Assembly (NCBI RefSeq): GCF_016462955.1 | Contig: NZ_JAEMSD010000009.1 | Location: 1-43,462, forward strand | DNA from: Bradyrhizobium sp. | GTDB taxonomy: Bacteria; Pseudomonadota; Alphaproteobacteria; Rhizobiales; Xanthobacteraceae | Direction: 5' to 3' | Length of the DNA: 43,462 nt | Shown here: piece after piece, positions 1-43,462 of the stretch | How the letters are laid out: each line of letters begins with the position of its first letter | Position numbering within the stretch: position 1 is the first letter of the stretch | Notes under the pieces: model-generated | The model's input: the letters and a program-made list of their open reading frames with translations, nothing else | Database searches by the model: none | What the model was told of the DNA's origin: nothing | Made by a program: the position numbers and the translations under genes

Positions 1-286
1 CACGGTCGATCATCGCTTTGCGCTCAGCAATCCCGCCTTGGTGAGCGCTCCTTCTGAAAACTATGCGCGGCGCTGCGTTCCCCCTGTGGGATAGAAACGC
101 CGACGCTAGATTGCCGACCGGAAGGGAGCGGCCGACACTATTTTTGTGGCACGTGACCCCGTTAAAAGACCTGGTCCAAGGGTTGTTGCGCACTTGAGAG
201 TGGTGACGTCACTCGGCGATCCCGTTTAGGAATCTGACCAATAGCGCAGCCCAGCCCTTCCGCGGCCGTCAGCAGGAGGATTGGAG
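1..286. other. leading non-coding stretch
   Basis: No open frame with recognisable protein similarity was seen here. The last bases contain a good Shine-Dalgarno (AGGAGG) belonging to the IS110-type transposase relic that follows. Confidence 0.5.
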
Positions 287-1670
287 ATGAACCCCAAAAG
301 ATCGAAGTTGAGGAACGGTGGTAAGATGCCAATGGTGCACCCGAACGCGGCTGCCATCGACGTTGGAGCGACTATGCACATGGCTGCCGTGAGGCCAGAT
401 CGCGCACCGGAGCCAGTCCGCAGCTTCGGTACCTTCACGGCCGATCTGCATCGGCTGGTCGACTGGTTTACTGAATTCGGCGTCGAGACCGTAGTCATGG
501 AATCGTCCAGCGTCTACTGGATTCCGATTTTTGAGCTTCTCGATGCCCGGGGCTTTACCGTGTTTCTTGTCAACGCGCGCGATGCCAAGCACGTGCCGGG
601 GCGCAAGACCGATGTCAGCGATGCGCAATGGCTGCAGCGACCCCATTCATTCGGGCTGCTGCTGCGGGCCAGCTTTCGGCCCAAAGGGCAGATTGCCGAG
701 CTGCGAGCGTACGTGCGTCAGCGCGAGCGCCTGCTGGAGTACGCGGCCTCACACATGCAGCATATGCAGAAGGGCCTTGACGGAGATGATTCTTCAGCTG
801 CACCACGTCGTCACCGACATCACCGGTGCGACCGGCCTGCGTATGATACGCGCGACCCTTGCCGGCGAGCGCGATCCTGAGGCGCTAGCGTGCTTGCCAT
901 TACAGCTGCCACTCCAGCGCCGAGACGATCGCGAAGGCACTCACCGGAAGCTACCGCGCCGAGCATCTGTTTGCGCTCGAGCAGGCACTTGCGCTTTACG
1001 ACGCCTACCACGAGACGGCATCTGCTTGCGACGCCCGGATCGAAGCCGTGTTGAAGGAACTGAGCATCCATCGCGGTCATGGCCGTGGACCGGCGCCGCG
1101 GGCCTCGCGGCGTCGGAATCGAACCGATCAGGCGAACGCTCTAGCTTTCGACGTCCGCGAGGCGCTGTTCGCGTTGCTCGGAAAGGACATCACCACGATC
1201 GACGGCCTCCGCTCTTACCTCTCGCTGAAGCTCATCGCTGAATGCGGCGACGACCTCTCGCCGTAGCCAAGTGCAAAGCATTTTACCTCCTGGCTCGGAT
1301 TGCGCCGAGCAACAAGGTCTCCGGCCGCAGAATGCTCTCGTCCCGAACGCGTCGATCCGGCGGCACGGCAGCGGCACTTCAGCGCTTTGCTTCCGTGACC
1401 GTGGGTCGTACACACACCTCGCTCGGCGCCTTCTATAGACGGCTCTCAGCGCGCATCGGCAAGGCCAAGGCCGTGACCGCCACGGCCCGCAAGATCGCTG
1501 TTCTATTCTACAACGCTGTGCGATACGGAATGGACTATGTCGATCCCGGGGCCTCGTCCTACGAGACGCGTTACCGGACGCGCGTGGTCAACAATTTGCA
1601 TCGGCGTGCCAAGGCATTCGGCTCTGTTCTCCAGCCCTTGGAGCCGAAAGTAGGTGCTGCCGTTTCTTAG
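287..1670 (+). pseudogene. IS110-family transposase, broken by several frameshifts
   Basis: This encoded the DEDD-type transposase/recombinase of an IS110-family insertion sequence. The N-terminal frame gives AAIDVGATMH and VVMESSSVYWIPIFELLDARG, followed by the conserved GRKTDVSDAQWLQ. Near base 770 the reading moves to another frame (HVVTDITGATGLRMIRATL), then to a third (ALTGSYRAEHLFALEQAL through FALLGKDITTIDGL), and finally to a frame ending LGAFYRRLSARIGKAKAV and a tail rich in Arg and Tyr. At least three shifts are needed to read about 440 residues, so no functional transposase is made. The ATG follows AGGAGG at good spacing. It abuts the IS3-type relic that starts near 1668, suggesting one element landed against or in the other. 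Confidence 0.85.
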
Positions 1671-2006
1671 GAATCGTTCTCCCGCGTCAGCTCCCCGATC
1701 TTGGCTGCAGCGACTTCACGTCGATGGTGGGCTCGGCGATCCGACTCCCATTGCCCTGGCCGAACACATCGGCAGCTGCGCCTTCCACGATGTGATCTGA
1801 TTGAGGTGAACGTCGAAGTGCTCTGCCAGTTGCGCCAGCGTGCGGTCACCTTTGACGGCGGCAAGCGCCACCTTCGCCTTGAAAGCCGCAGTGTGGTTCC
1901 GCCGCGCTCGTCTGCCCATCGTCTCTCCTGATTCGCGGGTCAATCTTGCCCGCCGTCAGGCAGAAACTCCACTTATCGCGCTGTTCAGATTTGCGGGACC
2001 AGCTCA
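1668..2006 (-). mobile_element. IS3-family end with truncated orfA
   Basis: The minus strand from ATG 1919 reads MGRRARRNHTAAFKAKVALA followed by LAQLAEHFDVHLNQITSWK, the helix-turn-helix start of an IS3-family OrfA. A shift near the middle leads to AKIGELTREND, the coiled-coil end of OrfA, and then the sequence is cut off by the IS110 relic. Upstream of the ATG the minus strand begins TGAGCTGGTCCCGCAAA near 2006, which looks like an IS3 terminal inverted repeat, because TonB-receptor coding sequence resumes immediately beyond it. No orfB is present, so the element is dead. Confidence 0.75.
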
Positions 2007-2009
2007 AGG

Positions 2010-2273
2010 TATCAGATCGACTCGCGGTGGGCGGCCTCGCTTGGCGTCATCTATTTCTCGGATTCGTCCGCCTCGTCCGACGACACCGTGCGGCTGCCTG
2101 GCTTCTGGCGGTTTGACGCCGGCCTGTTCGCCAAGATCGACGAGACCTGGAGCGCGCAGCTCAACGTCGAGAACATCTTCAACAAAGGCTACTGGGCAAC
2201 CGCCGACGGCAACAACAACATCTCGCCGGGACAGGGGCGCAGGATCCGCCTCGCGCTTCTAAAGTGGTTCTTT
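2010..2273 (+). pseudogene. TonB-dependent receptor, C-terminal remnant
   Basis: One frame reads YQIDSRWAASLGVIYFSDSS, then LPGFWRFDAGLFAKIDETW, LNVENIFNKGYWATADG and NNNISPGQGRRIRL. This is the typical last part of an outer-membrane siderophore receptor barrel (LNVENIFNKGY and SPG-GR are family hallmarks). Only about 85 residues remain. The gene is cut at its 5' side exactly where the IS3-type terminal repeat begins, and the normal aromatic C-terminus has been lost, with the frame running on to 2381. It is a non-functional remnant. Confidence 0.8.
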
Positions 2274-2626
2274 CGTAAGCGATCCTTCCGTTGGTTCTGG
2301 CCGCCTGATCTCGTGCTTCAGCGCGGAAGATTCCCAAACCACCGATCCGTCCTCGGCCACTATGATCGGATCGCTGAATAGGGGATTATTTCCTACCATG
2401 CGGGAGACCTGCATCGCGGATTGGTTATTTGGGTGATATTCGCAGCGCAATAACGAAACCTGATAAGCTTCATTCGATCGCTGCAACAGAGGTCCGTCCG
2501 AATATACGAGAAATACCGGACCGAACTCTGGTCGCCGTTGCGCGAGGCGAAGAAGCTCTTCGCAAGCGAGCGGTGCACTTGGAACCGTATGCGGCGGGGC
2601 GCGACGGAATGACAAGGGGACTGGCT
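2274..2626. other. non-coding gap before the porin gene
   Basis: Short open frames exist on both strands (for example 2259-2615 minus), but none shows a recognisable domain or a convincing ribosome site. The stretch presumably holds the promoter of the following porin-like gene. No FixK-type box was seen in it. Confidence 0.4.
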
Positions 2627-3599
2627 ATGAAAATGAGGGCCTTGTTGGCAACGGCGCTGGCAATGGTATCGGGGGCGGCACTGGCGGCGGACTTGCCGGT
2701 CAAGGCGGCCAAGGCGCCACCAGCGCCTGCATTCGACCCCTGGGACATCGCGTTCGGCAGCGCGATCATGAACGACTACATCTTCCGCGGCGTCACTCAG
2801 TCCAATCACAAGCCTTCGGTCGCGTTACAACGTGACCAAGGATCTGCAGCTTTATGTGGGTCTTTCCGGCGAGAGTATCTCATTCACCAACCGGCCCGCT
2901 GCTGAGATTGACATCTACGGTGGCATTCGGCCCACGTTCGGCGCGTTCGCTTTCGACTTTGGCGTTTGGGGTTATTTGTATCCCGGCGGAACCTGTTTTT
3001 ACGGCGCGGCAGCGGATTTTTCAGGCAAGCCTCTGAGCGCTGAATGCGCAGCCAACGCGGTGCCCAATGGCAACGTCATGAAGAAGGACGTCAGCTTTTT
3101 GGAGGTCTACGGCAAGGTCAACTACACCGTTAACGAGAGCTGGCAGTTTGGCCTGAATGAATACTATTCGCCCAGCTTCTTGAACTCCGGCGCCTGGGGC
3201 AACTACGCGTCGATTACCGGCAAATATACCGCGCCAAGCACACTGTTCGGCAGCAGCGGCATTGGCATGTACGTATCCGGCGAGTTCGGCAGGCAATGGT
3301 TCGGTACGACCGACTCCTTTTACGGCGTGCCCGCTTCCCCATTTGGCATCCACTATGCCGACTACAACACCTGGAACATTGGTGTCGGCTTAACGTACAA
3401 GGTCTTCACGCTGGACCTTCGTTATTCCGACACCAACCTCTCGAAGGGCAATTGCAACGCGTTTACCGGCGACTACACCGCCAAGTTTGACGGCAGTTTT
3501 ACGCTCATCAATCCCACCGGCGTTGGCTCGAACTGGTGCGGTGCCGCCGGTATTGTCAGGCTGTCGGCTGACCTAACGGCAGTCACCAGTCTTAAATAG
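2627..3599 (+). pseudogene. TorF/TIGR02001-like outer-membrane porin, one frameshift
   Basis: The protein would be an outer-membrane beta-barrel of the TIGR02001-like putative porin family. ATG 2627 follows AAGGGG at good spacing and starts a Sec signal peptide (MKMRALLATALAMV...ALAADLPVKAAKAPPAPAF), a style common in Bradyrhizobium. The mature part begins WDIAFGSAIMNDYIFRGVTQS, diagnostic for the family. Near 2822 a small deletion moves the rest to another frame (RYNVTKDLQLYVGLSGESI onward), which runs as aromatic-rich beta strands to the stop at 3597-3599. Two or more fused segments (2627-~2825 and ~2825-3599) are needed. It could be a true pseudogene or an assembly error. A strong terminator follows. 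Confidence 0.75.
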
Positions 3600-3622
3600 C
3601 GCGACCAAATATCTAAAAGCAC

Positions 3623-3656
3623 GGGCGGCAGACCGAGTCTGCCGCCCTATATTTTG
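3623..3656 (+). terminator. rho-independent terminator after the porin gene
   Basis: GGGCGGCAGA (3623-3632) and TCTGCCGCCC (3638-3647) form a perfect 10-bp GC-rich stem with a CCGAG loop, followed by TATATTTT. It lies 24 bases after the porin stop. Confidence 0.9.
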
Positions 3657-3855
3657 TGGGCATTTCAAGCAAATCTCGGCCGTAGTCGCTCGTAGCCGCG
3701 CCTCGTCTAGCTAAATTGGCCGCGCGGCCTGCCAGTTCTGGCGCACCATCGCCGCGATCCGGCTACGCGGATCCGCCGGATAAAGTTGTCCCTTTTTCGC
3801 CCAGTGGATTTGGCAACATCTCGTCCCAAGGTTTGCGACGACGGTCTGCGGCATT

Positions 3856-6353
3856 CTATCTGTTCCGGGCGACGCTACCGGCTTCCACAGCGGCGATTGA
3901 GCGGCGCAGTCTCGTGATGAGCTCGGCACTGTTGGGGAGAGATTTTTCCTCGGCATCTAGACTCTTGCGGAAGCCGCGCAGCTTCAGCGCAAGGATCCTA
4001 TTGCGCTGGTGCTCGATATCCAGTCTCGCCGAGTTGCAGACGATGTCGATCAATCGATCCAACGCGTGTAGGCGCCCAAGCAAATAGTCGTTCTCGCGAT
4101 AGCCTCGCGAAAAGAATGCGGCGAAATGCCGGAAGCCGATGCCTCTGAGAGCGGTGCTGCCGCTGAATTCCGACAGAGTCGTAGAATCTGCGGGCTGATG
4201 CGATCGACCAGAATCTCGTGAAGTTCTCCCGTTTCCCGCCATGGCATCATCGGAAAAGTCAAGACGTCCCAAAACGGAAATCCGAGATAGTCGACCAGAA
4301 CCTCATGGCGCATCTCCGGCAGCCATTGGCGTGCATCGCAACCGGCCAGCAGCGCGTCGATATCGCCGGTTCGGGAATTCAGATCAATCTCCTCGCTTAA
4401 GCGCTCGATCAAATCGTCCACGGCTTTCCCATGCTGCCGTACGAAGTGGAGTGCGTAGGCCTTCAATTTTTCCGGGTCAGCGCCAGCTGGCGCCGAACGA
4501 AACAGATCTTCAACAAGGTCTCGGGTCGCGGGCTTGAAGATGGCAATATCGGTGCGGCGGTTCAGATCCTCGAGGCAGTTGTAGAGGTGCCGCTTGAGCT
4601 GATCGATCGCCTTCCAGTGATGATCCGTAAAGGGCATTCGATCAGCAAGCTGATAGAGACGGTTAAGGCCCTCGATCAGGAAGTGCAGGCGGCGCTTGCG
4701 GTAATCGACGTCGAACTCCAGCAACAGCTTTGCCCACGGTGGCAGGCGCTCGGCCATGGTAGCCGTTTCCCAACTATCCGCTGCGCTATGGTGGGCACTG
4801 TAGACGGCCCCCGTCTCCACCGCCCAAACGTCGATGGCTTCCGCGATCACGCGTGCGAATTGAGATTGCGCGGGAACGCCGCGAAGGCCAGCGAACAGGT
4901 TGGCGATGAAGGCGCGAAATCCGAGGCCAGCTTCAGGCGAATATAGCCTTCGTAAGCGAAGCCGGCCCCGGTTACGACCTGCGTCTTGATCTGTTCGCGC
5001 CATGACCGGATGAGCTCGGATCCGATCGGCTGGTCCGGCCGCGTACCGATAATCCGGTCTACGAGTTGGCTGATGTTCGGTCTCGCATTCCCGATGATCT
5101 CGCGCAATGGTCTGATCCGATCGTTGAAATCGGTGATCCAGTTGAGCTCGTCCGCAACCGGGTCGGCGCTCGGCAAGTCGGACAATGCGCCCCTCAGCGT
5201 GGAGAAGAAGCCAGAAGATCGCGCCGGACGGATGTCGTGGACCAGGTTGGATCAGGATCAATGTAGACCAGACGCCGGTCCACCGCGCGATAGGCCGGTC
5301 GATCTCGGATCGCGGCAATCGCCTGCCGAAACGGCCGGTTGCTGAGCACGCTGCCGTCGATGAAATAGACACCGGTCGGATCGACATTCATGCGGAAGTA
5401 AGGCGCGAAATTTTGTGCAAGGAATGCCGCGCGGCGAGGCCAGTCGATCGCATTGCGGGCGACGAAGTCGTCCATTTCCCTGATCTGGGTCGGCGGAAAG
5501 GCGCCGGGAAAGGATGATGTGGCGCGAGCGGCGAACGCGAGGGTCGGCGCATTCCCCGGGCCGAAGTCGCTCCGGATTTCTCCGTTTGGTTGCTTGCGGT
5601 AGCCAAAGTGCAGAGTATGGCGGTGTTCGCGCTCGTGGATGATGGGCGGGTCGTGAACCTGAATAGACTGCTCGTAGCCGTAATAGTCCGTTACCGGAAT
5701 GTAGAGGTCGAGGCCGTGACCCGGCGGGAGCAATGACCTGGTCTCATTTTGCCAATCGACCATTCCGGTGACGGCATTATACATGAGCTCGGACACTCGT
5801 GAGCCGCTGAAGGGCGGTCTGAACCATCGAGAACGCAGGAAGAGCGATAGGTTGCGCCGCACTTCTCGATCCTTGATGGGCTCCCAGAAGCCTGTTGCTC
5901 CCATGAGCCAAATGACGGGCTTGAGGATGAACTTGCTTGCCGCGCTGGCGGGGCATCCGGAGCGAGCAGCGAGTCGAGATCGGCGTGATTGAGCCACAGG
6001 TCGCGCAGCGGCCCCATGGGCAGATCGTGGCTCAGTGCACGCGTCAGCATGGCGCCATTGATGCCGCCAGCCGAAGCGCCGGCGATGACATCGACAATGA
6101 CCCGCAGTTCGAGTATCTGTCCAATATCCTGGAGCAATTCGAAATAGATTTCGTCGCTGTCATATTCCGGATTATCGCGGGAAAACCTGTCAAAACATTT
6201 CGCCGCCGATCGCTCAGAGCGGTCCACGATGGAATGGAGGGCGGCCGATGCGCGAACCAGCTTGAGAATCTCCCTGCTGATTCCGTACATGTAGATTGTA
6301 AGCGAAACGCCCCCGAAACAGACAAGCGCTATGCGGAGCTCTTTCTCTTTCAA
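3856..6353 (-). pseudogene. patatin-like phospholipase, several frameshifts
   Basis: This was a long patatin-related acyl hydrolase of about 800 residues. The start (TTG at 6353) gives LRIALVCFGGVSLTIYMYG, then VIAGASAGGINGAMLTRAL, which holds the G-x-S-x-G nucleophile (GASAG). A shift near 5995 leads to a frame with MYNAVTGMVDWQN, LAFAARATSSFPGAFPP and YFIDGSVLSNRPF, the Asp-Gly of the Ser-Asp dyad. Further shifts near 5230, 4900 and 4150 are needed to follow DELNWITDFNDRIRPLREI, WAKLLLEFDVDYRKRRLHFL and the C-terminal FGFRHFAAFFSRGYRENDYL-like part to the stop at 3856. With at least four shifts it cannot make a whole enzyme. The catalytic motifs themselves are intact, so decay appears recent. 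Confidence 0.8.
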
Positions 6354-6557
6354 GGTGACCGGTCCTTTCGCGCAAGGTGACTGCGCTGAATTGCGCTCAC
6401 CAAGACTGCGGCTACATCTTGGCGACGTGCAGCGGAGAGTTGGCAGTATGCATCCTGCAGCCGATCAACTTCAATGGCCTCTCACTCGTGAGAGAGTATG
6501 GTGCGAGCTCGGAGGCCTCGCACAATTTGCCCAGCGGGTCGTCGTTCGCGGTGATGT

Positions 6558-7365
6558 TCACGGCGATGTACCGTTGGGCAGCTGATGGCACCGACACTTC
6601 GCGCGAAAGACCTGGAGGCCCAACCCGCAGGACAGGAGGGTGATTCGGATTTCCTCAATTGAACGAAACGGAGAGAAATCCGACTTTTCGACCGTGCCGC
6701 TTCCGAGATGCATGAAGGCTAATGGCATTCTGTCTATATTGCTGGTCGAAAGAACGTTTGGGATGGCGAGCTCGTTGCCGGCTTGGGGCAAGGACCGGAG
6801 TTCGGAAAGCTCGTCGAATGTCCCAGGTCAGACCGGGAGCGCGCGTTGGCATGCACGGCAAGATGCATCTTGTGCAGCGCGAAGTAATGAGACTGAAACG
6901 TCAGCTCCGGCGTTGAGTACGGATCGGCATTCTGCTTCAGCGGTAACCGGATGTTAAATCCAATTGAGAGGACGCCGACTTCCTTCCTGCGCGCCTCGAT
7001 CAGCCGCCTCCATGATTCCGGACCTCCGCCGGTCGCGATCACATTGTCACGGATCCCGCCATTTGCGGTGAGCGCTCCGCCAGGTTGCGCTGCAAGGTTA
7101 GAATCGACGAGCTCGCTCATACCAAAACGCATGCCTTCCCAATCATCATCTCGCACGCGCACAGATCTGAAATCCAAGATTGTGGATCGTATCCCCAAAC
7201 GCGAGGCGCCTCTTCCGCCTTTGCGTACTCCAGCAACAAGCGAACGCGGCGCATCGAGGCGCCACGAAGAACCTCCTGATTCAAGGCGGGCGGGATATAA
7301 GCACTCAAATTCTGCTGGATCGCACCCGATGAGGAGGCGCTATCGGCGGGCCTGAGCTCCCTCAC
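6558..7365 (-). pseudogene. LOG-family (TIGR00730) Rossmann protein, copy 1, degenerate
   Basis: LOG-type proteins are nucleotide 5'-monophosphate phosphoribohydrolases with a PGGxGTxxE motif. Here the N-terminal frame gives MRRVRLLLEYAKAEEA, then a shift near 7195 gives MGIRSTILDF (normally GIRSTIVVFG), VIATGGGPESWRRLIEARR, IGFNIRLPLKQNADPYSTPE and ALHKMHLAVHANA. A further shift gives PGTFDELSEL, a ruined form of the signature, and the end shows LLSCGLGL. Several residues of the active site are altered. A second, differently decayed copy lies at 21608-22117. Confidence 0.75.
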
Positions 7366-7371
7366 AAACGC

Positions 7372-7415
7372 TTCTGTAAAATTAATCGCCCTGCTTCAGT
7401 CGGACCGAAGCAGGG
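7372..7415 (-). terminator. terminator of the Met/His-rich gene
   Basis: CCCTGCTTC (7389-7397) pairs with GAAGCAGGG (7407-7415). Read on the minus strand the hairpin is followed by CGATTAATTTTAC. It lies 26 bases after the stop of the 7441-7734 gene. Confidence 0.7.
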
Positions 7416-7440
7416 TCGGGCGGATCTGGATTGATCCCGC

Positions 7441-7734
7441 TCACTTCTTGTCGGAGGGGCCTTGCCCCATATTTCCATGCTTCTTCATATCGCCGTGGTC
7501 TTTCATCATTTTCTGGCCCATTTCCTCCCCCTTGTGACCGTGCTCCATTCCCTTCATCGGCATCGAGTTGTTGCCTGACCGTTGCGATGTGTCCGAACCG
7601 GCTCCCGATTGCTGGGGCTGAGCAGGAGGCTGCTGGTTGCTGGGCTGAGATTGGGCCATTGCTCCGCCCGCCGACACGGCGAAAGCCAAGACCACCGTCG
7701 CGGAAAGGAGGAGACTCGAAATGCGCTTATTCAT
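7441..7734 (-). CDS. secreted Met/His-rich protein, putative metal binding
   Basis: A 97-residue protein with a clear Sec signal peptide (MNKRISSLLLSATVVLAFAV ... AMA) followed by a Gln/Pro/Ser-rich linker. Its C-terminal half is rich in Met, His, Gly and Lys (MPMKGMEHGHKGEEMGQKMM, DHGDMKKHGNMG). Met- and His-rich periplasmic tails of this kind commonly bind copper, but no named family was recognised. The ATG is preceded by GAGG at six bases. A terminator follows it, so it is a monocistronic unit. A weak FixK-like palindrome lies 77 bases upstream. The similar protein at 35820-36167 and the copper genes in the window support a copper role, which is inference. Confidence 0.7.
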   Translation of the reverse strand: MNKRISSLLLSATVVLAFAVSAGGAMAQSQPSNQQPPAQPQQSGAGSDTSQRSGNNSMPMKGMEHGHKGEEMGQKMMKDHGDMKKHGNMGQGPSDKK

Positions 7735-7810
7735 GGGAAGCCTCGTCGTTGTGAGTTGGAGGACCGATGCTCGGAAAGTCCGGTTCTAGATCGCTGGCTC
7801 GCGGGTTAGA

Positions 7811-7824
7811 TTGGTCCAGCTCAA
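7811..7824. promoter_or_regulatory. weak FixK/FNR-like box
   Basis: TTGGTCCAGCTCAA is two bases away from the classical TTGATCCAGATCAA and keeps the TTG-N8-CAA frame. It lies between the divergent genes starting at 7734 (minus) and 7933 (plus) and could serve either one. Confidence 0.4.
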
Positions 7825-7932
7825 CCACCGATCTAGGATAGGCAGTAGAGTATCTCCATGTCAAAATGGCGACTTTCGCTGGCTGCGGATGGATTCGGGG
7901 CCGGCGACCACGCTGTTGCAAGGGAGGGAAAA

Positions 7933-8211
7933 ATGCGCCTGTTCTTGGTGGCGTTCTTCGCATTATCAACTGGCCCAACCCACGCTCATGCACAAGAGAA
8001 AACCAAACAGCCTGTGTCGTCTTGTAGCTATATTCTGCGCAACGGGGATTCATATGTCCTGCCCGCAGGTGAAGCTCTTTGCTGGCGGGTGCCAGCGCCT
8101 TCTTACAAGGAATACACGCTGCTAACTTGTGAATCGCCGCCGTCGATGCAGGAGATCGCCCGGGTGAAACCAGGCGATCCTCGATGCAAGAAATACGAGG
8201 AACGACAATAG
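7933..8211 (+). CDS. small secreted Cys-containing hypothetical protein
   Basis: The ORF track starts earlier, but ATG 7933 has AGGGAGGG five bases upstream and begins a good signal peptide (MRLFLVAFFALSTGPTHAHA). The mature part is about 70 residues with four cysteines (SSCSYIL, ALCWRVP, LLTCESP, DPRCKK), which could form two disulfides in the periplasm. No family was recognised. It diverges from the Met/His-rich gene at 7441-7734. Confidence 0.6.
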   Translation: MRLFLVAFFALSTGPTHAHAQEKTKQPVSSCSYILRNGDSYVLPAGEALCWRVPAPSYKEYTLLTCESPPSMQEIARVKPGDPRCKKYEERQ

Positions 8212-8281
8212 ATCTCGGCCCGATGACGGCAACGATCTCCACCAGCTCGCGCGTTGGCGAAGGGGCGTTCGGAGGTGAACG

Positions 8282-8905
8282 TTGTGGACAATACGATCCA
8301 GGGCGGCGTCGCCGACAGTAGGCTCTCACCGAACACGCCGGAGTACCCCTATTCTTGAGCGGGTCGTCTCTCACGTCACGACCATTGACCCGCATCATTT
8401 TCTGTGTGGGCACTGGCTTGCAGTGCTGAAGGAGCAGTCGGGGCGCGGTTCCGCCTATGTCATTGTCGCGCTGCCGGACGGGCGGCCGCGGGTGTGGTTC
8501 GGCAAAATGACGATCGCGAAGGGATCGCAATCTCATGTCTTCGAGGTCCAGGTTCGGCCCGCCACAGATTGCCATCCGTCAGGGTCCGTGCTGATCAGCG
8601 ATCTAAGTGGACAGATCGACTACCCGAATAGCGACACCCGCCTGATTAGCGCTTTGGCCATCTATGCCAATGGAGCTTCGTGGGACCTCCCAAATGGCGG
8701 CTCAATCAGCTACGACGCCGCGCGCATCTCGCTAACGCACCGACCGCATATGGGAGCTGGTCATCATCGATCTCGCTGTTTTCATCCCCGATTGCCTGCG
8801 GGATTTTTCAAGCGGCATCCATCCCTCGCGGGATCGCTGCTCGTTCGGTGCCTTCTGCGCGTTTCTGGTTGCGCGTTGGCAGGAGATGTGAGGGCTTCCC
8901 GCTGA
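8282..8905 (+). CDS. unrecognised ORF, start uncertain
   Basis: The frame is open for 207 codons. The middle (ALPDGRPRVWFGKMTIAKGS, HVFEVQVRPATDC, SVLISDLSGQIDYPNSDTRL) has the alternating, low-Arg composition of a real soluble protein. The first 30 and the last 50 residues are Arg/Pro/His-rich and look like out-of-frame reading, so the real gene may be shorter or frameshifted near 8755, where another frame continues LVIIDLAVFIPDCL. No domain was identified and no convincing ribosome site was found. Confidence 0.35.
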   Translation: MWTIRSRAASPTVGSHRTRRSTPILERVVSHVTTIDPHHFLCGHWLAVLKEQSGRGSAYVIVALPDGRPRVWFGKMTIAKGSQSHVFEVQVRPATDCHPSGSVLISDLSGQIDYPNSDTRLISALAIYANGASWDLPNGGSISYDAARISLTHRPHMGAGHHRSRCFHPRLPAGFFKRHPSLAGSLLVRCLLRVSGCALAGDVRASR

Positions 8906-9036
8906 TCCACTTCCTTTCGGGGCTGGCTGCAGTCACTGCCTCCGGGCCGCTCCCCATCGATGCCCGGAGAGTCGTACATCTGTATCGATACCGGCTTGGC
9001 CGCATCTTCGAAGACGACAGAGTCGTGAAATCTCGA

Positions 9037-9276
9037 TCAAACCGAGCTTGCTTGCCCATGAGGGAACCTTGACCGGGCGGTCGGCTCTAAACAGAGATCG
9101 CCGAAGCAAGGAATAAGCAGCGGGACGAGGCCCGCCAGAATGCCCAGCCCGAAGAGCGAAAAAGCCACGTTGATCCAGAGATGGTGGGCACCTGCCGGAA
9201 TATGCTCTCCTAGCGCAAGCGTGACGAGCCCAACGGCAATTCCAGCCAGACAGATTACTATGCCCGCTCGATCCAT
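9037..9276 (-). CDS. small two-helix membrane protein
   Basis: From ATG 9276 the 79-residue product has two hydrophobic segments, IVICLAGIAVGLVTLALG and INVAFSLFGLGILAGLVPLL, separated by a short His-containing loop (HIPAGAHHLW). A GGAG sequence lies about seven bases before the ATG. It is probably an inner-membrane protein of unknown role. The upstream ORF extension in the track (to 9426) is Arg-rich and not believable. Confidence 0.5.
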   Translation of the reverse strand: MDRAGIVICLAGIAVGLVTLALGEHIPAGAHHLWINVAFSLFGLGILAGLVPLLIPCFGDLCLEPTARSRFPHGQASSV

Positions 9277-9368
9277 AGGGCGGCTCCGCAAACGTCCATA
9301 GTGCAACGGACGGCCTCGCGCCTGGAAGGTCATCAAAAGCACACTAAAGCCAAGCCGAACGAATCGCC

Positions 9369-9382
9369 TTGATCTGGCGCAA
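9369..9382. promoter_or_regulatory. FixK/FNR-like box upstream of 9444 gene
   Basis: TTGATCTGGCGCAA fits TTGAT-N4-(A/C)xCAA with one half-site exact. It ends 61 bases before ATG 9444, a position allowing activation of that gene. Confidence 0.55.
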
Positions 9383-9443
9383 GAGCAAGCATCCGCATTC
9401 AGCCTTAAATATCGAGACCTGCTCACAGGAGAAGTCCATTTTC

Positions 9444-9857
9444 ATGAGCGTGCCGAATAGCATTCGCTTGCCTCGTCGAGGCCATGTATTATCTGCAAAG
9501 GCGCTTCTAGCGACTGTCACGCTGGCTAATCTGTCGCTCACAACAGGATCTGTTTGGGCGGCATCGTGCCAAGACGAAATCAGCCGCTACGAAAGCGTAT
9601 TGGACGATTTGTCGCGACGCAACGCGCTCGCTCATCAGTCTCTTCGTGCTCAAATGCATCGGCAGCCAACCATGAGATCCGTAGCGGAAGCAGACTTGCT
9701 GGCGAAACTCGACGAACAGCACGGCCGTGCCGCCTTGGAACGTGCTCGATTGGCTGCGGCCGAAGGCGACAGCGAGCGATGCCTCGCCGCTTTGTCGACC
9801 GCGCGACGTCACCCTCACGAGGAGCAACTGATGCGTGAACCTTCGACACAACGTTAA
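9444..9857 (+). CDS. secreted helical hypothetical protein
   Basis: ATG 9444 lies after AGGAGA and opens a 137-residue protein. The first 40 residues form a signal peptide (LLATVTLANLSLTTGSVWAA). The mature part is almost entirely charged helix (CQDEISRYESVLDDLSRRN, ARLAAAEGDSERCLAALSTA) with two cysteines that may pair. It resembles a short coiled-coil periplasmic protein. No named family was recognised. The FixK-like box upstream suggests low-oxygen expression. Confidence 0.6.
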   Translation: MSVPNSIRLPRRGHVLSAKALLATVTLANLSLTTGSVWAASCQDEISRYESVLDDLSRRNALAHQSLRAQMHRQPTMRSVAEADLLAKLDEQHGRAALERARLAAAEGDSERCLAALSTARRHPHEEQLMREPSTQR

Positions 9858-9963
9858 TCCTTTTCTACAACGGGAAGCGCCATGACAGACCCATTCGTGC
9901 CTTCGTTGAGAGTGCGGAAGCCAAAATGATGGAAGTGCTCGCGACGCGCGTCGACGGCGTGGG

Positions 9964-9977
9964 TTGATTTGGATCAA
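9964..9977. promoter_or_regulatory. perfect FixK/FNR-type box upstream of the copper-storage gene
   Basis: TTGATTTGGATCAA has both half-sites exact (TTGAT-N4-ATCAA). It is 158 bases before ATG 10136, with no other gene between. Confidence 0.75.
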
Positions 9978-10135
9978 TATTGCGTTCACGGCATAAGCTT
10001 TGATATGTGAAGCGTTTTTCTTTTGTGAATGTTCTACTTACAAGCGTCTAATCGACTAAGTGCTTGAATTTGGATGTGACATTCAGATTTGACATTTTTC
10101 GAGCCAAGCAGTCATGCAAGCAGAAGGAAGATCGG

Positions 10136-10591
10136 ATGTTTGACCGTCGCCAGCTTCTCGGAGCCTCTACTTTCATCGCGGCAGTCAGCGCCGTCTCAGG
10201 GGCAGTGTTTGCCCAAGGACCAGATCACGGAGCGATGCCAGGAATGGCGGCCGGTAACATGACGCGAGAAGGCTGCATAGAGATATGTCTCAAATCCCAT
10301 CGTATGTGTCTTGAGACTGCACGGTACTGCACTGAAATGGGGGGAGCTCACGTCGGTGCTGCGCATCTCGCTCTCCTGCTCGATTGCGCGGAGATGTGTC
10401 AGACCACCGCGAATTCCTTACTCCGCTTTTCGCCGGAGCACGGCGTCATTTGCGGTGCATGCGCCCAATTGTGTGAGGCCTGCGCGAAGGATTGCGATGC
10501 GATCGCCGGTGACGATCGAATGGCGCGCTGTGCAGCGACATGTCGCGAGTGCGCGCAGGATTGCCGCGGGATGGTGAACATGAAGCTATGA
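10136..10591 (+). CDS. Csp1-like Tat-exported four-helix copper-storage protein
   Basis: This 151-residue protein belongs to the Cys-rich four-helix-bundle (DUF326/Csp) family, whose members store many Cu(I) ions on thiols lining the bundle. The N-terminus MFDRRQLLGAST carries a twin-arginine signal ending near VFAQ, so export is folded, as in Csp1 of methanotrophs. The mature protein has 15 cysteines in CxxxC and CxxC spacings (GCIEICLKSHRMC, DCAEMC, CGACAQLCEACAKDC, CAATCRECAQDC). A short Met/His segment (HGAMPGMAAGNM) precedes the first helix. ATG 10136 follows AAGGAAG. The perfect FixK-type box upstream suggests control by low oxygen. It sits in a window with copAB, supporting a copper role. 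Confidence 0.88.
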   Translation: MFDRRQLLGASTFIAAVSAVSGAVFAQGPDHGAMPGMAAGNMTREGCIEICLKSHRMCLETARYCTEMGGAHVGAAHLALLLDCAEMCQTTANSLLRFSPEHGVICGACAQLCEACAKDCDAIAGDDRMARCAATCRECAQDCRGMVNMKL

Positions 10592-10881
10592 ATTGGAAGA
10601 CGTTGCGGAAAGCAGGCCGTGCGCAACCAGGCGATCGACCGCGAGTGGCCCTAGCCATCAGATCGGTACTTCGGACTTTGTACAGCCCGCCATCGTGCAA
10701 TCCGACGCCTCATTTGTGGCAGACGCTTAGGCGTAAATCGACCAGCCGATGGCGTTGCCGATGCGCCATGACGGGCTCATGCGCGTCATCGTTTGAGCGC
10801 GGCGGTCGAAAGTGGTAGAAGAGCTCTCGACGGTTCGAGGGAGCATGCCGGCGGAGTGGTTTGCCTATTCACCGCGGGCGC
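10592..10881. other. gap between the copper-storage and HupH-like genes
   Basis: An open frame from 10588 overlaps the previous stop as ATGA but encodes an Arg/Ser-rich product without features. No terminator or FixK-type box was found. Confidence 0.4.
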
Positions 10882-11340
10882 ATGTCGCTTGATCCACGTA
10901 ACCAGACTCACGAACGATCGGCCATGGATAGCAATGCTGGAGCTGAAGATACAAAGCGTTCGAGAAACGCGCTGCGCGACCCTCTGGTGCGGGCGCTGCT
11001 CAGTGAGCTGAGCGCCAAATTGGCGAAGCTTGCCAAGACCGGCTCAGGGTCCAGGATCGATCTGGGGCGGCTTCCCTTGCCAGCCGGTGGGTTGTCTGCC
11101 GTCCGCGGTGTTCTCGGGAAAGGGCAAATTGAAGCCACCTTCAAGGGCGTCGGATCATGCGTCTTCACTGAGACGGCGCTGGCGGGGGTATGGTGGGTCC
11201 AACAGTACAACACTGCCGACGACCTTGTGGGGGAATTTATCGAAATTGCTTACGTGCCCGAGTTGCTCAAATGCGATCGCGCCGAAGTTGATGCGGCAAG
11301 CAAGGATCTTGAGCTCAAGATCGCGGAAGGCGGCGTCTAG
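10882..11340 (+). CDS. hupH: HupH/HyaF-like hydrogenase maturation protein
   Basis: The C-terminal 110 residues match the HupH C-terminal domain: IDLGRLPLPAGGLSAVRGVL, GKGQIEATFKGVG, then ETALAGVWWVQQYN and LVGEFIEIAYVPELLK, the family signature GVWWV...FIEV..VPE. HupH/HyaF proteins help mature the iron-sulfur small subunit of uptake hydrogenases. At about 152 residues it is shorter than full-length HupH, so it is probably a single-domain version. ATG 10882 or 10924 could be the start, and neither has a strong ribosome site. It converges with hypE, and the two stop codons share the palindrome CTAG at 11337-11340. Encoded next to, but opposite, the hyp operon, it must have its own promoter. 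Confidence 0.72.
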   Translation: MSLDPRNQTHERSAMDSNAGAEDTKRSRNALRDPLVRALLSELSAKLAKLAKTGSGSRIDLGRLPLPAGGLSAVRGVLGKGQIEATFKGVGSCVFTETALAGVWWVQQYNTADDLVGEFIEIAYVPELLKCDRAEVDAASKDLELKIAEGGV

Positions 11341-12383
11341 CAGATTCGCGGAAGTGGATCTGAGTCCAGCTCCTCGACCAGCCGTTCGCCGCCGAGTTCG
11401 GTTTCCAGCAGGACGTAGGGATCGTCTTCGCCGACAACGCCGATTTCAGCTGCGTCTCGTCCCGCATCCAACTGCCGCAATGCGTGGACCGCATCTTGGA
11501 CCGACGCGGGGTCGACGACTGCGACAATTCTGCCCTCGCAAGCAAGGTAAAGCGGATTATAGCCCAGCATTTCGCAAACGGCTTGAACCTCGTTGCGTAT
11601 GGGAACGTTACTCTCGAACAGCCGCACGCTCAGCCCCGTATGCCGGACGATTTCGTGGCTCACGCTCGCAAGGCCTCCCCGCGTGGGATCCCGCATGAAT
11701 CTCAGGCCGGGTCTCGCGAGCAGCGCCCTGGCAAGGGGAAGGACGCTGGTGCAGTCCGATTGCAGGTCGCCGGTGAGGCCGAACTGCCGGCGCGCCAGCA
11801 GAATTGCCGTCCCGTGGTCGCCGATTGGCCCGCTGGCGATGATCCGGTCCCCCGGCAAGATACGATCGAGTCCCAGGACGATATCGGGGCGGCGGAAGCC
11901 GAGCCCGGTAGTTGCGAGGTAAAGCCCGCCTCCTTCACCTTTCCGAAGGACCTTGGTATCGCCGGTCACCACTCGCACGCAGGCCGCACGAGCTGCCGCG
12001 GCTATCGAGGCGACCACGCGATCAAGCCGCTCGATCTCGAAACCCTCCTCGATGAAGCTGTTGAGTGCAATATAGAGCGGCTCGGCCCCCGATACGGCGA
12101 GATCGTTCACGGTGCCATGAATAGCCAGGCTGCCGATGTCGCCCCCGGGAAATTCCAGCGGGTCGACCGTGAAGCCGTCCGAGGTCAGGGCAGGCAAGCT
12201 CCCGGGCGGCAAGGGGGGCAGGATCGCCGCGTCGGCATTCGGATCGAGCAGATCGTTGGTCAAATGCCGGACGAAGATCTGGTCGATCAGTTCGCGCATC
12301 CGCTTGCCGCCATTGCCATGCGCAAGCGAGATGTGCGTGCCGCCGTGAAGCGCGGAATGGCGGGTATCGCTTCGAGTTGTCAT
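11337..12383 (-). CDS. hypE: hydrogenase maturation protein HypE
   Basis: HypE dehydrates the carbamoyl group that HypF places on its C-terminal cysteine, making the cyanide ligand of the [NiFe] site iron. The 348-residue product begins MTTRSDTRHS and soon shows ISLAHGNGGKRMRELID, the conserved start of the PurM/AIRS-like ATP-binding fold. GDIGSLAIHGTVNDLAVSGA and FMRDPTRGGLASVSHEI are further family motifs. The protein ends exactly in PLPRIC, the obligatory modified cysteine. The ATG overlaps the hypF stop (ATGA), so the two partner enzymes are translationally coupled. It is the last gene of the hydrogenase operon and converges with hupH. Confidence 0.97.
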   Translation of the reverse strand: MTTRSDTRHSALHGGTHISLAHGNGGKRMRELIDQIFVRHLTNDLLDPNADAAILPPLPPGSLPALTSDGFTVDPLEFPGGDIGSLAIHGTVNDLAVSGAEPLYIALNSFIEEGFEIERLDRVVASIAAAARAACVRVVTGDTKVLRKGEGGGLYLATTGLGFRRPDIVLGLDRILPGDRIIASGPIGDHGTAILLARRQFGLTGDLQSDCTSVLPLARALLARPGLRFMRDPTRGGLASVSHEIVRHTGLSVRLFESNVPIRNEVQAVCEMLGYNPLYLACEGRIVAVVDPASVQDAVHALRQLDAGRDAAEIGVVGEDDPYVLLETELGGERLVEELDSDPLPRIC

Positions 12384-14653
12384 TTTAGGGTCCGTCGCGC
12401 CGCGAATTCGATGACTTGGCCGAAACTCACGCCGCCATCGTTCATCGGTAGGCGTTCGTGCAGGCGAACGTCGAAGCCGTGCTCTTCGAGGGATGAAACC
12501 GCATGCTCCGTCAACAGCCGGTTTTGGAAAACGCCGCCGGTAAGCCCGACGATATTGGTACCGATTGTGCCGCGATGATGCAGAGCCTCCGCGAGCAGAG
12601 TGGCAGACAACGCGCCGTGAAAGATCGCAAGACGTTCGCCGATGGACAAGGAGGCGTCCAGCAACATCGGAACGAGGGGAGCCCAATCAACCTGTCTTAG
12701 GTCTCCAGACTGGCGCACCGGGAGAGCCACGCTGCAGGTGATCGGATCTGACGCGCTCTCGACCATTGCCGGCGCCTGGCCATCATATGAGCAGGATTCG
12801 GTGAGTCCGACCAAGGCGGCGGCGGCATCGAAGAGCCGTCCGACGGCGCTGGATTCGGTCCCCGCACCGGCGTTCCAGGCGCGCTGAAAATTCGCAGCGT
12901 CCGGACGACGGCTTTGCCAGGGATGCCCGACCTCCCATGACAAGGCGCATGCACTGCGCCAGGGCTCAAGCGCAACGCGGTCTCCGCCAATCAAGCGAAA
13001 GGGTCGAAACGTGCCAATCCTTCGCCAACGCCCCGGCGAGCCAAAGAACGTCTCTCCACCCCACAAGGTCGCATCTGGTCCAAGCCCCAGGCCGTCCCAC
13101 GCGAAGACCACCATCGCTTCCGTGCACCGGTGCTCCGCCGCCAATGCGGCGGCGTGCGCGGTATGATGTTCAATCGCAAAGTGCGGACTTGCCTGCCGCG
13201 ATGCCCAGCGCGTTGTCGTGAAGTCCGGGTGCGCGTCATGAACGACGAAGGCGGCGGAGACTCCATAGAGCGATTGAAAGTCGTGGGCGACTTGTTCGAA
13301 TACCGTCTTCGATCGAAGCGTCCCCATGTCTCCGACGTGTGGTGAGACGATCACCCTGTTGTCGATGCCCAAGGCAACTGTTGTCTTGAGCTGGGCTCCG
13401 CATGCCAGCACCGGAGCCTCAAGAGGATAAGGATTTGGACATGCGAGCGGCGCCGAGCCGCGGCCCAACCGGATCGGCCTTGCGCGATCCGCGATGATGC
13501 GGACAACGGGGTCATCGGCAGGGCGATGGATCGGCCGGTTATGGTGGAGGAATGCGTCGCAACAGCGCTTGAGGCGCAACTCCGCTTCGTCTTCGCCGGT
13601 GATCACCGGCTCGCCGCTGATGTTGCCGCTCGTGGCGACCAGCGGTTTGCCAAAATCTGTCGTGATGAGATGGTGCAGGGGACTGTAGGGCAGCATGAGC
13701 CCGATCTCGCGCAGGCCCGGCGCGACGGCCTGCGCGATTGGAGCCTGCGAACGCCTCCGCAGCAACACGATTGGCCGCACCGGATCGCGCAAGGCGGTCT
13801 CCTCTGGCGCATCCAGGTATGCAATTTCCCTAGCGAAGAACGTCGGGTCGATTTCCTTCGCTGGGAGCATCACCGCGAGCGGCTTGTCGGGTCTCTGTTT
13901 CATGCTGCGCAGCCGGAGCACGGCCGCCTCATCAGTGGCATCGCACATCAAATGGTATCCTCCGATACCTCGAACCGCGACAGTCAACCCCTGCCGGAGC
14001 GCCGTGATGCATGCGGAGAGCGCTTGCTCATTGCCGAGAATCTCGCCGCTGGATCCACTGTCGAACCTCAGCTGCGGGCCGCAATTCGGACATGCCAGGG
14101 GCTGGGCATGAAAGCGGCGATCATCAGGATCATCATATTCCCGCCGGCAGTCTGGGCAGAGCGCAAATTGCGCCATTGTGGTGTTGATCCGGTCGTAAGG
14201 GAGAGCGCGGATGATGGTGTATCGCGGGCCGCATTGCGTGCAGTTGGTGAAGGGATAACGATACCGTCGCTCCGAAGGATCGTTGATCTCGCCCAGACAG
14301 TCATCGCAGAGGTAGCAGTCTAGCGGTATGTCGGCCTGCCGCGTCGATCCCGATTCGCTTTCAACTATCGAAAATGCCGTGAGTACTGCAGTCGGTCGCT
14401 TTATATCGAACTCGACGATCGGCCGCGAAAACGGCGGCGCATCGGAGACAAGTCCCATCGCGAAGAGATCAAGCTGGTCCGGCCGCCCCGTTGCGAGCAC
14501 GGATACGTAGCTTGCCTCGTTCTTTACCCAGCCCACGATGCGATGGCTCTCCGCGAGGCGCTTGACGAAGGGGCGGAAGCCGACGCCCTGTACGAGGCCG
14601 CCGATCCGAAACTCGCGCGTTTCGATGAGAGGCTCTGTCTGATCCCTGGTCAT
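12380..14653 (-). CDS. hypF: carbamoyltransferase HypF
   Basis: HypF uses carbamoyl phosphate and ATP to carbamoylate HypE. The 757-residue protein has the full domain set: N-terminal acylphosphatase domain (IGGLVQGVGFRPFVKRLAE), two zinc-finger pairs (CYLCDDCLG...CTQCGP and CPDCRRE...CPNCGP), a YrdC/Sua5-like domain (GIGGYHLMCDATDEAAV), and a Kae1-like C-terminal half with IEHHTAHAAALAAEH and the metal-binding signature of the family, ending FDVRLHERLPMNDGGVSFGQ. ATG 14653 follows the hupD stop after one base, which supports it over the longer ORF-track start. The gene is intact and of usual length. Confidence 0.96.
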   Translation of the reverse strand: MTRDQTEPLIETREFRIGGLVQGVGFRPFVKRLAESHRIVGWVKNEASYVSVLATGRPDQLDLFAMGLVSDAPPFSRPIVEFDIKRPTAVLTAFSIVESESGSTRQADIPLDCYLCDDCLGEINDPSERRYRYPFTNCTQCGPRYTIIRALPYDRINTTMAQFALCPDCRREYDDPDDRRFHAQPLACPNCGPQLRFDSGSSGEILGNEQALSACITALRQGLTVAVRGIGGYHLMCDATDEAAVLRLRSMKQRPDKPLAVMLPAKEIDPTFFAREIAYLDAPEETALRDPVRPIVLLRRRSQAPIAQAVAPGLREIGLMLPYSPLHHLITTDFGKPLVATSGNISGEPVITGEDEAELRLKRCCDAFLHHNRPIHRPADDPVVRIIADRARPIRLGRGSAPLACPNPYPLEAPVLACGAQLKTTVALGIDNRVIVSPHVGDMGTLRSKTVFEQVAHDFQSLYGVSAAFVVHDAHPDFTTTRWASRQASPHFAIEHHTAHAAALAAEHRCTEAMVVFAWDGLGLGPDATLWGGETFFGSPGRWRRIGTFRPFRLIGGDRVALEPWRSACALSWEVGHPWQSRRPDAANFQRAWNAGAGTESSAVGRLFDAAAALVGLTESCSYDGQAPAMVESASDPITCSVALPVRQSGDLRQVDWAPLVPMLLDASLSIGERLAIFHGALSATLLAEALHHRGTIGTNIVGLTGGVFQNRLLTEHAVSSLEEHGFDVRLHERLPMNDGGVSFGQVIEFAARRTLK

Positions 14654-14654
14654 C

Positions 14655-15176
14655 TCAGCGGGGATGGTTGGAAAGGTCCAGCCATTCATGCGCCAGGCGG
14701 AGGGCAAGATCGGCTGCGAACGGCAATGCACTTGCAACCCTTGCGCTGAGCGACTCGCTCCACTCCATGCTAAGCGGTCGGATGCCGATCAGGGCGCGGT
14801 AGGAGGGGAGAAGGTCCCGGATTCGGGCCATGTCGAATAATTCCCTCAACCCGACCTCGTGCGCGGTGCGCTTTGCGCTTCCGAGGAATGCGTCCAAGCT
14901 CGCACCCACGAGGCAATCGACCGTTCCGGCCTCGTCCCCGATCATCGCTGCATCGACAACGATCAGCCGGTCGGTGGCCTCGATGGTCGGCAGCAGATTA
15001 AAGCTCAAGGTCCCGCCATCCACGAGCCCGACCTTTCCGTCCGCTGCCAAGCCCTGCAAGTGCCGCACCACGTGAACGCCAACTCCATCGTCGCCGAGCA
15101 AGGTATTTCCAATTCCCAAGATGGTAACCGCAGGAGCGCAATGGGACCGATCGGGCAGGCTCGAGGACAAGGTCAT
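14655..15176 (-). CDS. hupD: hydrogenase maturation endopeptidase HupD
   Basis: HupD/HyaD-type proteases (peptidase family M52) bind nickel in the large subunit and remove its C-terminal peptide. The 173-residue protein shows ILGIGNTLLGDDGVGVHVV, with the first acidic nickel ligand, then VVDAAMIGDEAGTVD with the second, and AHEVGLRELFDMARI with the histidine. ATG 15176 overlaps the hypD stop as ATGA, so the longer ORF-track start is not used. Its target is probably HupL, whose C-terminal extension after DPCLACAVH is 15 residues. Confidence 0.93.
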   Translation of the reverse strand: MTLSSSLPDRSHCAPAVTILGIGNTLLGDDGVGVHVVRHLQGLAADGKVGLVDGGTLSFNLLPTIEATDRLIVVDAAMIGDEAGTVDCLVGASLDAFLGSAKRTAHEVGLRELFDMARIRDLLPSYRALIGIRPLSMEWSESLSARVASALPFAADLALRLAHEWLDLSNHPR

Positions 15177-16306
15177 CGTGATCTGCCGGGCAATTTGCCG
15201 CCAGCGTAGGCGTTCTTGCCGGTTCGATAACCCGCCGTCCACCAGACATGGCAGGCGCCCTCATCGGACACCATGCAAGGACCGATCGGCGAATCAGGGG
15301 TGCAGGCGGCGCCATACAGCCGGCACTCCGTCGGCAGAACCTTGCCGAGGATGACGCGCGCGCAGTCGCAGCCCGGCGGCATTTCGCCCCGGCGGGGCCG
15401 ATCGATCGTGTCGTCGAAAGCAAATTTCAAGCTGGCGTCATGGGACGCATATTCAGGCCGGAGACGGAAACCGGACTGCGGAATGATCCCGATCCCCCGC
15501 CAGTCGGCGTCGATCACTTCCATGGTTTGCGTGAGACACCGGCGGGCCACGGTATTGCCGCCGAGTTTCACGCTGCTCGCATAGCAATTGTCGAGGAATC
15601 GGCGTCCTTCGATGAGCTGGCGCAAGGTAGAGTAGGTCGCAGACAAGAGGGTGTCGGCCGTGAAACCGGCCACGGCAGCGGGCATGTCATGTTCGCGTAC
15701 CACGAACTCCCATTCCTGATACCCCATGATGGTCGCCACGTGACCCGGTGCGATCAAGGCGTCAAACCCAGGCTGCTCGGACTTGAGGAGCATGGCCACC
15801 GCGGGCCAGGTCAGCCGGCCAGAAATCAGCAGATAGAGGTTGGGCGGCAGACCCTGCGCGATCTGCGCCGCCACGGGCGCCAGGGTCGTCTCGAACCCTG
15901 CCACAAAGAAAATCACGGTCTTCAGCGGATTTTCGCGCGCGATGGCGACCGCCTCGGTCGGACTGGCCACCGGACGTATGTCCGCGCCGGCAGTCTTCGC
16001 CTGCTCGAGCGAGCGCGGCTGCGCCTTGGGAGCATTCACGGGCACCCGCAGCATATCGCCAAAGGCAACCATGATCACGGGCTCCGACAAGGCAAGATCG
16101 ATGGCCCGAAACACATCTTCCTCGGGACACACGCAGACGGGGCATCCCGGCCCCGGGATCAATTGAACGTTCGGCGGCAGTAAGCTCCTCAAGCCCGCGG
16201 TTGCGATCGTTCGCTCATGGCCGCCGCAGACGTTGAGGACGCGGACGGGCCGATCAAGCGGCAGATCCCGGATACGATCGAGCCAGACGCGCGCGGAAGA
16301 AGCCAA
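15173..16306 (-). CDS. hypD: hydrogenase maturation protein HypD
   Basis: HypD with HypC forms the scaffold on which Fe(CN)2CO is built. The 377-residue protein contains VCGGHERTI, LIPGPGCPVCVCPEED, VAGFETTLAPVAAQ and the C-terminal cysteine cluster that holds the [4Fe-4S] centre (GCDCARVILGKVLPTECRLY, AACTPDSPIGPCMVS). The first codon is TTG at 16306, set by GGGAGAG about seven bases upstream, since no ATG fits. It lies 15 bases after the hypB stop. The gene is intact. Confidence 0.95.
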   Translation of the reverse strand: MASSARVWLDRIRDLPLDRPVRVLNVCGGHERTIATAGLRSLLPPNVQLIPGPGCPVCVCPEEDVFRAIDLALSEPVIMVAFGDMLRVPVNAPKAQPRSLEQAKTAGADIRPVASPTEAVAIARENPLKTVIFFVAGFETTLAPVAAQIAQGLPPNLYLLISGRLTWPAVAMLLKSEQPGFDALIAPGHVATIMGYQEWEFVVREHDMPAAVAGFTADTLLSATYSTLRQLIEGRRFLDNCYASSVKLGGNTVARRCLTQTMEVIDADWRGIGIIPQSGFRLRPEYASHDASLKFAFDDTIDRPRRGEMPPGCDCARVILGKVLPTECRLYGAACTPDSPIGPCMVSDEGACHVWWTAGYRTGKNAYAGGKLPGRSR

Positions 16307-16321
16307 CGGTGTCTCTCCCTA

Positions 16322-17113
16322 TCAAAGTGGATTGTTGCGTCTGGATGGCCGGCTATGTCGGCGCTCGGCCAGGCTCTGCCGAAGCCACGACAGCCATTCA
16401 TCCATTCCGGCCGAGTTCCGCGCCGAGGTTGTCAGAACTGGTCCGCCGTAACCGGAAGCCTTGAGGGCGGCGGTCGCGCGATCGGGCCGAAAATCGTCCA
16501 GAAATGGAAGGAGGTCCGTCTTGGTCAGAACGACAAGATCGCTGTTGCGGAACATGACCGGATATTTGGCCGGCTTGTCGTCGCCTTCGGTCGTCGAGAG
16601 CAAGACGACATTAAGTTGTTGCCCCAGGTCGAACGAGGCCGGACACACCAAATTGCCGACGTTCTCGATGAACAGCACGTCGATGTCGCCGAGCTCGAGC
16701 TCGTGCAGCGCATCATGCACCATGGCGGCATCGAGGTGACACGCGCTTCCCGTGGTGATCTGAACAGCAGGCACGCCCTTGGCGCGGATGCGCGCGGCGT
16801 CGTTCTCCGTTTCGAGGTCGCCCTCGATGACGGCGAGCCTGAGTTCGGACCCTAGTCTCTCGATGGTCGCCTCCAAAAGCGCGGTCTTGCCGGCCCCGGG
16901 AGATGACATCAGGTTGATGGCGAGAATGCCAAGTTCGTCGAAATGCTCGCGATTGTGGTGCGCCGCACGGTCGTTGGCAGCCAGAAGCCGGCTGATCACC
17001 CGGGCCTCGTCCACGGGGCGGTGCCCTTGCGCTGCGCTGGCAACTTCCTTGCCCTGCGAATGTCTGACGATGTGACCGCCGTCATGAGCGGCACAGCCGC
17101 AATCTCTGCACAT
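16322..17113 (-). CDS. hypB: nickel-insertion GTPase HypB
   Basis: HypB is the GTPase that with HypA inserts nickel into the large subunit. The 263-residue protein begins MCRDCGC, the N-terminal high-affinity nickel motif, but lacks the long His stretch found in several rhizobial HypBs. The P-loop is NLMSSPGAGKTALLE. The G-domain metal site is TGSACHLDAAMVH, and ENVGNLVCPASFDLG, VVLLSTTEGDDKPAKYP and VVLTKTDLLP are standard. The ATG overlaps hypA by 32 bases, and GGAG inside hypA serves as ribosome site. Without a His store, nickel would have to come from other proteins. Confidence 0.96.
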   Translation of the reverse strand: MCRDCGCAAHDGGHIVRHSQGKEVASAAQGHRPVDEARVISRLLAANDRAAHHNREHFDELGILAINLMSSPGAGKTALLEATIERLGSELRLAVIEGDLETENDAARIRAKGVPAVQITTGSACHLDAAMVHDALHELELGDIDVLFIENVGNLVCPASFDLGQQLNVVLLSTTEGDDKPAKYPVMFRNSDLVVLTKTDLLPFLDDFRPDRATAALKASGYGGPVLTTSARNSAGMDEWLSWLRQSLAERRHSRPSRRNNPL

Positions 17114-17525
17114 CGCGATTCCGCTCCTTCATCCTACGTTCTGGTGCACACGCCGCTTCCTCGAGAAGACTCTCCGAATCCACCCCATCGAATTCCACGC
17201 TCAACAGCGTGAGTTCGTCACCGCGCGTTACGCGAACGCGAAATGAGCCGCAGGATGCGCAGAGCAGGCGATTGGGGAGCGTAACGCTTGACCCACCGCA
17301 GTCCGCACAGCGAACGCTGACGTCGCTTTGCTCGAAATCCAGGCAGGCCATCTCGGCCCGGGTCCCAGCCTTGGCGACCTCGAAGGCGCGGCTCAGTAAT
17401 CCAGGCTCGACGCCTGAAAGTGGCCCAACGCCAACCACGATGCGCCGCACGTACGCGGTCTGAACGGTATCGGCAAGACGCTCCACCTCGGAAAGCAGCG
17501 ACCAGCAAATCGACAGCTCATGCAT
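17082..17525 (-). CDS. hypA: nickel chaperone HypA with extended C-terminus
   Basis: HypA delivers nickel with HypB. The start MHELSICWSLL carries the Met-His-Glu nickel site, and the zinc site is CADCGG...CASCGS. The family normally ends shortly after the GDEL-LxSxE segment at about 113 residues, whereas this one is 147, with a charged tail (SESLLEEAACAPERRMKER) that overlaps the start of hypB. ATG 17525 overlaps the hypC stop. The tail may be read-through that became fixed or a real extension. Confidence 0.94.
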   Translation of the reverse strand: MHELSICWSLLSEVERLADTVQTAYVRRIVVGVGPLSGVEPGLLSRAFEVAKAGTRAEMACLDFEQSDVSVRCADCGGSSVTLPNRLLCASCGSFRVRVTRGDELTLLSVEFDGVDSESLLEEAACAPERRMKERNRDVQRLRLCRS

Positions 17526-17760
17526 CGATCGCTCCGCTCTGAGCGCCAAAGGCGGCGTCGAAGAGAGCCCATGTGGACTCCGCTTCGGCCGCTTCGATGA
17601 TCTGAATGGCATAGCCGAGGTGAACCAGGACGTGATCGCCCACGGTCACGCTGCGATCCTGCAACAAAAACAGGTTGACCTCGCGCGACACGCCCTTGAC
17701 GGAGCAGCGGGCCACGTATCCGTCGACGGTGTCGACACGCATTGGAATGGCGAGGCACAT
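17518..17760 (-). CDS. hypC: hydrogenase maturation chaperone HypC
   Basis: An 80-residue HypC/HupF-family protein starting MCLAIPMRVDTVDG. Cys2 is the essential residue that binds HypD and the large-subunit precursor. VGDHVLVHLGYAIQIIEAAEA is the typical C-terminal half. GAGGG lies seven bases before the ATG. It is 11 bases downstream of the cytochrome gene and overlaps hypA by eight. Confidence 0.95.
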   Translation of the reverse strand: MCLAIPMRVDTVDGYVARCSVKGVSREVNLFLLQDRSVTVGDHVLVHLGYAIQIIEAAEAESTWALFDAAFGAQSGAIDA

Positions 17761-17771
17761 GCGAACGCCCT

Positions 17772-18656
17772 CTACGATTGACCCACGTTCAGAACCGGTG
17801 CAAGACCTTCGATGAGCGCGCGTCTCTGCTTTTCATCCAGTTTTGCGTTGAGACGGGCAAGCGCAGTGCCCAACGCGCGCAGCGCTGCAACATGTTTCGA
17901 CGATTGCAGCTCATGCCTCTTGAGCAAAGCCACCGGGTCCGTGGAAGCCGGTTCAGCCGGGGAGGGACGGCGAACGACCTGCGCGGTCGCGTCGAGCAGC
18001 TCCAACCAGGCTGGCTCTTGGGACGGCTCTATGCCGACCGTGTCATGCAAGGCGGCCATCTTCTGCGACAACTCTTCGCTGGAAATCGGTCCCTGGCTTG
18101 CGAAATCGGCCGGCGGCGCCATCTCCTTCCCTGAGGGAGCAGCATCGGCTTGCTTGGCTGGCTGTGACGCAGCGGCTGCTTGGTCACCTCCAGGCGGTGT
18201 GCCCATCGGGGTCGTCGCACGCTCGGCGTTGTCGGCCGTCGTAGCCTTGGGTCCCGAAGGCATGGTTTCGCCGGGCGCGCGGGCGACCACCGCGTCGTCG
18301 ACCGCACCCGGGCAGAAAAAGCTGAAATTGCCGGTGTCGCGGCCGCGTATGAACTGCGTCCAGTTCGGCTCAACCCGGTGTTCGGGAGAAGTATCGAACG
18401 TGCCGAGGTGATGGCACATGGCGCAATGAGGCTGATGGGCGCGAACGCGCAGCCGGCCGCGATCGATGCAATAAGTGTCGATAAGATCGCCAAAGCCGGA
18501 GCCGGGTCGAGCGAGAACAGGAGAGCCCAGCAGCAGCGCCGCAAAGCAGGCGAGCGGGACAACGCCGGCATATCGGCTCGGCGCCTTGCGTTCGGAATCG
18601 GATCGCATGTCTTCAGCCTCTCGTCTGGCCTCGCGCCGTTTCGCCCCACCCATCAT
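17772..18656 (-). CDS. periplasmic c-type cytochrome with Spy-like C-terminus, in hydrogenase operon
   Basis: No standard hup/hyp gene matches this 294-residue product. It has an N-terminal signal/anchor (VVPLACFAALLLGSPVLARP), then a heme-c site CAMCH (HQPHCAMCHHLGTFD) flanked by other cysteines (TYCIDRG, FFCPG). A Pro/Ala-rich linker follows. The C-terminal helix ends LGTALARLNAKLDEKQRRAL, close to the LTxxQ/Spy pattern seen at 31434-32183. The ATG is within four bases of the hupL stop (TTATGATGG), and hypC follows after 11 bases, so it is part of the operon. The likely role is electron acceptor for the anchorless hydrogenase, which is inference. The ORF-track N-terminal extension overlaps hupL and is not used. 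Confidence 0.75.
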   Translation of the reverse strand: MMGGAKRREARREAEDMRSDSERKAPSRYAGVVPLACFAALLLGSPVLARPGSGFGDLIDTYCIDRGRLRVRAHQPHCAMCHHLGTFDTSPEHRVEPNWTQFIRGRDTGNFSFFCPGAVDDAVVARAPGETMPSGPKATTADNAERATTPMGTPPGGDQAAAASQPAKQADAAPSGKEMAPPADFASQGPISSEELSQKMAALHDTVGIEPSQEPAWLELLDATAQVVRRPSPAEPASTDPVALLKRHELQSSKHVAALRALGTALARLNAKLDEKQRRALIEGLAPVLNVGQS

Positions 18657-20452
18657 AACACCTTCACGCGAACGAGCTCGTCGCCATCGGGATCGATGAC
18701 ATGGACCGCGCAAGCCAGGCACGGATCGAAGCTGTGAATGGTACGCAATATTTCCAGCGGGCGCGTGGGGTCCTTCAATTTGTGTCCGCGCAGTGCCGCT
18801 TCGTACGGACCCTCCCGGCCCGCTGCGTCGCGCGGCCCCGCGTTCCAGGTGCTTGGAACCACCGCCTGATAGTTGCCTATCCGTCCGTCTTCGATGGTAA
18901 GCCAGTGGGCCAGAGCTCCGCGCGGGGCCTCCATCATGCCGACGCCGCGGCTTTTCTTGGGCCATGTGGCAGGATCGAACAGGACGTCGTCGAAGGTGCG
19001 GAGATCGCCGCTTGCGATGTTCGCCATCAAGGCGTCGTGCATGCCGGCCATCGAATCCGCGATCAATTTGGTCTCGAGGGTGCGCGCCGCGATGCGCCCC
19101 AATGTCGAGAAAAGCGCCGGGATCGGCAGACCCAGTCGGCCAAGCGCGTGGTCGACCAAGCCTCGTGCGCGAAGATCCCCACTGGCGTAAAGGACCAGAA
19201 CCCGGGCCAACGGTCCAACTTCGACCGGAAGCCCTTTCCAGCGCGGGGACTTGATCCAGGAATATGATTTGTCGACGTCGAGCTGCTCGTAGGGCGGCGC
19301 CGGTCCGGTATAATCCAGGGAAGTCTCTCCGTCATAGGGGTGCAGGCCCGCCTGTTTGCCGGTGGAGTATTGATACCAGGAATGGGCGACGAACTCCTGG
19401 ATCTCGGTCGGATCCTCAAAATCGACCGGCTGAACGCTCGACAAATCCCGGTTGGTGATCACGCCTGCCGGAAATAGCAAGGTTGTCCGTTCGGCCGCGC
19501 CGATCCCTTGCGGAAACTCGCCGTACGACAGGAAGTTGCCGACCCCTTCACCGCGGGTTGCCCAGTCCTTGTAGAATCCGGCGATCGCCAGCGTGTCGGG
19601 CAAATAGACCTGGTCGACGAAGGTCCTCATCTTTTTGATCACCTCCCCGACCAGCCGTAGGTTCTCCGCGTTCACGGCCGTGGCAGTCGCCGTCTCAGAA
19701 ATTGCGCAGGGAACGCCGCCGACCACGAAGTTCGGGTGCGGGTTCTTTCCGCCAAAAATGGCATGGATCTTGACCACATCGCGCTGCCAGGCCAGCGCCT
19801 CCAGATAGTGCGCCACCGCCAAGAGGTTGACCTCCGGCGGCAGTTTGTATTCGGGATGGCCCCAGTAGCCGTTTGCGAAAATTCCGAGCTGGCCTCCTTC
19901 CACAAAGCCTTTCAGCTTTCGCTGGACGCTGCCGAAATAGTCGGGGGAATTGTTGGGCCACGGGCTCAAACTGGTCTGCAGCTTTGCGGTCGCGGCTGGA
20001 TCCGCCTTGAGCGCGGAAACGACGTCGACCCAGTCGAGCGCATGCAGGTGATAAAAGTGCATGACATGGTCGTGCACATATTGCGCAGCAATCATCAGAT
20101 TGCGGATGTGCTGGGCATTTTGCGGAATCACGTGGCCAAGCGCATACTCCACCGCCCGGACGGAGGCGATGCTGTGCACGACGGTGCAAACGCCACAAAA
20201 TCGCTGCGTAAACGCCCACGCATCGCGCGGGTCACGCCCTTTCAGAATGATTTCGATGCCGCGCACCATCGTGCCTGAGCTCGACGCGCGCGTAATCACG
20301 CCTTGAGCGTCGGTTTCCGCCTCGATCCTCAGATGTCCTTCGATGCGGGTGACCGGATCGACAACCACCCGGCGCGGTTGCGAGCCCGTTGTCGCGGCTC
20401 GAGGCTCGGAAGTGGATTTCCTGCCTGTCTTCCGATCAGAAGGGTTTGCCAT
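18653..20452 (-). CDS. hupL: [NiFe] uptake hydrogenase large subunit
   Basis: This subunit carries the Ni-Fe active site that splits H2. The 599-residue protein shows VVVDPVTRIEGHLRIE, the L1 motif RFCGVCTVVHSIASVRAVE and the L2 motif SFDPCLACAVHV, followed by a short extension (VIDPDGDELVRVKVL) that HupD removes after His. The four cysteine ligands are present. ATG 20452 overlaps the hupS stop by 17 bases, which supports translational coupling. It belongs with group 1 respiratory hydrogenases. The upstream ORF-track extension is inside hupS. Confidence 0.96.
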   Translation of the reverse strand: MANPSDRKTGRKSTSEPRAATTGSQPRRVVVDPVTRIEGHLRIEAETDAQGVITRASSSGTMVRGIEIILKGRDPRDAWAFTQRFCGVCTVVHSIASVRAVEYALGHVIPQNAQHIRNLMIAAQYVHDHVMHFYHLHALDWVDVVSALKADPAATAKLQTSLSPWPNNSPDYFGSVQRKLKGFVEGGQLGIFANGYWGHPEYKLPPEVNLLAVAHYLEALAWQRDVVKIHAIFGGKNPHPNFVVGGVPCAISETATATAVNAENLRLVGEVIKKMRTFVDQVYLPDTLAIAGFYKDWATRGEGVGNFLSYGEFPQGIGAAERTTLLFPAGVITNRDLSSVQPVDFEDPTEIQEFVAHSWYQYSTGKQAGLHPYDGETSLDYTGPAPPYEQLDVDKSYSWIKSPRWKGLPVEVGPLARVLVLYASGDLRARGLVDHALGRLGLPIPALFSTLGRIAARTLETKLIADSMAGMHDALMANIASGDLRTFDDVLFDPATWPKKSRGVGMMEAPRGALAHWLTIEDGRIGNYQAVVPSTWNAGPRDAAGREGPYEAALRGHKLKDPTRPLEILRTIHSFDPCLACAVHVIDPDGDELVRVKVL

Positions 20453-21413
20453 AAAACCCTCCCTCGCGGTCCCAGAACTTCGGCTGCGCACAGCCCAGGC
20501 AACCGTGCCCCGAGTACATGGGGAAGCTCGTCCTCTGGTTCCATTTCACAGTGGTGCAGGCGTTAAAGGTGGTCGGTCCCTTGCAGCCGAGGTCCTTGAG
20601 ACAGTAGCCCTTGCGCGCGCCCTCATCGTCGAAGCTCTTTGCAAACAGGCCCTGGTTGAAGAACGGCAACCGGGGACAATCGTCGTGCACGGTTCGGCCA
20701 AAGAACGGCACCGGGCGTCGCAACTCATCGAGGGGTGGCGGTTTGCCAAAGGTCAGAAAGTGCACGACCACGCCGGTCATGACCTCGGGCACGGGCGGGC
20801 ATCCGGGAACGTTGATTAGCGGAGCCATCACTTCGGTCTTTTCGATCAGGTCGCGCAGCGCATCGAACGCTCCTCCCGCGCCGGTCGGGTTGGGCGCCGC
20901 CGCCGGGATTCCCCCGTAAGTGGCACACGTGCCGACCGCGATGATGAGTGCCGCCCCCCGCGCGGCAGTTCGCACGAGCTCGCGCCCGCTCTTCCCGCCT
21001 GTCGTCGAATAGCGTCCCACCTCATCGAGCGGGATTCCTCCGTCCACGATCAGGACGTACTTGCCGCGTGCGCGTTCGATCGCATTATCACGGGCCTGCT
21101 CCGCCGCGAGACCCGCGGCCGCCTGCAACACATGATGGTAGTCAAGGGAAAACTGATCGAAGATCAGGCTCTCGAGGGTCGGCTCAAACGAGCGCAGGAT
21201 GGACTCGCTGCAACCGGTGCATTCCTGTATCGAGAGCCAAATGACGCTCGGCCGAGGCTTGCTCGAAAGGGCCTGCGCGATCGCTGGCGTTGCGCTGGGC
21301 GGCAACGCCAGGATGGATGCCGTATAGGCACACCAGTTCAAGAAATCGCGCCGTGACAGGCCCTGGCGGCGGAGGTGATCCAAGACCGAGGGACGATCGT
21401 CCGAAATTTCCAT
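20436..21413 (-). CDS. hupS: [NiFe] hydrogenase small subunit, Tat-exported, no membrane anchor
   Basis: The 325-residue precursor starts with a Tat signal (LSRRDFLNWCAYTAS), so the dimer acts in the periplasm. Mature-part ligands are visible: proximal IQECTGCSES and GTCATYGG, distal HDDCPRLPF with GYCLKDLGC, and medial NACTTVKWN with GHGCLGCAQ. The positions of the two extra cysteines of the O2-tolerant type (CTCC and WGC) are Gly here, so a normal [4Fe-4S] proximal cluster is expected. The protein ends at FWDREGGFYGKPF without the usual C-terminal membrane helix, and no hupC follows. The ATG has GGGGAGGG upstream. It is the first gene of the operon, and no FixK box was seen before it. Confidence 0.95.
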   Translation of the reverse strand: MEISDDRPSVLDHLRRQGLSRRDFLNWCAYTASILALPPSATPAIAQALSSKPRPSVIWLSIQECTGCSESILRSFEPTLESLIFDQFSLDYHHVLQAAAGLAAEQARDNAIERARGKYVLIVDGGIPLDEVGRYSTTGGKSGRELVRTAARGAALIIAVGTCATYGGIPAAAPNPTGAGGAFDALRDLIEKTEVMAPLINVPGCPPVPEVMTGVVVHFLTFGKPPPLDELRRPVPFFGRTVHDDCPRLPFFNQGLFAKSFDDEGARKGYCLKDLGCKGPTTFNACTTVKWNQRTSFPMYSGHGCLGCAQPKFWDREGGFYGKPF

Positions 21414-21607
21414 CTTGCACCCTCCCCGGCGCGAAAAGCTACATCAGCCCTACCTCTGTCGCAAGTGAAGCAATCTGAAAGCGCGAACTGACCGCCCTAG
21501 CAAGCACAAGCCATCGACCTAGGTTCGCACGTACATACCTATGAAAGACGCCAAAGATCGCCATTCATTACAGCTTTCTTCGGTCGCAAATATCAAACTC
21601 TTCAAGC

Positions 21608-22117
21608 TCATGGTGATGAACTGCAAGCGTCCGTCGCGGCCTTGATGGGTGTGCCGTCGAGCAGGTGATGGTAGCGCGACGCTTCGCACGACAGGCCCGG
21701 AACGCCCAGTCCGCACAACAGCAGGCGGCTCCAGATATCCTCGGCATGTTCGGCAAAGCGAAACAGCGAGCAATCGGATCGATCCACTGTACCGCTTGCG
21801 ATCAGCGCATCGAAATTGACGGTCGCTCGTCAGTAGTTTTCGTCAAAGAGCACGATGGGTTATCGGCGGCGACTTGCCGGTCTGGCGCAGTGTCAGGACT
21901 TCGAACAATTCGTCGAACGTTCCAAAGCCCCCCGGAAAGGCGATCAAGGCGTTCGCGCGCATCGCAAGATGCATCTTCCGCAAGGCGAAGTAATGAAACT
22001 GGAACGTCAACTCCGGCGTGCTGTAGCGATTGGGGATTTGCTCCCTGCGAAACGTGATGTTGAAGCCAATGGAGGGAGCGCCAGCTTCATGCGCGCCGCG
22101 ATTGGGAAGCAGGGGCG
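21608..22117 (-). pseudogene. LOG-family (TIGR00730) protein, copy 2, 5' end lost
   Basis: The minus strand reads NRGAHEAGAPSIGFNI, YSTPELTFQFHYFALRKMHL and the full signature FPGGFGTFDELFEVLTLRQT. A shift then leads to GLGVPGLSCEASRYHHLLDG and the stop at 21608. The region encoding the N-terminus and the GGGPGxM motif is absent, replaced by unrelated sequence beyond 22117. The signature is better preserved than in copy 1 (6558-7365), so the two copies decayed independently. Confidence 0.78.
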
Positions 22118-22788
22118 AGGAGCTGGCGTTTGACTATCCGCGGCAGGAGTTTGAGCCGGTTCTGTAAGTGTCTGACCAACCAAACGCTTTATCTAATGTC
22201 CGTGAGGCCAGAGGTTCTAGCCGCGGCCGCGCCGTGGTCGGCGGCCATGATGAAGTGCCTGCATCCGATGCGCACGAGCCGTATTTCTGGTCGGACAAGT
22301 TTCCGCTGTGGATGTAGCCGATCGCCAAAGGCCGAGCAGGTGCGTAGGTGTCGCGTGTTCGTGTCCGAAGACGGTTTGCCGCGGAAAGTAGAGGAGACGT
22401 TCGGGGCCGATCTGACGATAACGAAAGAGATCTGCGGACGCTGGCGCCGCATGAGCCGCGAGTCCGCCATCCTAATTGAAGAAGCTGAGTTTTCTGTCCA
22501 GCAAAAGGTGAGTGACCGGGGCCGAAACTGGCGCCTGTGAGCCACGAAGCCCTCTTCGGTCGCTCGCCTAAATATCGGCAAGCCCACGAACCGGTTTTCG
22601 GGCCGCCCTGGTAAGGTGCAAGTCTTGGCAACATATTGGGCTCGGAGCTTTTGTTGTCTGCGCTGCTGCGGGTACTGAGGCGATCAGCACCCGAAGCACA
22701 ACAGCGCCAAAAAAAGCCCTCGGATCATGCCTCTCCAGCTCCAGCCGATGCCGAGGGAAACTCCCCGGAGCTTAAAGGCGGCCCGGAG
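22118..22788. other. 670-base stretch without a supported gene
   Basis: A plus-strand frame at 22250-22317 reads HEPYFWSDKFPLWM, which resembles the C-terminus of FAD-dependent ferredoxin reductases, but nothing supports it upstream. Another frame (VFVSEDGLPRKVEETFGADL) is protein-like but unrecognised. The stretch is probably a mosaic of gene remnants. Confidence 0.35.
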
Positions 22789-22802
22789 TTGATTTGAATC
22801 AT
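22789..22802. promoter_or_regulatory. FixK/FNR-like box upstream of copA
   Basis: TTGATTTGAATCAT has one exact half-site and one mismatch in the other (ATCAT for ATCAA). It lies 123 bases upstream of the copA ATG. Confidence 0.55.
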
Positions 22803-22925
22803 CCGGTTCTGCAATCGAGCGGTCATACTTGATTTTCCGACCAATGCCATTGCATGATCGTCGGATTGATCGGCTGCAGATGGGAGTCTGGTGGCGGACC
22901 ATCTCGCCGAAAAAGGGGAGGCCGC

Positions 22926-24986
22926 ATGCAAGTTTTGTTCGGGAGTCGGGGGGCGCGCATTGTTTTGGCCACGTTGAGCCTGATGTTCCTTGACCAAACA
23001 GGTGCCAACGCCGGCACTTACGATCTCGTGCTAGAAAGGCACGCCATGAACATTACAGGCCGCGACAATGTCGCGTTGCTGATCAATGGTCAGCTTCCCG
23101 GTCCCGTTCTTCGCTTCAAGGAAGGGGAGAACGTCGTCGTAAATGTCACAAACCGCCTAGATGAAAATGCCTCGATCCACTGGCATGGGCTGATTGTTCC
23201 ACCCGAAATGGACGGCGTGCCCGGCATTTCCCCTGGCTATGGCGACGGCATACCGCCGGGGCAAACCTTCACTTACCGCTTCCAGCTCAGACAGTCGGGA
23301 ACCTATTGGTATCACAGCCACTCGTCCGGCGAACAGGAGCAACTCGGCATCTATGGCCCGATGATCGTCGAACCTCGCGGGCAGGATCCGTTTCGGTACG
23401 ACCGCGATTACATCATCATGCTCTCCGACTGGAGTGATGACGCCAGGAGCATCATCAAGAACCTGAAGGCCGAGAGCGGCTGGTACAATTTTAACCGGCG
23501 GACTCTGGTCGGCTTGTTGCAGGACTTGAACAAGGCGCCCTCCGACGAGGCGCGCCGCGCGATCATCAATGACCGCGTCGCCTGGTCGTTGATGCGAATG
23601 GATCCGACCGATATTTCGGACGTCTCGGCCTATACATTCCTGGCGAACGGCCGGACGCCGGAGCAGAATTTTACCGCATTGTTCAAACCCGGCGAGCGCA
23701 TCCGCCTGCGCTTCATCAACGGCTCGGCCATGACGTATTTCGACGTGCGCATTCCGGGATTGAAGATGACCGTCGTCCAGGCCGACGGCAACAACGTTCA
23801 GCCCGTGGTCGTCGACGAATTTCGGTTCGGCAATGCCGAAACCTACGACGTGATCGTACAGCCGACCGAAGACCGAGCCTATACGATTGTTGGAGAGTCG
23901 TTGGACCGCACAGGCTTTGCCCGTGCGACCCTGGCGCCCCGGCCGGGAATGATCGGCGAACTGCCCCCGCACCGGTTGCGACCGCTCGTCTCGATGGCCG
24001 AAATGGGCATGAATCTCGGCCCGAAGGGTGGCGACCGTGGCACGCTGCGCCCGGAGCAAGACATGCCGGGCCATGTCGCGCCCGAAGATCCGGTGGCAAT
24101 GGCGATCGGAATGGGCGACATGGGTGCAATGTCGGGCAAGGGCGGCGCTGGCACGATGCCTGGCATGCAGCATGGGACTTCGGGAGCCAAGCCGCAGATG
24201 TCCGGTATGTCCGGTTCAAAAGACTCAAGGCGCGCCCCAAAGCCGGCGAAGCGGGACAAGGCTCCGGGCATGCCCGGGATGAACCACGGGAATATGCCGG
24301 GAATGAGCAGCGCCTCTCCCGATCGATCGGACGCCCTGGCGCAGATGCGGGCCGCGCCAGATCATTCCAGCATGCCGGGAATGGGTAGTGGAGCTCGTGG
24401 TGCTCCGGAAGTAGAAACTGGAATCCAGCAGGGACCACAAGCCTATGTTCTCCGTGGCGGCGAAGACATGGAGAGCGTCCCTGTGACGGGCGGGCACGCA
24501 GTGCCGGATCCGCTCCTCAACGACACGGGAGCTCCTCCAGGGACCAAGGTCCTTTCCTACCGGGATCTCAAAGCGCTCAATCCGTACCCGTACAAACCCT
24601 ACGATCGCATCATTGAGATGCGGCTGACTGGCAACATGCAGCGATACTTCTGGTCGATCAATGGCCGAAAGTTCAGCGAAGCCGAACCGATCGTGCTGCG
24701 GTATGGCGAGCGCGTCAGATTCCGCTTTATCAATGAGACCATGATGAATCATCCGATGCACATCCACGGCACGTGGTTCTTGCCGGAGGTTGGCAACGGT
24801 GCTCGCAATCCCAAGAAGCACACCGTCAATATCAAGCCAGGCGCCACGCTCGACGTCGATGTTCCCGCTGACGCCGAAGGTCCCTGGGCATTCCATTGCC
24901 ATCAGCTCTATCACATGGAGACAGGCATGATGCGAAAGATTGAGGTGGTCCGTCAGAGCATAGCGGCCGGTAGGAGGCTTCGATGA
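22926..24986 (+). CDS. copA: multicopper oxidase, CopA copper-resistance type
   Basis: Periplasmic CopA-type multicopper oxidases oxidise Cu(I) and sequester copper. The 686-residue protein has a signal peptide (RIVLATLSLMFLDQTGANAG), cupredoxin domains with SIHWHGLI and TYWYHSHSSGE, and C-terminal MMNHPMHIHGTWF and FHCHQLYHMETGMM, giving the ligands for type 1, 2 and 3 copper. Between domains 2 and 3 is a long Met-rich insert (MPGMQHGTSG, MSGMSGSKD, MPGMNHGNMPGMSS), typical of copper-binding CopA. ATG 22926 follows AGGGGAGG. The stop overlaps the copB start (ATGA). The signal is Sec-like, not the Tat type common in CopA. Confidence 0.95.
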   Translation: MQVLFGSRGARIVLATLSLMFLDQTGANAGTYDLVLERHAMNITGRDNVALLINGQLPGPVLRFKEGENVVVNVTNRLDENASIHWHGLIVPPEMDGVPGISPGYGDGIPPGQTFTYRFQLRQSGTYWYHSHSSGEQEQLGIYGPMIVEPRGQDPFRYDRDYIIMLSDWSDDARSIIKNLKAESGWYNFNRRTLVGLLQDLNKAPSDEARRAIINDRVAWSLMRMDPTDISDVSAYTFLANGRTPEQNFTALFKPGERIRLRFINGSAMTYFDVRIPGLKMTVVQADGNNVQPVVVDEFRFGNAETYDVIVQPTEDRAYTIVGESLDRTGFARATLAPRPGMIGELPPHRLRPLVSMAEMGMNLGPKGGDRGTLRPEQDMPGHVAPEDPVAMAIGMGDMGAMSGKGGAGTMPGMQHGTSGAKPQMSGMSGSKDSRRAPKPAKRDKAPGMPGMNHGNMPGMSSASPDRSDALAQMRAAPDHSSMPGMGSGARGAPEVETGIQQGPQAYVLRGGEDMESVPVTGGHAVPDPLLNDTGAPPGTKVLSYRDLKALNPYPYKPYDRIIEMRLTGNMQRYFWSINGRKFSEAEPIVLRYGERVRFRFINETMMNHPMHIHGTWFLPEVGNGARNPKKHTVNIKPGATLDVDVPADAEGPWAFHCHQLYHMETGMMRKIEVVRQSIAAGRRLR

Positions 24987-25759
24987 ATCGCGCTCGACCG
25001 ATTGCGTTGATTGCCCTTGTACTTGGATCTATCTCGCTGAGCGCGCCCGCTCAAGCCCAGAGCCCGGTACCTTACGTCGAACAAACCTCATGGTGGGGAT
25101 CTCGCACCCCGAATGGAATAAGCTTCCCGGATCAGCAGCTTTTCAGCGCCTCGCGTTTCGAGAAGCTCGAATGGAGCGGCCCGAATTCTGCGCGCTGGGA
25201 CATGGAAGGATACATTGGAGGCGACTACGACAGGCTGGTTTTCAAGTCGGAGGGCCTCTACAGCGGTAGAACCAAGAACCTCGAGGAAGGTCAACTGCAA
25301 GTTCTCTATTCTCGTCTGATTGACTATTATTTCAACGCCCAAGTGGGCGTTCGACAGGACTTTTCAAATAGGTCGAACCGCACCTATGCTGTCATCGGCC
25401 TGCAAGGTCTCGCACCCGGCTTCATCGAAACCGACACTGATCTATACATAAGCCAGGAGGGCGAGGTCTCCGCCTCGTTCACCGCGTTTTACGATCTCCT
25501 GATCACGAACCGCCTGATACTGCAGCCCCGTATCGACCTGAGACTTCAGGCGCAGCCGGTGCCTGACCTGGAGCTGGGCAGCGGGCTCACAGATTTCGAG
25601 CTGGGGGCACGCTTGCGTTATGAATTTACCCGCAATTTCGCGCCCTATATCGGCGTCAATTGGGACCGCAAGGTCGGTCAGACAGCGACCATTGCGAGAA
25701 ATAGCGGCGAACCAGTGTCCGCGGTGTCCTTTGTCGCGGGTGTGCGGCTATTCTGGTGA
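24983..25759 (+). CDS. copB: outer-membrane copper-resistance protein CopB
   Basis: CopB forms an outer-membrane barrel working with CopA. The 258-residue protein has a signal peptide (LIALVLGSISLSAPAQAQ), then VPYVEQTSWWGSRTPNGISF and strands WDMEGYIGGDYDRLVFKSEG, YYFNAQVGVRQDF and RYEFTRNFAPYIGVNWDRKV, ending in FVAGVRLFW with the C-terminal aromatic typical of outer-membrane barrels. The Met-rich N-terminal segment of many CopBs is missing. The ATG overlaps copA by four bases. It converges with the ECF sigma gene at 25811. A broken second copB tail is at 37672-37896. Confidence 0.93.
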   Translation: MNRARPIALIALVLGSISLSAPAQAQSPVPYVEQTSWWGSRTPNGISFPDQQLFSASRFEKLEWSGPNSARWDMEGYIGGDYDRLVFKSEGLYSGRTKNLEEGQLQVLYSRLIDYYFNAQVGVRQDFSNRSNRTYAVIGLQGLAPGFIETDTDLYISQEGEVSASFTAFYDLLITNRLILQPRIDLRLQAQPVPDLELGSGLTDFELGARLRYEFTRNFAPYIGVNWDRKVGQTATIARNSGEPVSAVSFVAGVRLFW

Positions 25760-25810
25760 GTCTTAGAATCGACTTTTCGCGCGGGTCTGGCCTGGGCGAT
25801 TGGCGATGTA

Positions 25811-26368
25811 TCATTTGCGGCGCACTTCATTGCAGCGACATACAAAATAGTTTTCATCCTCGCAGGCCTCACAGATTTCTTCGAGGCGGCCTTTCAAGGC
25901 TTGACGCGCTCGATGAAGGCGAACCGTGATGTTATTCACGGTCACTCCGAGTTCAAGCGCGACTAATTCCCTGGGCTCGTCTGCGAGGTCTATTCTTCTG
26001 ATTATCTCGGCTTGCTCCGCCCTCAACAAGGCAAGATATTGATGCAGACATTCGCAAATTTCCTGATCTGCTTCCTGGCTCCGATCGATGGCGAGGCGCT
26101 CGTTCAGTTCGGCCGTGAATGATGCCTCCTTGATTGCCCTGGACCTTTGACGATGGAAATCAGCAATGGTCGTCGACAGAATCCGGCTGAGCCAGCCGCG
26201 GACAGCGTTGGCGTCCCGGAGATCGGAGGAACGTTCGAGAGCCCGCAACATGAATGTTTGCAGTACTTCTTCAGCGTCTTCCTGCACCCTAAGGCGCTTC
26301 CGTAGATGGCTCCGGAAGCGGCCGTAGCTTTCGACGAGAGCTATTCGAACTGCTCGATCTGAGGCCAT
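25811..26368 (-). CDS. ECF sigma factor with Cys-rich C-terminal tail
   Basis: A 185-residue sigma-70-family regulator. Region 2 is VESYGRFRSHLRKRL...VQEDAEEVLQTFMLRAL and AVRGWLSRILSTTIADFHR. Region 4 is LRAEQAEIIRRIDLADEPRE and VALELGVTVNNITVRLHRAR. After region 4 a short tail reads ICEACEDENYFVCRCNEVRR, a CxxC-x9-CxC arrangement recalling the metal-sensing Cys-rich domain of CorE-type (ECF44) sigma factors, which respond to copper. No anti-sigma gene is visible nearby. Convergence with copAB supports a copper function, but target genes are unknown. Start ATG 26368 is chosen because the frame before it is Pro/Ser-rich. ATG 26428 is possible. Confidence 0.8.
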   Translation of the reverse strand: MASDRAVRIALVESYGRFRSHLRKRLRVQEDAEEVLQTFMLRALERSSDLRDANAVRGWLSRILSTTIADFHRQRSRAIKEASFTAELNERLAIDRSQEADQEICECLHQYLALLRAEQAEIIRRIDLADEPRELVALELGVTVNNITVRLHRARQALKGRLEEICEACEDENYFVCRCNEVRRK

Positions 26369-26457
26369 AGACGACAATGGCGCGCTCGTTGCAGCCGGGC
26401 CTGGACGGTTGGTCCACGATGATGACATAGCAATTGCTCTGTTCAATGTTCGGCAGA

Positions 26458-26501
26458 TTGCTTCGGTAAGGGCTGTGGCTTGCTTCGGTAAGGGCTGTGG
26501 C
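26458..26501. repeat. perfect 22-bp tandem duplication upstream of the sigma gene
   Basis: TTGCTTCGGTAAGGGCTGTGGC occurs twice in direct succession (26458-26479 and 26480-26501), about 90 bases upstream of the sigma-factor ATG on its 5' side. Confidence 0.9.
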
Positions 26502-26595
26502 CCAAAGTGCGCGAAAAACACAGCAGATGAAGCAATGGCATATGAGCGCACGCGCCCCAAAGCGGAGCGCAGCAGCCCAACACACACATGAAATT

Positions 26596-27009
26596 TCAGA
26601 CGATAGGTGGCCGATAGCGCCGAGCGAACGTGCCTTCGTCGATCTTCAGGTCAGGCTCCGACTCGCAGCGGAAGCGCGGCATGGGAAGCGGCAGGATCGA
26701 CGCAGGTTGAGGAAAAACCGCACTGAAGCACAGCGAGCCACAGCAGCCCGAATGCGCCTGTCCGACGCTTCTCTTGTCGATGTCGGCGCCCGCCGCCACA
26801 TCATCCAAATGCTGCGCCGGTTCGGCGCTCGTGCGGTGGTGCTCATGACATCCCCCGAGCGCACGGGATTGGTTGGTGTGTTGAGCAGCGACGTCATGTT
26901 GGCCGGTGGCAAAGGGCAGGGCCAACGAAGGCGATATCGACCCAAGCAGATATGCGACGGCGAAAAGCCATCCCCACCATCTTCGCTTTGGTCGCGTCAA
27001 GCTACCCAT
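26596..27009 (-). CDS. secreted His/Cys-containing hypothetical protein
   Basis: The 137-residue product has a hydrophobic signal (WWGWLFAVAYLLGSISPSLALP), then a His-rich part (GGCHEHHRTSAEPAQHLDD) and a Cys cluster (AHSGCCGSLCFSAVFPQ), ending RRYRPPIV. The pattern resembles small DUF2946-like proteins often found by copper genes, but I could not confirm the family. It is upstream of, and on the same strand as, the ECF sigma gene, with 227 bases between, and may share its regulation. Confidence 0.55.
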   Translation of the reverse strand: MGSLTRPKRRWWGWLFAVAYLLGSISPSLALPFATGQHDVAAQHTNQSRALGGCHEHHRTSAEPAQHLDDVAAGADIDKRSVGQAHSGCCGSLCFSAVFPQPASILPLPMPRFRCESEPDLKIDEGTFARRYRPPIV

Positions 27010-27128
27010 CTGATACCAACTTGCTTCAGAATATAGCTTCGGTTAAGCGACCGCCAATAGCAAGCAACCTAAGAAAATAGGCAAATTGCGCCTGGAAGAC
27101 GCCTTCTTCCTTCGGCCGGGCCCGGTTC

Positions 27129-27359
27129 CTATCGATTTTTCCCAGCCTTCCTCCGCGGCCCGATGCGCGGCTGACCGGGGTCCAGCGGGAGCACGGGGTA
27201 TGTGTATGGCGGAGATATTTCGACGGCTTGGGCCGGCGAGCCACGCGCTTCGTTCGGCCAGTAACGCCGGTCCGAAATGGTGGCGCCGGCCATGACCTCG
27301 ACCGAGGGCACGATAGCGAGCAGGGGCACGATGAGGCAGAGAGTGACGCTCTTGTTCAT
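27129..27359 (-). CDS. small secreted protein with ISDRRYWP motif
   Basis: From ATG 27359 the 76-residue protein has a signal peptide (MNKSVTLCLIVPLLAIV...EVMAG), then ATISDRRYWPNEARGSP and a Pro-rich basic tail. The same GSTISDRRCWP segment appears in the plus-strand gene at 37893-38117, so this is a repeated small-protein family of unknown role. A perfect FixK-type box lies 119 bases upstream. The upstream ORF extension in the track lacks features. Confidence 0.6.
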   Translation of the reverse strand: MNKSVTLCLIVPLLAIVPSVEVMAGATISDRRYWPNEARGSPAQAVEISPPYTYPVLPLDPGQPRIGPRRKAGKNR

Positions 27360-27478
27360 GTTTACCTCGGCGTTTGCCGTTGCTCGCACGCCTCGGAAAT
27401 ATTGGCTTTCGCCTGTTTCGTTTCGCAGCGCAGCGCTTCCTGAACATCTCAATTTTACAAGCTGCTAGCCCGCAACTC

Positions 27479-27492
27479 TTGATTCAGATCAA
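27479..27492. promoter_or_regulatory. perfect FixK/FNR-type box
   Basis: TTGATTCAGATCAA has both half-sites exact. It lies upstream of the 27359 start on the minus strand and just downstream of the conduit operon, so the small ISDRRYWP gene is the only obvious target. Confidence 0.75.
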
Positions 27493-27514
27493 CTCTTGCC
27501 GCCGCATCAACTAC

Positions 27515-27811
27515 CTACGGGCCCCTACCGTGTTGAGTTACGGGTGCAAACTCCTGGCCCGTAAACAGATAATAGCCGTCCCGGCTGAGGGCATTAGCGA
27601 CGGACTTTCTCCGCAGGCAAGCTTGACGCGCATCGCTTCCTTTCAAAATGCGAACGAACCGCCAACCTGGGCCCAACAGCAAATTTGGAATTTCTGTGTG
27701 CGTAGGTACGACGGCGTAGAAGTCGCGCGCAAATGTGCTGGCAAAGAGCGCGTCGGAAGATGCGGCCCGCAGCGGAACAGGCGCTACAGACGGCAACAAC
27801 AGAGGCGGCAT
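27515..27811 (-). CDS. small protein at the end of the electron-conduit operon
   Basis: A 98-residue product without a recognised domain. It is believed real because GAGGAG lies eight bases before ATG 27811 and overlaps the stop of the heptaheme cytochrome gene, which implies coupling. Visible segments are TEIPNLLLGPGWRFVRILKG and DGYYLFTGQEFAPVT. A signal peptide is not clear, so location is unknown. Confidence 0.5.
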   Translation of the reverse strand: MPPLLLPSVAPVPLRAASSDALFASTFARDFYAVVPTHTEIPNLLLGPGWRFVRILKGSDARQACLRRKSVANALSRDGYYLFTGQEFAPVTQHGRGP

Positions 27812-27823
27812 CGGGTTTGCTCC

Positions 27824-28600
27824 TCAATGGTGCTTAAACCATCCGATATCCTTAATGTCATTGAAGGAATCGGTGCGGTGGCAAAGGAAGCACTGGCTTA
27901 CGGTGGCATGCTCCTGACCGGTGATCATTCGGTCCATCATAATGAAATGCATCATATAGTGACTTGGCGGTGCCTGGTGACATTGCGCGCATTCCTTGGA
28001 CGTCGGTGAAGGATGTAGGAACTGAGCAATCCGCCAGGAATCCAAGGTATGACAGCTGGCGCAATCACGCCCGAATAGGCCGCGATGCGGCTCACGGTTG
28101 CTGTGGCAGTTGGCGCAATCGAGACCTGCCTTCTCCGGTTGGTTGGAAGTCGGCAATCGCAGAAATCCTTTTAAATCGGTCACCATCTGTTCACTGATCG
28201 CGCGCGCCGAGGTGTTTTGGCCTTGCGGAAATGATCCTATGCGCAGCAGCGTAGCATGGTCCATCTTGGTGGCACGAACGGCGCCCGTATGCTCGATGTG
28301 ACATCCGCGACATTCTTTACTGGTCGCATGAAAAGCGGTCGACTGCATGCTCAGATCGGCGGCGGACGTCGTGTGACAGGCGATGCAGGCTGACGCCTGG
28401 ACGCCCTTTGTCGGCGTATGGCACGTCTCGCATTTATTGGAGAGAAATGCATGCTTTTGCGACAGAGGCCCTGGCACGACGGCATCTGTCCAACCGGAAA
28501 CTGCGCCGGAACCGTCGCGGTACAAGCCGATTGATATCGCCGCTACGCCTGCGATGGCGAACGTGACCAGGACCGTATAGACGAAAGAGCGCAGGCTCAT
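27824..28600 (-). CDS. periplasmic heptaheme c-type cytochrome
   Basis: A 258-residue protein with an N-terminal signal/anchor (FVYTVLVTFAIAGVAAISIG) and seven CxxCH heme sites: CETCH, CIACH, CRGCH, CANCH, CASCH, CAQCH and CFLCH. Extra histidines (FHATSKE, IEHTG, MDHATLL, REPHRG) could be distal ligands, as in cytochrome c3/c7-like proteins. ATG 28600 overlaps the stop of the cytochrome b gene (ATGA), so the two are made together. It is expected to take or give electrons on the periplasmic side of the membrane b hemes. Possible partners are the periplasmic hydrogenase, copper or iron; this is inference. Confidence 0.9.
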   Translation of the reverse strand: MSLRSFVYTVLVTFAIAGVAAISIGLYRDGSGAVSGWTDAVVPGPLSQKHAFLSNKCETCHTPTKGVQASACIACHTTSAADLSMQSTAFHATSKECRGCHIEHTGAVRATKMDHATLLRIGSFPQGQNTSARAISEQMVTDLKGFLRLPTSNQPEKAGLDCANCHSNREPHRGLFGRDCASCHTLDSWRIAQFLHPSPTSKECAQCHQAPPSHYMMHFIMMDRMITGQEHATVSQCFLCHRTDSFNDIKDIGWFKHH

Positions 28601-29301
28601 GTCAGCCACCGCAGCCCGTAATAGATTTCGCCGGCGACGTGCAGCGCCAACAGCGCATACATTGCGATTGCCGCAACCACGTGGAGGCCGATCCACTGCA
28701 TGAATACTTTCTTGACCGTGTCTTGAGACCCGATCGCGTATTCAAGGTCCGCAATGCCGTCGACGAGCTGCAACAGTGTGACGTCCTGCAGCGCAGCCGG
28801 TCTTACAGATGGACCGTCGGGATTGGCTATTTCCCGAGTGGACAGGGTGAGCGCCGTCCGGTCATAGGCGGACCGCAATGTTGATAAATGAGCTTGTTGC
28901 TCTCGAATTTCGGACGCGGTCTGCGGCAGATAGTATCGACCCACAAATCCGGTCACCACAACGACCAGCATGCTAGCGATGAGGCCAATTCCTATCGGAC
29001 TTTCGTACTTGTGGCCGCTATGAAGAATGGCCAAGAAAGATGCGGCAATGCCGGCATAAACGTGAAAGCTGAGGAGGGCCTTCATCGATACCAGCCGCGT
29101 GACAAGCGCCCTGAAGCTTCGGCTGTACTTCGTGAGTGGATAGACGATGAGAAGAACCATCAAGGTCGCGGCGGACGTGCCTAAGGCAAAGCCGGCCAGG
29201 CTGCCAGCAAATCTCGAATCGGAATGAAGCAAAAAGGCGGGAACGAGCAGCAAGAGGCTAGCGAGGACGATATCAACGATGAAGCGTCCTCGTTCGCCCA
29301 T
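28597..29301 (-). CDS. five-helix di-heme transmembrane cytochrome b
   Basis: The 234-residue membrane protein has about five helices. Helix 3 holds SFHVYAGIAASFLAILHSG and helix 5 holds GLHVVAAIAMYALLALHVAG. Both show His-x13-His, the spacing that binds two stacked b hemes across the membrane in ferric-reductase/NOX-type cytochromes. A hydrophilic stretch of about 75 residues separates helices 4 and 5. ATG 29301 lies right after the reductase stop (TGATATG) with GAGG eight bases upstream; the ORF-track start at 29328 would be a TTG. It probably links the cytoplasmic reductase to the heptaheme cytochrome. Confidence 0.85.
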   Translation of the reverse strand: MGERGRFIVDIVLASLLLLVPAFLLHSDSRFAGSLAGFALGTSAATLMVLLIVYPLTKYSRSFRALVTRLVSMKALLSFHVYAGIAASFLAILHSGHKYESPIGIGLIASMLVVVVTGFVGRYYLPQTASEIREQQAHLSTLRSAYDRTALTLSTREIANPDGPSVRPAALQDVTLLQLVDGIADLEYAIGSQDTVKKVFMQWIGLHVVAAIAMYALLALHVAGEIYYGLRWLT

Positions 29302-29302
29302 A

Positions 29303-31411
29303 TCAAGCCTCGACGACCAGATTTCCAATCGACTTGGCTTGGCAAGCCAGGATCATGCCCTGCGCCTTGTCCTCGTCCGTCAACGCCTCCTGGACCTCCA
29401 TCGTGACGGTCCCTTCCAGGAGATGAGTTTTACAGACCCCGCAGGTGCCTGCACGGCAGGAAAAATCGATCGGAACGCCGACCGACTCGGCGACTTCGAG
29501 GACGCTCTTGTCAGGAGGCAACGGAGCAACTTTGTCCGACTTGGCGAAGCGAATTGACGCCGTAGCTGGCCCGAGCGCCGGCGCCGCAGTTTCGGACTTG
29601 CGCTTTTCGACGATCGTCATTCCCGGGGGAGGGACAGCTCCGAGCGCGGGACCGAATGCCTCGGTCTTGATTTGTTCGGGCGGAACACCAATCTCGCCGA
29701 GCACCTTCCTGAGCGTATCCATCATTTTCGGAGGGCCGCACAAGTGGACGCGTTGCTTTGCCAAATCGGGTACGGACCGCGTCAAGAAATCACTGGTGAT
29801 CTGACCCTCGGCACCCATCCATGAAGTACCTGCCGCCCGCACCATCGTTGCAGCTACGTGCAAGTTGTCCATCTTGCGCTGCAGGTACTCCAGTTCATCC
29901 CGGAAGATGAAGTGCTCCGTGGTTTGAGCGCCGTAAACCAGATAGATCTGACCCGGCCATGCAATATCGGACAGATATCTCACCGCAGCCATTAACGGTG
30001 TGATTCCTACGCCGCCACCGATGAGCACCACGCTGTCGGATTCCTTCCCTGTGAAGGTGAAAGCACCCGAAGGAGCCAGTACCTCAAGGAGGTCTCCCAC
30101 CTTGATCTGGCCATGCATGTACTCGGAGAAAACTCCTCCATCCTCTCTCTTGATCGTGGTCTCTACATAGGCCGTCTGGGCGGCAGATGATGCGATCGTA
30201 TACGACCGTCGGACGGTCTTTCCATCGATCTCGGCGGAGTAGGTCAAAAACTGACCGGGCAGGAATGTGAATGGAATAGCGCCTCCAGCGGGATCCTGGA
30301 GGCGGAACGTCTTCACACTTGGCGTTTCCTTGTAGATCGCACAGACTCTGAGTCTGCCCTTCCAGAGGCCGCCCGGCTTCGCCGTAGTGCTGCGGCTGCC
30401 AGGCTCGGGTGGGTTGGGCCCGCTTTCAGCGTAACTTGGCTGGCCACTCATGCTCGCTCGTGGCGAGGCTATCGTCGCCTTGGTGTCCGTCGCCGCGCTC
30501 GCAGGAGACACCGGAGCGGCAGCAGGCGATGCCAGCCCGGGCGCCGGTGCGCGAGTCAGGCGATCGACGAGCGCGTTGGCCCGGCGCATGCGCTCCACAT
30601 AGACGATAAGCATTCCGGCAGAGAAGATGCCGAGGAGTGCCATTGTAATGAGGTGAAACCAGGAGATGCCGAACAGGCCATTCGCATTCCCATGACGCTG
30701 TTCAGGCGTCGCGAGGTTCATCTGAGATTTGAACCAACTCTGCGCGATCTGCTGCGGGGGCTTTCCCTCATTCAGCGCCCGAAGCGCGGTAACGCCGCTG
30801 TGGACCTGATTGAGAGAATCGCGGATTTGCTTCGCCGCCTGATCTGCCGCGGCAATGTCACCCCCAGCAATCGCATGCCGTAAATTCTTTTCAGCGGCCG
30901 AGATGCCGTCGATGTCTGAATTGATCCGGCCGCGAGCCTGAGATTCCAGGTTGAGGCGCTGCTCCGCCGAAAGCGGCGGCATTTCCATCAAGGATGGATA
31001 GAACTCCTTGCGCGGGCGGCCCATCATTTCGCCCATCATGTTCATCATGCCGGAGTTCGGAGCGCTTGATGAAGGTGCCGGTGAGCCTCCACCTGGTTTA
31101 CTTGGTGGAGTGGCGGGGCTATTCGACTGAGGTGCGGCATCAGCTCCAGAATTCGATCCACCGGGATGATGCGCCGAATGTTCATCCGCCGATTGAGCGA
31201 ATTGCCGCCTTCCGTTTGACCATTCAAGCCCGCGCCGATCGTCGGCGGCATAAATTGCGAACCCTGGCCTGATAGCCCTGGCGCTCTCCCGCTGAGATAT
31301 GGCACTGTCCGGCGAAACACTGGCGAGCACTGTGCTCGCAGCAAACCAGCTCCAAAGGGCCAAGGCACCGAGGACACGTCGACATCCGAAAGACAATACG
31401 ACTCTCGACAT
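29303..31411 (-). CDS. membrane-tethered FAD/NAD(P) reductase with C-terminal [2Fe-2S] ferredoxin and periplasmic Spy-like domain
   Basis: A 702-residue multidomain protein. A signal sequence (VLGALALWSWFAASTVLAS) precedes a Pro/Ser linker and a periplasmic helical domain (MPPLSAEQRLNLESQARGRI, ISAAEKNLRHAIAGGDIAAA) like Spy/metal-resistance proteins. One membrane helix follows (FHLITMALLGIFSAGMLIVY). The cytoplasmic half has the FAD motif RRSYTIAS, the NAD motif VLIGGGVGITPLMAAVR, CGPPKMMDTL, and a plant-type ferredoxin CRAGTCGVC...ILACQAKS. So NAD(P)H electrons can reach [2Fe-2S] and then the neighbouring cytochrome b. A broken second copy is at 43108-43462. ATG 31411 is preferred over the TTG at 31426. 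Confidence 0.88.
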   Translation of the reverse strand: MSRVVLSFGCRRVLGALALWSWFAASTVLASVSPDSAISQRESARAIRPGFAIYAADDRRGLEWSNGRRQFAQSADEHSAHHPGGSNSGADAAPQSNSPATPPSKPGGGSPAPSSSAPNSGMMNMMGEMMGRPRKEFYPSLMEMPPLSAEQRLNLESQARGRINSDIDGISAAEKNLRHAIAGGDIAAADQAAKQIRDSLNQVHSGVTALRALNEGKPPQQIAQSWFKSQMNLATPEQRHGNANGLFGISWFHLITMALLGIFSAGMLIVYVERMRRANALVDRLTRAPAPGLASPAAAPVSPASAATDTKATIASPRASMSGQPSYAESGPNPPEPGSRSTTAKPGGLWKGRLRVCAIYKETPSVKTFRLQDPAGGAIPFTFLPGQFLTYSAEIDGKTVRRSYTIASSAAQTAYVETTIKREDGGVFSEYMHGQIKVGDLLEVLAPSGAFTFTGKESDSVVLIGGGVGITPLMAAVRYLSDIAWPGQIYLVYGAQTTEHFIFRDELEYLQRKMDNLHVAATMVRAAGTSWMGAEGQITSDFLTRSVPDLAKQRVHLCGPPKMMDTLRKVLGEIGVPPEQIKTEAFGPALGAVPPPGMTIVEKRKSETAAPALGPATASIRFAKSDKVAPLPPDKSVLEVAESVGVPIDFSCRAGTCGVCKTHLLEGTVTMEVQEALTDEDKAQGMILACQAKSIGNLVVEA

Positions 31412-31433
31412 GGCCCCAGCTTTCAAGGCGTCG

Positions 31434-32183
31434 TCAGAACGTTGCGATCAAGGGCAGCAGGATGGCGTCTGCCGTCTTCTTCTGCTCGTCGCTCAGGTTC
31501 GTATATAGACGATTGAAGGCGGTGCGAGCTGCCTTGATCGCTTCCAGGCGTTCCGCCAGGTGGCGCTCGTAATGCTCAATCCGCTCGGAACCCGAAATTT
31601 TCTCATCCACGACGAGGAGTTTGCGTGCATCCAGCAAATGCTGGCGACTGGAGCGTAGCGCGTCAGCCAAAAGGTTCCAATCAGCCGATTGCTTGTCAGT
31701 GATCTGCAACTCGGCCTTCAGGAAGGCGATCCGCCCTTCCAGCCGCTCAGTCACGTCCGCCGGCCCGCTTGCGGTAACTCCGGCCTCGGGCGCCATACCG
31801 GCTTTGGGTGCGGGCATCTGACCGTGCATCATCCGCATCATCCGCATCATGTCATCCATGCCACCGCCCATGTTCTGGGATTGGCCGCCGGATTGTCCCA
31901 TTCCTCCCATCGAACCCATTCCGCCCATAGGCCTTTCCATAGGCCTCTGCATGGGCATCTTCATCTTGTCGTCCATGCCGCCCATGTTCTGGGATTGGCT
32001 GCTGGATTGGCCGCCCATGCCGCCCGAGCTGTTGGATGAGTCGGACTTCATTTTCATTTCGTCCATCATCGCAAGCTGCAAGGGATTTGCAGCCGTTGCT
32101 CTCGCCGATGACGGCGCGGCTGGCGCCAGACCCAAGACGACGAGCGCGGCTGCGGTTCCGATGAACTTCTTCATATTCTCCAT
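31434..32183 (-). CDS. LTxxQ/Spy-family periplasmic protein with Met-rich region
   Basis: The first gene of the conduit operon. It has a signal peptide (FIGTAAALVVLGLAPAAPSS), a long Met/Gly/Ser-rich region with imperfect repeats (QSQNMGGMDDKMKMPMQRPM, MGGMGSMGGMGQSGG, QSQNMGGGMDDMMRMMRMM), and a helical C-terminus (EGRIAFLKAELQITDKQSAD, YTNLSDEQKKTADAILLP) matching the LTxxQ pattern of Spy/CpxP chaperones. Met clusters suggest Cu(I) binding. ATG 32183 is chosen for GGAG six bases upstream; 32174 is possible. The FixK-type box ends 62 bases upstream. Confidence 0.85.
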   Translation of the reverse strand: MENMKKFIGTAAALVVLGLAPAAPSSARATAANPLQLAMMDEMKMKSDSSNSSGGMGGQSSSQSQNMGGMDDKMKMPMQRPMERPMGGMGSMGGMGQSGGQSQNMGGGMDDMMRMMRMMHGQMPAPKAGMAPEAGVTASGPADVTERLEGRIAFLKAELQITDKQSADWNLLADALRSSRQHLLDARKLLVVDEKISGSERIEHYERHLAERLEAIKAARTAFNRLYTNLSDEQKKTADAILLPLIATF

Positions 32184-32244
32184 GGACAGCTCCATCCCTG
32201 CTGATGATCCCATCATTCGACTACCATTTCGAAGTCAGGGCAGC

Positions 32245-32258
32245 TTGACGCAGATCAA
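32245..32258. promoter_or_regulatory. FixK/FNR-type box upstream of the conduit operon
   Basis: TTGACGCAGATCAA differs from the ideal palindrome by one base (TTGAC for TTGAT). It lies 62 bases before the first start codon of the operon, a usual distance for activation. Confidence 0.7.
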
Positions 32259-32287
32259 TTAAGAAAGACGGACAACCTATTAAAATA

Positions 32288-32638
32288 TTACACAAAGTTG
32301 ATTGCGAGCGCATAGGGCGGCCTCGCGGAAAATCCGGGTGAATGCCTGGCTAGAACAATAAGAAACTGAAGGCCGAGCAAAATAGCCCGGCCGATATTGG
32401 CGCGATAGGAACGAAACGCATCGGTAAATTCTCTCCGCCGCATCTCACGGAACGACCACACGGTGGAGGCGGCGACACCGCAAACGATCACAAGCACCCG
32501 GAGCAGCTCGATTGCAGAAGCCGTCCAATGAAGTCCATGTAGAATGGTCGCCCGGGTCTGCCCGGTAAAGATGAGCTCCGAGGTAATCAACGTTGCCTCC
32601 CGGTGCGTTCGAACTAAGAACCCGATCTCATGGCACAC
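32288..32638 (-). pseudogene. DUF1622-family membrane protein remnant
   Basis: The frame reads LHWTASAIELLRVLVIVCGV and then FRSYRANIGRAILLGLQFLI, the core of small DUF1622 membrane proteins. The C-terminus changes to an unrelated sequence (HSPGFSARPPYALAINFV) and the N-terminus is Arg/Thr-rich, so both ends look damaged. Confidence 0.55.
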
Positions 32639-32679
32639 GCCGCCGTTCTGCCCTTATGGAAATTTTCCTTCGGAAGCCA

Positions 32680-33785
32680 AAGCCTATCAACATCCTTCGA
32701 CCAAGTTCGGTAATACCCAATGATAGTCATCATCCACAAACCCGTGGCTCCGACACAACGAGCTGGACCGGCACTCCATCCAAACCAAAACCCAGCACGA
32801 AATGGGCGATGAAGGACAAGAACAGGCCGACGCAAAAGACAGGCGGGGATTGTTGACTGCACCGGATGAGAGGTTGAATATTGGCCATTTCAGTCCCCGC
32901 CAGTCGATCGGAATGAGCGATACGACGAGATATACCAGGCTCACCAAATGGATCACGTGGTAGGGAGCGAGATTAGATTTACTCTTTGGGAATAAACGGC
33001 TCGGCAATGACATCGGGAGCGAACTGCCGCAATTCGGGATTCGGTCTGCCAGAGTAAAGAGCAAAGAGAAGGAAGCCGATGCACAGGACGTAGAGAATGC
33101 GCGAGTGCAGGAGTCCTTGATTTGCAGCACCTCCGAGCGCGAACTAGGCTTCAAGAATGAAGAGTAGCTGACACGTAAACGGATTGAAATACCATACCCC
33201 GGCCGGATAGGACGCAGGTTCCAGCCATAATGGCGAGCAGCAAAATACGGACCAATGGCCGATCATCACCGCGTTGCGCCATCGCAACATGAACCAGAGG
33301 ACGGGAAGGCGGCCGTCAACACGATGTTGAGAGGCAAGGCGTCGAGATTGAGTGGTTTAAACCTGAGCACCAGGCCCTTAGACAATGTCTCAACAGGAAA
33401 AAATCATCAGAGGGGCGACGTTGAATGGATCCATGAAATGCAGATCGTCGAATGTGTGCGCAAGGTAACGCACCGCAGTGAGGTAGACGACGAACAGCAG
33501 CAGATGGGCGACATAGACCTGCCACACATGGCGCAATAGCCTGGTCGCTCCGACGACAAAGCCGTGTTGCTTAATTAGCGTTCCGAAAACAAGCGTCGTG
33601 GTGTAGCCGGAGATCATAAGGAACAGATCGGCTCCATCGCTAAAGCCGTAATTCCGCGTCATGAACCAAGCGAGCGCGGTGTTTGGTATGTGCCCAGAAA
33701 GATCAGCCAGTTTGCCAGTCCGCGAAACGGATCCAGGCGGATATCGCGCTGCGGCTTCGGCAACACGGACCTAACGGTTATTGTT
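32680..33785 (-). pseudogene. OpgC-family acyltransferase-like membrane protein, several frameshifts
   Basis: OpgC proteins are multi-helix inner-membrane enzymes acting on periplasmic glucans. The minus strand shows LPKPQRDIRLDPFRGLANW, a shift to TRNYGFSDGADLFLMISGYT and GFVVGATRLLRHVWQVYVAH, a ruined middle, then KSNLAPYHVIHLVSLVYLVV with IDWRGLKWPIF, and a last frame with MTIIGYYRTWSKDVDR. The order is that of OpgC, but at least three frame changes and internal losses make it non-functional. Confidence 0.7.
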
Positions 33786-34066
33786 TTCCCCACTCGTTCC
33801 CGTACAAAGACTGCAACCTGCACGGCCCGGCCAGGCTCTCGGTCAACCTGTTCGCCAGCCGATATCGCTCGTCCCGTTCTTACAAGCTTGTTTGCGCCAC
33901 CAATGGAGACAATCAGATTTGTACATTACCTCTCATGGCCATGTCGGCAATAATCGGTGGTGTGTGGATGGCGAGAACGGGCGCGCCCTGATGGCGCCGT
34001 AGCGAGCGCAACTTGGGATCTCGGCCTTGAGCGGAGAATGCGGGGCCTCCGACTCCGAAGGCCGAT

Positions 34067-34090
34067 TGAACCGCCCCGGGATTGCCGGAG
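34067..34090 (+). repeat. IS3 left terminal inverted repeat
   Basis: The 24-base end matches the complement of 35741-35764 with one mismatch (20 bases perfect). It is preceded by the target duplicate GAT. Confidence 0.9.
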
Positions 34091-34115
34091 GCACTACTCT
34101 TGAGAAGATGGAGCC

Positions 34116-35735
34116 ATGACAAGCAAGACAACGAACAAGTTCTCACCTTAAGTGCGGACCCGTGCAATTCGGATGGTTCTGGACCGCGAGAGCGAGCATG
34201 CCTCGTGCCGGGCGGCGGTCGTTTCGATCTCAGCCAAGATCGCTGTACGCCGCAGACATTGCATGAATCGGTCAAGAAGGCCGAGATCGACAGCGGCCGG
34301 CGATCCGGCGTGCCATCCGACGTCTCGGACCGGCTCAAGGCCCTTGAGCGGGAGAAGGGCGAGCTTCGCCAGGCCAATGAGACCCTGTGCAAGATGTCGG
34401 CATATTTTGCGATGGCGGAGTTGACCGCCGGTACAAGCCATGATCGCGTTCATCGACGATCACCGCGAGGTTTATGGAGTCGAGCCGATCTGCAAGGGTT
34501 GCCGATCGCCCCCTCGACCTACCACGCCCAGCCGCCAAGCGGCGCGATTCAGCCAGGCTGTCGGCGCGCGCCAGGCCGGATGCCAAGCTGAAGATCGAGG
34601 TTCGGAGAGTCTTCGGTGAGGGCTTCCGGGTCTATGGCGTGCGCAAGATCTGGCGACAGCTCAAGCGTGAAGGCTTCGATGTTGCTCGTTGCACAGTGTC
34701 GCGACTGATGCGGCACATGGGCTTGCGAGGGATAATCCGCGGCGAAACCGTCAAAACCACGATCAGCAACAAGGCCGCGCCATGCCCGCTGGATCACGTC
34801 AACCGCCAGTTCAAGGCGCCAAGGCCGAACGTTCCTTTGGCTCTCGGTAGTCGCAACACCAATTCGTTTTTACTCATGACAGCAATTCGTCAAGCGCTTC
34901 TGCCGGCGTTTTCCAGCCCAGGGTCATTCTGGGTCGCTCATTGAGAGCCGCTGCTACAGCGGATATCTCGTCGACGCTGTGGATGCTCAGGTCTGTGCCT
35001 TTCGGAAAGTACTGCCGCAGCTAACCCGTTGGTGTTCTCGTTGGTGCCGCGCTGCCCAGGGCTTTTCGCATCGCTGAAGGCCCTGCACCTTTAGAGGGCC
35101 GCCCTGCACCTTTAGCGGGGCAATTCCTCGCGTTCAGCCGATGAAAGACAGCGCCCGGAGAGAGGCTTGGCCGAAGATCTGAACATCGCTGGTGGCACGC
35201 CGCCTGCCTTTCGGAATAATCTGCTTCAGACCGGTTGCGAAAAATCCGGCCTCAAACGCAGCATCTTCGCTGCTCTGGCCTGTGGCAATCGCCTTCCAAC
35301 ATCGATGCTATTCATCGCGTCCGGCCGCAGACGGCCGGCCTGGCAATGGCAATGGCGCTCGTTCTGACCGCGCCGAACGTCTATCTTTCATCGCAACTTC
35401 CACTTCAGGGTGTTGCGACGACCGTTTGAATCCGCCCAATACGTCTCGATCAAATATACCGAGCGCCTGGCGGAAGCAGCGTCGAGCCTACTGTCTGCAG
35501 CGTCGGAACCTATGACAATGCTCTCGCCGAAAACCATCAACGGCCTCTACAAGGCCGAAGTGATCCACCGTCGAGGTCCATGGCAAAACTTCGAGGCCGT
35601 CGAGTTCGCCACCCTCGAACGGTCTATTGGTTCACAACCGCAGGTCGCTGGAGCCCATTGACAACATACCGCCGGCCGAAGCCCCGCAACGCTACTACGC
35701 CATGCTGAACAACAGGCCATGGCAGTATAACCTAA
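34116..35735 (+). pseudogene. IS3 transposase orfA/orfB, interrupted
   Basis: The usual OrfA-OrfB pair of an IS3 element with an in-frame stop after nine codons of OrfA ([11 protein letters not shown] then [16 protein letters not shown]), frame changes in both genes, and a foreign insert of about 560 bases between QFKAPRPNV and SIKYTERLA. The order of motifs is normal, so the insert entered a formerly whole orfB. Confidence 0.8.
34870..35330 (-). mobile_element. IS30-family transposase relic nested in the IS3 copy
   Basis: Minus-strand pieces of an IS30 transposase are visible: FWKAIATGQSSEDAAFEAG-like N-terminus, FRKAGGVPPAMFRSSAKPLS, GRCLSSAEREELP, then, after an internal deletion, GQRGTNENTNG and, in another frame, LRQYFPKGTDLSIHSVDEIS and MTLGWKTPAEALDELL. 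The catalytic middle is lost. A short direct repeat (CCCTGCACCTTTAG at 35081 and 35102) lies at the deletion. Confidence 0.75.
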
Positions 35736-35740
35736 ACGGC

Positions 35741-35764
35741 CTCGGGCAATCCCGGGGCGGTTCA
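35741..35764 (-). repeat. IS3 right terminal inverted repeat
   Basis: This is the partner of the repeat at 34067-34090, followed immediately by GAT. Confidence 0.9.
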
Positions 35765-35819
35765 GATCGCCGACAGCCCGGAGAGGTCGATCGAGCTGGC
35801 TGGCAATCTTGAAGGACGA

Positions 35820-36167
35820 TTACTTAGAGCCAGAGTGCGGTGCGGTGCTCGAATTAGTCGACGGGCTAGCACCGGTGGTCGAGGGTGCATCCTGCTTCGA
35901 ATCCGATCCCCCTCGGTGCATCCGGCCGCCCATCCTGTCGTGGTCGCTTTCCATCCCCTTCCGGCCCATCCTGCTATGGCCCATGCCGTCCCGCATCATT
36001 CCGTGTCCCATGCCTGGCGCTGGCTGGGCAGGCGCAGTCTGCTGAGAGGGCGCATCCTTTGGGGTATCCGGGGTCTGCTGCTGGGCCGAAGCCACTGCCG
36101 ACGAGTTAAGGGCAATAGCCAAGCCGAGAGCCGCCGCGAGGCTCCTTTGACCGATTGTCTTCATCAT
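35820..36167 (-). CDS. secreted Met/His-rich protein, putative copper binding
   Basis: A 115-residue protein with a signal peptide (LAAALGLAIALNSSAVASAQ), a Gln/Pro linker (TPKDAPSQQTAPAQPAPG), a Met/His/Arg/Gly core (MGHGMMRDGMGHSRMGRKGM, DHDRMGGRMHRGG) and a Ser/Thr-rich end. The layout equals that of the 7441-7734 protein. GGGAGAGGA lies directly before the double ATG (36167/36164). A FixK-type palindrome lies 75 bases upstream. A copper role is inferred from composition and neighbours. Confidence 0.7.
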   Translation of the reverse strand: MMKTIGQRSLAAALGLAIALNSSAVASAQQQTPDTPKDAPSQQTAPAQPAPGMGHGMMRDGMGHSRMGRKGMESDHDRMGGRMHRGGSDSKQDAPSTTGASPSTNSSTAPHSGSK

Positions 36168-36242
36168 TCCTCTCCCACAACGTTCTGCTGCCGGTCTCGA
36201 TAACCGGCAGTCACCACCGTATGGCGCTCCGCGGACCGCGGT

Positions 36243-36256
36243 TTGACCAAGGTCAA
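36243..36256. promoter_or_regulatory. FixK/FNR-like palindrome upstream of the Met-rich gene
   Basis: TTGACCAAGGTCAA is a perfect palindrome in its arms (TTGAC/GTCAA). It is one base off the FixK consensus in each half. Confidence 0.55.
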
Positions 36257-36578
36257 CTTGGCGAACGCATGTTGTGGGAGATTTTTCGGATCCCACTGTA
36301 ATAAAACGATCTTCCAATGACGTTATTATAATGCTGCCGCAGCAGGTGCTTTTGCTCGCGGTCGGCGGCCGCTGGTGCAGGGCTGCACGGGTGCACTCTT
36401 GTCGAACTCATTGAGCCGACGTTTTGGAACAATCGTCGAATGGATGTTGAAGCTTCGGAGGACATAGGCGCAGCCAGCGCTGGTCATCGCGAAGGCAAGC
36501 CATAAGATAGTGGCTTTGAATTTCGGGCCAGCATGCTGATTCTTTCAGCATTCCTCCAAACGTATTTGCCCCCAGTCC
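36257..36578. other. gap between divergent small genes
   Basis: No gene was recognised. The stretch separates the minus-strand Met-rich gene from the plus-strand His-repeat gene and carries a FixK-like box at either end. Confidence 0.5.
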
Positions 36579-36592
36579 TTGATCTGGCTCAA
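36579..36592. promoter_or_regulatory. FixK/FNR-like box upstream of the His-repeat gene
   Basis: TTGATCTGGCTCAA differs by one base from the classical rhizobial anaerobox TTGATCTGGATCAA. It lies 86 bases before ATG 36679. Confidence 0.65.
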
Positions 36593-36678
36593 CCCACATT
36601 CGCGACGCATCGGGTTGATTGCTGGTCAATCAGACGCCCGTTTTGATTGTTCCCATTCGGTCAATAGGAGGGAGAAAC

Positions 36679-36924
36679 ATGAATATCCTCAAACTGTTAT
36701 TTGCCGCGAGCGTCTTGTCCTTTGTTGCGCTTCCCGCGATGGCGCAGTCGAGCCCCGAAGAAGGGAAGGGCGGCAGCCACCACTACTTTGGTGGAGCCAA
36801 GTCCGAGGTCCCGCATCACATAGGTCCCAAGAAGCAGAGGACTGGCTCGAAGAAATCCGGTCCGAAGGGAAGCCATCATTACAGCGGCGGCCCGCGTGAG
36901 CCCCACCACATCGGACCAAAGTAA
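36679..36924 (+). CDS. small secreted protein with HHY/HHIGP repeats
   Basis: ATG 36679 has a very strong ribosome site (AGGAGGGAG). The 81-residue product has a signal peptide (LLFAASVLSFVALPAMAQ). The mature part consists of two copies of a His-rich unit: GSHHYFGGAKSEVPHHIGPK and GSHHYSGGPREPHHIGPK, joined by a basic linker. Each copy has two His pairs, a layout suited to binding Ni, Cu or Zn. No named family was recognised. The FixK-like box suggests expression at low oxygen. Confidence 0.75.
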   Translation: MNILKLLFAASVLSFVALPAMAQSSPEEGKGGSHHYFGGAKSEVPHHIGPKKQRTGSKKSGPKGSHHYSGGPREPHHIGPK

Positions 36925-37460
36925 CAGCAATTGGACTGAGATCATTCTGCATGATCGCGGCGCGATCGCTTCGTCTCAGCGTGGCAATTCCTTAATGTAC
37001 TTTGCGACGTCAGTTCAGCGTCGCCTCTTGGCCCGTCTCCGGTACGACGCTGCTCCACCGCAATTCGTTCGCGATGCGGACACCGCCTTCAGCTCTCCAC
37101 AGGTGAAAGGGGAAGAGCCGGCTTGTGAACTTGCGTTCGTTGGCATATCGGGCGTCTTGGATAGGTGACCTTGCCCTATAATCCGGTTTGAAGCGGCTGC
37201 TGGCCGACGCCATGCTGGACAACGCGGCGCTTTAAGGCTCTGTTGGGAAGAGATGGTGACGCCCGCGGCCAAGCGGATATGTACGGTCGCGGGAAAATCG
37301 ATCTGCGTCAAGCTAGGTTGATCGGCGCAGAATAGTCGGCGCTGCACCAGACTTGCGTCAGAGCCAATTTTGCACACGATGACGTAATTGCGGTCGGCGC
37401 CCGCGGCACGAAAGGTCCGCTATTTTCAAGCCTTCCGCAATCTTACGAATCGGAGGGGCT
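36925..37460. other. 536-base stretch without a supported gene
   Basis: Open frames are short, Arg/Ser-rich and lack ribosome sites. A degenerate relative of the 32245 box (complement TTGACGCAGATCGA, 37298-37311) occurs here, possibly a relic of a duplicated promoter. Confidence 0.4.
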
Positions 37461-37680
37461 ATGAAGCAATATGTTGGGCTGGGTGTCTCGCAGAAAGAAA
37501 CGTGAGTATGTGTGGTCGACGAGGTCGGTCAGGTCTTGTTCGAGGGAAAGGCCAAGTCCGCCCCCACGGCGCTCACGGCACTGCTTCGCAAGCGAGCTCC
37601 ACACGCCGAGCGCATTGGTTTCGAGACGGGGCGATGGCGAGTTGGCTGTGGCACGAGCTAATGACAAAAGACCCTCGTCT
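37461..37680 (+). pseudogene. IS110-family transposase, N-terminal fragment
   Basis: ATG 37461 after GGAGG gives MKQYVGLGVSQKET, an in-frame TGA, then [18 protein letters not shown] and [17 protein letters not shown]. After a shift, [10 protein letters not shown] follows. It belongs to a different IS110 subgroup from the 287-1670 relic. It is fused at its end to a copB fragment, so a deletion or element-mediated rearrangement joined the two. Confidence 0.8.
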
Positions 37681-37896
37681 CTCACGTTGACTTGCGGTTT
37701 CAGTTGCAATCCGTCCGAGCTGATCTGGGGAGAGGCCTTGCGAACTTCAAATTGGGTTCTCGCCTTCGCTATGTTGCTCCATACATCGGGGTGAGTTGGG
37801 ATCGCAAGGTAGGATAAACGGGCCGCGATCGCATTAAGAAATCAGAAGCAGCCGTCCAGCGTAAATTTCGCGGCCGGAGTCTGGCTGTTCTGGTGA
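37672..37896 (+). pseudogene. copB C-terminal remnant
   Basis: The frame SHVDLRFQLQSV...ANFKLGSRLRYVAPYIGVSWD aligns with the CopB barrel end at 25540-25690 (LTDFELGARLRYEF..APYIGVNWDRKVG). A stop follows KVG, and another frame then gives VNFAAGVWLFW and a stop at 37894-37896. The 5' two-thirds of the gene are missing, replaced by the IS110 fragment. Confidence 0.8.
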
Positions 37897-38117
37897 TCGG
37901 AGCACGAACCGGCAGGAAGATACGGTTTGCGATTTCGCTTATGTTGCCGCTCCTTGCCGCATCCACCAACGCTGTCGCCGGCTCCACGATCTCCGATAGG
38001 AGGTGTTGGCCGAGCGGAGTGGGCTCGGCGCCTAAACCCGGCCAATCCCGCCGGCTTTCGCCCCTCAGCCCCCATATTGGGGAGATAGACGCAAGAAGCC
38101 GCGTCGCCGGTGAGTGA
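37893..38117 (+). CDS. second small secreted protein with ISDRRCWP motif
   Basis: The frame from GTG 37893 overlaps the copB-remnant stop and encodes a 74-residue protein with a signal peptide (RKIRFAISLMLPLLAASTNA) and then GSTISDRRCWPSGVGS, matching the 27129-27359 protein. The tail differs and may be damaged. ATG 37941 is an alternative but gives a very short signal. Confidence 0.45.
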   Translation: MIGARTGRKIRFAISLMLPLLAASTNAVAGSTISDRRCWPSGVGSAPKPGQSRRLSPLSPHIGEIDARSRVAGE

Positions 38118-38177
38118 ACCCAGGAAAGCAGGGGCCCCGGCCGCCGCACCTTGGATGATCTCAGGACCGCCTCGGAC

Positions 38178-38708
38178 TCAGGTCGCATGAAACATGCGAC
38201 GGACCGCTCTCGCGAAGCGGGTCACCACGTAGGCGTCGAAAGTGTAGTTGATGATTTTCCGGACCAGATGGCGACGACGACCTCCTGAATCGGCAATCGG
38301 TAAAGGCCCGCGGCCGCCAACATGGGTAGCTTTGGAATGGGGAGCGGCAGCGCCATCAGGCCCAACAGTGCGAGCGGACCATATCGCGAGATCCTGCCAG
38401 AAGCCTGGGCCCAGGCGCGCGTACTCGCCAAATCCGGATATCGTTCCGCCAACAAACTCCAGCCTAGATGATGGAAGGCGAAATAGAATCCAATCGCCGC
38501 GAGCGAACTTCCTGTCGCGGCCCACGCCGCTACGCTGATCCAACGTCGCCTGTTGGTCAGCGTGCCAACGACGACGAGCCATTCGACGGGCACGTCAGCG
38601 TGATCGTAGCCAGGAACGACAGAGCGCCCAGAAGAGGCGCAAACTCCGGCCGGTCCCCTGGCGGACGATCGATGCCAGTGCTCGCCTGGTCATCGCGTGC
38701 ACAATCAT
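38178..38708 (-). pseudogene. VTT/DedA-like membrane protein, frameshifted
   Basis: The minus strand reads MTRRALASIVRQGTGRSLRL, shifts, then EWLVVVGTLTNRRRWISVAA, IGFYFAFHHLGWSLLAERYP and GPLALLGLMALPLPIPKLPM, and after a last shift INYTFDAYVVTRF and RRMFHAT. The PLPIPKLPM segment and helix pattern are those of YqaA/SNARE-associated (VTT) membrane proteins. At least two shifts break it. Confidence 0.65.
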
Positions 38709-38861
38709 TCGAAATCCTATGATCGCCTGGGTGGCGCGAGAGCCAGCGACCGCCGGTCCCGCAGAGGCATGGGCGGACCATCGCGTTCGGTTCCGGGGGC
38801 ACCATCCCTCAAGGAAGCTGTTGCGCCCAGCGCAAGGTGGAGGAAATCGAAGGTCTGATTT

Positions 38862-38875
38862 TTGATGCACATCAA
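38862..38875. promoter_or_regulatory. perfect FixK/FNR-type box upstream of the nucleotide operon
   Basis: TTGATGCACATCAA has exact half-sites (and is a full palindrome, GCAC core aside). It ends 98 bases before the GTG start at 38974. Confidence 0.78.
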
Positions 38876-38973
38876 GGAAGCGAGCGAAAGTCGGCGTACG
38901 GCTTGTACGACAACGGGCTGCGCGTCTTTCCTCAGGGCAGGTCACGCCGACTAACCGTATCGGGAGGCCAAGC

Positions 38974-40338
38974 GTGACTTTACGATTGTCATTCCTCGGC
39001 GGAGCCGGGACAGTTACAGGATCCAAATATCTACTCGAGAATGCGGATCACCGGCTGCTGATCGATTGCGGGCTCTTTCAAGGCTTCAAGGAGTTGCGGC
39101 TTCGGAATTGGGTGCGTTTCCCGGTGGATCCGCGCCGGATCGACGCGGTTCTCCTCACGCATGCTCATCTCGATCACACCGGTTATCTGCCGCTCTTGAT
39201 CAAGCAGGGCTTCGAGGGGCCGGTGTTCTGTTCCTCGGCAACAGCGGATCTATGCAAGGTCCTGCTGCCGGATTCCGGCTACCTGCAGGAGAAGGATGCG
39301 GAATTTGCGGACCGGCATCAATTCTCCCGGCACAAGCCCGCGCTGCCGCTCTACACCTTGAAAGACGCCTTGAGTTCTCTGGAACAGTTGAGGCCCGTGG
39401 AATTCGGGCAGCCGCTGGATCTGCCCGGAGGCGGATCTGCCGTGCTTCGACGATCAGGTCATATATTGGGCGCGGCTTCGATCCAGCTTGCCTGGAACGG
39501 TAGAACACTCGTCTTCTCCGGCGACCTCGGCCGATACGGCGACGCGACCATGGTCGATCCTGTTCCGATCGCGCACGCCGACTACCTCGTCGTGGAGTCC
39601 ACCTACGGAAATCGCCGGCACGACGTGACGGATCCCGAGGATGCTCTCGCCGAAGTCATCGGTCGTACGGTCGGAAGGGGCGGGACCGTCATCATCCCGG
39701 CATTCGCCGTGGGGCGGGCACAAAGTCTCCTGTATCACTTGCATCGCCTGAAGGCTTCCCGACGCTTGCCGGACATACCGATATTCCTCGACAGCCCGAT
39801 GGCCGTCGACGCGAGCAGGATCTTCTGCAGGCATGCCGCCGATCATAGACTTACGGAGCGCGAATGTCGCGATGCCTGCGCCGTCGCGCACTACGTCCAG
39901 AGCATCGACGAATCGAAAGCCCTGATGGCAAAGTCGATGCCGAAGGTGATCATCTCGGCCAGCGGAATGGCCACCGGCGGCCGGGTCCTGCACCATCTGA
40001 AAAGCTACGCGCCAGACGGCAGGAATACGATTCTGTTCGCGGGCTTCCAGGCCGGAGGAACGAGGGGCGCGTCCATGGTGGCCGGCGCCGACAGCATCAA
40101 GATCCACGGACAATACGTGCCGGTTCGTGCGGAGGTAACGAACCTGGAGATGCTCTCGGCCCACGCAGACGCGGACGAGATCTTGAGGTGGCTGAAGGGC
40201 TTCAAAATCCCGCCACGCCAGACATTCATCACGCATGGGGAGGCCAGCGCATCCGACGCCTTGCGCAAGCGAATCGAAAAGGAACTGGGTTGGACCTGCG
40301 CGATGCCCGATCACGGCCAACAGGTAGATCTCGCATGA
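38974..40338 (+). CDS. beta-CASP metallo-beta-lactamase, RNA-processing exonuclease type
   Basis: A 454-residue metallo-beta-lactamase-fold protein with the beta-CASP domain, related to archaeal/bacterial RNA 3'-end-processing nucleases (CPSF73-like). The zinc motif is LLTHAHLDHTGYLPLL, with SGHILGAAS, FSGDLGRYGD and ESTYGNRRHD. beta-CASP motifs follow: IPAFAVGRAQ, FLDSPMAVDA and IISASGMATGGRVLHHL, ending SAHADADEILRWLKGF and FITHGEASASDALR. The start is GTG 38974, set by GGGAGG seven bases upstream. Its stop overlaps the next gene (ATGA). The natural RNA target is unknown. Confidence 0.92.
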   Translation: MTLRLSFLGGAGTVTGSKYLLENADHRLLIDCGLFQGFKELRLRNWVRFPVDPRRIDAVLLTHAHLDHTGYLPLLIKQGFEGPVFCSSATADLCKVLLPDSGYLQEKDAEFADRHQFSRHKPALPLYTLKDALSSLEQLRPVEFGQPLDLPGGGSAVLRRSGHILGAASIQLAWNGRTLVFSGDLGRYGDATMVDPVPIAHADYLVVESTYGNRRHDVTDPEDALAEVIGRTVGRGGTVIIPAFAVGRAQSLLYHLHRLKASRRLPDIPIFLDSPMAVDASRIFCRHAADHRLTERECRDACAVAHYVQSIDESKALMAKSMPKVIISASGMATGGRVLHHLKSYAPDGRNTILFAGFQAGGTRGASMVAGADSIKIHGQYVPVRAEVTNLEMLSAHADADEILRWLKGFKIPPRQTFITHGEASASDALRKRIEKELGWTCAMPDHGQQVDLA

Positions 40339-41867
40339 GCGGAGCTCGGCAGGTTGACCGGCCGCAAGATGGGCATCGGGTCCGCGTCCGTCGCCTGGGC
40401 GTCGACACGCAGTTCGAACCCGTCGTCTTCATGCACAAGGAGTGCGCGGTCTGCCGGTCGGAGGGATTCGTCGCGCACAATCGGCTGTTGCTGCGAGCCG
40501 GAGAGCGCCATGTCATCGCCACCCTGTATCAGGTCACCAACGACCTGATCGCACACGACGAGGCCGCATTGTCGGAATCGGCCTGGAGCCGGCTTGAGCT
40601 GAACGACGGAGACACCATCGCGATCAGCCATCCGGATCCGCTCATATCTCTGAGCCACGTCCGAGGTCGGATCTACGGTAACGAACTGAGCGACCGGGCG
40701 CTGCTTTCGGTGACCTCGGACATCGTCGAGGGGAAGTATTCCGACATTCATCTTTCGTCGTTCATCACGGCATGCGCGGCGCGTCCGCTCGACCATGACG
40801 AGGTTCTCGGACTGACCAAGGCGATGGTGGAGGTGGGCGATCGGCTGTCCTGGAACGCGGAGGTCGTGCTCGACAAGCATTCCGTGGGCGGTCTGCCCGG
40901 AAACCGGACCACGCCGATCATCGTTCCCATTATCGCGGCCCTCGGCCTGACGATGCCCAAGACGTCCTCCCGCGCCATCACTTCGCCCGCCGGCACCGCC
41001 GATACCATGGAAACGATGGCGCCGGTGGACCTGGCCATTGCCGACATTCATCGCGTCGTCGAAGGAGAGGGAGGGTGCGTCGTTTGGGGCGGCGCGATAA
41101 GGCTCAGTCCGGCCGACGACATCCTGATCCGCATCGAACGTGCCCTCGATCTGGACTCCGAAGGTCAAATGATCGCATCAGTTCTGTCCAAAAAGATCGC
41201 GGCGGGTTCGACCCACCTCATCCTCGACATGCCGGTCGGGCGGACCGCCAAGGTCAGGAGTCGTGAAGCGGCGGACGCTCTGTCGGCGGGACTGATCGCC
41301 GTTGCGGACGCGTTCGGGATCAAAGCAAAGGTGATTCCTGGAGACGGCACCGAACCCATCGGCCGCGGGATAGGGCCGGCGCTGGAGGCCCATGATGTCC
41401 TGGCCATTCTCCAGTGCTGGCCATCGGCGCCGCGCGACCTCCGTGACCGGGCCGTAGCCCTCGCCGGCGCGCTGATCGAACTGGGCGGACTGGCAGAGCA
41501 CGGACGGGGAGCGGCCATGGCAGCCCGAACGCTCGACGATGGTCGCGCATGGGCTAAATTCCAAAGGATCTGCGAGGCCCAGGGCGGCATGCGTACGCCG
41601 CCGGTTTCGAGCCATCGCCAGCCACTTGCCTCGGTCAGAACAGGACGCGTGGTCTCGATCGACAACCGCAAGATCGCGAAGCTCGCAAAATTGGCAGGTG
41701 CGCCCGAAGCCAAGGCAGCAGGCCTCGAACTGCACGTGAAGCCGGGTGCTGCCGTATCGATCGGACAGCCTCTTTGCACGGTGCATGCGGAGGCGAGAGG
41801 CGAACTTGCCTACGCCATGGACTATGCCGCTGTGAATCCCGACATCATCACGGTCCAGGAGCGATGA
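40335..41867 (+). CDS. archaeal-type thymidine/AMP phosphorylase
   Basis: A 510-residue enzyme of the TIGR02645-like subgroup of nucleoside phosphorylases, related to archaeal AMP phosphorylase. It has the long N-terminal domain of this subgroup (FEPVVFMHKECAVCRSEGF), then glycosyltransferase family 3 motifs: FITACAARPLDHDEVLGLTK, DKHSVGGLPGNRTTPI and TSSRAITSPAGTADTMETMA, and a C-terminal VVSIDNRKIAKLAKLAGAPE. The reaction would release a base from a nucleotide or nucleoside with phosphate. ATG 40335 overlaps the previous stop, and its own stop overlaps the PRPP synthetase start. Confidence 0.9.
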   Translation: MSGARQVDRPQDGHRVRVRRLGVDTQFEPVVFMHKECAVCRSEGFVAHNRLLLRAGERHVIATLYQVTNDLIAHDEAALSESAWSRLELNDGDTIAISHPDPLISLSHVRGRIYGNELSDRALLSVTSDIVEGKYSDIHLSSFITACAARPLDHDEVLGLTKAMVEVGDRLSWNAEVVLDKHSVGGLPGNRTTPIIVPIIAALGLTMPKTSSRAITSPAGTADTMETMAPVDLAIADIHRVVEGEGGCVVWGGAIRLSPADDILIRIERALDLDSEGQMIASVLSKKIAAGSTHLILDMPVGRTAKVRSREAADALSAGLIAVADAFGIKAKVIPGDGTEPIGRGIGPALEAHDVLAILQCWPSAPRDLRDRAVALAGALIELGGLAEHGRGAAMAARTLDDGRAWAKFQRICEAQGGMRTPPVSSHRQPLASVRTGRVVSIDNRKIAKLAKLAGAPEAKAAGLELHVKPGAAVSIGQPLCTVHAEARGELAYAMDYAAVNPDIITVQER

Positions 41868-42799
41868 GCCAGACTCTGCTTATTCCGATGCCCGACAACG
41901 AACGATTGGCGGGGCGGCTTGCCGACCAGCTCGATTGCGGAACGGGCGAATTGATCACGCGGCGATTTCCGGACGGGGAGACCTATCTTCGTTTCAACAC
42001 CGAGCTCGGCAAGCGATCGGTTGCCATCGTCTGCACGCTGGCGCATCCGGACGAGAAGTTCCTGCCCCTCATCTTTGCCGCCGCGACCGCGCGCGAGCTC
42101 GGCGCCTCGAAGGTCGGACTCGTCGCTCCGTACCTCGCCTATATGCGACAGGACCGCCGCTTCAATCCCGGCGAGGCGGTGACGTCCCGGCAGGTGGCGC
42201 ATCTCATCTCCCAGGCCTTCGACTGGATGGTGACCGTCGACCCTCATCTGCACCGGTACGGCGACCTGAGCGAGATCTACTCGATACCTACGCGCGTCGT
42301 TCATGCGGCTCCGCTGGTTTCGCGGTGGATCAAGGAGAACGTCGAGAAGCCGCTCATCATTGGTCCGGATAGCGAGAGCGAACAGTGGGTGACGGCGGTG
42401 GCAAGCGACGCCGAAGCGCCTTATTGCGTCCTGCAGAAGGTCCGTCACGGGGACCGGGACGTCCGGATCACGCTTGGGAATCTCGACGCCTGGAGGGGAC
42501 GCACGGCCGTGCTGGTCGACGACATCATTTCGAGCGGGCGCACGATGATCGAGGCCGTCCGGCTGCTCGCCGCGCAGGGCTGGCCGCCGCCGGTCTGCAT
42601 CGCCGTCCACGGATTGTTCGCGGATCGATCCGACGAACTGCTCGTCGGCGCCGGCGCGCGGGTCGTGATCACGAATAGCGTCGGTAGCGGGAGGAGCCAG
42701 ATCGATATCGCGCCTCTGCTCGGGGAGGCGATGGGGGCTCTCGCAGACCTCGGCCCGCCCGATAGCGCGGGGCGCCGGCCGCGCCCTCACGGATCATGA
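41864..42799 (+). CDS. prs: ribose-phosphate pyrophosphokinase (PRPP synthetase)
   Basis: The 311-residue enzyme makes PRPP from ribose 5-phosphate and ATP. It has RRFPDGETYLRFN, APYLAYMRQDRRFNPGEAVT, VTVDPHLHRYGDL and the PRPP loop VLVDDIISSGRTMIEAVRLL. Length is normal for the family. This is likely a second, specialised copy, since a housekeeping prs is usually elsewhere. Overlap (ATGA) with the phosphorylase suggests both act in one pathway, in which ribose phosphate released from nucleotides is turned to PRPP for base salvage; this is inference. Confidence 0.93.
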   Translation: MSQTLLIPMPDNERLAGRLADQLDCGTGELITRRFPDGETYLRFNTELGKRSVAIVCTLAHPDEKFLPLIFAAATARELGASKVGLVAPYLAYMRQDRRFNPGEAVTSRQVAHLISQAFDWMVTVDPHLHRYGDLSEIYSIPTRVVHAAPLVSRWIKENVEKPLIIGPDSESEQWVTAVASDAEAPYCVLQKVRHGDRDVRITLGNLDAWRGRTAVLVDDIISSGRTMIEAVRLLAAQGWPPPVCIAVHGLFADRSDELLVGAGARVVITNSVGSGRSQIDIAPLLGEAMGALADLGPPDSAGRRPRPHGS

Positions 42800-42837
42800 A
42801 AACGCGTCGCTCTACGCCCGGGCCGGTCCAGCCTCAC

Positions 42838-43105
42838 ATCCTCTTCATGGGGGCGCTGCCCGGCATCAGCACCACGCCGGAGACCGTCTTGCGCTGTTCG
42901 GCGGTGAGGAGGTTGGCAGCTTCGCCGACCGCGCGTACGAATGCGAGCCTCGCGTCCGATTTGATCTTCTTGATTTCGCGCACTTTGCTTCGATGACGGC
43001 CGCGTCCAGTTGCTCGGCAGCGATGAGCATCCAGAGCGCCTGTTCGGCTTCTTCGGCCTTCCGCTGGGCGGCATATTAATCGAGAAGCGTGCGCTGCTTT
43101 ATCGA
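42838..43105 (-). pseudogene. Spy/metal-resistance-type protein, frameshifted remnant
   Basis: The minus strand reads AAQRKAEEAEQALWMLIAAE and QLDAAVIEAK; a one-base loss shifts to VREIKKIKSDARLAFVRAVG, then EAANLLTAEQRKTVSGVV and the stop at 42838. LLTAEQRK is the LTxxQ signature. A stop also occurs just upstream (LLD then TAA). It converges with prs and is not functional. Confidence 0.75.
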
Positions 43106-43107
43106 GT

Positions 43108-43462
43108 TCAACGCGCTCGATTGCTCGAGGCGAGCCGAGGGACGGCGTCGAGGTCGAGACGCCGCATTGGTATCGGCAGCACCGGGGACGCCGGGTGAGG
43201 GAGAGCCCGTCGCCGGGGCGGGGTGCTCGTCAACCGATCGATCAGAGCGGCCGCCCGGCGCATCCCGGAAAGGTAAATCGTCAGCATGGCCACCGCGAAC
43301 ACCGTAACCAGTGCCATCGAGACGACATGAAGACATAGACCGATAAGTTCGACGGGCTCTGCCGGCGCCAGATTCATCTCTCCCTTGAACTAGTCCAGTG
43401 CGATCTGCCGCGGTGGCTTTCCGCCAGCGAGAGATCGAAAAATCGTGTTACCGCTCTTAACC
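43108..43462 (-). pseudogene. second copy of the Spy-like/reductase gene, truncated
   Basis: The minus strand from the window edge reads SLAGGKPPRQIALD, a stop (TAG where Trp TGG is expected), FKGEMNLAPAEP, then ELIGLCLHVVSMALVTVFAV and MRRAAALIDRLTSTP. This follows the order NEGKPPQQIAQSWFKSQMNL, membrane helix, MRRANALVDRLTRAP of the 29303-31411 protein. The FAD and ferredoxin parts are absent. It continues past the window end. Confidence 0.75.

Follow-up and report, generated by a model that had tools for sequence, protein, structure and literature searches.

Four translationally coupled genes on a Bradyrhizobium contig code for a set of redox proteins that we regard, with modest confidence, as an NAD(P)H-driven conduit supplying electrons to the periplasm in copper and heavy-metal stress islands. 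Its acceptor would most likely be copper, another metal or a stress oxidant, and H2 would be a second donor in a subset of loci. The contig (G000:C292), hereafter the window, is the whole 43-kb stretch of DNA that was analyzed and belongs to a 7.4 Mb genome in 894 contigs. The genes follow each other on the minus strand in this order:

31434-32183/32216, minus strand: Met-rich periplasmic Spy/CpxP-like (LTxxQ) protein, operon gene 1 (Pfam LTXXQ)
29303-31411/31426, minus strand: tethered FAD/NAD(P)/[2Fe-2S] reductase (Pfam domains, invariant residues)
28597-29301/29328, minus strand: predicted di-heme cytochrome b (invariant His, AF2 model)
27824..28600, minus strand: membrane-anchored periplasmic heptaheme cytochrome c, c3/c7-like (seven CxxCH, Cytochrome_C7 and Cytochrom_c3_2)

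An earlier note on this DNA had described the same four genes on this strand, correctly except for the start codons and the low end of its range (27515-32183), since positions 27515-27823 hold no conserved gene of the set. The stop codon of the Spy-like gene and the reductase ATG are separated by about 22 nt. The genes had also been called overlapping, which is true of cytochrome b and the heptaheme protein, the stop of the former being overlapped by the ATG of the latter as ATGA. The reductase and cytochrome b genes only abut, because the conserved ATG at 29301, 2 nt past the reductase stop, is the most likely start of cytochrome b. The heptaheme gene most likely runs from the ATG at 28600 to 27824 and contains seven CxxCH; its product is taken to have 258 aa rather than 290 because of the overlap of its start codon with the cytochrome b stop.

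The reductase, cytochrome b and heptaheme genes form a triad of adjacent, co-directional genes with strictly conserved cofactor ligands. The cluster cysteines C652, C657, C660, and C690 of the reductase and its FAD/NAD motif residues are invariant in 85 homologues, the heme-b histidines in 51, and all seven CxxCH in 55, so the feature is not due to chance. The continuous path drawn previously, which leads from NAD(P)H in the cytoplasm to c hemes in the periplasm, holds as an architecture. Its succession of NAD(P)H, FAD, [2Fe-2S], two b hemes, and seven c hemes has strong support from the domain content, the coupling of the genes, and the deep conservation of the ligands. The electron flow, its direction, and the heme content are our reading of this architecture.

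The first gene matches Pfam LTXXQ (E=1.9e-17, 64.2 bits against a cut-off of 24.3), in agreement with the Met-rich LTxxQ protein proposed at this position, and its product belongs to the Spy/CpxP/ZraP/CnrX (LTxxQ) proteins. In the reductase, the FAD_binding_6, NAD_binding_1, and C-terminal Fer2 domains all exceed the Pfam cut-offs and one TM helix is present, which supports the tethered NAD(P)H-FAD-ferredoxin reductase of the earlier note. The domain order of FAD, NAD, and C-terminal plant-type ferredoxin is the layout of oxygenase-type reductases (PaaE, GbcB, HCR class), and the nearest solved structures are of the same type; equivalog scores were below cut-off for GbcB (217.8 of 500 bits) and PaaE (186.2 of 420.8). 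His253 (H253), at the edge of the single TM helix, is also invariant in the 85 homologues. At the N-terminus, a signal peptide, a stretch rich in His and Met, and an LTxxQ-like pair of helices make up a periplasmic domain. Both this domain and the Spy-like protein are Met-rich.

Cytochrome b carries two His-x13-His pairs on predicted helices, as had been claimed. Variation of these histidines among homologues had been named as grounds against the proposal; H80, H94, H207, and H221 are all invariant in the 51 homologues compared. In the AF2 model (pLDDT 83), helices 73-94 and 168-233 carry the ligand His and are joined by a long helical hairpin that is predicted to be cytoplasmic. The loop before helix 73 is positively charged, suggesting that the N-terminal ends of both ligand helices point toward the cytoplasm; H80/H207 would bind the inner heme and H94/H221 the outer heme. 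The model, built without heme or partner, gave zero fold matches to solved structures at E<=0.001. The sequence has weak matches to Ferric_reduct/DUF4405. For Ferric_reduct (PF01794), 29 of 51 members match weakly (best E=0.0049) and the window member scores 12.1 bits against a cut-off of 28. The His arrangement is that of the ferric reductase superfamily (FRD/NOX/MsrQ), with two pairs 13-14 residues apart on two TM helices. Cytochrome b thus falls below the sequence cut-off of the ferric reductase family, yet it probably functions like that family.

The heptaheme protein scores above cut-off for Cytochrome_C7 and Cytochrom_c3_2, and 15 of 55 family members match MtrC/MtrF-like domains; the domain search gave no peroxidase or oxidase domain. 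All seven CxxCH sites described for this periplasmic protein were found. At least 8 further His are invariant in the 55 homologues, which would be sufficient for bis-His ligation of each heme. The AF2 model of this protein is poor (pLDDT 56) and unusable.

A one-genome-per-species scan gave 258 heptaheme relatives, of which the best 80 were kept; together with 6 plasmid loci they make up the 86 loci tallied. Cytochrome b is present in 84 of these and the reductase in 83, the exceptions being contig ends and two lone-heptaheme loci. The relatives occur in Proteobacteria, Planctomycetota, and other groups, with hosts such as Bradyrhizobium, Rhodopseudomonas, Afipia, Microvirga, Reyranella, Roseomonas, Novosphingobium, Phenylobacterium, and planctomycetes. 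In addition, 52 plasmids have a relative, including those of Sphingobium, Alteromonas, Legionella, Methylophaga, Variovorax, and Spirosoma. A separate Spy-like gene is near the triad in 59 of the best 80 of 258 loci. The order Spy/reductase/cytochrome b/heptaheme is conserved in about a dozen Bradyrhizobium and on plasmids of Alteromonas and Glaciecola, where the Spy-like gene was recognized by eye, from a Met-rich stretch and an LTxxQ-like motif, rather than by a Pfam match. Absence of the order elsewhere had been the other observation that would count against the proposal; as order and histidines are both conserved, neither check refuted it.

Several further observations concern the surroundings of these genes. 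The two lone-heptaheme loci (L099 and L100) have neither reductase nor cytochrome b and adjoin an RND pump, an OpgC protein (L099), and DUF3141; the L099 gene is about 17 kb from a hydrogenase of the same genome. A second triad copy, 60% identical, is found in the genome of the window (contig C705, L063, 3812-7080); its clade sits near hyp genes in G016 and G026, and contig C705 may adjoin the window. At 43108-43377 (minus strand) there is a remnant reductase of the same family with a recognizable TM region, after which it is truncated, suggesting that another triad copy may once have stood there. Upstream of the operon lies a broken OpgC-like gene (32687-33770, minus strand), and transposase-like fragments nearby (34474-34944) suggest rearrangement. 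A series of genes at 38974-42799 (plus strand) codes for an MBL-fold nuclease, an AMP/thymidine phosphorylase-like protein, and a ribose-phosphate pyrophosphokinase; homologues of the first two recur near triads, in 15 and 9 of the 86 loci, respectively.

The terminal partner of the module had been left open among hydrogenase, copper, and iron. The gene neighborhoods narrow it to a copper or metal-stress context, with hydrogenase in a minority of loci. The window itself contains the following neighbors:

22854..25759, plus strand: copA (multicopper oxidase) and copB, copper resistance (TIGR01480 652 bits; CopB E=5e-75)
10064..10591, plus strand: four-helix-bundle copper-binding protein homologue of the same island (phmmer match to annotated four-helix copper proteins)
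25811..26587, minus strand: ECF sigma factor, recurrent Bradyrhizobium neighbor and candidate regulator (Sigma70_r2/r4)
17775..21413, minus strand: small and large subunits of a periplasmic [NiFe] hydrogenase plus a monoheme/LTxxQ-like protein, candidate electron partner

A metal-resistance gene lies within 10 kb of the triad in 54 of the best 80 of 258 loci, and a strict copper gene (CopA, CopB, four-helix copper protein, DUF411 or PcoC/plastocyanin-like) in 40 of the same 80. As a whole-genome control, about 37 over-cut-off copA genes were counted in 26 genomes, so that a random 20 kb stretch would have copA in <1% of cases, a comparison that is approximate, the CopA label of the locus scan being looser than the whole-genome cut-off. 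The phmmer query set for the four-helix protein included the copy of the window itself; a homologue was also seen in L020/L059. In L104, L105, L107, and L114, copA-copB is directly upstream of the reductase gene and co-directional with it. The triad neighbors on plasmids include MerR, RND pumps, a Cu-ATPase, DUF1622, and DUF411, as well as a ccm cluster in Methylophaga. Many triads have no CopA nearby, and a Bradyrhizobium clade with an adjoining ECF sigma factor has a metal gene within 10 kb in 0 of 14 loci. The ECF gene is found in 24 of the best 80 of 258 loci, and no promoter motif was shared upstream of the operon and the sigma gene. That the triad and copper genes are linked may be due to mobile islands in common rather than to a common function. 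At the level of strains, not of genes, an Alteromonas strain whose plasmid bears a metal-resistance/hydrogenase island of this type has better Cu, Zn, and Hg tolerance than strains lacking it (PMC4781885).

From this architecture and context, we infer the following route. Cytoplasmic NAD(P)H would reduce the FAD of the tethered reductase. From the [2Fe-2S] cluster of this protein, electrons would enter the five-helix cytochrome b, first at the inner b heme (H80/H207) and then at the outer one (H94/H221). The outer heme would in turn reduce the membrane-anchored heptaheme cytochrome c, which would serve the periplasm as an electron hub. The Met/His-rich LTxxQ domain of the reductase and the separate Spy-like protein appear placed to bind or sense periplasmic copper. 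The likeliest acceptor would be copper, with Cu(II) reduced to Cu(I) and exported by RND/P-type pumps, or another metal or a stress oxidant. In loci with a linked anchor-less periplasmic [NiFe] hydrogenase, H2 may feed the heptaheme hub as a second source of electrons. Cu(I) cannot drive the formation of NAD(P)H, so in a copper setting the electrons must exit the cell interior; H2 could drive electrons in either direction. CopA is thought to oxidize Cu(I), and a Cu(II) reductase beside it would therefore work in the opposite direction unless the two are active at different oxygen levels. A role in Cu(II) reduction is nevertheless attractive, because CcoG was the only specific bacterial cupric reductase that a 2020 review recognized, and the eukaryotic enzymes work with NADPH and heme b (PMC7558416). 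NAD(P)H-dependent Cu(II) reduction by the module is a candidate function to which gene linkage points. Going further, the module might represent a new and widespread class of bacterial periplasmic metal reductases with copper as substrate and the heptaheme protein as shared hub, powered by NAD(P)H and, where the island allows it, by H2 as well; we put this forward tentatively and consider it doubtful.

The gene after the large hydrogenase subunit in the window (17775-18655, minus strand) codes for a protein that has a single CxxCH and a weak LTxxQ domain, is conserved with the hydrogenase clade, and is a possible electron carrier. Five other genomes and the Bradyrhizobium BTAi1 plasmid pBBta01 have hydrogenase homologues that are 74-88% identical. 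All 7 of 7 hydrogenases of this clade are on the same contig or plasmid as a heptaheme gene, about 1.5 to 35 kb apart; this gene belongs to a triad in the clade except in G556, where a heptaheme gene is 34 kb from the hydrogenase. Hup-type hydrogenases (54-59% identical) lie 0.8 Mb (G065), 1.3 Mb (G047), and 3.4 Mb (G005) from the triad in three relatives with long contigs, and random hydrogenase linkage was rejected on this ground; the linkage of the triad with the window clade is stable. Directly after the four genes, Alteromonas macleodii EZ55 and Glaciecola have orf2, hynD, hupH, hynS, hynL, and hyp genes in an unbroken series, and by position cytochrome b and the heptaheme protein are orf1 and cyt of the published Alteromonas HynSL operon. 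The small subunit of the hydrogenase has no anchor at its C-terminus, and a HupC-like cytochrome b was not seen next to the enzyme. These features would fit a module working inward, in which the [NiFe] hydrogenase reduces the heptaheme protein and electrons return through cytochrome b and the flavoprotein to form NAD(P)H. Such transfer from H2 to NAD(P)+ is energetically downhill, and Desulfovibrio hydrogenases reduce cytochrome c3. However, hydrogenase or hyp genes are within 10 kb in only 7 of the best 80 of 258 triad loci, and the others must serve another use. On the maximum-likelihood tree the linkage is scattered over several clades (7 changes), so the association was gained or lost several times and hydrogenase is not the only use of the module. 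A primary function as hydrogenase partner was therefore rejected as the general role. Orf1 and Cyt were also dispensable for maximal in vitro hydrogenase activity in E. coli (PMC3102683), although this assay bypasses the natural acceptor. Taken together, an inward hydrogen conduit is unlikely as the explanation of the module. Alteromonas Orf2 (L155:16739-17962), reportedly required for full hydrogenase activity, resembles a transporter-like membrane protein with several passes and has no Pfam match.

Outward flow could also serve purposes other than metal reduction. NAD(P)H electrons might be passed to O2, peroxide or CopA, lessening oxidative damage under copper stress while copper itself is not reduced. 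CopA-type enzymes reduce O2, multiheme c proteins readily react with peroxide, and copAB is directly upstream in several loci, all of which would suit such an oxidant sink. The triads lacking CopA and the lack of a peroxidase or oxidase domain in the heptaheme protein argue against it, and we judge it quite unlikely. Alternatively, the electrons might mend oxidized Met or Cys of Met-rich periplasmic proteins, as in MsrPQ; the Spy-like protein and the reductase periplasmic domain are themselves Met-rich, and MsrQ/Fre likewise pairs a flavin reductase with a membrane heme b. This is very improbable, as the annotated plasmid neighborhoods showed no MsrP or thiol-reductase gene and the chemistry needs no heptaheme protein. 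Respiration on extracellular metals through a conduit of MtrCAB or CbcL style is similarly improbable. The c3/c7 grouping of the cytochrome and its MtrC/MtrF-like matches are in its favor, but the neighborhoods read (annotated plasmids, Alteromonas, and Glaciecola) showed no outer-membrane multiheme porin complex, the donor would be NAD(P)H and not quinol, and the hosts are mostly aerobic. Reduction of periplasmic copper, another metal or a stress oxidant with electrons from NAD(P)H is our preferred reading.

To our knowledge, the well-known parts of the highly mobile copper-resistance islands only export, bind or oxidize copper. The conserved NAD(P)H-to-c-heme module suggests that these islands may have an undescribed, active reductive arm, and for the Alteromonas-type hydrogenase, whose electron partner is missing, it offers a concrete candidate. 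Both ideas are directly testable, because culturable hosts (Sphingobium, Alteromonas, Bradyrhizobium BTAi1) carry the module on plasmids. A literature search, with subscription journals mostly outside it, gave no specific description of the module in copper resistance. The earlier remark that no described system of this composition was known holds in part: the genes themselves head the Alteromonas hydrogenase operon, and in 2011 two of them received the names orf1 and cyt, though no function. Each part is of a known kind, and the combination of a tethered flavo-[2Fe-2S] protein that has a metal-type domain in the periplasm, a separate di-heme cytochrome b, and a heptaheme protein was not among the characterized systems found.

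The closest known system is the Alteromonas macleodii HynSL operon (orf1/cyt/orf2/hynD/hupH/hynSL), in which the same Spy-like/reductase/cytochrome b/heptaheme order stands directly upstream of orf2-hynD-hupH-hynSL. However, that operon was studied for hydrogenase maturation only, the window operon is 6.4 kb from its hydrogenase with copAB between them, and most homologues of the module have no hydrogenase nearby. In MsrPQ with Fre, electrons similarly pass from a cytoplasmic NAD(P)H flavoprotein through a membrane heme b protein to the periplasm, whereas the flavoprotein of the window has a [2Fe-2S] cluster, a membrane tether, and a periplasmic domain, its acceptor would be a heptaheme protein, and the Ferric_reduct similarity is marginal. 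The FRE, STEAP, and NOX metalloreductases also lead from NAD(P)H through FAD to b hemes that are stacked, the His of each pair being spaced by 13-14 residues, and eukaryotic metalloreductases of the ferric reductase/NADPH oxidase type reduce Cu(II) and Fe(III). Unlike in these enzymes, the reductase and heme domains of the window system are separate proteins, the long hairpin is different, and a multiheme c protein follows. CcoG may have a job in common with the module, Cu(II) reduction in copper handling, but it uses [4Fe-4S] clusters and has no b or c hemes. The CbcL-type and similar inner-membrane oxidoreductases of Geobacter likewise couple a di-heme cytochrome b to a periplasmic multiheme c protein. 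CbcL is a single fused chain and these oxidoreductases draw on menaquinol, whereas the window system would be fed by NAD(P)H through a flavo-iron-sulfur protein.
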